In this document: in pieces, positions 1 through 64,000 of the stretch | How the letters are laid out: every line of letters starts with the position of its first letter | Position numbering within the stretch: the first letter of the stretch is position 1 | Source of the DNA: Phlebopus portentosus | Taxonomy: Eukaryota > Basidiomycota > Agaricomycetes > Boletales > Boletinellaceae | Assembly (NCBI GenBank): GCA_037892935.1 | Contig: JAYXKI010000017.1 | Coordinates: 124,001 to 188,000, forward strand | Direction of reading: 5' to 3' | DNA length: 64,000 bases | Position numbers and translations under genes: made by a program | The notes under the pieces: generated by a model | Databases searched by the model: none | Seen by the model: only the letters and a program-made list of their open reading frames with translations | What the model was told of the DNA's origin: nothing

Positions 1-3000
1 CTGTTCGCCTTCGATTTCCTTTTCGGATGGTACTATATCGTTTGCGCAGGGTAAGGACGACTGCTTCATTGTTGTCTGGTGCATTGGAAATCGCACTCCC
101 CCTGTTGACAAGCGTCTGACCCTTCTTAAGAGGAAGCCAAGGCTGCGGGAGCACTCCATTAAGGGCCGGATGCCCATAACGACGCCTTCCAGTACTATGC
201 GATGTTACTACGCATGCACAATCTATAACCAAAGCGGTTGGGACTCACTTCAAGACTCCATTATACCAATTGCTCATCGGCGGTTGCGACTGAAACAAAT
301 TGTTAGAAAGAATAACGCTAAGATTCAAAATATGAAGTACTTGCATAATCTGTTCGGTCATCTTCCGGAGCAACATAGAGTGTCTCATCGTTCTGGGCGT
401 ATCTTCTTCGATTCAAATTACTTATCGGATGCTAGTCAGGTAACACAACTTTGCGTAGTAGGATACAATTACCTTTGTGACCAAGTGACGGGATGACCAG
501 CCCGCATCCTGAGCAACTCCGCTGATTCCTCGCCACGTTGCACCTCGAATACGGAGCTCAAGTTGACATACTTGCTCAAAGGTTCAAATACCTTGGCGGT
601 GTAAATGGACCAGGCAAAAGTTCCAAGGATAAGCATTCCCATGAATGAAGAAAGAACGTAGCCCTTCTTTAGCAGGAAAAGGCCAGTCATGAAGATTTGG
701 AAGATGATAATACCCCAAACAAGACGAGCGAACGTGATGGGCCAAGCCTGTCCTTGAGATTCATATGGTTTGTAGAACACTGTACAATTCAAGTAAGACT
801 CTGACAGATGCCATGCACAGCTCTTCTCACCAAATAAAAGCTTGTACTTGTAAACCAAATAACCGATCCCGAAGTAAAGTGCACCGAAGATCAATATGGT
901 GGGTTGTATTATGCTATAAAGCATGGTGACAACGAAAATAAGAATGGCTTGAGGATAAACGACGCCATAGTTGATCATTGGAGGTGCATTGACCTCAGCG
1001 AAATCTATTTCGCGTCAGAACATATACGTTGCGAAGACAGCAAATTGGCCATACCCCTTGGCGTACGAGTTACGAAGAGCCGAAGAATGATTCGCGGAAT
1101 TATGACTCCAAGATTAAGAAGTTGCAGAGGCATTATGCCTAAGCTTTGCAGGATGACATAAGAAAGGAAGAAGTATCTGTCGGACCGTGAGCATTCAACG
1201 GCGAGGCACCGTCATTACATGTGCTGTGCTCTTACCTTGCACGACCTTGATGAAGGGCCTGTGCTATCCTTTCCGGAACCTTGGCCGGCGACTCTGCGAG
1301 CTCTCGTATCAACTGCCAATACGTAGAAGCGAGAAGGAAGATGAACACGACATTGACGAGTAGGAAAAGAAAGTATTTCTTCATGAGAGAATATTCGATC
1401 CAGCTTCTGGCTTGATACCCCTGGAAGTATGTAAGAGCTAATCGAAATAAGGGAATCGGATACGTCAGCTAATCTATGCGAGAAGACGATCTACCAGGTC
1501 GTACCTTCGAAAAGAAAGGGTAGTAACGCGTTAAATGAAATCATCGCGACAGATGGCAGGACGTTTTGCACGATGGCGCGAAGCTGATCATTCGCATCTA
1601 TCCAACGTCCAAGCCACGGCATGGTTTTCTTGATTTCCTCGTAGCTCAGCAGACTCGCGAGTGCAGTGATGGGGAAGATCCAGAAGAAGAAAATGAGAAG
1701 CATGATTCCTAAGACAATCAGCTCTCGCGCACGTCTTACGTTCCTTGTATGGCCCATGTTATCCCAGACAATGTCGCGAGGCTCCGGAGCAAGGACCGTT
1801 GTACATTGCAATGGTTGTGGAGCGTGCGCAACTTGAGAGGCAATTTGCTATTGGCGAAATCACGTCAAAAGCGAAAATTTGCGATTATGAAAGCAAGGCA
1901 CTAACAGCACTAGACATCCTCTCGAATGTCACAAAGGCCGTATGGGAAGCCTTGAATTTCCCAGTCTTCCTTCGTTGTTTGACGGCCTCATCTGCCTCTT
2001 TGAAGCGCTCGTCCAGAAACTCCAACGCGTCCACCTTTGACTTGAACCAGCTTGGCCTGATAGAGGGCCTTTTGCGATGAGGCACGACTGATGGTGCGGT
2101 TCTATTTGAAGGAGCTCGGCCTTCCTCAATATCGATCAAAGGAGGAACAGCACTGTTTGAAGGATCAAAGACGTCCACGATACTTGGGTTCCCCAGATAG
2201 GCCGTCCAAGCCTTCTCCAACTTCAGTAAAGCTTCTGTTCTGATATCAATCAGCTTCCTGAGAGTCAAGACCTCTCTGCACAGGCTGACGCTCTCGACAG
2301 TCAAATCCATATTCTCGAAATAGACCGCCAAAGCGCGTTCTCCACGTAGATGAGGCGGGAGGTCTGTGACCATCACCGTCCGCGCCGCGATGGAATGGAC
2401 GAGCTCGAGTGAAAAGAGCTGCCGCGCTCGAATAAACCGTGCATAATTCTTGTGAATGAACCGAAGAGCAAGGAAAGTGAAAATATACGCGAAGAGGAGA
2501 TGAAGCGAAAGGTACGAGTTAGCGTCGTTCAACAGATCCATCCAATCTCTTCCTGGAGTCTGAGAGGGTTTCTTCGGCGCATCGTCGAGTATCGTATACC
2601 AATCAGGATCATCATCCTCGTCAGTGGGCATTCCGATATTATTCTGGTCCAAACATGAGATGTCAATCAACACGATTGAAGGGTTAATAATTACCTTGAA
2701 ATTTATGGGCATAATTATTGCGACTGCGAGCAGAGACATGACCGTGAAAAGATAAAAGGACATTTTGAAGAAGTTCAAAAGCTGCATATAATCAGCGTGA
2801 TGAACGGCCAAAACTCGAACGAGCGAAACTCACGACAGCTGCGTCTAAACCGACAATTTGTAGAATGGTTATTTCTGAAGTTTTGATTGTTGGCATGATC
2901 CAGCCAAAGAATGCGAAATGAGCATGAGCTTCATGAGGCGAGAAACCTTGAATTGCATCATCATTATTAGACATAAACAAGGCTTTGAGGAACGATGACC

Positions 3001-3228
3001 AACCTTTAAGCTTCGTTCTTGGTGCGAATAGCAGAGGCCATCGAGTTCTGGAGTATGAGAAGACCAGGAATGATACTAGTCCGATGGTCAACGATAGTGT
3101 CAACTGCGTCGTAAACCATGGTCCCTCAAAAGTGCCTGCGCGCCACGGCTGCTGAGAAACGATAAATACAGAAAGTGAGAAGGGTGCATACGAGTTGGAG
3201 GTGAAGTTGGAGGGGCAGGGCTTTCGGG
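1..3228 (-). CDS. CSC1/RSN1-type (DUF221) osmosensitive cation channel-like membrane protein, 3' end off the window
   Basis: Ten exons can be joined: 3228-2834, 2781-1906, 1847-1505, 1437-1236, 1176-1055, 1004-831, 779-473, 420-345, 289-249 and 194-<1. All intermediate phases close. The translation has the family order: an N-terminal late-exocyst membrane part (FTTQLTLSLTIGL, LQIVGLDAAV), a cytosolic PHM7-like loop (TAFVTFERMSSA, APEPRDIVWDN), then the multi-helix 7TM core (DFAEVNAPPMINYGVVYPQ, FYKPYESQGQAWPITF) and a C-terminal tail with RRYAQNDETLYVAPEDDRTDY. Known members are plasma-membrane or ER cation channels gated by osmotic or mechanical stress. Function here is by homology only. The exon ending at 345 is followed by a GC-AG intron. 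The N-terminal start is unresolved: the first exon I trust begins near 3228, and a start upstream may lie close to, or beyond, the retrotransposon inserted at 3380. Confidence 0.88.
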
Positions 3229-3379
3229 CTTGTCATAATCTAACGAGAAACTGTATTCGTCAATCATCCTGAGTCCGAGTCGAATGTATTGCTGGGATAT
3301 GTTAGTAGCATGTTAAGCAGGTGTGGTCGGTGTGACGCGACGTGACCGGGACGTCGGACGGATGAAGGAGATCCGAGCG
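3229..3379. promoter_or_regulatory. 5' region of the CSC1-like gene, now cut off from its former neighbour
   Basis: This 151-bp stretch lies between the first confident CSC1-like exon and the retrotransposon. Before the insertion it continued directly into 13412-13538, upstream of the divergent E2 gene, so the two genes shared a short intergenic region. On the minus strand it holds TACTAAC followed by CCCAG near 3310-3290, a good branch point and 3' splice site. That suggests an upstream exon and an intron in the CSC1-like gene, which I could not place. Confidence 0.45.
3375..3379. other. Target site duplication of element D, left copy (GAGCG)
   Basis: GAGCG directly precedes the left LTR and is repeated exactly at 13407-13411 after the right LTR. 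A 5-bp duplication is normal for Ty3/gypsy integrase. Confidence 0.95.
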
Positions 3380-3690
3380 TGTGACGAAGTAACCGTCACC
3401 ATGCTTTCCTCCATAGGGTTCCGCAGCGTAACGCAGACGTTACGCGCGGAACCATATGACTAAGTATCTTACCAATAGCTTATGTGAGCGCGACCCTATG
3501 CATTTAGTTAGCTTTAGTTTTCACGTTTCCCCCATGTGTAGTTTAGTTTATATAGCTGGTAGATAGCAAATGTAAGAGGGATTCTTCCCTCTCGACTATC
3601 ACTCTAATACTACGGTTAATCCAGTCAGTAACGGTGTGATCTGAGTGCCAGAGGAATCTCTCGTGTGACCGAATCTTACCATTCGTCACA
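3380..3690 (+). repeat. Element D 5' LTR (311 bp)
   Basis: Begins TGTGACGA and ends TCGTCACA, an 8-bp perfect terminal inverted repeat. Identical to 13096-13406. Confidence 0.97.
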
Positions 3691-3884
3691 TATTTTTGAC
3701 TGTTCAACCGAACTGCTTCGTATTTGATCGCTATCTTGGTAGTCGACGTTGTCGAGGAGCCTACAGGTCTGATCAACCTACTGGTACCCGCAATAGTTGA
3801 CTTATTATCTAGAAAAACACAAAAATAGCTGAGTTTCACTGATTTTCATTTGTTCTGTGTTGTTTTTGAGTGCTCACCGTATCT

Positions 3885-6800
3885 ATGGATCCACCAAAGA
3901 ATATTATAACGTTGCGCAACAAGGAAGGACGTGTTCGGGAAGTCAATAGAGACATACCGATTGTAAAACGTCAATACCGGGGTAGACGGCTGTCTGTGGG
4001 GGTTGTTGAAGAACAACTCTCCCCGAATTCGATTCGTACTGAACAAACGAAGAGAAAAGAGTCAGAAGAAGATACTCTGACTGGTGGGGACGCTCACCGA
4101 GATACCGCAGCGGTAGTTCCGCCTGCGAAGGGGCGCATCAGGGATGCAGCTCAAATTTTCCGCGAGAGAGTCGAAAGACCTCGCGAAGAACCGCGTGCCA
4201 ATCCCGCGAATGTTACCAAAGAAGTACAAGGTACTCACCGGATTGACGTTGATGATAATCCGTCTATATCCAACTGGAAACCGGCGGGGTACTACCCTTC
4301 GACCGGTCCAGCTACTGTAATTACATCAGAACCAGTAAAATCAGAAAGAAATTTGGGAACACGCACCAGAACTGGGGAACAGACCCCCATGAGTCAGTAT
4401 AGCACAGTACCAAGTAATGTACTGAGCCATACCACAGCTGATAACGAAGGTTTTATCCCAGTAAGCAGGAATAGACGAAATTCCGAAGGTAAACGTACCA
4501 GTAAGGAATTATCGACGCAAGAACTCGAATCAGCTGCGCAGAAAGTGCAACGCATGTTCACTGACATGAGGCTCGAATTTGGACTAGACGAATCCAATAG
4601 ATTCGTGGTTGCGCCACGAGGCGAATCAAATATTCCTCTTAAGGAGGCAGTAAAGAAACTCAATGAAGAGTTGAATAATCCACCTCGGGAAGGGAGCCGC
4701 AAGTCCGACAAAGTCGAGGAAGAGAACGAAGATGATCAGTTCTCGGTTTTCTCGACTCAGACCGACTCGAAAAGTAAGGCCGAGCGTAAAGCGGACAGGA
4801 GGGCCCAGAAAGAAGAGAAGCGGTTTCAACGTCGTGCAGAGGAGATACGAGAGTGGGCTTCCGCTAGCGCAGTAGGGTTGCCCATCTCCAGCGGATCTCT
4901 TCGAGTATCAGGATATGACCAGGAATCTATGAGTCAGGACACGAAGACACCAGCAAAATTTAAGGGTAAATTACCAGACCCTGATAATTACGGAAACGTG
5001 GGACTGGCCTTCACGTCTATCTCCGATATAGATCAGCAGATGGAGTACCTTCAGGCAATCAAGTTCAGACGTATGCAAGAACAAGAAGAGGAGAGAATGC
5101 GTGCCAAAGAGGCACGCACGCAGACCTTTCGCTCAGGATACGCCGGACCGTCTACCTGGGATGCCTCATCTCCTGACCAGCTAATTGAAAAGGAAAAGAA
5201 AGAAAAACAGAGAACTCATCGTCGGTACAAGTCCAAATCCAGATCGCCTAGTAAGGAGCACAATAGGGAATTCGACCGAAAGAAGGAGAAGAACATCAAG
5301 CGAGATCCAAGTGAACACGGGGACAGACACGAGTATAGCACGCGTCAATTCCACAGAGGACCCCCAGAAAGTCCGGATCACAGTTCCGATGAGAGCTCGG
5401 ATGACAAGAGACGAGGCAAGGCACCCAAAGACTCGGACACAGGCAACGAAAGCAAACTATCAGATGAATTATCTGATAGTGAGCTTGATGGACCCAGACA
5501 GTCGGTACGAAAAATAGCCATTCTTGCTGGAAGACACAAGTCCCGAGTACAAGAGACCAAGAAAGCCAAGAATAGGGAAAAGCGAGACAAAAGACATGAG
5601 AAAGAGAAGAAAGAACGACATACAGGTCGTTTCGCGTCAATCAAGCCTTCTGAGAATTTAGGTCATCAGAGTTTTCTCAAACAAGCAATTCGTCGATCGT
5701 CTCGTAAACCTACCAGCCCATCTTCAAGTAATCCAAGTAGTTCGTCTAGCTCTTCATCAGATGATTCTGATTATTCGAGTGATGATACGTTAATGGAACC
5801 CTCAAGTATTAATTCGAGTGATTCGGAACATACCAAATCCAAGAAGAAACGAGCTAAACGTAGATGGAAGAAGAACATGTTACTCCTCAAAATTCAATCT
5901 CAAGGAGTAAAAGCGATTCCACCTACCCCGTACGATGGAGAAGCCAACTTGACCAAATTTAATAAGTTTGTGGTCGAAACAAACTTGTATATGCGCCAAA
6001 CAGGGTTAGAAAGACTTCCAAGACAACAAGTAGGTGTCTTACCTAGTTTCTTGAAAGGTAAAGCAATGGAGTTTTATCGCCAGAAAGTAGGTATTGAAGA
6101 CCAAAAATGGACTTTGTCGAAGTTCTACACCGAGTTAATGAATTACTGCTTTCCAACAAATTATTCTGAGGACTTACGAAGACAATTCCAGCATATGAGA
6201 CAAGGACGCAAAGATATACAAAAATATTTGTATGAAATGGAAGTCATGGCCGAAAACCTGGGAGATATTTCAACTAGGGAATTGATTCGCAGAGTATGGG
6301 AAGGCTTACATCCCGAATATCAAAGACAATTGCGTCTAGATAACTTGAGTCCCGATACTGTGTCTTACGAAGATCTGCATGATCGACTGGACAGCATAGA
6401 ACGAGCTAACGAAGCAATTGGTGTAAAATGGCACGAGGGAATTTATACCAAAAATTATAGTCAGCAAAATTTACGTTCTGAACGTCCAGAAGAACGTAAA
6501 CACTCCCCAAATGTCAAAGGCAAGCAGCCATGGAAGAACAGACGTCGATTTGAGGAAAGCGAACGATCACGTGCAAAACCGTCTCATCGGAATGTTAGTG
6601 CTAACAGCACAAACATTCGCCCTAATAATGCAAAGAATAAGGACAGAGACGAGAGAAATAAGAAGAAAGGCGCACCTAAGAAAGATAGACGTCCAAAGAC
6701 CGAGAATCCATATGTAAAGAAATGGAGTAAGGAGAAACTGGATGAAATGCGAGCTAAAAATCAATGTTTCATATGCGAGCAAGTTGGACACATGGCGAAA

Positions 6801-9800
6801 GATTGCCCAACTAAGAGTACTGTCAAAATGGAAACGACGCTACCTAGCACCTCCAACGCAGTAACTGTCAATTACGCAGCGTTGGACAAGCTTCGTTCGA
6901 TGAATCGAGACGAACAGTACCTAGACCTGGAAGTGGTTACACAAGGAGCTTCATCATCAGCTGGACAACATACAATCAATGCCTCAATGATATATGTTGA
7001 CGAGACCGAATACGACGAACCTGATGATGAGTTGGAGAGCGATCCGATGAGTTACGAACTCATACGAGACATGTTCCGCTTGTCTCGAACGGATCTACTA
7101 AACACCAACCATTTTGTAACCTATCAGTCAAATGCATCAGAACGCGAATTGAATGTCAAACCATTGAAACATCACACAGGGAAATTCACCAAACCAAGAA
7201 TGATACGTTGCAATGGAAAGAAACCATGGGAATATAAGGATGCGTTCAGTTATGGTGCGATTGAATGCTTGAAAAATGGGATACCTTACCCATTTGACCG
7301 AAAATGCGTCAAGAAATGGAAACACCAGTATGGCATTTCGAAACGGTTCCAGGTTACCAGAGTAAATGACGAATATTTCTGTGTCGAAGATTGGTGGGAC
7401 AGAGATGAATTCATGTTACCAGTCGAATTGGCGTACATGCCTGAATTCGACATAAGAACATGGTATGCTTTAGGAAGAGAAGCAAGATACTCACCAGATG
7501 TTGTGAATACGAATGGGGTAAGGGAAGAAATCGAAGATATCTTCAACCCTAGACTGTTCGATCACCTAGACGAACCTGGAATTGAGCAATATTTTGAACC
7601 ACGACTATTCGATTTGGACGTACCATGGAATAATCAACAAGTTATAAACTTGTTGCGAGGTTACTCAGAGCAGGAATGTGAATTCTTAGTGTATTGTGCA
7701 CTAGCTTACCTAGTACATGGCATATTGGAGCGAGCAAACGAAAATACTGTGACAAAGATTAAGTATGAATATATTGTCAGGAGCTACTCCGTGAACGCTG
7801 TACAGACTAAGAAAAACGTACATTCTGTACCTATGCTCGAACGAACATCTGCTTACGCAAAAGACTTCAAGAGAAGTATCCCGAGTCCCATAGTCGTGAT
7901 TGTACATCTTGAGGGACAGCCTGCAAGAGCTTTGGTCGACTCAGGATCACTTGCAGACTTTGTATCATCGAAATTTGCTGATCAGATTGGTCTAAGACGA
8001 ATTCCACTAGCAAAACCGTTAGCAGTGCAATTGGCAGCCCAAGGATCGAGAACGAAAGTGAATTACTGTGCCTTGGCAGAACTCAAGTTTGGGAGTGTGA
8101 AATGTAAGAGACATTTCGACATAATGAATTTGGACAATTATGATATCATCCTAGGGACACCATTTTTGTACCAACACAAAGTTTCGATTGGTTTCAACCA
8201 ACCAAGAATCTGGATCGAAAGCTCAGATCCATTACCATTGGAAGGTGAACAAATCACAAACCTTTCTTCGATGGTAATTGACACTTACGAACGCGAACTT
8301 GAGAAATGCCGGCTGGAAATTAAGGAATACGCACGAGATCTATTCAAAGATGCTTCGCAAACTTCCTTACCACCACTTCGAGCAATAAATCATTCTATTC
8401 CATTGATAGACGAGACTAAGAAATATAAATTTCGTCGTTCGACATGTCCAGATCCCTTGAGAGAACAATGGAAAGAAAAACGTAAGGACTACATTCAAAG
8501 TGGAAGATGGAAAGTAGTTACCGGTTCAAACGCAATGCCAATGTTATTGCTGCAAAAACCTCGTAAGAATAAAGACGAACCGATTCGATTGAGAACGGTT
8601 GTAGACTTACGAGATCGGAACGCGAATACTCGAAAATTATCTTCACCATTGCCCGACATTGAATCTGTACTTCGCAGAGTCGCATCCAAGAAATACAGAT
8701 CATTAATAGATGGAAAAGATGCTTACGAGCAAATTCGAGTTGTCCCAGAACATGTATCGAGAACTATATTCAATACACCTGACGGCACAATGGTTAGTCA
8801 AGTAATGCAATTGGGAGATTGTAATAGTGGAGCGACGTACCAAGCTCTAATGAATCATATCTTTCAACCATACCTGGGAGATTGGATGGATATCTATCTT
8901 GATGACCTGGTGATATATTCTGATACGGTCGAAGATCACATTCGACATCTGAAAATTGTTATCGACATTTTGCGCAAAGAACAGTTTTACCTTAGCGAAC
9001 ACAAAATGCAACTGTTCCAATCAGAATTACGCATATTAGGACATATAGTCGACGATAATGGTATCAGAATGGACCCACATAAAATAGATTCGATTCAGAA
9101 ATGGAAGGTACCGAGCAGCAAAGATTCGTTGAAACGATTCTTAGGAGCAGTAGGATATTTAGCACCGAACATTCCACAACTAAGAATACCAATGGGAGTA
9201 CTTACCAATATTTCGGGTGAAACTGCTCGATTTCGATGGTCATTTACTGAACAACGAGCGTTTGACCAAATTGTAAAACTGGTACATGATTTTCAGAATC
9301 ATCACCGCGTAGTTTTGCAGTATGGAAAGAACGCACCTCCAATCAATGTAACTACAGACGCGTCTCACACTGGAATTGGAGGAATAATCAGCCAAGGAGA
9401 AGACTGGCAAAATGCAAAGGTCGCTGCATTTTATTCCGCTAAGTTGAATTCTGCACAGCAGAACTATCCTGTACATGACAAGGAATTGTTAGCAGGAGTC
9501 GAGACTATGCTCAGACACAAAAACTTACTTCAAGGAGCACATTTCCGATGGTTTACAGATCATAAACCACTGCAACACTTATTCGAACAGCCGAATCTAA
9601 GTGGCAGACAAGCTAGATGGATAGAGAAATTGTCGGATTTCGACTTCGAAGTAATCTATGTTGCAGGAACTGAAAATATCTTAGCAGATGCATTATCACG
9701 CATATATGCAGAAGACTTACCTGGTACAGTTCGAACTAGACCAGAATACACAAACCAGATCGATGAGGACGACATACCAATATTAAGTCGCTTGGAAAAC

Positions 9801-12800
9801 AAAGGTGCAAGCCCAATACTAGTCAATCCAACGCATATACTTCATATGTATTCTATTCCAATCCATGAGAACATGGATCGACTTTCAAACATAGCTATGA
9901 ACGTACCTAAACGACTCCGAATTACCTTCAAAAGAGGAGAACAGCAAGATAATTTGTCTAATATTCAGGAGGGCGGAATGCAAAGACCACGAATTAAAAA
10001 AGTGACTTTGAGAATCCGAAACCGCGACACACCTAGCAACAACGGTCTCGATGATCGACAAAACGATCTGCGTGAGAAAGACGCGACTCAGCAAAAAGAT
10101 CGACTCACTGATCTATCCTCTGAGCCAATCACTGGAAATAGCAAGACGATCCAAGATCGTCCTCATGCGCCAATCCCATCTGAACCTTCGCAAGTCGCGA
10201 CTTCCGAATCAACGCATACAGGCAAGGAAATGGATACCATTGATCCACAATTTCCTACAATACAGTCAGATACTCAAAATTTACAACAATCAATAGAACC
10301 AACACTCACCGATGTGATTGCACAAGCACAACCGCAAATCCAGTTTCCTAACTGTTTGAAAAATCGATTTCATGAAGATCAGTTTTTCAAACTGATCATG
10401 GAGAATCCTGCCCACTACAAAAATTTTCACGTCGAAAATGGATTGATATTTCGACGGGAGGGCGAGAGGTATCTGCTATGTATACCCAAAATTCTGATTA
10501 ACAACAGGAGTGCACGAGAAATTGTAATTGAGCACGCACATTCAATTCTAGCACACTTGGGAGCACGGAAAACATTGCAATATCTGAGAGACCAAGTCTG
10601 GTGGAAAGAAATGGTATCAGATATTAGCTCATATTGTGATTCATGTCATACCTGTAAGATTTCGAAGCCGAATCACCAAAGACCATATGGATTGTTGAAT
10701 CCATTGAATGCACCAACGCGACCCTGGCAAACTATTGGTATGGATTTTGTAGGACCGTTTCCCGAGTCCAAGAATCGACTTAGTTCGTTTGATATGATAT
10801 GCACGATTGTATGTTTACTCACCGGAATGGTTCATTTGCTACCTTGTAAGCAAACGTACAGAGCCAAAGAGTTTGCTGAGTTAATATTCGAAAATGTATA
10901 CAAATTGCATGGCTTACCTGAATCGATTGTGAGCGATCGAGGATCACTATTCACAAGCACGCTGTGGAAACACTTGAATAAATTGCTTAATGTCAAATTG
11001 AGGCTATCAAGTGCTTACCATCCACAAACCGATGGAGCTACAGAGCGAATGAATAAAACGATTGCTCAAATGCTGAGACAATGTGTTTCACCGAACCAGA
11101 AAGATTGGGTGATGAAATTACCTATGATTGAGTTTGCAGTCAATTCTGCAAGATCAGAAACAACTGGTTACGCACCTTTCTTCCTGAACTATGGAAGAAT
11201 GCCTCGTTCCATGATATGGAATGATCCGAGCCAAGACGAGTACCCGGGGGTAAGAACTTTTGCATTGAAGCTGAAAGAAGCAATCATGTCAGCACACGAC
11301 TCCATCTTACAAGCTAGGGTAAAACAAACGAGGCAAGCTAATAGACATCGGCGGATGTCACCATTCGAAATCGGAGATTTGGTATATCTGTCAACAAAGA
11401 ACATGAACTTACCAAAGCAACGTGCACGAAAATTAGTACCTAAGTTCATAGGGCCCTACAAGATACTTAGGGTCGCTGGAAACGATTCATATGAGATCGA
11501 CTTACCTAGAAGTTTGAAAAATCGAGGCATACACCCCATTTTCCATGCATCTTTGTTAAGAATACATATGCCGAACGATGATAGATTGTTTCCTGGAAGG
11601 GATATCAGCCAAGTAACTAATTTGGAGGACGGTACTAACGAATGGGTTGTCGAATCGATAGATACCCATTATGGGAAAGGTACGGATTCATTGTTCAAGG
11701 TCGTATGGAAAGCCGGAGACCACACATGGCTTCCATACGAGAAAGTAAAGCATCTCGAGGCACTTAATACGTACCTCGAGGTCCTGGGTGTCGATTCTAT
11801 AGAGAACCTGCCTATGGGGAATGATGAGCCGGATACAGATGATCCACAGATAACTGTACATACCGTTTGGGTAGAGCACGAGGCAATTTTAGCCTCTCTG
11901 CATGTAAACAACGTGTACCAACTAAAGGACTCACATAAGAAGCACTGGAAGAAGTTCAGAAGAATATCCAAAACGCTTACTATGAATTCTGACAGCCTCC
12001 CAGTCAACTTCTTTGCCCCGAACTCGAATGTTCCGAATGCACCTCCCGAAAGATTCACTGAGCCGGATACTGGCCCAATCACCCAGTCCTGGGCCACGTT
12101 TGACACGGCCACGTCCACGTCGTATGTATTCCTAGCCGCCGAATTGAGGAAGGTCTTCGAATTCCATCGATACATCGAGACGAACTCGATCCCGCCTGGT
12201 GTTAATCAACCAGAGCGTTATTTGATTATACGCAGGTTGTATAATGGACACGTACCGGATTTCTATGCGTTGGCAGCCTTGCCCCCGTTTGCAGACCCGA
12301 GGCACCTCGCTGAAGCGATCCAGAACCATTTCGACTATTCGAGACGCAAGAATCTTGCCTCGAATCAAGGTATACAGTTGATACTCTACTCCAGAACAAG
12401 TTTAGTTTTGTCACTGAATAACTCGCCGACAGGTTCGAAAGTCCGTGAGGCTCGTTTCCGAGAAGGTAGTGCCCCGTATAGTCGTCGAAACCGGGCAGCC
12501 CAGCGTAAACTCACCCCGGGAATCGAAAAGCGGCCCGACGAACCAAAAGTGGGGGATGATACCACACTTTCGTTGATTCGTCCTGCCGTTCTTCCCAACC
12601 TCGCGAGCTCGTCCAAGTTTGATGGGCCGAGTCAACCCTCCGTACGAGTCCCGAACACACTCACCCACTCGCAGTCCGCAGCACAGGTTGTTGATACTAC
12701 GCCAAGTACTTCGATGACCTTCATGACCTCGAAGTCCGCCAATTTGCCAACGACCGGCACGTCGTTTTCCAATGTCCCTGCGCGTAGTTCTACTCCGATA

Positions 12801-12842
12801 CCAGAAGGGCCTCTCTTTGGTGACGACGACATGAAGGATTGA
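3885..12842 (+). CDS. Element D gag-pol polyprotein (gag, protease, RT, RNase H, integrase, chromo-like domain, long C-terminal extension)
   Basis: A single 2,985-aa frame. I start it at the ATG at 3885; the frame is open a little further upstream from a GTG. In order: a long charged N-terminus rich in S/R/K/E (about 1-680); a retrotransposon gag domain (about 690-840); a CCHC knuckle CFICEQVGHMAKDC (about 961-974); aspartic protease DSG at about 1352; RT with YLDD at about 1671-1674; RNase H (TTDASHTGIGG, ending DALSR); an integrase HHCC zinc finger from about 2217; and the catalytic triad D2287, D2351, E2387 (D-X35-E). A chromo-like segment, EWVVESIDTHYG to HTWLPYEKV, lies at about 2586-2645. 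The last 340 residues match nothing I know. Gag and pol are fused without a frameshift. All catalytic residues are present and no stop interrupts it, so it may be active. Confidence 0.95.
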   Translation: MDPPKNIITLRNKEGRVREVNRDIPIVKRQYRGRRLSVGVVEEQLSPNSIRTEQTKRKESEEDTLTGGDAHRDTAAVVPPAKGRIRDAAQIFRERVERPREEPRANPANVTKEVQGTHRIDVDDNPSISNWKPAGYYPSTGPATVITSEPVKSERNLGTRTRTGEQTPMSQYSTVPSNVLSHTTADNEGFIPVSRNRRNSEGKRTSKELSTQELESAAQKVQRMFTDMRLEFGLDESNRFVVAPRGESNIPLKEAVKKLNEELNNPPREGSRKSDKVEEENEDDQFSVFSTQTDSKSKAERKADRRAQKEEKRFQRRAEEIREWASASAVGLPISSGSLRVSGYDQESMSQDTKTPAKFKGKLPDPDNYGNVGLAFTSISDIDQQMEYLQAIKFRRMQEQEEERMRAKEARTQTFRSGYAGPSTWDASSPDQLIEKEKKEKQRTHRRYKSKSRSPSKEHNREFDRKKEKNIKRDPSEHGDRHEYSTRQFHRGPPESPDHSSDESSDDKRRGKAPKDSDTGNESKLSDELSDSELDGPRQSVRKIAILAGRHKSRVQETKKAKNREKRDKRHEKEKKERHTGRFASIKPSENLGHQSFLKQAIRRSSRKPTSPSSSNPSSSSSSSSDDSDYSSDDTLMEPSSINSSDSEHTKSKKKRAKRRWKKNMLLLKIQSQGVKAIPPTPYDGEANLTKFNKFVVETNLYMRQTGLERLPRQQVGVLPSFLKGKAMEFYRQKVGIEDQKWTLSKFYTELMNYCFPTNYSEDLRRQFQHMRQGRKDIQKYLYEMEVMAENLGDISTRELIRRVWEGLHPEYQRQLRLDNLSPDTVSYEDLHDRLDSIERANEAIGVKWHEGIYTKNYSQQNLRSERPEERKHSPNVKGKQPWKNRRRFEESERSRAKPSHRNVSANSTNIRPNNAKNKDRDERNKKKGAPKKDRRPKTENPYVKKWSKEKLDEMRAKNQCFICEQVGHMAKDCPTKSTVKMETTLPSTSNAVTVNYAALDKLRSMNRDEQYLDLEVVTQGASSSAGQHTINASMIYVDETEYDEPDDELESDPMSYELIRDMFRLSRTDLLNTNHFVTYQSNASERELNVKPLKHHTGKFTKPRMIRCNGKKPWEYKDAFSYGAIECLKNGIPYPFDRKCVKKWKHQYGISKRFQVTRVNDEYFCVEDWWDRDEFMLPVELAYMPEFDIRTWYALGREARYSPDVVNTNGVREEIEDIFNPRLFDHLDEPGIEQYFEPRLFDLDVPWNNQQVINLLRGYSEQECEFLVYCALAYLVHGILERANENTVTKIKYEYIVRSYSVNAVQTKKNVHSVPMLERTSAYAKDFKRSIPSPIVVIVHLEGQPARALVDSGSLADFVSSKFADQIGLRRIPLAKPLAVQLAAQGSRTKVNYCALAELKFGSVKCKRHFDIMNLDNYDIILGTPFLYQHKVSIGFNQPRIWIESSDPLPLEGEQITNLSSMVIDTYERELEKCRLEIKEYARDLFKDASQTSLPPLRAINHSIPLIDETKKYKFRRSTCPDPLREQWKEKRKDYIQSGRWKVVTGSNAMPMLLLQKPRKNKDEPIRLRTVVDLRDRNANTRKLSSPLPDIESVLRRVASKKYRSLIDGKDAYEQIRVVPEHVSRTIFNTPDGTMVSQVMQLGDCNSGATYQALMNHIFQPYLGDWMDIYLDDLVIYSDTVEDHIRHLKIVIDILRKEQFYLSEHKMQLFQSELRILGHIVDDNGIRMDPHKIDSIQKWKVPSSKDSLKRFLGAVGYLAPNIPQLRIPMGVLTNISGETARFRWSFTEQRAFDQIVKLVHDFQNHHRVVLQYGKNAPPINVTTDASHTGIGGIISQGEDWQNAKVAAFYSAKLNSAQQNYPVHDKELLAGVETMLRHKNLLQGAHFRWFTDHKPLQHLFEQPNLSGRQARWIEKLSDFDFEVIYVAGTENILADALSRIYAEDLPGTVRTRPEYTNQIDEDDIPILSRLENKGASPILVNPTHILHMYSIPIHENMDRLSNIAMNVPKRLRITFKRGEQQDNLSNIQEGGMQRPRIKKVTLRIRNRDTPSNNGLDDRQNDLREKDATQQKDRLTDLSSEPITGNSKTIQDRPHAPIPSEPSQVATSESTHTGKEMDTIDPQFPTIQSDTQNLQQSIEPTLTDVIAQAQPQIQFPNCLKNRFHEDQFFKLIMENPAHYKNFHVENGLIFRREGERYLLCIPKILINNRSAREIVIEHAHSILAHLGARKTLQYLRDQVWWKEMVSDISSYCDSCHTCKISKPNHQRPYGLLNPLNAPTRPWQTIGMDFVGPFPESKNRLSSFDMICTIVCLLTGMVHLLPCKQTYRAKEFAELIFENVYKLHGLPESIVSDRGSLFTSTLWKHLNKLLNVKLRLSSAYHPQTDGATERMNKTIAQMLRQCVSPNQKDWVMKLPMIEFAVNSARSETTGYAPFFLNYGRMPRSMIWNDPSQDEYPGVRTFALKLKEAIMSAHDSILQARVKQTRQANRHRRMSPFEIGDLVYLSTKNMNLPKQRARKLVPKFIGPYKILRVAGNDSYEIDLPRSLKNRGIHPIFHASLLRIHMPNDDRLFPGRDISQVTNLEDGTNEWVVESIDTHYGKGTDSLFKVVWKAGDHTWLPYEKVKHLEALNTYLEVLGVDSIENLPMGNDEPDTDDPQITVHTVWVEHEAILASLHVNNVYQLKDSHKKHWKKFRRISKTLTMNSDSLPVNFFAPNSNVPNAPPERFTEPDTGPITQSWATFDTATSTSYVFLAAELRKVFEFHRYIETNSIPPGVNQPERYLIIRRLYNGHVPDFYALAALPPFADPRHLAEAIQNHFDYSRRKNLASNQGIQLILYSRTSLVLSLNNSPTGSKVREARFREGSAPYSRRNRAAQRKLTPGIEKRPDEPKVGDDTTLSLIRPAVLPNLASSSKFDGPSQPSVRVPNTLTHSQSAAQVVDTTPSTSMTFMTSKSANLPTTGTSFSNVPARSSTPIPEGPLFGDDDMKD

Positions 12843-13085
12843 GGACAAGTAACGTTAATAGTACATTGCTGCGCGAGATGTGATATGTGTGCTACTCTCC
12901 TCTATGCTGCTTATGTAAACTCTTTTTACGGAAATGATCGGCGAAGTCGATCGTTTACCCGATCGACTTGTCTTAGATATGTTTTATGCCGTCCTTATGA
13001 ATTCACACTTGGAATATAAATTCTATACATAGATTATGTTTATTCCATTATGCTACTTTACTATAAGAACTTGTAGACAAGTTCT

Positions 13086-13095
13086 GGAGGGCGTA
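13086..13095 (+). other. Element D polypurine tract
   Basis: GGAGGG followed by CGTA directly before the right LTR, on the coding strand. This is the usual place and base make-up for the plus-strand primer. Confidence 0.6.
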
Positions 13096-13406
13096 TGTGA
13101 CGAAGTAACCGTCACCATGCTTTCCTCCATAGGGTTCCGCAGCGTAACGCAGACGTTACGCGCGGAACCATATGACTAAGTATCTTACCAATAGCTTATG
13201 TGAGCGCGACCCTATGCATTTAGTTAGCTTTAGTTTTCACGTTTCCCCCATGTGTAGTTTAGTTTATATAGCTGGTAGATAGCAAATGTAAGAGGGATTC
13301 TTCCCTCTCGACTATCACTCTAATACTACGGTTAATCCAGTCAGTAACGGTGTGATCTGAGTGCCAGAGGAATCTCTCGTGTGACCGAATCTTACCATTC
13401 GTCACA
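13096..13406 (+). repeat. Element D 3' LTR (311 bp)
   Basis: Same sequence and length as 3380-3690, followed by the second GAGCG target copy at 13407-13411. Confidence 0.97.
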
Positions 13407-13411
13407 GAGCG

Positions 13412-13538
13412 TGACCGTGAGGTGAGAGGCGAATGTAACGTAACAACGACCGCCGAGTCTAAAATGCACACCAGAAACCGTCCCAAGCAAATCGATTTCC
13501 TCCCATCCACACTCATCCGCAAGTATACCACGTCCATA
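13412..13538 (+). promoter_or_regulatory. Short 5' region of the E2 gene, formerly a shared divergent promoter
   Basis: Only about 130 bp separate the 3' LTR of element D from the E2 start codon. The other half of the original intergenic region is at 3229-3379. I saw no clear TATA box. The LTR now lies where distal promoter sequence would have been for both genes. Confidence 0.5.
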
Positions 13539-14689
13539 ATGGCCCCCGCTCCCAATGCTGTGAGTTGCTTCCGCATATGTTCTCGTTCATGGACCAATGG
13601 GCATGCAGATGACATTAAAGCGGATTAACCGTGAAATAAAAGACCTCGAGAAGGAAGATCTCGGTGACATGTCCCTAGAACCTACTGAAGATAATATGTT
13701 CGTCTGGAAGGTATGTTTAATACGTTCCTTTTGCTCTTGGGCTCAAGGTGTTCATCAGGAATGATCACAGGCATCCATCCCCGGTCCCGAGGGGAGTCCT
13801 TACGAAGGTGGCGTATTTATTCTGAGAGTTGAGTTGGCACCGGATTATCCGTAAGTACTAATGCTTCGATCCTCACGTTCGTGCACTCATTTACAGCCCC
13901 TTAATAGTTTCACTGCCCCCAAAGTTACCTTTGTGACTCGGTGAGCGTGCAGAGCGGTTCTGCCTTTGACCTGTGTTCTTCTCAGCATTCCATTGACCAC
14001 CATACGCCGCTGTACTCAGAATATACCACATGAATGTTTCCGATAGAGGAGGCATATGCATCGATATTCTCAAGCAGAACTGGTCCCCTGCTCTCTCGCT
14101 CTACAAAGTGCTCCTCTCCCTCTCGTCGTTACTGACAGATCCAAACCCAAGTACGTAATGATTTCTCATGTCAATCAAATGCGATACTAATGCGTGCTGT
14201 TCCAGAGGACCCTCTTGGTAAGGCTATGTATGAGTGTTGCTTCCGGAATTGAGAGTCTTATGAAAGCGTGCAGTACCGTCTATCGCATCCGAGTATATCC
14301 GGAATCGAACAAAACATGACAGTACTGCTCGGGAATGGACACGACTGTATGCTCAGAAGCCTAAAGAGACACCGGTTACGCTTCCTAATGGCAAGGGTAA
14401 AGCCAGGGTATCGGCATCGACTTCGCGTAACGAGGAAAATGCACGAACGCGACGCAACGCTCGACAATCGCAGGCCGGTCAAATGACTAATATTAATGGA
14501 GGAGTAATAGACCTGAGCGATTTGGAAGGGCAACAGGTTACTTCTCAGGCTTCCCAGAGAACAAGCACACGAACTCGGGCTGGTGGAACGAAACGCAAAC
14601 GTGGACCAGATGACACAAATGAAACCGTTGGGGCCGCTTCCTCCCGGAGACGAATGCTTGCAGATGATGTTATTATTATCGAGGATTAG
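13539..14689 (+). CDS. Ubiquitin-conjugating enzyme E2, Ubc4/5-like, with basic C-terminal extension
   Basis: Seven exons: 13539-13559, 13609-13710, 13771-13850, 13908-13940, 14020-14150, 14206-14217 and 14274-14689. They sum to 795 nt, giving 264 aa. The UBC fold covers about residues 8-160: [73 protein letters not shown]. The catalytic cysteine is near residue 92. The conserved HPN tripeptide before it reads HMN. The C-terminal 100 residues are low complexity, basic and serine rich, with KRKRG and an acidic end (VIIIED), so nuclear location is possible. The enzyme would carry activated ubiquitin from E1 to E3 ligases. Exon 6 is only 12 nt long. Confidence 0.9.
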
Positions 14690-14922
14690 TGTACAACTTG
14701 TATACAATGCACCTGCCAGCTTTTCGTTGTACTTCTCGTGTAACGCATATTTTGGAGGTACTCTAGACAATGGTACGATGTAATGGGACCAACGATTAAG
14801 TTTGGCTTTTAGACTTCGTGAGAAATAATTGACATATAAGGGTCTTTCGAACTCTACCTTTCTTCTTGTGTTCGTTCAGCTCAACTTTTCACTCGCAGCC
14901 TTTTGCTCATATCCGTAGAAGA
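14690..14922. other. Intergenic region between the E2 and Utp22 genes
   Basis: About 230 bp with no further gene. The genes are in tandem, so this holds the E2 3' end and the Utp22 promoter. Confidence 0.6.
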
Positions 14923-17900
14923 ATGGCGCAGGATCTCAGGTTGAAGAGAAGAAAGGAAGGCCAAACCTTACCTGCGTCTAATGGAAAGAAGGTTGGCACT
15001 ACGTTTTTTGCTTAATTCTTCATTGTTTATCCTAGGTGCTTGCAGAGAAAAAATGCACCTGTTGATTTGCGAAGTGATACTGAAGAGATGGAATCAGTAG
15101 TCGAAGAATCGGACGTAGGTGAATTCGAGGGTTTGGACGGAAATGAAGAGGATCGGGAAGGAACAACGTCGGGGGAGGAGGCAATAACTGAAGACACGGG
15201 TACTCGTCGAGCCGGTGATAATGTCAATAAACCTCCCACACGCGATGAGCTTCGCAGCATCAAGGAAGCTTCGGACTTGTATAAGTCAAATACATTCAAG
15301 TTGGCCGTGCGTGTTCCGTAGGAATCACCTCACGCTCATGTAAATTGATGCTGCGCATAGATTGATGCCCTTCTACCAAACGTCAGGCCGAAGGAATCAC
15401 GAATAAGGCCTCTCGATGAATTTCTTCGCCTTTTGTATGCAGCGCTCATGTCCCTATCACCGATTTCTCCTTCGCATCCATTAGATGCTTCAAGAAACTT
15501 GACAAAACGGGGTATAGCAGTACCGTATCCTCCACCTCAGCCGTCGGAGGAGACAGCTTGGAAAGTCGCGTTTGAAAAGCCGAGCGATATCGTACTTATT
15601 GGAAGCTGGGCTACGAAGACGGGTGCGAAGAGTTCGAGTAGTGCTTCCTGGACGGTTGATATTGCCGTAGAAATGCCCGCTGTGCGTACCACTATGCCGT
15701 CTAACTTATATCAAAATTATCCTTATTGAGTCGTTGTGTGCAGAGCCTCTTCCAGGAAAAGGATTATTTGGACTGTCGATTCTTTCATAAGAGGGCTTAT
15801 TACCTTGCATCATTAGCTTCGGCTATTCGATCTGACGCGAGACTCCATGTCGATGTTTTCTATGACTCTCCGTTTGACTCGCGGCTCATATCTCTCATAT
15901 TAGTTCCTCGAAAGGGTTCGTACACTATTTTGTATAGAACGACCATGGTCTGAAAAGGTGCCGCACTTTTCAGATGAATCACCGACCAATTTCTCAAAAC
16001 TGAACGCACATATACGCCTCCTGCCTGTCCTGCCACCTCTCAGTCCCGTGTCGTTGCACCATCTGTCCCCAATGCATTGTAATCTTCGTGTCAAACTCTC
16101 CGAGCCCGATACAAGCACTTTATCGCAACCCACTCCAATATACAACTCCGATCTTCTCATGTGCGCATCAGCTCGCGAACGCCTTTTACGTACCCACGAG
16201 CTTGCGCAAGAGGTTTCATCGCTTCGCGATGCTCTAGCTCTCCTGAGAGTATGGGCCAATCAGCGTGGATATAGTTCAGGTCCGGGAAGTAAGGCTGTCG
16301 TTGCTGGTTTTGAATCAAGAGGCTATTTTTGGGCGACCATTATGCATGCGATACTTTCCGGTGATGAGACGTTTGGTCAGAAGGCAGTCAAAAGCGCCTC
16401 AAAACGGACTGTAGGCCGAGGTCTGAGCTCGTATCAGTTGTTCAGGGCTGCGCTAGAGTTCATTGGTAGGCACTTGTCGATCTCCCCGATTTAATCTTTG
16501 CCTCACAGCGTGGTTCAGCATCTCACGATTTCAGCTCGGAGCCAATCTTCCTTAAAGGTTGTACAAGGGTATGCTCTTTTCAAGTTCCGAGGAACTGATC
16601 TGATTTGTGGTTAGTTTCCTCCAGGTACTTACGAGACTCAGACCGCGGTGCTTGTGGATAACTGCTCCGTCAATATATTAGCAAATATACCTGCGGCCTC
16701 GCTTAATCTCGTGTGTATTTTGCCAAAAGGTGTCATTATTGCTTTGCTAACGCAAATATCCTATAGCTTCGGCGAGACGCTAAAGTTACTCTTAATACAC
16801 TTAACAGTAGCCCGATTGGAGCGTCTGTGGATCCCTTCGATGAAGTTTTCCTTCGGGATCGAAGACAACTCTTGACGCGCTTTGACGTAGTGTTACGGTG
16901 CGCCGATACTTCCGAAGGAATATGAAGAATAGGTACTGATTTACTCTTGTCCCTCTTTAGTGTAGACATGAGAAAAGCGTCTTTGCGGAAGTCCAATGTT
17001 GCTGACATACTTGACCATGGCTCGCCTTCTTCTCTGATGATCCACACCCTGAGCTCCATCCTACGTCGTGCTCTTGGGGATCGCGTAAATGCCATAGCCA
17101 TCCTCTTACCAGCACGCGACCTTCGTTCATTACCTCAAGGAAATACCCTTCCAGCTCTCTCTACCGTCCACCTTGGACTAACTCTAAATGCGGAAAATGC
17201 TTTTCGTCTGGTTGATCACGGTCCAATGGCAACGGAGCAGGATAGTAAGGAAGCCATCGAGTTCCGAGACCTATGGGGTAGCAAGGCGGAGCTGAGGCGT
17301 TTCAAGGACGGTCGAATCGCCGAGAGTGTTGTATGGGAGGTGAAAAGCGTTGATGCTCGCTCACGTATACCTGCCGACGTTGTGTGCCATATTCTCGCTC
17401 AACACCTTCGGTTGGATCCAATTCGAGATATTCGGACCTTCCAGAAGGATTTCGATGATCTTCTCCGTGTGCCAGATGCATTTGCACAGCGGGTTGTTTT
17501 GCCTGGCGTGCAGCCGGGCTTTAGGAGCGCGATGACGGCGTTTGATAATTTGGTTCGGCAACTGAAGAACCTTGACGAGGAGATTCCGTTGGCGGTTCTC
17601 AATGTTAGTCCCGTCTCTAGCGATTTGCGATATACAGGCATCTTCGCCCCGATCCCTATCCCTCCGAAGAGCGCCGGGTCGGTAGCTTGCACGATGCGCT
17701 ATCTCCCTTTCATAGAGATTATCATACAGTTTGAACGATCAGGAAGATGGCCGGACGAGCTCATTGCCATTCAGAAGATGAAACTCGCGTTCTTCGAGCA
17801 GATCGCAAACGCGTTGATGACGAAGGTGTCGGGTTTGCGGGCCAACATCGTCGCCTGCACCCAGCAAGCGGCCCTGAGCAACTTGGATACCGCCTATCTG

Positions 17901-19272
17901 GAAATTGTTACTCCTGAAGGTTGGGCATTCGCTACATGGATATGGCATGATCGCGAAGCGACTTTACTAAATCGCATCAATGAGAAAAGGAGGCCCGGCA
18001 TGCCGAACGGTGTTTCGTCTAGTTCAGTTGTCAAATCGAATGAGCATAATGACAGGCAGCTTGCATCAAAAGCGTACGAAATGTATGTGAGGCACTACTT
18101 ACATGCACCGAAGCATCATCGTGCAGTGGCAAGTTTGTGTCATCGATTTTCGGCTTTCGCTGGTACAGTGCGACTTGTGAAGCGTTGGTTCTCTGCACAC
18201 TGGATATCAGCTGAGCACGTCACTGACGAAACTATCGAGCTTCTCTGCGCGTATGTATTTGTCGGAAACTCGGTGTCAGGATCGCAAGGTGATAAAGCAC
18301 ATGTGGACGTTCCGGGTTCTAAAGAACTTGGATTCTTTCGTGTTCTGACGTTTTTGAAAGAGTGGGCTTGGGAGTCAGGGCTTTTTGTTTCTCTGTACGA
18401 ATCCGACGAAAACATGGATAACGAAGGCGGACTTGCTGCTGTGCATGTAAAGGCAGGATCGGGAAATGGAGCCTGGACCATTACGACAAGCGCAGACCAC
18501 TCGGGACGCGTCTGGACAGCTGAGGGCCCAGACGCGGTTGTTGCGCGAAGGATAAAGGCACTGGCAAGCGCGAGTCTCGAGTACGCGATAGTTCATGAAA
18601 GGGAAGGGTTTGTACCCAAGGTCAGTTAGACTCGCTATCTTTTAGTCCGTTCCTGTGAGGGCTCTTCTAATTCTTTTCTCAAGTCACTGTTCCTTCATCC
18701 GACCAGCGATTATGACATTCTCATCCGCTTGAAACCCGAAGTGCTATGTCGCGCGCATCAAAGTCTTGATCCGGGAGATGTACCAAAAAGGAGATATGCG
18801 AATATCCCGGCAGTTGCTTCGGAGGACGATGAGCTATTGCGAGTTAGTTTTGACCCTGCATTGATGTTCTTCAATGATCTCAAAGTGAGTGAATCCATAA
18901 ACGAATAAGCCTCTGACCTGTTAAATGACTATATTTTCTCACAGCGTATTTATCACGGTACACTTGAGTTTTTCTTCGACCCGTACGGTGGAAGCGCGAT
19001 TGGCGCCGTCTGGGATCCAAGTTTATTCGAGGAGCGGCCTTTCCGCGTACTCGCTGATTATTCGACGATGCCTTCGGTAAGCGGCTATGACCGAATCTTT
19101 GGTATCGAGGGTCCGTTGCTTATATTGCTTGATATCACAGAAAAGTGATGAGAACTCGAAGCGGAAGTCGAAAAGGACAGTTGTTTTGAACCAGACAGCT
19201 GTACTTGCGGAAATTCAGAGACTTGGAGAGGGACTTGTGAAAAGCATTGAGGTGCAGCGCAGTCGACCATGA
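14923..19272 (+). CDS. UTP22: Utp22/Nrap family nucleolar protein (small-subunit processome)
   Basis: Twelve exons: 14923-14991, 15046-15306, 15361-15681, 15744-15915, 15974-16465, 16519-16568, 16615-16710, 16767-16897, 16961-18620, 18684-18884, 18945-19076 and 19141-19272. Their sum is 3,717 nt, giving 1,238 aa, usual for the family. Recognisable parts are an acidic N-terminus, ELYKSNTFKL-type start (SDLYKSNTFKLAIDALLPNVRPKESRI), SWATKTGAK, LALLRVWANQRGYSSG, the central ELRRFKDGRIAESVVWE, KRWFSAHWIS, and the C-terminal FFNDLKRIYHGTLEFFFDPYGGSAIGAVW. Nrap domains are inactive relatives of polyA-polymerase-like nucleotidyltransferases. Utp22 with Rrp7 works in the UTP-C/CURI complex in 18S rRNA processing in the nucleolus. 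All introns are 46-76 nt, and several donors are GTGCGY. Confidence 0.95.
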
Positions 19273-19566
19273 CCCATGAGGAAACGAAACGGGTGCTTTG
19301 TAGGAAAGTATTCTAGAATGTATTTTATTGGATGAAGGGGAGCCGAGAATAAATGATGAGAAAAAAGATATATTGCCGAAGTGTGCCAAGCAATAATTGT
19401 TGGTTACTGATACTGAGCTGATATATATATATATTCCTTCCCGACCATTTCTTGTTGGCCTCTTCTCTCGTCTCGTCCTTCATCTTAGCGCTCCTCGCCC
19501 GCCGCTCCTTTGCAGGCCTCACACTCTTTACTGTTCCCTCATCGCCCTGACAGATAAACAACAACA
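19273..19566. promoter_or_regulatory. Utp22 3' flank and LysM gene promoter
   Basis: It contains an alternating TA run (TATATATATATA near 19422-19433) about 135 bp upstream of the LysM start codon. A CT-rich stretch with CTTCATCTT and CTCCTCGCCC follows, and then ACAACA before the ATG. TATA-like sequence plus a pyrimidine-rich initiator is a common fungal promoter layout. Confidence 0.5.
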
Positions 19567-20241
19567 ATGTTCGCTCAGCTCCTTATCTCTTCTGCCGTCG
19601 CAGCCCTCCCGTTGCTTGCCAAAAGTAAGTTCCTCAAGTTTTCGAGTTTTACGTTGGTGACCAGAGGTCGAATGCATCCTCTTGCCGTCAACAGCGGCAC
19701 TCGCAGCCGACTGCGCACGCACATACACCGTTGTTGAGGGTGATATTTGCGACAGCATCTCGGCTGCGAACAACGCATCGACGTACCAGCTCGCCGCCGT
19801 CAACTCAGGCACTATCGACTCGACCTGCAGCAACCTTGCCATTGGTAGCTCCATCTGCCTTGGCACCGTCGGCGAAGATTGCCAGACGACCTACGTCGTC
19901 CAGGAGGGAGATACGTGTGACCAAATTGCCTCTGCGCATGGTATCAACACCACCATCCTCTACACGAATAACCCGAACATTGATGACGCATGCTCGAACA
20001 TTTACATCGGAGAGGTGAGCCATTCCTTCCCTTCTACTGTTGGTCGTTGATGGCGAGACATGAAAAACGTCTATTGTAGGTTCTTTGTGTATCTGACTCT
20101 GTCCTCGTCCCGCCCATCCCATCGAGCGGTATCCCGGCGACAACCATCCCTGCCACCGCCGTGAACCCTACACAAACCGCTAATTTCGTATCCCAAGATG
20201 ACGAGGACGATGAGGACCTTCCATGGTGCGACGAGCTCTAA
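19567..20241 (+). CDS. Small secreted protein with two LysM domains
   Basis: Three exons, 19567-19624, 19695-20014 and 20080-20241 (540 nt, 179 aa). A signal peptide is evident (MFAQLLISSAVAALPLLAK, then ALAA). LysM 1 starts at about residue 28 with YTVVEGDICDSISAAN and ends IGSSICL. LysM 2 starts near 78 with YVVQEGDTCDQIASAHG and ends IYIGEVLCV. Paired cysteines in each are typical of fungal LysM proteins. A proline/threonine-rich linker leads to an acidic tail (QDDEDDEDLPWCDEL). Such proteins bind chitin or related glycans outside the cell. In plant- or mycoparasitic fungi they hide chitin from host receptors; here the role is unknown. Confidence 0.9.
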
Positions 20242-20725
20242 ATACACACTTTGCATAGCACCTCGTCATTCTTGCATTCGCATCTGTCGCCCACACTCAC
20301 TTGAACCCCATCTATTATCGTCAAGTCTTCATCCATGATGCTCACCTGCGATGACATACGCATCAGCTACATACCCCATTAACTCTTTTCTTACCTATCT
20401 CTGCTGGCTTGATGCCAAGCAACCTTTCCTCTTAGCTATCTCTTTAGCTTTTTCTAAGGTTGTGGCATCGGTCGTAATTTCATTTTCTTGCGTGCCATAT
20501 ATACCATGTTTTGTTTCGGTTTCGGATTTCTTAGCGCCAGACAAGTCTACTTTCGCTTCTTCGCATACGCATGTACTGCTGCTAGCAGGGAAGAATTATA
20601 TGATTGATCATTTTGGACTGGTAGGAACGCATTACAGAAACACTGAGTAGGGATGTGAGGGCTTATACAGTAGGAGCCATATTGATAAGGTGACACAAGG
20701 CAGGTAAACCTTGCAGGGCATTTTA
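20242..20725. other. Convergent intergenic region
   Basis: About 480 bp between the 3' ends of the LysM gene (plus) and the C6orf136-like gene (minus). I see no gene in it; it should hold the two 3' UTRs. Confidence 0.6.
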
Positions 20726-21898
20726 TTAACGAGATATCTTGCCTCGAGCGACGTTCAAAGCGCCTTTTTGATCGCCTGCACCGAAACCGGAGCTAAGCGT
20801 GGACATTACACTTTGAAAAGCGGCATACACCGTTTCACTCGGCGCCGGGTGAATCGCGTTTACAGTGTGAAGGCTGATTCGACCTGTGCGTGGACTGAAT
20901 ATGTACGTTGAAGTTCTGTATCAAATATAAGCAAGTATGAACTTCAGTTAAAGCGCGAGCCACTCACACATCCCATTCGGCGCTCTCCTTGCTCAGGCCT
21001 AGACGACTTATTCCTGAGACAAGCAAGGAAATCGTGATTGCACGCTCGCGCTGTTTGTCCTCGGAATCTCGTGCTTCATTCCGCGCAACCGGCGAAGGTG
21101 CCGAATCAGAAGAGGTAGAGACTCGAGACTTGCCAAAATGTATCTGAACTTTGCGGATAGCAACAGCGAGGTCGGTATATAGGGCGTGCATCCCATGGCG
21201 TAGGAAGACAGACGAGGCGACGTAGAGCGGTAGGCCTGAAACAGGGAGAAAGTCAGCGAGCTGGTCGGAAGACTACAGTATGGTGAGCTTGGCATCCACA
21301 GACCCTCTACTCTGAGCATGCGCGGAAGCGGCGCAGGAAGAGCTACGGGTGGCGTATATTCCAGTCGGATTGTCCTAGCATAGATGCCCTCTTCATCACA
21401 CTTCTCGCACTCTTGTTCATCTGCGCGTCCTTTGCCTTTATGTGTCGCACCCAGTAGACTGTGTATATGCAGTGGCAGATGGTAGTTAGTGGCAACCAGT
21501 CCGGTGTTAAAGAACGTCGGGAGGGTCTGCTGAAGGACGTCTATGGCACGTCCTATGCGCCAGTGTGATCAGCGTTGTTACAGACCTGAAGACGTTTGAA
21601 CTACTTGAATATAAGTAAATACGCGTGGAGCGAATACACATTGACATACCGTACCTGTGCGTAGCTCCCATTCGCGGTCGGAAACATACTCGTCCTCGCC
21701 CTTCATCTTAGGTGGAGGCAAATGGCGGGACGGCGGTGGGTTGGACCCCGCAGAAGCGGACGATGAGGACGGAGGATCATCGGCTGCAAGCAAAAGAGCA
21801 TTTGCTGTTGACGAGCGTCGCGAGGAATGAGGTTTTGTCGCTGTGCAGGTCGGACGTCGTCGTATTCGCCATCGCACTGGCGGCAGGCAGCGCAACAT
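20726..21898 (-). CDS. Conserved protein resembling the C6orf136/DUF2358 family
   Basis: Four exons on the minus strand: 21898-21655, 21552-21304, 21235-20968 and 20915-20726 (951 nt, 316 aa). The N-terminal 65 residues are low complexity (serine/proline rich) and the ATG at 21898 is not certain. The conserved body runs from EWELRTGRAIDVLQQTLPTFF through LEYTPPVALPAPLPRMLRVEGLPLYVASSVFLRH to a C-terminal STYIFSPRTGRISLHTVNAI. The pattern 'LP.FF ... IY/I.LEY ... GLP ... TY.F...G.I..H' recalls the DUF2358 (SnoaL/NTF2-like fold) family. I give this as a resemblance, not an assignment. No catalytic site is claimed. Confidence 0.6.
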
Positions 21899-21922
21899 CG
21901 CACCCCTGGCGTTACGCTTGAC

Positions 21923-21950
21923 GAAGAGAGAAGAGAGAAGAGAGAAGAGA
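21923..21950. repeat. Purine microsatellite (GAAGAGA)n
   Basis: Four tandem GAAGAGA-like 7-mers between the C6orf136-like and Psf1 genes, just upstream of the former. Confidence 0.85.
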
Positions 21951-22080
21951 AATGCGGGGAAATACTCTTAATTACATAAGCGAGTGATTAGCAAATCAAA
22001 GTATATTCGTAGGAGGAAAAAACAAAACAAACAAATGAAAATGTCATTATATTCCTATACGTGGTGGTGGCGGACGTGTG

Positions 22081-22704
22081 TTAGCTGCCGATTTCTTCCA
22101 AATAACCTTGTACTAGCAAATGCTCGACATCAGCTCTTCGGACCATAAAGCGTTGCCCCTTCTGGAAATCGATAGCACCCAGCTCCGTCTCTATGACTCC
22201 GCAGTCTCGGACGACGCGTACAAGGATGTGTATGTCTTTCGGAGGATTCAATATGCTGCTTGTGATGTCCAGCTCGTCCGTGAAGTCTGCTCGATAATCG
22301 ACGACCATCGCGTTATACTCGCGCAAAAAGTTCACCTCGTGTGGGGCGAGATTTGCTCTGATGGCAGGATTTGATAATATGGGCGGAAGTGCAGCTCCAA
22401 CCGACCAGTAGAGGGATTTAAGAAAGTTCATCCGATGTTGGTGGTAAGCAAGCAGGCATCTCTTGTTACGCGCGATAGTAGCCTGATGGATGTAGAACGA
22501 TGGTGGGACAAGACTGGGGTCGGCGTTTCCAGGCATGGAGTCGAGCGCATTGTTGACAAGCATTTCGAGCCCGCGCTGTTCACGAATAAGCAACCGGACG
22601 AGGGTATCGTTGTACTTGAAGAGCGTGTCGGTCGCTGTTGATCGCCGTGACTCCGTAATGAGCTGCGTTGCGAGGTCTCCGAGTTGCTTGCTGTCGACAG
22701 ACAT
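22081..22704 (-). CDS. PSF1: GINS complex subunit Psf1
   Basis: An uninterrupted 207-aa frame; Psf1 proteins are about 200 aa. I start at the ATG at 22704 (MSVDSKQLGDLATQLI); the frame is open upstream but only from a GTG. The all-helical A domain is recognised by LVRLLIREQRGLE, IHQATIARNKRCLLAYHQHRMNFLKSLYW and NLAPHEVNFLREYNAMVVDY. The small C-terminal B domain is PKDIHILVRVVRDCG to FMVRRADVEHLLVQGYLEEI, which ends the protein as in other Psf1 subunits. GINS binds Mcm2-7 and Cdc45 to make the replicative CMG helicase. It is divergently arranged with ULA1, whose first ATG is about 155 bp away. Confidence 0.93.
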   Translation of the reverse strand: MSVDSKQLGDLATQLITESRRSTATDTLFKYNDTLVRLLIREQRGLEMLVNNALDSMPGNADPSLVPPSFYIHQATIARNKRCLLAYHQHRMNFLKSLYWSVGAALPPILSNPAIRANLAPHEVNFLREYNAMVVDYRADFTDELDITSSILNPPKDIHILVRVVRDCGVIETELGAIDFQKGQRFMVRRADVEHLLVQGYLEEIGS

Positions 22705-22858
22705 GGTGCTCGAGTCAGCTCGACTGACCACGACGCGTCGAAGCGTCTTTGAATTGGTGACAGATCACGGTCCACGACTCGTCACATCCCGTGAGGCCTT
22801 TGGCAACCCCGCCACATTTCCGGCTCTGTCATCGACGACGACCACAGCGATTGGCGCG

Positions 22859-24791
22859 ATGACCGCGATGACCGACTCCCAGGACATCGAATCGGCGACG
22901 ACGGCCATCGGAACGTCCCAGTATGCACACTCGTGCGCATATAGTCTGCTAATTCATTTCTAATCTAATGCTATTCAATCCTCAAAGATCGACGTCTGGC
23001 CCGCCAGACAGCAAGACTCGTCGATACGATCGTCAGCTTCGGTGAGCATTTTCGGTCTCAACTGACTCAGGATACTCTTTAATCGCATATTTTCAGGCTC
23101 TGGGCGGCCTCCGGACAGAGTGCACTCGAATCTGCCCGCATCCTCGTAATCTCAGCATCCGCCACATCTACGTCTATCCTAAAGAACCTCGTCCTGCCTG
23201 GGGTTGGCCATTTCACTATACTGGACCCAGATTGCGTCTCCAAGGAAGATGCAGGGAATAACTTCTTCTTTGAAGGTCTAGATAGTGTTGATAAAAGCCG
23301 AGCCCAAGAGGCCGTCCGCTTGTTGAGAGAACTCAATGAGAGCGTCGATGGCCTCGCGGATACAAGCGTGCGTAGTATCATCCTACTCATCGTTGACATG
23401 CTTTATCTTATTATCTAATAATTCCTAGGATCTTTCGAGCAGACTTGTAGATGCAGATTATCTTGCATCTTACAATCTCGTCATTGCCCACAATCTTTCG
23501 GAAACTCTTCTCGTTCCTCTTTCAAAACTTCTTTGGACAGACCCAACGTTCCCTCCACTGATCACTATTCGGTCTGCTGGCTTCCTCGCGGAGTTTCATA
23601 TCCAAATTCATGAGCACGCTATCATAGATTCGCATCCTGATACTGCTCCATCATTACGCCTAGACAAGCCTTTCCCTGCTTTGCTTGAGTATGCGCGATC
23701 ACTCGACTTCGAGGCGGTGGACATCACAGACCACGGACATATTCCGTATGCCGTCATCCTCGTCCGTGCTCTTGACATATGGAAGCAGTCAGTGAGTGTC
23801 GACTTTCGGGGCCGGTTTTCATTCTGACCAGTAGTCATACAGCATGATGGGCAGCCACCTAAAAGCTCGGCGGACCGGGCCGCATTTAAAAATTCTATAC
23901 TTGCCATGAAGAGGAAACTTGATGAGGAGAACTTCGATGAAGCCTTTGCCCAAGCATACCGTGCTTGGACTGAAACAAAAGTCCCCTTCGACATCTCACA
24001 GCTCTTTGAAGATTCTGCTCTCAAGGACCTGACTCCTACATCCCCTCCGTTTTTCCATTTACTTGCTGCGTTAAGGACGTTCACGGAGCAACCTCCCTAT
24101 ACGCTTCCCCTATCGGCAAACCTACCGGACATGAAAGCCGATACAAAAAGTTATGTACATCTCCAGAAACTATATAAAGCGCATGCGGAGGAAGAAAAGG
24201 CTCGATTCAAAGGTATCCTCAAGGATCGAGGCATACAGATAGATTCTACCATGGTTGATGAATTCATTCGCAACGCCCATGGCCTCAAAATCGTGCGAGG
24301 ACACAGATGGGGCGCACTTGACGAAAATCCTGAGACAATTGGTAGGCTAAATCTGAAACAGTATACAGCTTTACTGACAGCCTACGAAGCAAGGTTGCTT
24401 CTGTCGGAAGAATCGGCAAAAATGGCGGCCACGCACGTGGCATTGTCAGCAGTCTCGCACTTCCTTGCTAAGAATCCGAACAAACAGGAGCCGACGACTG
24501 AACAGCTGAGAGCATATATTCAGTCGAGTCTTCCCAGAGGAATAGATCTTCCGGAGGATATTGCCATAGCCGTAGGCGAGGTGTATGTTCGCTTGGTCCA
24601 TCGTCTCGATATGTATCTTATTTGTTCACAGCGCTCGTGCCCCGACAGCCGATCTTCCCAATACAGCTGCTTTCCTCGGTGGTCTTGTCGCCCAAGAAAC
24701 GATCAAAGTGATCACGAAGCAGTATGTACCCGTACGAGGGACATGTGTGGTGGATCTCATCGGCAGCCAGACGGGAATATTAGACCCATAG
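22859..24791 (+). CDS. ULA1: NEDD8-activating enzyme E1 regulatory subunit (Ula1/NAE1/APPBP1)
   Basis: Six exons: 22859-22932, 22988-23041, 23097-23367, 23429-23791, 23843-24582 and 24632-24791 (1,662 nt, 553 aa). The family is about 530 aa. The ThiF/Rossmann part begins [26 protein letters not shown] and continues [16 protein letters not shown] and [10 protein letters not shown]. The C-terminal part carries [25 protein letters not shown], as in E1 enzymes. This subunit pairs with Uba3 to activate NEDD8/Rub1 for cullin modification; it lacks the catalytic cysteine domain of Uba3. A second in-frame ATG at 22868 is an alternative start. The last intron uses GTATGT after GAGGT; that choice restores the frame into [14 protein letters not shown]. 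Confidence 0.92.
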
Positions 24792-24923
24792 AGCATTGTG
24801 TTATGTACACTAAAAATGAAACTTAGAAACGCTGTCGATTCTCGCTATCCAAAAGCAGGTGCTTATGTGAGCGCATCAAGCGATCACCTAGCTTCTTCGC
24901 TTGGCTCATGACCGTTATGAGTT

Positions 24924-25493
24924 ATGACTATGCTACCTACACCAGTCTGTCATGGCATGGTCGAGCTTCCTTCAGCATCTGAGGAACGGTGCCACTTGAA
25001 TGAGCGACTACCGTCGGAGATTGAGCTCGACTGGAATACACTATCTCCCATCTCGAAACATATTGCTCTTGGTCTTGCTATTACAGTCGGATCTGCATTT
25101 GGGGAATTACCACCATCGCGTGAGCAATGCCTGGCTGCATTTGTCGTACCGAACAGTGCTGGTCTCACAGCCGGAGCACGTGCCTGGACAAAGCACGCAC
25201 ATCGATCGGGACATCGTGAAGGCATCAGCTGGTGGGGTAACCCAAGAGGACCTGTCTCGTCTCTGAATGCCGGTGCTCTCGCAATGTTTGAGAAAATCAT
25301 GCAACACAGCTCATGGCGAAACTTGCACTGGCTTCCTCACGCAGTGTTGGTATATGAGATTCGCGTTGTCGAGGGATATGGCATGCGATGGTCACAGAAT
25401 ATGTCTGTTTTAAACGCGCGGCACGAATGGGTCTTCCGGGGTTTTGTTGAACCAATGATGCAGGATGGCCACGAGCTTCGGTGGAGACACTGA
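24924..25493 (+). CDS. Basidiomycete conserved hypothetical protein ending in a GFxEPxMxDGHExxWRH motif
   Basis: Single-exon frame of 189 aa starting MTMLPTPVCHGMVE. I do not know its function. The end, WVFRGFVEPMMQDGHELRWRH, with GYGMRWSQN before it, resembles a C-terminal motif that I recall from many short uncharacterised Agaricomycete proteins. No signal peptide or membrane segment is seen. It begins about 130 bp after ULA1 on the same strand. It is the last apparently intact host gene before the repeat-rich half of the window. Confidence 0.6.
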   Translation: MTMLPTPVCHGMVELPSASEERCHLNERLPSEIELDWNTLSPISKHIALGLAITVGSAFGELPPSREQCLAAFVVPNSAGLTAGARAWTKHAHRSGHREGISWWGNPRGPVSSLNAGALAMFEKIMQHSSWRNLHWLPHAVLVYEIRVVEGYGMRWSQNMSVLNARHEWVFRGFVEPMMQDGHELRWRH

Positions 25494-25679
25494 AGGGGAG
25501 ACGACGTGGCCTGCAGATATCTACATGCTTGGCAAGCCCCCTCTTCGTGGTCTTGGTTCGAAGCAGGAAATCGTAAAGAGCTGGATTCACTTGTCGTTTT
25601 CCAACAGGCTGTTCTGAACTCGTGTTCTTACGGTCAGCCTGATTGCGGCCCAACATTGCATTTCCTTGTCTATCTCCTT

Positions 25680-26020
25680 TTCAGGCGACTTAAGCAACAG
25701 GGAGACGACCTGGATGGAGCAATCACGCCGAACTGTGCTGCTTTGACCGGAGCGTCATCCAGATCATTCTTTTTCATCAGGCAGATGCGCTTTGAACGCG
25801 GCGGGAGGATTGAGGAGCTTGACTCAGAGGAAACCATCATTCTTGAACGAGCCGCGCTGGAGCTTCGACCGGAGGTCATCCGAATCATTCTTCATCATTG
25901 GTCGATCTCGCGATCCCTGGATGCGAAGACGGCGGGAGGATGGAAGATCTCGAAGAAGCCATCACTCTGGGACGCATGGCACTGAAGCTCCAACCAGATG
26001 TATTCGGCATCCGGCATCGT
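25680..26020 (+). pseudogene. Decayed tetratricopeptide-repeat fragment
   Basis: Fragments of three related repeats can be read in shifting frames: RRLKQQGDDLDGAITPN, GGRIEELDSEETIILERAALELRPEV, and GGRMEDLEEAITLGRMALKLQPDV. They fit the TPR consensus of large Agaricomycete repeat proteins (RFxQRGxxxDLEEAIxLxRxALELRPPGHP). Frames are broken between repeats and the flanks have no open frame, so this is a relic. It marks the border between genes and transposon DNA. Confidence 0.6.
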
Positions 26021-26955
26021 TCCTTGTCATTCACTGCATGTCGGGCCTATCTATTCATACCTCTCTAGATAGACGCAGATCAGCCGGAAGTATATTTCCT
26101 AGTATAGCAGTACTAGTAGATGACCTAGATAAGTCAGTGCATAGATGAAAATATATAATCTTTTTATTACCTATGAAAGTCTTGTTCTAGATTCTCTAAG
26201 TCGATTATCTCGAAAGACAAAATCAGAAGCCCTTTGTATACCTATGTGGTCTTACTCATAGATCATCTGTTCAGAGCATTCAAAAAAGTAGAACTAGATA
26301 ATCTGCTGTGATCTATGCAATGCACTCCAGATGATCTACAGTTGTCTGTATCACTAGATGTTGATGAAGAAATGAACTTCATGTTCTCACAGATCTCCAC
26401 ATTCCTGATTCCTCCTTAACCCTGAACCACCATGTCATGTCATCATGCCTCTTTGTGGTCCAACCATCTGCCATATTTATTCTTTTAATAAGATATAATG
26501 ATTGATGATAGATGCACACCTGATACACTTTCTACTTGCTATGTTGCAGTCAATAGATGGGTTGAGCACATATGTGCCACTGCTATTATTGACTGCATCA
26601 AGAGCAAAGTAGGTCAGTAACAGACTGCAGCAGCTCTTCTTTTTATCAAAAAAATCTTCCATCTCCTCTTGCTCTGTCCACACATTTGCATACACTCAAC
26701 TTTAGCCAACCTACAGTCCAACCTGCTTCTCAAGCCTAGCAAGTTCCTCCTCAACTTCCTCCAAACTTACATGCACATACACTCCGGCTCACTGGTATAG
26801 AGCAATGGCCAAAGCATAGAGATAAGAACTATATCAAGCGATCAGAGAATGCATACATCTTGTTCTATTGTAAGTACTGCCTGCAAAAGAATGAGATGGA
26901 GGTAGCAGCAGCATGGGAGGAAGACCTGGTGATACAATAATAGTGCTAAGCAGAT
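26021..26955. other. AT-rich stretch without recognised genes
   Basis: Short stop-rich frames only. Nothing recognisable; it is probably decayed repeat DNA. Confidence 0.5.
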
Positions 26956-27881
26956 CATTAGGACTAGCGTTTTCAGACAAGATGGTCAGTCCAAGCATAC
27001 CAGAACAAGTCCCTGCTCTCCTTCTAACAATGTATAATTGGAGAGTAGAGTAGCAAAGGTTAGATGTACTACTAAGAAGCAAGCTATAGGCTCAAGCTTG
27101 ACCCAGCAGTAGAGCAGAGGTTCAATCAAGGGGTACAGTTATAATTAAGAGTACAAAATAATTTTGCTGAGGGACAACACCCCACTAAGCTGGTGCCTTA
27201 AATAAACTTTCTACTGAGTACTACTGACTACCAAATACTATTGACTATGTCTCGCCATTGGTCAGGACAACATGTTTTAGCAGGTGTCACTACCACTGCC
27301 TATCACCTGTGTTGCTACCAAGTCCTAGCACCCAGTGTCACCACCGCTCCTAGGGACTGGTAGTACTACTAGTTACTTCCTTTTATATTAGGCTGGCCTC
27401 TATCTACCTCTGTTACTCCAAAGCTTCTTCTGCACTTCTTCTGATCACTATTTATATCACATGTTAATCCTATCTGCTAATCCTCCCATGAGAGACTTCT
27501 TCTATGTGCCAAGATCTTGCTTCTCTGGCACTCCATTTCCTCAGCTAAGCTTCTGCTGCTAATCTTCTATCATGGGGCTAACTGTGATCTTAGAGTTTGG
27601 GATCAGCAATCCCTGCCAATCTTCTGAGGTTAATCTCAGCAGCTGTGTAAACTTGGTAGATACCCTTCTGTGCCTTGCTGCTATACTAATGTTAGAGTAC
27701 TGTAGTCTGGTGCCCATCGTTAACCTGAACCGTTGTCCTAGGTAATTTATCTCACGCTATTCATCTACTGTGATAACCCCTTCTTCTGATCATTTCCATG
27801 CTTCTAGCATTCGTTCTATTGCTTCTTCTGTAAGACTTTCAACATCTAATAGCAACCTGTAATATACTGGCCAATTGACTT
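26956..27881 (-). repeat. Decayed partial LTR of family B
   Basis: Aligns with 40136-41062 (B 3' LTR): both share GCGTTTTCAGAC near the end, CAAGTCCCTGCT, TTAAATAAA.TTTCTACT, GAGAGACTTCTTC.ATGTGCC, and end at GGCCAATTGACTTCC. The copy is changed mainly by C/T and G/A differences, and CpG is nearly absent. It stops at 27881 while the intact LTR goes on for about 670 bp more, so it is truncated. Confidence 0.75.
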
Positions 27882-28214
27882 CCTGAAAGGATCTGCTCAA
27901 AAACTCACATCAAGATTGACATGATCAGCAGATCAACAGGATCAGCATTTCAAATGCGACTAGTAATAGTCTAGCAGTCACTAGAGCCAAACTACTGTTA
28001 ATGCGACTAAGACAATGGTCACAGGCATCAACGGCAATATACGGGCACCTAAGAAGCATGCTACAAGTACGTAACCTCGCGGACTACTTAACACTGCCGA
28101 CCAGTATTTACTACTGCCAACTGTCACCTTAATGCCACTGACCAAACTCCCAATCCGACCTGATCAAAAGAAGTCAAGAAGCGATCAAAACACCTAGAAG
28201 CCCGAGAAGTCTAG
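27882..28214. other. No gene seen
   Basis: About 330 bp of short frames and no match to any other part of the window. Confidence 0.5.
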
Positions 28215-28674
28215 TGTTAGGTGGATAGCTCAAGGGCTGAGTTGAGGCAGGCCAACACAGCAATAAATAAGCATGGATGAGATAACCCCAAACACATCGC
28301 TCAGGTCAAGACAGCTAAGATGAGGCTTAAGTCCAGACCATCGAACGCTATATCGAAGTGAAGGTAAGTAGAATTCAGTAAACTAATAATACAAGAGTAG
28401 ATACCTATGTCGAAGTGAAGGTAAGTAGAATAGAAAGACAAGGAACAAAAGAGTCAAACTATCTACTTATATAGACTTCGAGCATGGGAAAGGTCTACTC
28501 TAGTGGGAAGTCACATGATGAAGGAGTAGGGTGATTAGTGAGCGTGATAGAACATCATGGAATGTTCCAGTGAATGGATGAGTAAGCGCATAAGAAAAAT
28601 AAAAGAAAAGGAAAAGAATATTAAAAATAAATGATGACATAAGAAAAGAAAAGAAAAATGTTCAAGTCCTTACA
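28215..28674 (-). repeat. Candidate LTR of a further, decayed retroelement
   Basis: Starts TGTTAGGTGG and ends CCTTACA, giving near-inverted ends, directly followed on the plus strand by TCACCCCCCCTT. On the minus strand this reads as a polypurine tract (AAGGGGGGGTGA) just before an LTR starting TGTAAGG. Length is 460 bp. No partner LTR is visible and no pol gene follows, so this rests on end signals only. Confidence 0.4.
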
Positions 28675-30961
28675 TCACCCCCCCTTCAAGGTTGGGTGTC
28701 CCGACCAACCACATAGACCTTCTGACATTGTGAATTTGTACAGCATTCGCAGACTTTGTTGAGATATCATTGTAGACTATCAGACTCTCCTAGATAAGGG
28801 CAAAGGTGGCGGCAGCGGCGGCATTCAACCACAGGGAGGCAATATCAAAGGTGTCGAGAGAAAAAGGGGAAGTCCTACCAGATCTACAGACTGCTACAGA
28901 CTTTTAAAAGCGACACTCAGCTCAGATGCATAAGGGTCCAGGCGTCAGCCGAATCCGCCACGCCATTGAATAACTCGCCACAGTGATGCAAACCCCGGCA
29001 GTATCCGAAAGGATGAGTAATGACCGCTGAGTCCTACTGAACCAGTGAAGGGGTCAAAGTGGCAGGCTAGGTGCAGCGGTGACGGTGATTTACACCAGTG
29101 CAAATCTGGTTGGTAATCGGGCGAACAATATGGGAATGACACAGAGAAGGTGGAGCTGAGAGACTATTGATACCACTCAAAAATGGGAAGTGATGTCGGC
29201 AGTGGAATAACACAGAGGTGGCGGAAGCAGTGAGACATGAGAATCTGGATTGAGACAGAGGAGAGGCACCGGCACCAGCAGTAGCGGTGGGCACGAGAAG
29301 AGTGACAGCTGCATCAAGACATAGAAGAAGTATCACTGATGATCTAAGTCGAGCAGCAGCAGGGGATCGTAAGAGGAGATGCTGATGCTGATAAAAGTTG
29401 AAAGTCCCTGAAGCAATTACTAGAAGAGTGATGGCTGTGTCAGGACGTTGAGGAAGGATCACAAACGATCTAAGTCGAGTGGCGGTAGAGGATCATAAGA
29501 GGGGACACCGATGCAGATAAAAGTCAAAAATCCCTGGAGCAATTACTAGAAGAGTGATGGCTGCATTAGGATGTTGAGGAACGATCACAAACGGTCTAAG
29601 CCGAGGGGCGGCAGAGGATCATAAGAGGAGATGCCGATGCAGATAAAAGTCAAAAATCCTGGGAGCGATTACTAGAAGAGTGACAGCTGTGTAGAATGGA
29701 GATCCTCGAGGCGGCGAGTGAGCTCAGCAACTTCTCTTGCACTTCTAGATGTGTAAGGTTGCTCGGCAGTGGATTCTGTTGTGACAGTGCCTACTCCTGT
29801 GAGATCGGGGGCCACGTCATCAGGACAGGATCGGTGGAGGCACGTGACTGGGAATTTGCCCGATCCAGCTGTCTGGCTTTCTGTATATACTGCCTTCTTG
29901 AAGGGGGCTCTCTACTTGTGGTTGGGTTTTGGTAGCTGCATCTTAGAGTGTATATCTGCTGCTTTTCTAGGATAGATATATGCTCTCTATATATACTATG
30001 AGTCCTTGATAAGAAATATCACTAAGGTGGTGGGTGGCGAGGCATGACAGGTGCACTGCGATGGTGAGGGCCACCACCGAGATGCGCTGCCAAGGCACTA
30101 AGACCTAGGGGTGCCCCAATCAGAACAGCAGATGCTGGTATGTCATGTCGAACATTGGGGCCATTCATATCGGTCAGGGCATGCTCTATATAGATCTGAA
30201 ATGCCAAGGGGTCGAATGAAACTAAAAAAGAGGAATATACAAATGGCTGCCGGGCGCGCTACCATGCTTAGCGTACAATGTGGGATGATAAGAATATGAA
30301 ACAATCAATAAAATGGACCTGAGATTGGCTATTATTCACTCGGCTGACGTGGTGGCGGGCATACACCTCCATGATGGCGCAATATACATCCGCCGCAGCG
30401 TGTCCAGCCGTCATGCGAGCATTTCTAAAGCCCGGAATCACCAGATTTGGCAGAACAGTTCTTGGGAGAGGCTGGAGAAGGGGAACTAGGATCTGGTCAA
30501 AGGGGGGACAGAGTGATCATAAGATAGAAGTGAAGGTGTCGCTGCCAGTTTGTATGGTTGGCAGCGGCAGCAGCGTGGGTGCTGTTCCTAGGCCGCCAAA
30601 GGTCTGGCGGCTGCTGAGCAGGCTGTATTATGAGTAATGGTGGTGAAGGCTGGTTTACTGACACTAGTACGCGGGGTGTCCTGGGTCTGGCATAGGAGAA
30701 TACAGCCCTTACAGGCCTGTGCCGCTGGACCGGTACAGGCTAGTGCGGTGCACTACATCTCCTTCTGACAAACTAAAAAAATGATTAAAAAAATACTAGG
30801 TAGTGTAGGGGAGGTTTTTAGGCAAAATTGAGTGGGGGTTGTGATGTAACTGGGTGGTATGTCTGCGACTTGTGCCTGGATCAGTCTTTGGTTGTGAGAT
30901 TGATCATTGGCGGATCGTGGATTAGTTTGGCAGTGTTTGGTGGAGGGTTGGCTCCATCTGC
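28675..30961. other. Repeat-rich stretch without recognised genes
   Basis: Apart from the 126-bp tandem array at 29299-29676 I recognise nothing. Frames are short, and there is no gag, RT or integrase motif. It may be the eroded interior of the element whose LTR end is at 28215-28674. Confidence 0.4.
29299..29676. repeat. Three tandem 126-bp repeats plus a partial fourth
   Basis: AGAGTG followed by AYRGCTG recurs at 29299, 29425, 29551 and 29677, an exact spacing of 126 bp. Each unit holds GATCTAAG-like, GGATCATAAGAGG and GATAAAAGTCAAAAATCC-like blocks and ends CAATTACTAGA or close to it. 126 is a multiple of three, and a minus-strand frame crosses part of the array (29462-29067), so it may once have coded a 42-residue repeat. 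Confidence 0.85.
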
Positions 30962-32590
30962 TGAAACTCCTGTGGATGTTCTGATGCTGGACAGGGAGTG
31001 TATAGTTCGAGGGGCTGCCCTAGAATACCTTCAAGCGGTCAGCAGAGAATTACATACGAGCTAAGGGCACAAAGGAATAGAGGGAAATAGGGATATACAA
31101 TGGAGGGCTTAGTGAGAACTGAGGGATGTGAGGGAGGTGCTCGAGGAAGAATTCCAAGGGTGAACTTCTTCCGAGATTGACAGTGGCAGTGCAAAGGCTA
31201 AATCGACTCTCCGGCTCAACTGTGAGCTCTAGACTAAAGCCGACTAACCCAAGGCACAAGAACTAAACTAATTAAGCTACGCTAGTCGAACCACCAACTT
31301 GAACGTGACTAATCGACTGTGCTAACATACTGGTAAGCAACTGCAGTCGATCTCACTCATAGTCTAAAGTGTCAGAACGTGGCGTAATGATTTAAAATGT
31401 GATACGATGGACAAAGGACAATTGCTGAGTGTGTCAAAATGTGATGCGAGGGATGGAGGTGCAAAATGATGATGGAGGGGGACTGAGAGAATCGAAGGAT
31501 ATGCGTGGGATGATGGAACCGACTGTATCCAATTGAAATGATATGGAATAGCGCCGGGCTAGACTTGAGGAAGTGAGGAGAGGAATGTCAGGAGGAAAGG
31601 GGTGATATGGTGTCCTTTCCCAACAACACTGGAGAGGAGAAGGTGTTGCGAGACCAAATGCAAGTGGCACGCAGAGTAACTGGATTACGAGCGAAACTGG
31701 GCAAAACAGTTTGGAACACGTATGGAGGTTTCAATTCGGGTGAGAAGTAAGAGGAGCCTTTATACGATCATAGCGAACTATACAAATGTACAAATGGCTC
31801 TGCTGCGAAGAGAGATCACCAATCGACTGTACAGAACACAAAATATCGTATATTAGACTTTAGAGATGAGAGAGTCCACTACAAACAAGTAGACTAGAGG
31901 ACGAGGGACTTTGAGACGATGTGAGAACTGCCTAGCTAAGCTCCAACTAAGCTCCAACTAAGCTGTCCCTCTACTACGAGAGTCGTGCTATATTTATACT
32001 AAATGTCCAAGACTGAGCCTCCTAGCAGTCAGAGAACATATATCATAAAGAAAAAAAGGAATGCATATCACTATCTACAAAGAAGAGGAGTGCATATGAA
32101 TGGTTTAAGAGACACATAAGTCAAAAGAAACAATGCTGAGCATGTCTGGAATGAGAGCATAATGGATTAAAGGGGACGCATATAGAAAGGTCAGAATATG
32201 AGCGAAACCTTCGGAACTGGATCTCTTTAAGCAGAATGAAGTGGAACTCGGGGAAGCAACTCAGAAGGGCTTTGGCTAGCCTGACAAAGTAAGTCTGCGA
32301 GATTTTACAAAGGAGAGGGACTGAGGATGAGGTTTCAGGGTCAAATCTCTTTGTCTGGAATGTGGATCTGAGATCCGGAGACTTGTGATCAATGCGTGCA
32401 AACTCGATGCCGTGATTCTCCCACCTTGATGGCCAATCAAAGAATGGTGCACGTGCCATCTGGACTATGGTGTTCTTGCTAAGTCCACTTGTTCGAGCGA
32501 AACTAGTTGAAACTGAGTGAAACCAGTTGGAACACCGCGGAACTGGTTGTAACAACTCTGTACGTTCCCAAGCTTCAGACTTACTCTTCA
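30962..32590 (-). repeat. Element A1 3' LTR (1,629 bp)
   Basis: Same ends as the A2 LTRs: plus strand TGAAACTCCTGTGGA to TTACTCTTCA. It carries the TATA-like site TATAAATATAG on the minus strand near 31990. Confidence 0.9.
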
Positions 32591-32609
32591 TCTCCTGGGT
32601 TCATGAAAT

Positions 32610-32629
32610 AGTGACCATCTGCAGTCACT
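32610..32629. promoter_or_regulatory. Decayed copy of the palindrome upstream of the opposite-strand gene
   Basis: AGTGACCA, spacer TCTG, CAGTCACT. Each difference from the A2 palindrome (45192-45211) is a change expected from CpG loss (CCG to CCA, TCCG to TCTG, CGG to CAG). The outer arms AGTGAC/GTCACT are intact. Confidence 0.6.
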
Positions 32630-32718
32630 CCTATCTCAATCTGACGTATGAGAGTTTCGAAGCATAACGTGTCGCATCCAAATTTTCTTCCACTGTCATC
32701 TCTTCTTCATTCTCCAGC

Positions 32719-35011
32719 ATGTTCACTTCTGAAGAAATTGTCACGCTCTTGGGACCCATCAACTCCAATAACGACTGGAAGGCAGCGGTCGCAAAATTTG
32801 AGGCAGACGTCACCTTGGCCAGGTCAGCAATAGATAAACTAGACCATGGCATCACGACAGTAATTCTGCTGGAAAAGACGAAACCAGTCGAATGGATCGC
32901 GCCTACAGATTTGATGATGGTATGGTGGTTGACGAATCCAGTGATAGAATCTTTGATAAATGGGTGGAAGGCAACCATGGTGCATAAACCGTGCACTCTA
33001 ATCAAGAATTTTATTAACGAAATTTGACAGGCATGGAAGGAAGCATTAGAGCAAGTCCATCCCAAAGGAACAAAAGAAGTCTGGTTGGAGATGGTGTACT
33101 CCAACTACTGCGACATGGATGCTCTCCTACAGACACTGTACTATGATCGACAGGAATTTTACGCTAAGATAGAGACCAAATGATGAGCTTTCTTCCACAG
33201 ACACAGGGCTCCATTCCAACCTGCCTCATTTGATTTGACTCGTGGCTTCTTCTTGGGTGAATTTTTCCCTCCAATGTTCCCGAAACTGTGCCCTAACATC
33301 GAAAAGGCTCTCGAGAATGTGAGAATGGAGAGCTCCAAGTTCTAATGCACAGCAAGGTTCACCGGCAACACAGATTACACACAAGACGAAGCTGTCCAGA
33401 GTTACATAGGTACTTCTTCTTGTCTATCAACTCCATCTAATCCTTCCTACAGCAAGCATTTGAATATTGGGAGGATATCGACAATGACACCTTTGTGTAG
33501 GGCACATCCTTCACATTGACAAGGTGAAATTGAGAACGGTCTAGCTCCTCTGGGAATACTACGGCTATTCCATCCTTTGTCATCAGCTCTATCAACTCGT
33601 TCGTGCTCAGGAATCTGAAACGCAACATCAACAACAGCAACAACAACGATCACAACAAGTGCTGTCTGAACCTTCTTAACCTCTCTCTCAACTGCAACAA
33701 CAACAGCAGCAATAACCAATGCTGCCTGAACAATTTCCTCCGCAACAACAACAACAGCAGCAATATTAAATGCTGCCTCAGGACATCGATAGTCTAATGG
33801 AGGTTGATTCCGCTCCTCTTCATGTCGAAACTGGCAAAACAATTGAGGACAGAGAAGTCGCGGAACTGGTCAAAATGCTCAAAACCGGAGCAGAACATTT
33901 GGAAGGGGCTAGCCGTTCTACACCCTTAACCTCACTTGAACCCACAATGCTCAAGATTGAGCTTCGCAAGAGTGAAAGACATGAAGAAGAGGAATGCGCT
34001 GCTCAACACGCCAAAATCTCCCAGATGGCTGCCAAAATCAAGGCCAACATGCGATGACGATTAGATGCAGGGACTCGCTGCATTTGTGGTAGTCGGCAAG
34101 TGGTGGTCTCAGATGAGGAGACACCTGCGATTTAGGAAAGTCCTGAAAGTCCTCCTCCTGGTCATCGGGGAGAAGACTCCATTATCATGAGTCCAGGCGA
34201 CAGCGGAATGGATATCAGTGATGTGGGAATGGAGGCAAATGAGCCATTTGAGGTGGACGCAAGCCTTGAAGAGATTCAGGCTCTCAATACCGCAAGCAAC
34301 AACAACAACAGCAACAACAACAACAATAGCGGTACTGCTGCTGTTCTGCATGAAACTGTCAAAATGTAAGCGAGATGTGTTTCTCTAGCATGATGAGCAT
34401 CTTCTCAACCTGAGGCTGGTCCTTCTAGGATTCCAGCTAATGGTGGTGGTTCTGGTGATGACGACAACGATAATGATGACAATGACGATAATGATGATGG
34501 CGACAAACGATTGAGTGATAGGCGCATTCATCATTGGGTTCTATGTGACCAGTGCCAGAAGCATGGCCGTGATTGCGTGGGTCTTCTACAGAGGACCTGC
34601 GCTCTATGCTTGAAGCAGGTGAAGGGCTGTAGTCTAGCCACAAAGGGCAGGGCTGTAGCTGCAAAGTGTAAGGCAGCTCGGGAGGTGCACGATCAGAAAG
34701 CAAAATGCTAGAAACTCACAGCTCTGGTGGCCAGATTGGTGGGTGGTCGCATCGAGCATGAAGTTCTGCAGTGGGAGGTCAGAGAATCTGAGCTGCAGTT
34801 CATGCTGGTGTGGATGGATCACTGGGACAAGGTCTTGTCCCACATGCTGAACAAATTCAGTGTCCTCATTGCACAGGTGCATGCAGATCATCGTCTGCTG
34901 CTCGAGTTGGCTGGCGTGAAGATGGGGGAAGGTGAAGACAAGGAAGAGGAAGATAGAGGGGAAGTGGAGAGGGTTCGTCAGTCGAAGGGAAAAGGTAGAG
35001 CTCGGAAATAG
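32719..35011 (+). pseudogene. Element A1 opposite-strand Zn(II)2Cys6 gene, decayed
   Basis: Starts MFTSEEIVTLLGPINSNNDW, as in A2, and stays open to 33027, beyond the point where A2 has a stop. Later pieces match A2 throughout: EALEQVHPKGTKEV, the CAA-rich tract near 33630-33770, the AAC tract near 34300, the GAT/GAC acidic tract near 34460, and the zinc cluster at 34544-34630. All six cysteines of the cluster are kept (CDQC, RDC, RTCALC, KGC) although the frame has stops before and after it. Confidence 0.8.
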
Positions 35012-35460
35012 AGTATAATCGTCATGTATGCTCTATGTCCTGGTCGGACTTTTGTAAAATAGAAAAAGAAAAGGACAAAAGAAAAAGAAAAATAACTTGT
35101 ACTGTACATAGTTGTTTTTATAGTTAATTTATACAATTTTGTTTCGGTTTTTGTGAATTTTCATGTGATCAAGCGAGACTGAGTGATGACTAGAAGAATA
35201 GATCAAGGAATTCAAGGAATAGGATGAAAGGAAACTGATACGAAGTGAATTGAGGCGTTTTGCTGTCGTTCTGCTGTTTTGAATGGCAAAACTGTGCGGA
35301 ACTGCATATTAAGTAAAAGTACATGTGTTAGATCCTATAGTGGATCACACTAGCAGAGACAAAACTATAGAAGGAGAATTGGAAGATTAGAATTGATCAG
35401 AGGCAGAGAGAGAGAAAATTGGAAATAAATAAGGAGCATATATAAAGGGAAATGAGTGAT

Positions 35461-38400
35461 TTAATTGGAATTTTGGGACTCATCGTCAGGGAATTTCTCT
35501 GGCGAATCTTCTATTTCAGGTATGTCATCATCTTCGTCCGATCCAATGAGCTTGGTCACCAGAATGGTCAAATGCAAACGTGGGAAGTACGGAACCAGGC
35601 AAAACACCGCTACTCGGAGTTTCAAAACTGCTCCATCAAGTTTGGCGATGATATACAAACCAGCTTAAGTGCATCGAACTACCACGTAGGGGCCTAAATA
35701 GCAGAGTTTCATTTTATGATTGAGTTCCATCTTGATACGCATGTTTTGCAGGAGTGCGAGGCTTCCTGGCTGAAAGTCATAGTCCTTAATTCTATACTTC
35801 TCCACCTCCATGAACTGCTTTGCATATGCATGCCTTGCATTCATGATGAGTTTCACAATGTGATCTAACTCTTCTGGACACTTCTAGAGTTGTTTCGCAC
35901 GTATTACAATGAGTTCTGACGTCGTAACTGGTGAATCAAGTGGCAGTGCTAGGTATGTTGCTTCTGCGAGGTCGAAGGGCAAAACTGCTTCGACTCCATG
36001 GGCCATGTAATACGGGGACATTCCTATCACTCTGTTGATCATGATTCTTTCTGCCCAAAATACCGAGTCAGCATGATCACTCCAACACTTGTCATTACCA
36101 TCTACAGCTTTAATCAAGGCTTCCTGTACATCGAAATGTCTGCGTTTGACTAATCTATTTGCACGTGAGTTGTATGACAAAATCTGAATGTGGTTGATGT
36201 GATACCGCGTCTTCAAGTAATCTAGCATGGCAACAAATGGTGTGCCGTTATCTGTAACGAGTTCGGGGCATGCTCCATATCGACACAAGAGGTTCTGGAA
36301 GATAAACTGGCCTACGGTCTTACCAGTTTCTTCACAGAGAAGTCTAAATTTGGGATATGTGGTTAGGGAACAATGCACATGCACAATATACTGGAATTCA
36401 CTCGATTTTGGCATGACCTTCGAGTCAATATGGATGTGTTGAAACAGAGGGGCTACCTCCGATACATTCAGTAGGATAAGAATATTCTTCATCTGGTGTA
36501 TCTGGCACTCATGACAGGTGCGCACAAAATACTTCACGTCCTGTCCTAAGGACGGCCACCAAAATCTCTCCAGCAGTCACATTCGAGTGCAGAAAATTTC
36601 TTTGTGCCCTAGATTGTCGTGAGCTTGCTTAACTAGGTCCCATCTGTGTTTCGCTTTTATTACAACTTGGTGCTGGCTGTTCTGCACTTTTCTCCACAAA
36701 TGGCCTCCCTTCACAAAGAAGTTAGCTGCGTACCTGATTAGCTTCACATAGCCACTATCGCTAAGATTGTCTGGGTGTGTGAGATGCGTGATTAGCTTTG
36801 TGACATCATCTAAGTGGCTATCCTTCCTTCTCATGGATTCCGTAGAAGGAAACAGGTTTCCAGTCACTGTTTTGCTAGGCGTTCTGCTCTGTTGCGCTAC
36901 TTGGTATGTTGAAACCAGCTCTTCTATCGCAAAACTGTACATTTTGTCTACCTAGTCTTTGTACATTTCATCAGGAGGGGGGTCTTCTTCAGCTGCTCTT
37001 CATCTGGATAATCCATCAGTGCATCGGAAATTGGCTGCTGGGATGTGTCTGAGCTTGAAACTGAAGAGAAGGATACCTGCGATCCATCTGTTAATAGTTG
37101 CATTGGGCTGCAGGTCAGGATTGTTGATCATCCCCTTGATGTATGCTGCATCCATTTTGACTACTAGATTCCAGACTCCAATGAGATACAGTTGCATCAT
37201 GTGCAATGCTCAAAATAAGCCGTATAACTCGATTTTTGGCTGTGAATATAATGCCTGGGTCTGATTTCAGTTAATAGAACTGAAACGATTGATCCTTCGC
37301 CTTCCATCCAAGTGCTCTTGTCCTAAATACCAACCAACTCCAATAATAGATGAGTCTACCACCAATATTACTTCGTTATCCGATGCGTAGTCGATTGCGC
37401 ACAGCGTGGGGCAAAGAATAACGGCTTGCTTTAGTTCATCCATTGCGTTCTGTTCTTTATCTGTCCACGTGAAAATCTGGTTCTTCCTTGTCATGCGGTA
37501 CAATGGGCGAGCGAGTTTTGAATAATCCCTGACAAAAATCCGAAGGACTTCTACCGTTCCCAGAAATCCTCTGACTTCCATCAGCATTCTACATGGTAGC
37601 CAATCTCATATCTTCTGCACTTTCAAATCGTCTGGCTCGTGTTCCTGGTACGTCAACTTGTGTCCAATGAATACGGCTGACTCCACACACGGAACCAACT
37701 TCTTCCCTGAAAACGTTCCTCCTACAGCCTTCATTTGTTGCAAAATTCTGTTCACATTGCATATATGCTCATATATGAATCAACGAATCTCGGAGTTTCC
37801 TGGTATGGTCTTGTACGAACCGTCTAGTAACTCATATCGCGATTTCAGACCTAAACTGGGTGCATCGTCTGCAAAAGGGTTCGTAACGTGCAGAATCTCG
37901 TCCTGAAGGATAAAGGCTACTTCGTTATGCATAATCTGCAAGGAATTGGTGTATCCTATTGGTAGAACCATCATTTGAAATGTTCCCAAGGGTGTCTGGA
38001 ACATAGTAAGATCTCGTGAGTGTTTGTCAAGCTTCCTTTGGTCGAATGCAATAAATAAATCCAACTCCGTGTAACAAGCTCGTCCTCCACTGCTCTCCGT
38101 GATCATTTCGACATTCGGTGGTACTGCTGAGTCCTTAACCATAACCACATTAAGATCCTGCAAGTTGATAATGGATCGTAGTGTTTCCTTGTCTTTCTTT
38201 ACCAAGCAAAACTATCTAGATCGATACGACGAATTTGACGGTTCAATAACCCCATTGCGAATCTTCTCTTGAATAAGTTCGAGGGCCTTGTCATAAATTC
38301 CCAGGGGAATTGGAATGCTCTTGTGCTGCCACAGTATATGCGGTATTGTGGGAATGCATATCAGGTCGAAATACATCAGATCAAGTGTTCTGCATTCAGA

Positions 38401-38940
38401 TTCGGTCTATGCTAACGCTTCTTCCTGCAATATAATTAGATTCTTCACTAATAACCTCTCTGCCGGCCACAGAAAGGTATTCTCGTCGATCTTCAGTGCT
38501 TCCATCCTTTTGGCGGTTACACGACCCATAGGTTTGAATGACTTCAGGACTACTGGCATCTCCAGCATCCCTCTCAATGGATCCAAATGCTGCCTTCGTA
38601 CAATCCTGTATTCTTCTGGAAGGACTCCCAGGATCGGTCTGACTTTCTGCGCTACTCATTTGTAAGCCATTACTGCCACGTCTTCTTCTTCTGGGGTTTC
38701 TAAAACACATGAACAATATGACCATTCTTCTTTGTTAGTAATATAGCAATTCTTGTTTAATAAATAAGGCAATTGTTGGTTGAAAAGAGATAGGATCATG
38801 TGTGAAATAAATTCAAAATTATAAGAAAATACCTGAACTGGCAATTGGTTACTACCATTCTCGTCTTGCCAATTTCTCTCAATCAGTTCCTTGACGCTTG
38901 CGGAAAACCCTTTGGAAGTGGTCCTCGCACGATCATTCAA
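35461..38940 (-). pseudogene. Element A1 RT/RNase H/integrase, decayed
   Basis: Broken pol frame with recognisable pieces: RT motif FADDAP near 37860, RNase H DSSIIGVGWYLGQE, integrase zinc finger CHECQIHQ, and a core with HIHIDSKVM (catalytic Asp kept) and VTDNGTPF. The end of integrase has a TAA at 35665-35667, in the same place as in A2, followed by an open 65-codon tail to 35461. Confidence 0.85.
38904..38910 (-). promoter_or_regulatory. -1 slippery heptamer GGGTTTT (A1 copy)
   Basis: Same heptamer and same place as in A2 (51486-51492). A premature TGA at 38937 now closes the gag frame before reaching it. Confidence 0.55.
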
Positions 38941-40135
38941 ATTCCGGTGGCCACTTTGCTTTGCTTTCTGCGATCGTTCGGGTCCATTAAGGTGATATGT
39001 TGGTCACCTGATGTGTAATCCTTCGTTTCGCACTCTGTAATAGTGAAAAATGGTCTCCCCAGCAAAGCCTGGAAGGGAGCATTCAGAATGACTTGCACTT
39101 GGAGCGAAATGTCAATCTCAGCTATCGTGAACTTTGCGTTAGAGATCATGCCAATGGTAGATGACCTAGCTGCATCTGCTATCTCGAGGATCATTTCTTT
39201 GTCAGGGGATAGGGGTATCTGAAGCTTCTCCCATACATCTTTGCAGAGCAGACACACTACAGCTCCCTGGTCAAGCACACATTCGACTTCCAGGGTGTCT
39301 TCAATCAACATGCTAATAGTCCTGAGAGGCATAGATGCCTCTGTGGCAATGCCTTGTCCACTGAGTGCCAGTATTTCATCTGTCGAAAGTGTTTTGCCTG
39401 TTTCAACTTGTTCCGACATGAAACGCCCAACTTGTAATGTAAGTGAATCATCCATGACCTCACCATATTTGACTTCTGCCATATTGTATCTCTTCGCCAT
39501 TGTCAACTCCTTCATCTGTTTTCTAACATCTGGGGCGATTGAAAGGAGTTCACATTGACTGATGGTGATAGGGGTATCGAGGGTACGAGTCAGAACGTTG
39601 GAGACTGTGCTCGAGTCTTCTATTGGTACGACGTATTTATACTGGGGTTGTGATTTCTTGGTAATGTTGTCCTGCTGCGGTGACTGAAGTGACCTTGTCG
39701 AGGGCTGCATGCCACTCGGTGGCACGGGCTGCAGTTTTGCCTACGCCTTCTTATAAGGCTGAACTCTAGGGACCTCTATGCTATTGGGCTTCGTTCTTTG
39801 TCCACCAGCTGCCTTCTTCTTTGCCTTGTTAATCAAAATCTCCAAACATTCAATGTCATAGTTTTCCTGCTCGTCCTGATCTACTTCGTCATGACTATAT
39901 GCGTACGCTGGACCAGCTTGATGACTGTATGTGGGCGTGACCGACTCAACCATTCCTACTGTGTATGTCGCCAGGGCTTTAGCATGAAAGCTATTGATTC
40001 GTTCTTTGAGATTGTTCCCCGGTAGTGACCTTGTAATGAGACCACCGTTCGGCAACACAATCCTTCCATCTGGGCTCCTAATGCACTTTCCGGCTTGGAT
40101 GTACTCGAGAACCTTCATACACGATCAAATATAGT
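38937..40135 (-). pseudogene. Element A1 gag C-terminus and protease, truncated by element B
   Basis: Two open pieces (40118-39741 and 39725-38937) match residues of the A2 gag-protease frame, from KVLEYIQAGKC to KQSKVATGI. The upstream part, including the CCHC knuckle, is cut off where the B LTR starts at 40136. Protease site DQG is as in A2. Confidence 0.85.
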
Positions 40136-41732
40136 TGTTAGGACCGGCGTTTTCAGACGAGGTGGTCAGTCTGAGCATACCAGAACAAGTCCCTGCTTCC
40201 TCCTTCTGACAATGAATGATTGGAGAGTAGAGTAGCGAAGGTTAGATGTACTACTTAAGAAGCGAGCTATAGGCTCAAGCTTAACTTAGTAGTAGAGCAG
40301 AGGTTCAATCAAAGGGGTACAGTTATGATTGAAGGTACAAACTAATTTTGCTAAGGGACAACACTCCGCTCAGCTGGCGCCTTAAATAAAGTTTCTACTA
40401 AATACTACCAACTACCAACTACTACCGACCATGCCTTGCCATTGGTTGGGACAATATGTTTCAGCTGGTGTCACCACCACTTTCTTGAGTCGGTGGTACC
40501 ACTGACAACTCTGGTGGCACTGCCGAAACTCCTGGTAGCACCACCAACTACTTCCTTCCCTATTAGGCAGGCCTTAATCTACCTCCGTTCCAAAGAAGCT
40601 TTCCCCAGGCTTCTATCGATCTCTGTTCCTATCACATGTTAATCCTTAGTGCTAATCCTCCCACGAGAGACTTCTTCCATGTGCCGCGATCTTGCTTTGC
40701 CGGTGCTCCGTTACTCCGGCCGAGCTTCTGCCGTTAGTCTTCCATCATGGGGCTGACCATTATCTCGGGATTTGAAATCGGCAACCCCTGCTGATCATCG
40801 GAGACTAACCTTGGTGGCTGTGTAAATCTGGCAGATACCCTTCTGTGCCTTGCCGCTATATCGATGTCGGAGAATTGTAGTCCAGTACCCGACGTTAACC
40901 TGAATCTTCTTCCCAGGTGATTCGTCTCGCACCATTCGTCGACTGTAATAACCCCTTCTTCCGATTGTTCCCATGCTTCTAGCATGCGGTCTGTTGCTTC
41001 TTCGATAAGACTTTCGATGTCCGATGGTGCTCTGTAATAGATTGGCCAATTGACTTCCACTGCAGTGTTTTGACACAAGGTCTGGTGACGATGCTGATTG
41101 ATCCAAGCTCTCACGCCGACCTTCAGTGCATAGATATCTCTATTGCCGAGCCATATGGACACTTCGTGATTGTATGCGCTCATTCCGCGGTTCAGTAATG
41201 GTTGGTCAAATGTTCGTTCCGAGGGTCTGGGCTTATGCCGAATCTTGACATCGGCTCCCTCCCTGGTTACTAAGCGCTCTACAAAGTTCTTGAGGAGCCA
41301 CTCCAAAAGAACCCAACTCCTTTGGTATGCCAAATAGCAGTTTGTACAAACCAGGCTTTCGTGAACAAAGCGTCTGGTTGCACTATGTCAATATCGTCTC
41401 TTCTGCAGGAGTTCTACGTATCTCGCAATGTTCCATTCCTCCATCTGCACGTAGCTTCGCTCAGGTGGAGGAGTATGTCCAATGTGCATTTCAGCTAGTC
41501 CTCTCTGCAAATTGTATGGGTCCTCCCTCTCATCGCATTTGTCTTCGTAATATCGTCAATCGGGTTCCTCTTGTGCAGCTACCTCCTCAGGTCCTTGCTG
41601 CATTAGTGGGCGAGAATCGCCTCCACTATTCTGTCCTTGAAGCCTTTTGAAATGCTCTTGATTAGGCTGCATGATTCAGTGTGTAAAGTGTCTGATTCCA
41701 CGCCGCATTGTATATCCACAATTTTTGTAACA
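40136..41732 (-). repeat. Element B 3' LTR (about 1,597 bp)
   Basis: Plus-strand ends TGTTAGGACC and TTTTTGTAACA, i.e. TGTTAC...CCTAACA on the sense strand. Positions 40136-40934 match 63202-64000 closely. The distal end is set by the polypurine tract at 41733 and cannot be checked against the other LTR, which runs off the window. Confidence 0.85.
40734..41333 (-). CDS. Open frame inside the B LTR, unknown product
   Basis: A 199-codon frame without a stop, on the sense strand of B and lying wholly in its LTR. It starts from a TTG at 41333, so the true start is unknown. The sequence is not recognised: KIRHKPRPSERTF, DIESLIEEATDRMLEAWEQ, TVDEWCETNHLGRRFRL. The last about 66 codons are present with few changes in the other LTR (63991-63800) and in decayed form near 27600. 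Whether it is translated is unknown. Confidence 0.4.
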   Translation of the reverse strand: MAYQRSWVLLEWLLKNFVERLVTREGADVKIRHKPRPSERTFDQPLLNRGMSAYNHEVSIWLGNRDIYALKVGVRAWINQHRHQTLCQNTAVEVNWPIYYRAPSDIESLIEEATDRMLEAWEQSEEGVITVDEWCETNHLGRRFRLTSGTGLQFSDIDIAARHRRVSARFTQPPRLVSDDQQGLPISNPEIMVSPMMED

Positions 41733-41743
41733 TTCCTCCCCTT
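41733..41743 (-). other. Element B polypurine tract
   Basis: AAGGGGAGGAA on the sense strand directly before the LTR start TGTTACAAAAA. Confidence 0.75.
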
Positions 41744-41965
41744 AAGATCCACTTCGGACTGCAAGGAGAGTGTGGATCCCTTAATTGTGGTAGCCATAAT
41801 CTTGCTGTTTCGTATTATCACTTCCTAGACCTGCCCCTTTCCTGCGTACCAGTAGCCTATTCCTCTTATCTGGAATAACTGTAGCACCGTACATTCAGAG
41901 TCCTTATCTTGTTATGTTCCTCGAGACAGGTGGCAGTCTCTCGACAGTTGTTCGATAATTCAAAG

Positions 41966-42133
41966 CCTCGTTGAGTGTCAGCTCCCAACATACTAGATGC
42001 TTCCCAACATGCTAGGAATAGTTTAACGACTTGTTCAGATCAAATGTGACCTCGATTAGTGTCGGTCCCAACTTACAAGGTATGTTCCAGTACGCTTGGA
42101 ATAGTTTAATGACTTGTTCAGGTCAATTCCTTT
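41966..42133 (-). repeat. Imperfect 84-bp direct repeat in the 3' non-coding region of B
   Basis: Two units, 41966-42049 and 42050-42133, share CCTCG...AGTGTC, CCCAAC, GGAATAGTTTAA.GACTTGTTCAG.TCAA. They lie between the integrase stop and the polypurine tract. Confidence 0.7.
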
Positions 42134-42140
42134 GGCCTTC

Positions 42141-43544
42141 CTAAGCCTCGCTGTACTCACTATCCGAGGAGTCAGCCCAAAACCAATCCTTGTACGAAGG
42201 ATTCCCTTTCTCGTCCGGCAGATCCCATCTGTGAACCGGCAGCGCTCTGTTTCGAGTGAATGGTCTTTTTGCAGCTCTCCAATGACGCTTGTGCCATTCT
42301 GGATAACCGAAATCTCGCTGCTTGATACCTGTCTTGCTCTGGTATCTCCTTCTCTTGATTACCCTCTGAGCTACAGACTCTCCTAGTGCCGTCCTCAGGA
42401 ACTCGTCATCTTCTTTCTTGATGTCGATTACTCTCTGCGTAGAGTCTATAATATCTGCAATCTTCTTTCTAGAGGGAAGATCTATCGTGTCTGGCCAACG
42501 ATTCCTCTTGTGATACTCCCGCAATTTCTCTGGGGCATTGTGCAGCCCTTCCACAGGTTCCCAGGTATTTTCTTCCTCCAGGTAGCCGAGCCATTTAACC
42601 TGATACTCCCATCTTCCGTGCTGTTTCCTCATGTCCCAGATCACTTCAACCTCATACTCGGTTTCTCTAGCAATTACTTCTGGTGGTGGTCTTGTTCTCT
42701 GTGCCAGATCTTTCCTTTCTCGATAGGAAATTAATAGTCCTGCATAGAACACCGGGTGGATCCTCAACTCCTTTGGGAGATCTAACTCGTAGTTGACTAG
42801 CCCATGCTTTGCGATAATTTGATAAGGTCCCAGGTTTCTATCCCCTAGCTTCCTCGTGGGAACTAGCAAGGTTAGATTCCGACCATCTAACATAACTTTA
42901 TTGCCAACTTCGAATGATGGCATCAGGCCTCGGTGTCTATCTGTAAATCTCTTCATCGCATCTCGTGCCTTCTCCAGCGCTTTCGTTGCTTCTTCCTGAT
43001 TCTTCTTTCGCATAGCCACATAGTCCTGTGTTCCTCGGATTGGAAGCTTGAATCCTAATTCCGGCTGAAATCCATACACCAATTCAAATGGTGTCTTGCC
43101 TGTACTAGAGTGAGAGCGACTATTATAGGCAAATTCTGCCATAGGCAGATGTTTGTCCCAATCATCTTGCTGCAAGCTGGAATAGCAACATAACAACTGT
43201 TCCATTTCTTGATTTACTCACTCCATTTGACCATCTATTTGTGGATGATACGCCGTACTAAGCTTCGTCTCGATCCCGAGGGCCTGGTTCACCTGTTCTG
43301 TAAACCGGCTAGCGAATTGAGGTCCCCTGTCGCTGATCACTGTCTTTGGAGTCCCAACCTTGCTGTAGACATAATTGATCATTAAGTCCGCAGTGGTCTT
43401 CGAGTTTGCGTTTACTGTAGTAGGTATAAAAGTCCCCATTTTAGAGAACCTGTCTACCACCACTAGTATCGCATTATTTCCTTTGCTCGTTGTTGGAAGT
43501 CCGGTGACATAGTCCATAGTAATCTCGTCGTAGGGCCTTGTCGC
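42141..43544 (-). pseudogene. Element B integrase C-terminal half and chromodomain
   Basis: Continues the integrase cut by A2. Core residues: MDYVTGLPTTSKGN (first catalytic Asp), VISDRGPQFAS (second), and GQME at the third. There the frame has a TGA at 43215-43217 in place of a sense codon (probably CGA). The rest (43205-42141) has the GPY/F-like region, DLPKELRIHPVFYAGLL, and a chromodomain: YEVEVIWDMRKQHG to WLGYLEEENTWEPVEGL. Chromodomains guide integration to marked chromatin. The protein ends DSSDSEYSEA. Confidence 0.9.
43541..43544. other. Target site duplication of A2, left copy (TCGC)
   Basis: TCGC precedes the left LTR; TTGC follows the right LTR at 55606-55609. The single difference is a CpG-to-TpG change. 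Removing A2 and one copy rejoins the B integrase frame exactly. Confidence 0.75.
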
Positions 43545-45172
43545 TGAAACTCCTGTGGACGTTCTGATGCCAGACAGGGAGTGTATAGTTCGAGGGGCTG
43601 CCCTAGAATACCTTCAAACGGTCAGCAGAGAATTACACCCGAGCTAAGGGCACGAAGGAGTGGAGGGAAATAGGGATAGACAATGGAAGGGCTTGGTGAG
43701 AACCGGGGATATGAGGGAAGCGCTCGAGGAGGAATTCCGAGGGTAGGCTTCTCCCGAGATCGACGGTGGCGGTGCAAAGGCTAAATCGACTCTCCGGCTC
43801 AGCTGCGAGCTCTGGACTAAAGCCGACTAACCCAAGGCACAAGAACTAAACTAACTAAGCTACGCTAGTCGAACCACCAACCCGAACGTGACTAATCGAC
43901 TGTGCTAACACACTGGCAAGCGACTGCAGCCAATCTCACCCGTAGTCTAAAGTGTCGGAACGCGGCGTAATGATTCGAAACACGATACGATGGACGAAGG
44001 ACAATTGCTGAGTGAGTCGAAATGTGATGTGAGGGATGGAGGTGTGAAACGATGATGGAAGGGGACTGAGAGAATCTAAGGATATGTGTGGGACGATGAA
44101 ACTGACCGTTTCCGATCGAAACGATGCGGAATAGCACCGGGCTGGTCTTGAGGAAGCGGAGAGTGGAAAGTCAAGAGGAAAGGGGTGATATGGTGTCCTT
44201 TCCTGATGACAATGGAGAGGAGAAGGTGTTGCGAGACCAAATGCGAGCGGCACGCAGAGTAACTGGGTTACGAGCGAAACCGGGCGAAACAGATCGAAAC
44301 ACATGAGGGGGTCTTGTTTCGGGTGAGAGGAGATAGAGAAGCCTTTATACGATGACGGCGAACTATACGAACGCACGAACGGCTCTACTGCGAAGAGAGA
44401 TCACCGATCGACTGTACAGAACACGAAATGTCGTATATTAGACTATAGAGACAAGAGAGTCCACTACGAACAAGTAGACTAGAGGTCGAGAGGCTTAGAG
44501 ACGATGTGAGAACTGCAAGCTAAGCTCCCACTAAGCTCCGACTAAGCTGTCCCTCTACTACGAGAGTCGTGCTATATTTATACTAAACGTCCAAGACTGA
44601 GCCTCCCAGCGGTCAGAGAACCTACGTCATAAAGAAAAGGGAACGCATATCGCTATCTACAAAGGAGAGGAGCACATAGGAATGGTTTAAGAGACACATA
44701 GGTCAAAAGAAACAATACTAAGCATGTCTGGAACGAGAGCATAATGGATTAAAGGGGACGCATATAGAAAGGTCAGAATATGAGCGGAACCTTCGGAACC
44801 GGGTCTCTTTGAGCGGAACGAAGCAGAACTCGGGAAAATGACTCGGAAGGGCTCTGGCTAGCCTGACAAAGTAAGTCTGCGATGTTTAACAAAGGAGAGG
44901 GACTGAGGACGAGGTTGCAGGGTCAAATCTCTTTGTCTGGAATGCAGATCCAAGGTCCGGAGACTTGTGATCGACGCGTGCAAACTCAATGCCGTGATTC
45001 TCCCGTCTTGATGGCCGATCAAAGAACGGTGCACGTGCCATCTGGACTATGGCGTTCTTGCTAAGTTTACTCATTCGAGCGAAACCAGTCGAAACCGAGC
45101 GAAACCAGTTGGAACACCGCGGAACTGGTCGTAATGACTCCGTACGTTCCCAAGCTTCAGACTTACTCTTCA
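43545..45172 (-). repeat. Element A2 3' LTR (1,628 bp)
   Basis: Plus-strand TGAAACTCCTGTGGA to CTTACTCTTCA; same length as 53978-55605. It contains many CGAAAC/CGGAAC hexamers. Confidence 0.95.
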
Positions 45173-45191
45173 TCTCCCGGGTTCATGAAAT

Positions 45192-45211
45192 AGTGACCGT
45201 CCGCGGTCACT
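45192..45211. promoter_or_regulatory. Palindrome with everted CCG-N4-CGG upstream of the opposite-strand gene
   Basis: Arms AGTGACCG (45192-45199) and CGGTCACT (45204-45211) are perfect inverted copies around TCCG. Everted CCG/CGG triplets are a standard layout for Zn(II)2Cys6 dimers. It lies about 90 bp before the ATG at 45301, with a pyrimidine-rich stretch (TCTCTTCTTCATTCTCC) in between, as in fungal promoters. Binding by the element's own protein is inference. Confidence 0.6.
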
Positions 45212-45300
45212 CCCATCTCAATCCGACGCATAGGAGTTTCGAAGCATAACGCGTCGCGTCCAAATTTTCTTCCGCTGTCATCTCTTCTTCATTCTCCAAC

Positions 45301-47595
45301 ATGTTCACTTCCGAAGAAATTGTCGCGCTCTTGGGACCCATCAACTCCGATGACGACTGGAAGGCAGCGGTCGCGAAATTCAAGGCAGACGTCACCTTGG
45401 CCAGGTTGGGAATGGATGAACTAGACCATGGCATCACGACGGTAATTCTGCCGGATAAGACAAAACCGGTCAAATGGATCGCGCCTACAGGTTCGATGAC
45501 GGTTCGGTAGTTGACGAATCCGGTGATGGAATCTTTGATGGATGGGTGGAAGGCAACCACGGTGCGTAAACCGCGCACTCTAATCAAGAATTTTTGTTAA
45601 CGAAATTCGACAGGCACGGAAGGAAGCGTTGGAGCAAGTCCGTCCCAAAGGAACGAAAGAAGTCTGGTCGGAGACGGCGTACTCCAACTACTGCGACACG
45701 GACGCTCTCCTACGGACGCTGTACTACAATTGACGGGAATTTTATGCCAGGATGGAGACCAAACGACAAGCTTTCTTCTGCAGACGCAGGGTTCCATTCC
45801 ATCCAGCCTCGTTCGATTCGACTCGTGGGTTCTTCTTGGGCGATTCGTTCCCTCCAATGTTCCCGAAACCACGCCCTGACATCGAAAAGGCTCTCGAGAA
45901 CGTGAGAATGGAGAGCTCCAAGTTCCAACAAACGGCAAGGTTCACCGGCAACACGGACTACACGTGAGACGAAGCTGTCCGGAGTCACGTAGGTACTTCT
46001 TCTTGTCTATCATCTCCATCTAATCCTTCCTACAGCAAGCGTTCGAATACTGGGAGGATATCGAGCAATGACACCTTCGTGCAGGGCACATCCTTCGCAT
46101 CGACAGGGTGAAATTGAGAACGGTCCGGCTCCTCTAGGAATACTACGGCTATTCCATCCTTTGTCGTCGGCTCTGTCAACTCGTCCATGCTCAGGAATCC
46201 GAAATGCAACAACAACAACAGCAACAACAACGATCCCAACAAGTGCTGTCTGAACCTTCTCAACCTCTTCCTCAACCGCAACAACAACAGCAGCAACAAC
46301 CAATGTTGCCTGAACAATTTCCTCCGCAACAACAACAACAGCAGCAACATCAAATGCTGCCTCAGGACGTTGATAGTCCAATGGAGGTTGATTCCGCTCC
46401 TCTTCAGGTCGAAACTGGCGAAACAATTGAGGACAGAGAGGTCGCGGAACCGGTCGAAACACTCGAAACCGGAGCGGAACGTTTGGAAGGGGCTAGCCGT
46501 TCTACACCCTTAACCTCACTCAAACCTACAATGCTCGAGATTGAGCTTCGCGAGAGTGAAAGACGAGAAGAAGAAGAACGTGCTGCTCAACGTGCCGAAA
46601 TCTCCCGGATGGCTGCCGAAATCAAGGCCAACATGCGACGACGGCTGGATGCAGGGACTCGCCGCGTTCGTGGTGTTCGGCAAGTGGTGGACTCGGATGA
46701 GGAGACTCCTGCGATTCAGGAAAGTCCTGAGAGTCCTCCTCCTGGTCATCGGGGAGAAGATTCCGTTATCATGAGTCCAGGCGACGGCGGAATGGATATT
46801 GGTGATGTGGGAATGGAGGCGAATGTGCCGTTTGAGGCGGACGCAAGCCTTGAAGAGATTCAGGCTCTCAATACCACGAGCAACAACAACAGCAACAACA
46901 ACAACAACAATAGCGGTACTGCTGCTGTTCCACGCGAAACAGTCGAAACGCAAGCGAGACACGTTTCTCCGGCACGACGAGCGTCTTCTCAACCTGAGGC
47001 TGGTCCTTCTAGGATTCCGGCTAATGGTGGTGGTTCTGGAGGTGACGACAACGATAATGACGACGACGACAATGACGACGATGGTGACGAACGATTGGGC
47101 GATGGGTGCGTTCGTCATCGGGTTCCGTGCGACCAGTGCCAGAAGCGTGGCCGTGATTGCGTGGGTCTTCCGCAGAGGACCTGCGCTCCATGCTTGAAGC
47201 AGGCGAAGGGCTGTAGTCTAGCCACAAAGGGCAGGGCTGTAGCCGCAAAGCGTAAGGCAGCTCGGGAGGCGTGTGATCGGGAAGCAAAACGCTGGAAAGT
47301 CACGGCTCTGGCGGCCAGATCGGTGGGTGGTCGCGTCGAGCATGAAGCTCTGCAGCGGGAGGTCGGGGAATCTGAGCTGCAGTTCGTGCTGGCGCGGATG
47401 GATCACCGGGACAAGGTCCTGTCCCGGATGCTGAATGAATTCAGCGTCCTCGTAGCGCAGGCGCACGCAGATCGTCGTCTGCTGCTCAAGTTGGCTGGGG
47501 TGAAGACGGGGGAAGGTGAAGACGAGGAAGAGGAAGATAGAGGGGAAGTGGAGAGGGTTCGTCAGTCGAAGGGGAAAGGTAGGGCTCGGGAATAG
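45301..47595 (+). pseudogene. Element A2 opposite-strand gene: Zn(II)2Cys6 zinc-cluster protein with polyQ and acidic tracts
   Basis: Lies on the strand opposite to gag-pol, between the integrase end and the 3' LTR. It starts MFTSEEIVALLGPINSDDDW. The N-terminal third (to about 46200) is read in pieces, with a TAG at 45508, a one-base insertion near 45590 and later stops. It includes PFHPASFDSTRGFFLGDSFPPMFPK and probably one small intron (about 45989-46034). From 46204 a 463-codon frame is intact: polyQ, QVVDSDEETPAIQESPESPPP, an asparagine tract, an acidic D/N tract, then the cluster CDQC-X6-C-X7-CAPC-X6-C at 47128-47214 (residues 309-337 of that frame), basic residues, a helical stretch and an acidic KGKGRARE end. 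Zinc clusters bind DNA at CGG triplets. The N-terminal part is of unknown function. Confidence 0.8.
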
Positions 47596-48054
47596 AGTAT
47601 AATCATCGCGTATGCTCTATGTCCTGGTCGGACTTTTGTAAAATAGAAAAAGAAAAGGACAAAAGAAAAAGAAAAATAACTTGTACTGTACATAATTGTT
47701 TTTATAGTTAATTTATACAATTTTGTTTCGGTTTTTGTGAATTTTCGTGTGATCGAGCGAGACTGAGTGATGACTAGAAGAATAGATCAAAGAATTCAAG
47801 GAATAGGATGAAAGGAAACTGATACGAAGTGAATTGAGGCGTTTCGCCATTGTTCCGCTGTTTTGAACAGCGAAACCATGCTGAACTGCGTATTAAGTAA
47901 AAGTACACGCGTTAGATCCTATTGTGGATCACGCTAGCAGAGATGAAACTATAGAAGGAGAATTGGAAGATTAGAATTGATCAGAGGAGAGAGAGAGAAT
48001 CGGAAATAAGTAAGGAGCATATATGAAGGGAAATGAATGATTTAATCGGAAAAT
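47596..48054. other. Non-coding gap between the two convergent genes of A2
   Basis: About 460 bp holding the 3' flanks of the plus-strand zinc-cluster gene and of minus-strand pol. No gene seen. Confidence 0.55.
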
Positions 48055-51000
48055 TTAGGACTCATCGTCAGGGAATTTCTCTGGCGAATCTTCTATTTCG
48101 GGTATGTCATCATCTTCGTCCGATCCAATGAGCTTGGTCACCGGAACAGTTAAATGCAAACGCGGGAAGTACGGAACCAGGCGAAACGCTGCTATTTGGA
48201 GTTTCGAAACTGCTCTATTGAGTTCGGCGACGATATACGAACCGCCTTAGGTGCGTTGAACTACCACGTAGGGGCCTAAATAGCGGGGTTTCGTTTTACG
48301 ATTGAGTTCCATCTTGATACGCGTGTTTCGCAAGAGTACGAGGCTTTCTGGCTGAAAGTCGTAGTCCTTGATTCTATGCTTCTCCACCTCGGCGAACTGC
48401 TTCGCGTATGCATGCCTTGCATTCATGACGAGTTTCGCAACGCGATCCAACTCTTCTGGACATTTCTGGAGTTGTTTCGCACGTATTACGATGAGTTCTG
48501 ACGTTGTAATTGGCGAATTGAGCGGCGGTGCTAGGTATGTTGCTTCTGCGAGGTCGAAAGGCAAAACTGCTTCGACTCCATGGGCCATGTAATACGGGGA
48601 CATTCCTATCACTCTGTTGATCATGATTCTTTCTGCCCAAAATACCGAGTCAGCATGATCACTCCAACACTTGTCATTACCATCTACAGCTTTAATCAAG
48701 GCTTCCTGTACGTTGAAATGTCTGCGTTCGACTAATCCATTTGCGCGTGAGTTGTATGACGAAATCCGAATGTGGTTGATGTGATACCGTGTCTTCAAGT
48801 AATCTAGCGCGGCGACGAATGGTGTGCCGTTATCTGTAACGATTTCGGGGCATGCTCCATATCGACACAAAAGGTTCTGAAAGATAAACTGGCCTACGGT
48901 CTTACCAGTTTCTTCTTGAAGAAGTCTAAATTTGGGATACGCGGTTAACGAACAACGCACATGCACGATATACCGGAATCCACTCGATTTCAGCATAACC
49001 TTCGAGTTAATATAGATGCATTGAAACAGAGGGGCTACCTCTGGTACGTTCGGTGGGATAAGAATATTCTTCGTCTGGCGTATCTGGCACTCATGACAGG
49101 TGCGCACAAAATACTTCACGTCCTGTCCTAAGGACGGCCACCAAAATCTCTCCAGCAGTCGCATTCGAGTGCAGAAAATTCCTTTGTGTCCTAGATCGTC
49201 GTGAGCTTGCTTGACTAGGTCCCACCTGCGTTTTGCTTCTATTACGACTTGGTGCCGGCCGTTCCGCGCCTTTCTCCACAGACGGCCTCCCTTCACAAAG
49301 AAGTCAGCTGCGTACCTGATTAGCTTCACATAGCCACTATCGCTAAGATTGTCTGGGCATGTGAGATGCGTGATTAGCTTCGTGACGTCATCTAAGCGGC
49401 TATCCTTCCTTCTCGCGGATTCCGTAGAAGGAAACAGGTTTCCGGTCGCTGTTTCGCTAGGTGTTCCGCTCTGTTGCGCTACTTGGTATGTCGAAACCGG
49501 CTCTTCTATCGCAAATCCGTACGTTTCGTCTACCCAGTCTTCGTACGTTTCATCAGGAGGGGGGTCTTCTTCGGCTGCTCTTCGTCTGGATAATCCATCG
49601 GTACATCGGAAATCGGCTGCTGGGATGTGTCTGAGCTTGAAACTGAAGAGAAGGATACCTGCGATCCATCTGTTAATGGTCACATTGGGCTGCAGGTCGG
49701 GATTGTTGATCATCCCCTTGATGTATGCTGCGTCCATTTCGACTACTAGATTCCGGACTCCGATGAGATACAGTCGCATCGCGTGCAATGCTCGAAATAA
49801 GCCGTATAACTCGATTTTCAGCTGTGAATACGATGCCTGGGTCTGATTCCAGTTAATAGAACCGAAACGATTGATCCTTCGCCTTCCATCCGAGTGCTCT
49901 TGTCCTAAATACCAACCAACTCCAATAATAGATGAGTCTACCACCAATATTACTTCGTTATCCGATGCGTAGTCGATTGCGCACAGCGCGGGGCAAAGAA
50001 TAACGGCTTGCTTTAGTTTGTCCATTGCGTTCTGTTCTTTGTCTGTCTACGCGAAAATCTGGTTCTTCCTTGTCATGCGGTACAACGGGCGAGCGAGTTT
50101 CGAATAATCCCTGACAAAAATTCGAAGGACTCCTACCGTTCCCAGAAATCCTCTGACTTCTGTCAGCGTTCTACATGGCGGCCAATCTCGTATCTTCTGT
50201 ACTTTCGAATCGTCTGGCTCGCGTCCCTGGTACGTCAACTTGTGTCCAACGAATACGGCTGACTCCACACACGGAACCAACTTCTTCCCTGAAAACGTTC
50301 CTCCTATGGCCTTCATTCGCTGCAAAATCCTGTTCACATCGCATATATGCTCATACACGAAATGACGAATCTCGGAGTTTCCCGGTATTGTCTCGTACGA
50401 ACCATCTGGTAGCTCGTATCGCGATTTCGGACCTAAACCGGGCGCATCGTCTGCGAAAGGGTTCGTAACATGCGGAATCTCGTCCTAAAGGATAAAGGCC
50501 ACGTCGTTATGCATAATCTGCAAGGAATTGGTGTATCCCATTGGTAGAACCGTCATTCGAAATGTTCCCAAAGGTGTCTGGAACGTAGTAAGATCTCGAG
50601 ATTGTTCGTCCAGCTTTCTTTGGTCAAATGCCACGAATAAATCCAACTCCGTGTAACAAGCTCGTCCACCACTGCTCTCCGCGATCGTTTCAACATTCGG
50701 TGGTACTGCCGAGTCCTTGACTGTAACCACATTAAGATCCTGCAAGTCGATGATGGATCGCAATGTTTCTTTGTCTTTCTTTACTAAGCAAAACCATCTG
50801 GATTGATACGACGAATTCAACGGTTCAATAACCCCATTGCGAATCTTCTCTCGAATAAGTTCGAGGGCCTTGTCATGAATTCCCGGGGGAATTGGAATGC
50901 TCTTGTGCTGCCACGGTATATGCGGTATCGTGGGGATGCGTATCGGGTCGAAATACGTCGGATCGAGTGTTCCACGTTCGGATTCGGTCCATGCTAATGC

Positions 51001-51494
51001 TTCTTCCTGCAACATAATTAGATTCTTCACTAATAACCTCTCCGCCGGCCACAGAAAGGTATTCTCGTCGATCTTCAGTGCTTCCATCCTTTCGGCGGTT
51101 ACACGACCCGTGGGTTCGAACGGCTTCGGTACAACTGGCATCTCGGGCATCCCTCTCAACGGATCCGGATGCTGCCTTCGAACAATCCTGTACTCTTCTG
51201 GAAGGACTCCTGGGATCGGCCTGACTTTCTGCGCTACTCGTTTGTAAGCCATTACTGCCACGTCTTCTTCTTCTGGGGTTTCTAAAACACATGAACAATA
51301 TGACCATTCTTCTTTGTCAGTAGTATAGCAATTTTTGTTTAATAAATAAGGCAATCGTTGGTTGAAAAGAGATGGGATCATGTGTGAGATAAATTCGAAA
51401 TCATAAGAAAATACCTGAACCGGCAATTGGTTACTACCATTCTCGTCTCGCCGATTTCTCTCAATCAGTTCCTCGACGCTTGCAGAAAACCCTT
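48055..51494 (-). pseudogene. Element A2 RT/RNase H/integrase
   Basis: Entered by -1 frameshift from gag-protease at 51486-51492. RT has LDLFVAFDQRKL, TTFQTPLGTFRMTVLPMGYTNS and the catalytic FADD (50457-50446), an F-X-D-D form that I know from other Agaricomycete gypsy lineages. RNase H has VVDSSIIGVGWYLG. Integrase has a HHCC finger (HDDLGHKG, CHECQIRQ) and VTDNG/GLVERRH (D-X34-E). The frame is broken by TAG at 50485-50487 (CAG in A1) and at 50047-50049 (TGG in A1). The first catalytic Asp is Asn at 49006-49008 (Asp in A1). It ends at a TAA at 48247-48249, after which the frame stays open to 48055 with an acidic tail. Confidence 0.88.
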
Positions 51495-53777
51495 TGGAAG
51501 TGGTCCTCGTGCAATCGTTCGAATTCCGGTGGCCACTTTGCTTTGCTTTCTGCGATCATTCGGGTCTGTTAAGGTGATATGTTGGTCACCTGATGTGTAA
51601 TCCTTCATTTCGCACTCCGTAATAGCGAAAAATGGTCTCCCCAACAAAGCCTGGAAGGGAGCGTTCGGAACGACTTGTACTTGGAGCGAAACGTCAATTC
51701 CGGCTATCGTGAACTTCGCGTTTGAGATCATGCCAATGGTAGATGACCTAGCTGCATCTGCTGTCTCGAGGATCATCCCTTTGTCAGGGGATAGGGGTAT
51801 CTGAAGCTTCTCCCATACGTCTTCGTGGAGCAGACACACTACTGCTCCCTGGTCAAGCACGCATTCGACTTCCAGAGTGTCTTCAATCAATGCGCTAATG
51901 GTCCTGAGAGGCATGGATGCCTCTGCGGTGACGCCTTGTCCACTGAGCGCCAGTATTTCTTCCGTCGAAAGCGTTTCGCTTGTTTCGACTTGTTCCGACG
52001 TGAAACGCCCAACTTGTAACGTAAGTGAATCATCCACGACCTCACCATATTTGACTTCTGCCACGTTGTATCTCTTCACCGTCGTCAACTCCTTCATCTG
52101 TTTCCTAACGTCTGGGGCGATCGAAAGGAGTTCACGTTGACTGATGGTGATAGGGGTATCAAGGGTACGAGTCAGAACATTGGAGACTGCGCTCGAGTCT
52201 TCTATTGGTACGACGTATTTATACTGGGGTTGTGATTTCCTGGTAATGTCGTCCTGCTGCGGTGACTGGAGTGACCTTGTCGAGGGCCGTGCGCCACTCG
52301 GTGGCGCGGGCTGCGGTTTCGCCTGCGCCTTCTTATGAGGCTGAACTCTAGGGATCTCTACACCATCGGGCTTTGTTCTTCGTCCACCAGCTGCCTTCTT
52401 CTTCGCCTCGTTAATCAAAATCTCCAAACGTTCGATGTCGTAGTTTTCCTGCTCGTCCTGATCTTCTTCGTCGTGACTATACGCGTACGCTGGACCAGCT
52501 TGATGGCTATATGCAGGTGTGACCGACTCGACCATCCCTACTGTGTGTGTCGCTGGGGCTTTAGCATGAAAGCTATCGATTCGTTCTTTGAGATTGTTCC
52601 CCGGTAGTGACCTCGTAATGGGACCGCCGTTCGGCAACACAATCCTTCCATCCTGGCTCCTAACGCACTTTCCGGCTTGGATGTACTCGAGAACCTTTGT
52701 ACACGATCGAATATAGTGTCCTGCTTCGCCGCAGAAGTTGCAAACTGGGTTTCGCGGAGTTTCGCTGCGTTCCGCCCCTGGTCGATGCGGAATGTTCCCT
52801 TTGCTCAGGGCGTCGAGCGTAACCTGAAAACTCTTCAATGTATCCATTACCTTGGCCAAATCCACTTCTTCCTTCTTCACGATACTTGTCAAAGCTTCTC
52901 CGGTAGCTGGGGGTGGAAAGTTACTGCCGAAACTGCCCACAATCTTTCCTCCCAGCATGAAATTTGAATGTTCGAGCACGTCCTTAATCTTGTAAGGCGT
53001 AGACGAATCGTGGTCTGGTAGCTTGATCTCGATACGACGAATGAGCGCCTCTCTAAGGTCTCCTGTAATTCCCATCAGGAACATCTCGTCAGCTTGGGAC
53101 TCCAAGATCTTTCCGTTCGTTATAAGATACTTAGAGCGCCTGACGAATTCTCGATGATATTTGCCTAGGTCTTCTCGGTTCTTGATCCCTTTCTTCGCCC
53201 GTTCTACGACCAAATGCTCCAGTTCTCCCTTGGAGTAGCATTTCCCTGCCGTGAGACTCGGGTATAGAGCTATAATCTCTCTCTTCACCGTCTCCACATC
53301 AGGGTTCGGTTCGTTAATCTCGTCGGTAGTCTCCCAAAGTTCCGCGACGTCGGTCTTCGCATAGTACAAGAACTTTCGGACGTGATCTCTATCGTTCCAC
53401 GCGGCCTGTCTTGCGATTTCTGCAACGTCTTCGAAGAACCTAGGGAGTTCCTTTGGTTCTGAGCCGTCAAACGTTGGGGCACGTTTGTCCCCATGCGAGG
53501 GCGGTTGGTACGCTATTGCGGTTTGTCGATTTGTAAGTTGTTGTAATACGTTAGCGTTAGCAGACAGACGAGCTATTATCGCTGCGTTGCTGGCTAAGAT
53601 CTGTTGAGTTCCGGTAGGTAGTTGGTAATTGGTAGGTGGGCTAGCTGGTCTGTTCGGTGAGCCTGGGGTGGAAGCTGGCACGGATGAGAGGTTGGGGAGT
53701 TCTGAATCGGCGATGGTAGATGGGAAATGATCTAGAGAATCGGTGTTGGAAGGAATGGTGCTAACGGATTGTCGCAA
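51465..53777 (-). CDS. Element A2 gag-protease polyprotein
   Basis: 770-codon open frame. It is open upstream of 53777 without an ATG (the codon there is TTG), so the true start or an upstream exon is unresolved. The gag domain is about residues 90-260 (PTFDGSEPKELPRFFEDV). A CCHC knuckle CNFCGEAGHYIRSC is near 345-358 and a charged linker follows. The aspartic protease domain has VECVLDQGAVVCLL and ALLGRPFF near the end. The active site is DQG rather than DSG/DTG, and A1 has the same, so this is a family trait. No stop breaks the frame. Confidence 0.88.
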   Translation of the reverse strand: MRQSVSTIPSNTDSLDHFPSTIADSELPNLSSVPASTPGSPNRPASPPTNYQLPTGTQQILASNAAIIARLSANANVLQQLTNRQTAIAYQPPSHGDKRAPTFDGSEPKELPRFFEDVAEIARQAAWNDRDHVRKFLYYAKTDVAELWETTDEINEPNPDVETVKREIIALYPSLTAGKCYSKGELEHLVVERAKKGIKNREDLGKYHREFVRRSKYLITNGKILESQADEMFLMGITGDLREALIRRIEIKLPDHDSSTPYKIKDVLEHSNFMLGGKIVGSFGSNFPPPATGEALTSIVKKEEVDLAKVMDTLKSFQVTLDALSKGNIPHRPGAERSETPRNPVCNFCGEAGHYIRSCTKVLEYIQAGKCVRSQDGRIVLPNGGPITRSLPGNNLKERIDSFHAKAPATHTVGMVESVTPAYSHQAGPAYAYSHDEEDQDEQENYDIERLEILINEAKKKAAGGRRTKPDGVEIPRVQPHKKAQAKPQPAPPSGARPSTRSLQSPQQDDITRKSQPQYKYVVPIEDSSAVSNVLTRTLDTPITISQRELLSIAPDVRKQMKELTTVKRYNVAEVKYGEVVDDSLTLQVGRFTSEQVETSETLSTEEILALSGQGVTAEASMPLRTISALIEDTLEVECVLDQGAVVCLLHEDVWEKLQIPLSPDKGMILETADAARSSTIGMISNAKFTIAGIDVSLQVQVVPNAPFQALLGRPFFAITECEMKDYTSGDQHITLTDPNDRRKQSKVATGIRTIARGPLPKGFLQASRN
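51486..51492 (-). promoter_or_regulatory. -1 ribosomal frameshift heptamer G GGT TTT
   Basis: In the gag-protease frame the codons read AAG GGT TTT CTG, so GGGTTTT fits X-XXY-YYZ exactly. The gag-protease stop is six codons further on, and the RT frame is the -1 frame. The same heptamer in the same phase is in A1. Confidence 0.7.
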
Positions 53778-53957
53778 GGGTGTTTCGCAGTGTTCCGCGT
53801 TTTCCGCAGCGGAACGTATGTTGCGATTGACAATCCTAGGCCTTCAAGTCGGCGGCAAAACCTGATGTTCTATAGGGACTCGAGCGGATTGGCTACGTGT
53901 AACTCGTCTGCTAGACGAATTTGGCGGGGTATTCGTAATGGTTGGACAGTGAAATCC

Positions 53958-53975
53958 CCCTCACCGGGGGCTCCA
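53958..53975 (-). other. Element A2 primer binding site (candidate)
   Basis: TGGAGCCCCCGGTGA begins two bases after the 5' LTR on the sense strand. TGG pairs with a tRNA CCA end. I could not name the tRNA. Confidence 0.6.
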
Positions 53976-53977
53976 CT

Positions 53978-55605
53978 TGAAACTCCTGTGGACATTCTGA
54001 TGCCGGACAGGGAGTGTATAGTTCGAGGGGCTGCCCTAGAATACCTTCAAACGGTCAGCAGAGAATTACACCCGAGCTAAGGGCACAAAGGAGTGGAGGG
54101 AAATAGGGACAGACAATGGAAGGGCTTGGTGAGAACCGGGGATATGAGGAAAGCGCTCGAGGAGGAATTCCAAGGGTAGGCTTCTCCCGAGATCGACGGT
54201 GGCAGTGCAAAGGCTAAATCGACTCTCTGGCTCAGCTGCAAGCTCTGGACTAAAGCCGACTAACCCAAGGCACAAGAACTAAACTAACTAAGCTACGCTA
54301 GTCGAACCACCAACCTGAACGTGACTAATCGACTGTGCTAACACACTGGCAAGCGACTGCAGCCAATCTCACCCGTAGTTTAAAGTGTCGGAACGCGGCG
54401 TAACGATTCGAAATGTGATACGATGGACGAAGGACAATTGCTGAGTGAGTCGAAATGTGATGCGAGGGATGGAGGTGCGAAACGATGACGGAAGGGGACT
54501 GAGAGAATCTAAGGATATGTGTGGGACGATGAAACCGACCGTTTCCAATCGAAACGATGCGGAATAGCACCGGGCTGGTCTTGAGGAAGCGGAGAGTGGA
54601 AAGTCAAGAGGAAAGGGGTGATATGGTGTCCTTTCCCGATGACAATGGAGAGGAGAAGGTGTTGCGAGACCAAATGCGAGCGGCACGCAGAGTAACTGGG
54701 TTATGAGCGAAACCGGGCGAAACAGATCGAAACACGTGAGGGGGTCTTGTTTCGGGTGAGAGGAGATAGAGAAGCCTTTATACGATAACGGCGAACTATA
54801 CGAACGCACGAACGGCTCTACTGCGAAGAGAGATCACCGATCGACTGTACAGAACACGAAATGTCATATATTAGACTATAGAGACAAGAGAGTCCACTAC
54901 GAACAAGTAGACTAGAGGTCGAGAGGCTTAGAGACGATGTGAGAACTGCAAGCTAAGCTCCCACTAAGCTCCGACTAAGCTGTCCCTCTACTACGAGAGT
55001 CGTGCTATATTTATACTAAACGTCCAAGACTGAGCCTCCCAGCGGTCAGAGAACCTACGTCATAAAGAAAAGGGAACGCATATCGCTATCTACAAAGGAG
55101 AGGAGCGCATAGGAATGGTTTAAGGGACACATAGGTCAAAAGAAACAATACTAAGCATGTCTGGAACGAGAGCATAATGGATTAAAGGGGACGCATATAG
55201 AAAGGTCAGAATATGTGCGGAACCTTCGGAACCAGGTCTCTTTGAGCAGAACGAAGCGGAACTCGGGGAAACGACTCGGAAGGGCTCTGGATAGCCTGAC
55301 AAAGTAAGTCTGCGATGTTTAACAAAGGAGAGGGACTGAGGACGAGGTTGCAGGGTCAAATCTCTTTGTCTGGAATGCGGATCCGAGGTCCGGAGACTTG
55401 TGATCGATGCATGCAAACTCGATGCCGTGATTCTCCCGTCTTGATGGCCGATCAAAGAACGGTGCACGTGCCATCTGGACTATGGCATTCTTGCTAAGTT
55501 CACTCGTTCGAGCGAAACCAGTCGAAACCGAGTGAAACCAGTTGGAACACCGCGGAACTGGTCGTAACGACTCCGTACGTTCCCAAGCTTCAGACTTACT
55601 CTTCA
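53978..55605 (-). repeat. Element A2 5' LTR (1,628 bp)
   Basis: Plus-strand TGAAACTCCTGTGGA to TTACTCTTCA; pairs with 43545-45172. Confidence 0.95.
55005..55015 (-). promoter_or_regulatory. TATA-like box in the A2 5' LTR
   Basis: TATAAATATAG on the sense strand, conserved in the other A2 LTR (44572-44582) and in A1 (near 31990). A second TATAAAG lies about 230 bp downstream, near 54780. Either could drive gag-pol transcription. Confidence 0.5.
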
Positions 55606-57601
55606 TTGCTATCTGCAATGGCTGCAGCGGTGGTTGCGTCTTTCCTCGTCGTGCTTTCGTCCTCTGGCACACGTCGCATGTGCGCACATATTCTTCGACC
55701 CATTCCCTCATCTTTGGCCACCAAACTCTTCTTTCCAGTTTGTCTATAGTTTTCTGTAACCCCGGGTGTCCTGACGCCGGTGCGTCATGGCACTGTCATA
55801 CAATTTCCTTTTTAACTTCTTCATCTGGTGGGATAACCAATTTATCATCTTTCCACCAATATCCTTCTTCGAATGTTCCAATTGCTGGCTCTTTGGATCG
55901 TTCATAGGCGTCTCGAATCTTCTCTCCCAGTTCTGGACCCCCTGTAAGCTCAAATACCCATACTGTGCACATGGGCAGGTCCGATGTTCTGAACAATTGC
56001 GGAGGAAGTAGGACTTGTTCTGGCTGGTCCTCTTGGCCCTGCTCGTAGTCTGGCCTTCTTGATAATGCGTCCACTCGTGAATTCTTGGTTCCAGGTCAAT
56101 ACTCAATTCGAAATCAAAATCTGCTGATAAATGTCACCCATCTTGCTTGGCGACCACTTAGCTTCCTAGCTCCCATGAAATATTGAAGGTTAGCTTGATC
56201 GCTAACCACTCGAATCTCATGTTTAGCTCCTTCCAAGTGGTGCCTCCAGTTGCTCAAGGCCTTGACAATCGCTAGTAATTCTTTGTCTATTACTGGATAG
56301 TTATTCTCAGCATCTCGATAGGTGTTCGACCAATATCCAATGGGGTGCAAAATTTCATCGTCCCTGAGCTGCGAGAGCACGGCTCCCATCGCAAAGTTTG
56401 ACGCGTCAGTTTCCAGTACAAATTGCTTCTCGTGATCTGGTCGTACTAGCATTGGTGCAGTGGTAAAAGCTTCCTTGAGTTTCCTAAAGCTCTCCTGTTG
56501 TCGTTCTTCCCAGGTAAATGTCTTCTTGCCAGACATAAGTTCCGTTAATGGCCTAGCGATTTTGGTGAAGCCTTCGATAAATTTTTGGTAAAAGTTTGCG
56601 AAACCGATAAACTTTTGAATGTCTCGCTTGCTCGATAAATCTGGCCATTCTTGAACTGCTTTTACCTTATAGGGATCCATCTGCATGCCCGACTGGTTAA
56701 CCACAAATCCTAAATAGTCGAGTTCCTTCTTTCCGAAGTAGCACTTTTCTGGTTTGCAGAAGAAGTCTGCTTCTCTTAACCTGCACAATACCTCTGCTAG
56801 CAGGTCCCAATGTTCCTGTTCCGTTTCCGCATAGACTATAATGTCATCCAGATAAATGAGTATGCCCTGCCCAATCATGTCCTGAAAGAGCTCGTTCATT
56901 GCACGTTGGAATACCGCAGGCACATTCATTAATCCAAACTGCATCACCATCGGCTGGTATACTCCCATGTGAGTCCTGAAGGTGGCATACTTCTCATGCC
57001 CAGGGTGTATTCGAATGTTATTGTACCCACTTCGCAAATCCAGCGTAGAGAACCATTTGGCATGTGCAAGATCATCCGGGAGCATATGTAATAGAGGCAT
57101 TGGCTGATGGTCTGGAATGACCACCGCATTTAGTCCTCTATAGTCGATAACAATTCTATACTCTGGCTTGCCATCCTTCCCTATTGTCTTCTTGGCTATG
57201 ACAAATACTGGTGCACAAGTGTTCACTTTTTCCTCAGCTGGTACTTGATTTCCTACAACCCGAATCCATCCCTTCTTCAGATCCTCATGAATCCATTCCT
57301 CTACCGCTCGCTTTTCAGCAGGAGCAAGTGGATATACCGGTCCAGGTTTTGGGAGCTCTGCTCCTGGTAGGAGCTCAATCTTCATGTCCCATTGTCCCGA
57401 CTTAGGCAGCCGTTTAGCAGCGTCCTTGTCAAACCTATCCCTGAACTCCCATATTTGTTTTGGAAGAATTTCTTCGAGAGATTTGTCGCCAGCAGAGTCT
57501 GCCATCCTTTCATTGAGTGCTTTCTCCTGCACATATTTTTGAGCTATGCTGTTATACTTGAGAAGGCGTTCTCTCTGCGATGCTACTTGTCAATGCTCTA
57601 G
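55606..57601 (-). pseudogene. Element B RT, RNase H and integrase N-terminus
   Basis: The open part 57532-56114 has RT motifs PEYRIVIDYRGLNAVVIPD, STLDLRSGYNNIRI, QFGLMNVPAVFQ and YLDD (56854-56843). RNase H follows: FVLETDASNFAMGAVLSQ, NYPVIDKELLAIVKAL, LSGRQARW. After stops at 56114 and nearby comes DALSRRPD, then the integrase zinc finger, VRTCDVCQRTKARRGKTQPP. The frame is then cut by A2 at 55605 and goes on at 43544. It matches the standard Ty3/gypsy pol order. Confidence 0.92.
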
Positions 57602-58954
57602 GCGGCGGATCCAGTGAGGAGGCTTGGGTGGCCTTCCTCTTCGAGAGGCATCCTCCGCTTCCTCCGAGGTAGTGGGCTTGTGTGATCTTAGGATACCCTT
57701 GAACTCTGTCTCAGATCCAGCTCTTCTCTCTAGCACTTTTCCTTCCACTTTGGGCGGCTGCATGACCGAGTCAACAGGCATGCACCATCGGCACCCCTTC
57801 TGCCCCTGCGAGAGCCCCTGCTCCATCGCGGCATAATTTGAAATGAACCTGTTACCTTTACCATTTGTTTTCCCTGTCGGAGCAGGGCCCTGCATTTGGT
57901 CCTTAAACCGTGGTCTTCGTGGGCGCACTTGAGCTCCCGAAGCTAGCCTACTTGATGATTGCGGTGTACTAGCTTCGGCCCTGTGCCAATTGAGTGGGAC
58001 TACCCTCCCTTTGGGGTGGACCACTTTCCTAGACACTAGCCTACCCTTGAATAGCGTCTCATGTCTAGTCACTCCTCGGTCTCTCGTAGGAGGAGATCTC
58101 ACTAGGTGGCCGAACCTAGTACGCTTTGTAGCCTTAGTTCTACAGCACTCCCGACCGGAAGTACTCCTGCTTGTACCTCTGCTTCATGTGGTGAAGCTTA
58201 CCGACTGCTTCTGCACTGCCAGGGTTGAGTCATTTTGGCCCTCGTGCATGGATGGAGGAGTCCACTCCACCCTTATACTCCTTATGACAGGGTTCGAATC
58301 TGTACCACTTCCTCCACTCTTCTGTTGTTGTACCCTGAGTGGATCTGCTGCATAGTGCCCCAGTTTTCCTCCTTTTGGCGGCACACTAGGTCTCTTCCTC
58401 CTAGATGTGTTAGATCCCTCAGCATTGATCATCATTTGCGCATGTATCTCTTCTCGCACTCTTGCCTGTGCTTCCGAAGTCATTGGCGATGCTGCCATTC
58501 CAATATTTTCTTGTATCGCCAATACTTGAAGCCGTGCTGTATACATGCCGCCATATTTGTTGAAGAGTTTCTCGTGTTCTGTGCCCCTGTCCATGTCTCT
58601 GACCATAGTACGGTATACCGTGTCGTCCGCTTCCTCGAGACTGTCGAAGTCGTGCCATACCTGTTCATCCTTCGTGATTTGGCACTTGTCCCCAAACCAG
58701 AAGAATCTCCAACTCCCTTCTTGTTTGATGAAGGAGAGCTCAGGTGGCTTGTGCATGACTTCGTTGAATGTGACCAGTGGTGCTGTCGATTCCTTTTCTT
58801 TTCCTTTGTCTGGTGGTACGATCGTAGGTTCTTCTTCTTCCTTCTCGGTTTCTTGTCCTGTTTCGATGTTGCTGTGGTAATAGACCCTAGTTTCCCAAGC
58901 TTCTTCCTTTTCATCATCTGCATCCCACTCAGGTGGTATGTAGTCTGGAATTCT
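57602..58954 (-). pseudogene. Element B spacer between protease and RT, unknown coding content
   Basis: Two open pieces in the sense direction, 58756-58184 and 58102-57590. The first has WRFFWFGDKCQITKDEQVWHD and a helical stretch; the second is basic and proline rich (APTGKTNGKGNRF). I do not recognise either. Many gypsy elements have a much shorter protease-RT link. Confidence 0.5.
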
Positions 58955-59400
58955 TCACCATCTTCTGCATTTCCGGAGCTTCCTCGGGGCTAGGATTAGC
59001 TGTATGGAACGCAATCGCGCCGTTCCATTAAAAGCAATTTCCTTCCCGCCTTTGCAAAGAATCCCCTTTGTCCAGTCGATAGTTGGCCTATGCTGTTCAA
59101 GCCAATCATTTCCTATGAGAAACTTGTCTTCGTGTGTATCCACCACTGCGATGTCCATTAAACCTCTTGTAATCCCTGTATCCACTATTGCTCTGACATT
59201 CCGAGTCCATCTACCATGATTAATCGATCCATCGGCATTCCGGATGGTATAATTACCTTCTGCAGGCACTGTTCTCAGCCCTAGGCTCTGTACAACCGTG
59301 GGGCTAATAGTAGTGATCGCAGATCCGGAGTCAATCATAGCCAAGAGATTAACCTTTTTCTGTCCCTGAATGACGTCAATGGGTATAGTAGGATGGTTGG
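58955..59400 (-). CDS. Element B aspartic protease domain
   Basis: Frame with LLAMIDSGSAITTISPTVVQSLGL (DSG active site), VVDTHEDKFLIGNDWLEQHRP (flap and second loop) and DWTKGILC. This is a typical retropepsin part of a Ty3/gypsy polyprotein, though its junctions with gag and RT are broken. Confidence 0.82.
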
Positions 59401-59640
59401 AGTTTAGTCTAGCAATAGTTCATCAGCGCTTTATCTCTTGTGTGTCCTTCGAGCCCTCACCAGTGTCCGATGTCGACTGGCGGCCCTTCAAAAATCCTCC
59501 TCGGAATCTTCCTCGAGGGCATACGAAGCCCGTTCTTTACGCCTTGGTAACTTCGTTCTCTTGTCCAGTAGTTCTTCCATCTCAGAATCGCTGCTAATCC
59601 CAACTTCCTGGCATTTTAAGAAGCAGCCAGTCTTGCCAGA

Positions 59641-60513
59641 TCATCTCTTCTGCACCCGTCTCTTGTAGTTGGTTCGGTGTCCACGGCTTCCCTGTTGTTC
59701 TCGCCCTACATTGTTGCAGTCCCATGCGAAGTGACCTGTCTTGCCGCATACCCAACATGCCCCGGAATTTTCACCTTGGGACACCCTAGTAAAGCGCCTA
59801 GACATACTGATGTCCATAGGCTCACCCAAAAACTCGGCTGGGCGACGAGCTTCTGGGGGCACTGGCATGTACGATACCGCTTGCCCATCTTTAAACATGG
59901 GGGTGTACTTCCTGTTACTGCCAATCACTTTGGCAGCTATTAGACTGGCCTCCAGATTGCTAGCATTCTCTTGCCATTGGGTCAGGTCCCAAGTAGGGTG
60001 GTCTGTATTTATAAGCAGGGCCTTTAGGATAGCCTGATTGAGTCCTCTCTTGTATTCGTAAATCAGTGCTTGATGATCATAGTGATCTGGTAACCTCATC
60101 CTAATGTCATTGAAGGCCCTGTTATACTGCTTCACCTGCACCCATTTCTGATAAATCGTCCTAATATTTCACTCGGCTTCTTCTTGAAGTCCAAAAATGC
60201 CATTATGGTTGAGTGCTAATTTATTTCATAGGTCGTCCTCATCGTCCCATCCACCTTTCTTGTCGATAACAAGCTTATTATCTGCATCACGCTTGTAGGT
60301 GGAGACTAATTGATTCCTATTCACGGCCCATTTGCCATTAACCCAAGTCTGAGCTTGTCCTCGCAGACATTCCAAAATGATCTTGACCCTCTTTTGTTGG
60401 TCGCTCAGATGTTTTTCATTCAACCGGCTGATCATTTGGTTCTGGAAGTTCTCAAGTGACTCGTAAGGGTTCCCCTTAAACAAGGGATACTTCATGATAT
60501 CTTTGTTTGACAT
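59641..60513 (-). pseudogene. Element B gag
   Basis: Starts with ATG at 60513: MSNKDIMKYPLFKGNPYESLENFQNQ, a retrotransposon gag domain with LECLRGQAQTWVNGKW. Two in-frame TGA codons (60226 and about 60170) look like TGG-to-TGA changes. The frame then goes on to YNRAFNDIRMRLPDHYDH and a CCHC knuckle CWVCGKTGHFAWDC near 59730, ending at 59641. Confidence 0.85.
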
Positions 60514-60710
60514 ATTGACCTAGACGAATTCAACCAACATTTTTATGAGTATCACTCTCATTCAGCACATTACAATAATACATGGTTTAGTAGCTAAGTT
60601 ATCCAGTGAGTACCACCTCCGCTTTCCAACTAGCCACCTTACCCTTCCTCCCCGGTCAGTTCTTGGGCATCTTCCTTCCTCCTGGCAAGCTCCCAGCTCT
60701 AAACCAGGGC

Positions 60711-63010
60711 CTATCTCCTTTCTTCCCAAGCTTCGTATTGTTCCTCGCCGCTTTCGTATTTCTCACTTTCCTCTTCCGTCTCCCAGTCATCGTTTGCATT
60801 GAAGTACTCTTGATCCTTGCTGGTTGGCTCTTCTACATTGTTACCCCGCATCCATACTACCATCGTCATGTTTGCTACCCCCTGCCTTGGTAGTCCCTCT
60901 CGTATGTCGAGAAACTCTGATGGTATAGGGCAGCTATTAGGACGTATGATAGGATCATAATCATAATTAGAGTCTGGGGAGTACTCACTTGCCACCTGGA
61001 GCCTTTCTTCTCTCTCCTCAAGCTCACAAGCGCTTGGAGTAGGCGATCCTGGCGGTGAGTCCTGGTGTGGGTACTGGAGGTGGTTTCTTTCGATGTAGTG
61101 ACCGTTCCATCCCAGCCGTTGGATCCCTCCCTCGACGAGTTCTCCTTGCTCGTTCCACATGAGCTCCCAGATTCCTGTGCCGTACCCCGTCTCTCTTGTA
61201 TTATCTGCCTCCCATGCTTCCCCAGCATCTGGAGGTGGTCCCCATCTGTCATTGGATGGCCAGGGTTGTGGCGACTCAGGAATTACTTCCCTCAGCAGTT
61301 CTTCCGCTTGCTGGTCCAGGCTTCCGGGTTGGGTGTCTGTGGAGACGTAGTCCAGGAGGTCTTCTTTGACTTCGACGCTTCCTTCCACTTCCTGTTCTTC
61401 TTGGGCGAGCGCAGCAGGCGCTACCAGCCCTTCTTCAACTACCTCAGCGGCATAGCCTCTTGTGGCTTCCACTGCTTGCTGTCGCAGCTGCGACGACAGT
61501 TGTCCTGTGCAAGTGTCCATTCCATCTAGTTCCCTGCTCTGGCGAATGATCTCGACTACCTGATCCACAAAACGTTCCTCTGGGGTGCCTACCAGGTTCG
61601 TTTGAGGGAGCAGGCCGGGCATCTGGTCATTGTTGGAGTCTGAGCTCACGCTCGCGAAGCGATTAGCCAGACTTAGGCCTCTACCTTGCAGCGGGGAGTC
61701 AGGGCTCAACCTTGCCCCTCCTCACCTAGCTCACTGAGTCAGGTAGGATTGATGAAGCCTAATCGTTTGTTGCACCCGACGAATGCCTTCCGTGATCGAG
61801 TACTGGGCTGCGAGTTCTTCTTCTGCATTGCTGATTCGGGCTCTAATAGCTTCTACCTGTTCGACTAGATGGCTAGCCTGCATGTGCAGTTGCAGGAAAT
61901 CTGTGCCCGTCAGCCGAACGATCTCCTGCTGGGAGTTGACCACCTGTTGAGCAAGGGCTGATTGACTGCCCTGGATGGCCATGGTTACCGCTCTCAGGAT
62001 ATGAGCCTGAAGAAGACCGAATGCATAGTTGAGATGCACGTCCCATAGTTCGCCTTCTCGCCTGGCGTCTGCATTGACTGCCTCTGCGACCTGATCCCCG
62101 ACGTGTCTCTGAATGTGAGCCAGAAATTCCCCCAGTGTCTGTCCTTCTACAGTAAGGTTCTCAGAGTACTGAGAGCCCATGTTGTAGAGTCGAGCGACAG
62201 TAGCTATGAGAGTTTGGAGGGACTGATCAACGCTTGTAAGTCGGTTATCGAGATCGATGACGGCGTGTCGCAGGGCGGAGACAACTTCGTTGGGTTGCCC
62301 GTTAGCACTGACCATTCTGTCCAGGCATCCGTGTAGACTGTCGAGTCGTTCTCCAATGTGTGCCAGAGCGGATTCCATATGTTCTCCAGGTCCGGGTTGA
62401 GGAACTGCCAGTCGTTGAGTCTGGAGTAGAAATCTCCGACCGGCACAATGGAATGGGGAACTTCCTTCGTTGTCTTGCCGTTCCACCCACGTCTGTAACG
62501 TTCCAAAGCCTCAAAGAAGGCTGATTCGACCTCGGAGTTGTTGAGCAACGATGAATACCAGGGAAGAAAACCAGATGACGCAGAGTGTAAGCCAGAGACC
62601 AGACCAACCAACTTGCCACAGTTCTATCAGTGACATAGTTGTTTCGCTAGCATGTAGTTGCCTTGATAGACTTGTAGGAGGACTTGGTGGAGGAAATCAG
62701 AATGTTCAAGTAGGGTGTATTTGAATGCTTTATATTCTTGACACAGAGCGAGTAGTTCTTCTTCAACCGGTGTCGGACCTCTGAGTGCCTCCCAGTTGAA
62801 ACTGTGTCCATTCAATAGGTTGTCCACGTGTACCAGCAAGAACTTCCTTCCAACTCTTTCATGTCTTTCGGTGGTGATTCGAAGCTCCAGGGCGGATAGT
62901 ATAACCGACCGGTAGGGTTCTAAGATAGGGGTGTTTGAGTGCTTCTTACCTCGATAGAAGCTTTTCGTGCGAAATGCCGAATTGACTTCTTCTTCGAATG
63001 TACGGAGCAC
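60711..63010 (-). pseudogene. Element B ORF block upstream of gag
   Basis: Sense-strand frames fill 2.3 kb between the 5' LTR and gag: 63010-62627, 62611-62204, 62486-61731 and 61709-60711. The part 62486-61731 is helical and likely coiled coil (HIGERLDSLHGCLDRMV, QAHILRAVTMAIQGSQSALAQQ). The part 61709-60711 is acidic and disordered (ends WETEEESEKYESGEEQYEAWEE). None starts with ATG and the frames are separated by stops, so introns or decay must be assumed. I recognise no domain. Confidence 0.5.
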
Positions 63011-63201
63011 TCTAACAAAACTCCGATGGAGTGTGTAAGCCTGCTTTAGCCATCGATGATACGCTTATCAGTGATCAGCTGACTGTATTAACAGGCATAG
63101 AAGAAACCCTCCCAGGGCAGAGCAATACTTACTGATCAATAGTGGGTATTGCACTATGAAACAGCAAGATTGATTATCCCGGGATTGGAGCAAAATTATA
63201 A

Positions 63202-64000
63202 TGTTAGGACCGGCGTTTTCAGACGAGGTGGTCAGTCCGAGCGTACCGGAACAAGTCCCTGCTTCCTCCTTCTGACAATGAATGATTGGAGAGTAGAGTA
63301 GCAAAGGTTAGATGTACTACTTAAGAAGCGAGCTATAGGCTCAAGCTTAACTTAGTAGTAGAGCAGAGGTTCAATCAAAGGGGTACAGTTATGATTGAAG
63401 GTACAAACTAATTGTGCTGAGGGACAACACCCCGCTCAGCTGGTGCCTTAAATAAAGTTTCTACTAAATACTACCAACTACCAACTACTACCGACCATGC
63501 CTTGCCATTAGTTGGGACAATATGTTTCAGCTGGTGTCACCACCACTTTCTTGAGTCGGTGGTACCACTGACAACTCTGGTGGTGCTGCTGAAACTCCTG
63601 GTAGCACCACCAACTACTTCCTTTCCTATTAGGCAGGCCTTAATCTACCTCCATTCCGAAGAAGCTTTCCTCAGGCTTCTATCGATCTCTGTTCCTATCA
63701 CATGTTAATCCTTAGTGCTAATCCTCCCACGAGAGACTTCTTCCATGTGCCGCGATCTTGCTTTGCCGACGCTCCGTTACTCCGGCCGAGCTTCTGCCGT
63801 TAGTCTTCCATCATGGGGCTGACCATTATCTCGGGATTTGAAATCGGCAACCCCTCCTGATCATCGGAGACTAACCTTGGCGGCTGTGTAAATCTGGCAG
63901 ATACCCTTCTGTGCCTTGCCGCTATATCGATGTCAGAGAATTGTAGTCTGGTACCCGATGTTAACCTGAATCTTCTTCCCAGGTGATTCATCTCACGCCA
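63202..64000 (-). repeat. Element B 5' LTR, partial
   Basis: Begins TGTTAGGACCGGCGTTTTCAGAC on the plus strand and matches 40136-40934 with mostly C/T and G/A differences. It runs off the window. The sequence next to it (63201 downward) has no TGG-type primer site. Confidence 0.93.

Follow-up and report, generated by a model that had tools for sequence, protein, structure and literature searches.

When a stretch of 64,000 nucleotides of the Phlebopus portentosus genome (the window) was analyzed, a Ty3/gypsy retrotransposon (copy A2 of family A) was found to carry a gene on the plus strand, opposite to its minus-strand gag-pol and between the integrase and the 3' LTR, as the initial annotation had proposed. 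Comparison with other copies and with a diverged sister family (family C) gives good support to the view that this antisense gene is element-borne, old and constrained, and its sequence indicates that the protein is likely a DNA-binding regulator. On balance, we lean towards the reading that the lineage permanently carries a spliced antisense gene whose product is a Zn(II)2Cys6-like regulator, which would bind element DNA as a dimer and tune transcription.

A2 is a Ty3/gypsy LTR retrotransposon by its LTR ends, target-site duplication and domain order; Pfam profiles gave the pol order RT, RNase H and integrase, and a gag with protease. The two LTRs share 97.3 % identity. The features of the element are:

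43541..43544: left target-site duplication, TCGC (right, TTGC at 55606-55609; one CpG transition between the two)
43545..45172, minus strand: 3' LTR, TG...CA, 1628 bp, a direct repeat of 53978-55605
45173..45182, minus strand: purine-rich tract adjoining the 3' LTR, probable PPT by sequence, within a block common to family C
48250..51555, minus strand: pol, split over two frames in the window copy
48250-50046, minus strand: RNase H and integrase part of pol (RT_RNaseH, RT_RNaseH_2 and Integrase_H2C2 above the Pfam cut-off)
50485-51555, minus strand: RT part of pol (RVT_1 above the Pfam cut-off)
51465..53843, minus strand: gag-protease frame (DUF4100 and Asp_protease_2 above the Pfam cut-off)
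53978..55605, minus strand: 5' LTR

A CCHC knuckle in the gag-protease frame stayed under the Pfam cut-off, and no chromodomain match was found in the family-A element. The PBS string of the window had two matches, both element copies by position, and no tRNA was identified by this search.

A2 is nested in a chromodomain gypsy element (B), and B in an older copy of family A (A1), which breaks off at 40135 and continues at L070:1700, outside the window, the two parts overlapping by 5 bp. Together they form a three-layer nest (30960-64000 of the window plus L070), in which A1 is split by B and B by A2; outside the window, an inverted family-A LTR cuts A1. Elsewhere in the window, a young gypsy-type element (3380-13406) has 311-bp LTRs of 100 % identity and an open gag-pol frame of 2990 codons, and the segment 26958-27883 shares 78 % identity with the LTR of element B (40138-41058) and may be a relative's solo LTR.

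When 31 rows were aligned with annotated relatives (P0003, of 731 aa, was used for the exon model), the antisense gene resolved into three exons from 45301, with 731 codons and two phase-0 introns:

45193..45210, no strand assigned: 18-bp dyad (arms GTGACCG and CGGTCAC around TCCG), candidate binding site, 108 bp ahead of the antisense start codon
45301..45561, plus strand: exon 1, 87 codons (31-row alignment and P0003)
45562..45613, plus strand: intron 1, GT-AG, 52 nt, phase 0
45614..45988, plus strand: exon 2, 125 codons (31-row alignment)
45989..46035, plus strand: intron 2, GT-AG, 47 nt, phase 0
46036..47595, plus strand: exon 3, which holds the polyQ and acidic tracts, the cluster and the C-terminal helices
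47128..47214, plus strand: six-cysteine cluster, CX2CX6CX7CX2CX6C
47215..47493, plus strand: two predicted long helices past the cluster (model residues 40-74 and 82-132; AlphaFold2, 7 sequences), possible dimer region
34544..34630, plus strand: matching cluster of A1, the older and decayed copy, all six cysteines kept

The 463-aa frame of the initial annotation is present (485 codons from stop to stop, 46138-47595, plus strand), running opposite to the RNase H and integrase part of pol and to the gag-protease frame, but it is only part of exon 3 of the larger gene.

The 31 rows are the 30 best-scoring loci of 96 matches (fragments counted; L009 is A2 itself) together with A1, and since the loci were chosen as best-scoring, figures from these rows do not equal rates over all copies. 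Fifteen rows are open from ATG to stop and the length is a multiple of three in 29, while both splice donors are kept in 28 and both acceptors in 30. With five in-frame stops, the window copy is not intact; the coding row of A1 has 18.

Other family-A copies carry the gene as well. It lies antisense within 4 kb of 51 of the 53 family-A integrase matches, in 50 of these at 633-669 bp, and in family C, whose integrase is 65-74 % identical to that of family A, it occupies the corresponding antisense place at 18 of 20 integrase matches. Matches of the gene thus sit antisense beside gypsy integrases in both families. The family-C gene is 26-34 % identical to the family-A query (7 matches, best E-value 1.3 × 10−9). 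Exon analysis covered five of the seven family-C loci, all with introns of 64 and 54 nt; their exons measure 246 nt, 351 nt (350 nt in one, which is frameshifted) and about 1206 nt, and three of the five loci are open. A nested insertion with its own ends, which the initial annotation had named as an alternative, was ruled out, as family C carries the gene in the matching place with the matching three-exon layout.

The case for homology between the two families is made by the cluster-to-C-terminus part and the exon layout, because the N-terminal halves showed no likeness by profile (E-value 0.25). Between families A and C, this C-terminal part has a dS of 2.08 and a dN of 0.77, and pol a dS of 2.02 and a dN of 0.18; both dS values are saturated and therefore allow only that one shared history is possible for the gene and pol.

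Selection was analyzed in 27 of the 31 rows, A1 included; L022, L026, L032 and L038 were left out (rearranged 5' end or pol flank). Private variants, seen in one copy, were separated from shared variants, seen in several copies, which had either passed through replication or arisen twice. Private variants look neutral, with an omega of 0.89 (CI 0.67-1.17) in the antisense gene and 0.96 (0.61-1.67) in the pol C-terminus, and shared non-CpG variants look constrained, with 0.42 (0.24-0.66) and 0.22 (0.08-0.43), respectively. When CpG sites were included, omega for shared variants in the antisense gene was 0.80 (CI 0.63-1.03), and 0.62 (0.43-0.86) for variants in at least three copies; eight shared variants create stops in the gene. 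The claim of selection rests mainly on the non-CpG sites, because recurrent CpG decay blurs the signal. The dN/dS comparison among family-A copies that the initial annotation had called for thus points to constraint over the whole gene among shared non-CpG variants, and selection seems to have maintained the gene through the element's rounds of copying.

The exact cysteine spacing reported earlier for A2 was borne out, and it fits the Zn(II)2Cys6 pattern C-X2-C-X6-C-X5..12-C-X2-C-X6..8-C; the family-C cluster reads C-X2-C-X6-C-X7-C-X2-C-X7-C. The cysteines do not vary freely: all six are found in 30 of the 31 family-A rows, A1 among them, and the remaining row has Cys changed to Tyr. Within the cluster, 25 of 870 amino acids differ from the window copy; for the exon-3 portion upstream of the cluster, which takes in poorly aligning low-complexity tracts, the number is 787 of 9840. 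Four annotated relatives were each shuffled 20,000 times by residue, and the motif class arose in none of the shuffles. A chance reading frame was ruled out by this test and by the selection on the gene.

We also compared the protein with known families. The Pfam profile Zn_clus (PF00172) had no match to the antisense protein at E-values up to 1, nor up to 5, and none of the genome's 27 Zn_clus matches coincides with a match of the antisense gene. The opposite-strand zinc-cluster gene of the initial annotation holds as a stable element part with amino acid constraint and a Zn(II)2Cys6-like motif. A PDB sequence search gave nothing significant (LEU3 at an E-value of 9.1 using a profile), and a profile comparison of the family-C cluster with host clusters failed (probability 3.4). 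When the AlphaFold2 model of the cluster (7 sequences) was compared with known structures, all Z scores were below 5, a range that the tool terms common, and the best Foldseek E-value was 1.0; the predicted shape suggests a resemblance to Gal4-type clusters. The protein is like GAL4, PPR1 and HAP1 in its cysteine spacing and in the predicted helices after the cluster, and possibly in the predicted cluster shape. Unlike them, it is encoded by a mobile element, falls below every sequence-profile threshold tried and, in family C, ends in C-X7-C rather than C-X6-C. In the case of the N-terminal half, the model (4 sequences, mean pLDDT 48.7) was too poor for structure search. A TFIIA match of P0001 (31.1 bits against a cut-off of 36.2) was attributed to polyQ and acidic tracts.

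The nearest proteins are those of Sanghuangporus sanghuang, S. weigelae and S. baumii (Hymenochaetales), by which the genome would probably be that of a Sanghuangporus, a wood-rotting mushroom. The search against fungal proteomes suggested by the initial annotation gave matches in Sanghuangporus and none elsewhere among the proteins sharing exact words to which it was limited; one search scored only the 7990 candidates sharing most words, and wider Agaricomycete relatives are possible. In the host genome (38.4 Mb, 23 contigs), no non-element homologue of the gene was seen among the best candidates, which were the ones scored. The C-terminal end of P0005 (ACEPAF_6065) reads like the translated start of the family-C LTR (L040 from 127), as would be expected if this annotated protein spans the junction left by insertion of a family-C element into a family-A antisense gene.

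When at most three substitutions were allowed, 29 of the 30 family-A loci had the dyad GTGACCGTCCGCGGTCAC between the LTR and the start codon, and all seven family-C loci had GTGACTGTCCGCAGTCAC or a form close to it. Genome-wide, a pattern spanning both forms matches exactly at 63 places, 62 of which lie within 2.5 kb upstream of a same-strand match of the gene. Within the LTR-to-start stretch, families A and C are most alike in the block with the dyad and the purine-rich tract, and priming at the polypurine tract may account for some of this block. Both arm differences between the A and C forms are CpG transitions; because these occur easily, dyad symmetry could persist by chance. Control of the element through the protein on this dyad is offered as a testable proposal.

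In the course of events that we propose, a transcript would start in or beside the 3' LTR, 128 bp from which the start codon lies, and would be spliced and then translated. The protein would dimerize via the helices past the cluster, enter the nucleus and bind element DNA, most likely at the conserved dyad, and the binding would tune its own and the element's transcription. From established biology, the introns would outlast copying through RNA because the reverse-transcribed genomic RNA is complementary to the gene and has no introns there; such persistence fits the equal intron rank and phase in families A and C. The course proposed here would resemble that of HBZ of HTLV-1, an antisense, spliced, DNA-binding regulator from the 3' LTR side, whose protein is unrelated to the antisense protein. 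More tentatively, one might picture a convergent HBZ counterpart, a two-strand control circuit in which the spliced antisense gene, read from the 3'-LTR side, would yield a zinc-cluster dimer on the dyad, the dimer would balance sense against antisense transcription, and the introns would persist only by lying opposite the reverse-transcribed RNA.

Opposite overlapping transcripts would pair, and RNA pairing has been raised for plant elements in a review (PMC7264820), so what matters might be RNA and not protein, with the antisense transcript pairing with genomic RNA and feeding RNA silencing or limiting copy number. We consider this unlikely, since the amino acid constraint, the frame-keeping length changes and the conserved cysteines point to a protein; splicing and RNA roles may come in addition. 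It is very improbable that the gene is a recent passenger, i.e. a functionless host gene or separate nested element carried along by the retrotransposon. Many copies are indeed broken, the window copy among them, and the homologues sought included none of known function, but families A and C share the gene's place and exon layout at saturated synonymous divergence, no host copy was seen among the best candidates scored in the genome, and the amino acids are constrained. Host promoters could also be the target of a protein that combines a DNA-binding-like module with acidic and polyQ tracts, and such a protein might, e.g., be a decoy or a rewiring regulator by which silencing of the element is dampened; such action, which is not separable from self-regulation on sequence, seems to us rather improbable.

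We give a similarly low probability to the protein being an integration or nuclear-import factor, e.g. one steering integration to CpG-centered targets, although the choice of target sites would fit it. Ten other copies were fetched: all eight with both ends readable show an exact duplication of 4 bp centered on CG, and the two with one readable end have CG too, which makes nine of nine fully readable copies when the TCGC/TTGC of the window is counted. Genome-wide, 135 exact LTR ends less 44 inner ones left 91 outer ends, with CG in place in 77 and the other 14 left unclassified; family C had CG at all five left ends covered (seven loci). CG makes up 5.1 % of the dinucleotides of the window and 6.3 % of those of eight host loci. 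Thus, the lineage inserts almost only at CpG with a duplication NCGN, at 77 of 91 ends against the 5-6 % expected from CG frequency. Gal4-type clusters read CGG triplets; here, only CG is fixed and the next base varies (C 28, G 21, T 19 and A 9 of 77), unlike a CGG reader, and integrase alone could explain the preference.

Antisense ORFs near the 3' LTR are known in some plant gypsy elements, as the initial annotation had stated: Grande gene23, RIRE2 and Retand ORF4/TRP28 (PMC7264820, PMC11963269), with transcriptional regulation proposed for the TRP28 antisense ORFs of Retand (PMC11963269). Like these, the gene lies antisense between pol and the 3' LTR, is kept in most copies and is suspected to encode a nuclear or DNA-binding regulator. 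The plant ORFs are TRP28 or SMC-like, whereas a six-cysteine cluster, two introns and a mushroom host are found here; the word "intron" is absent from the main text of PMC11963269. The function of gypsy antisense genes is still given as unknown in these two sources (PMC7264820, PMC11963269), and the 3' LTR of HTLV has an antisense promoter (PMC7264820).

The initial annotation knew of no fungal description, but an antisense gene of a fungal gypsy element is in print, brtn of Boty in Botrytis (PMC7264820; also the reference list of PMC8365987), which is also treated in PMC5987419. The Boty integrase has a chromodomain (PMC4227169), unlike the family-A element; a cluster shared with BRTN is possible. 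What stood of that statement is that no spliced zinc-cluster antisense gene in an LTR element was found in the literature covered, mostly outside subscription papers. Antisense genes in this position are thus known from Grande, Retand and Boty, and a spliced zinc-cluster one is apparently unreported. In this lineage, the question of what such genes do becomes directly testable: many copies are open, the introns are conserved, a diverged sister family exists for comparison, and the protein has a DNA-binding-like module, with a candidate site about 100 bp from its gene. If true, the proposal would show how an element that copies itself through RNA keeps introns for long.
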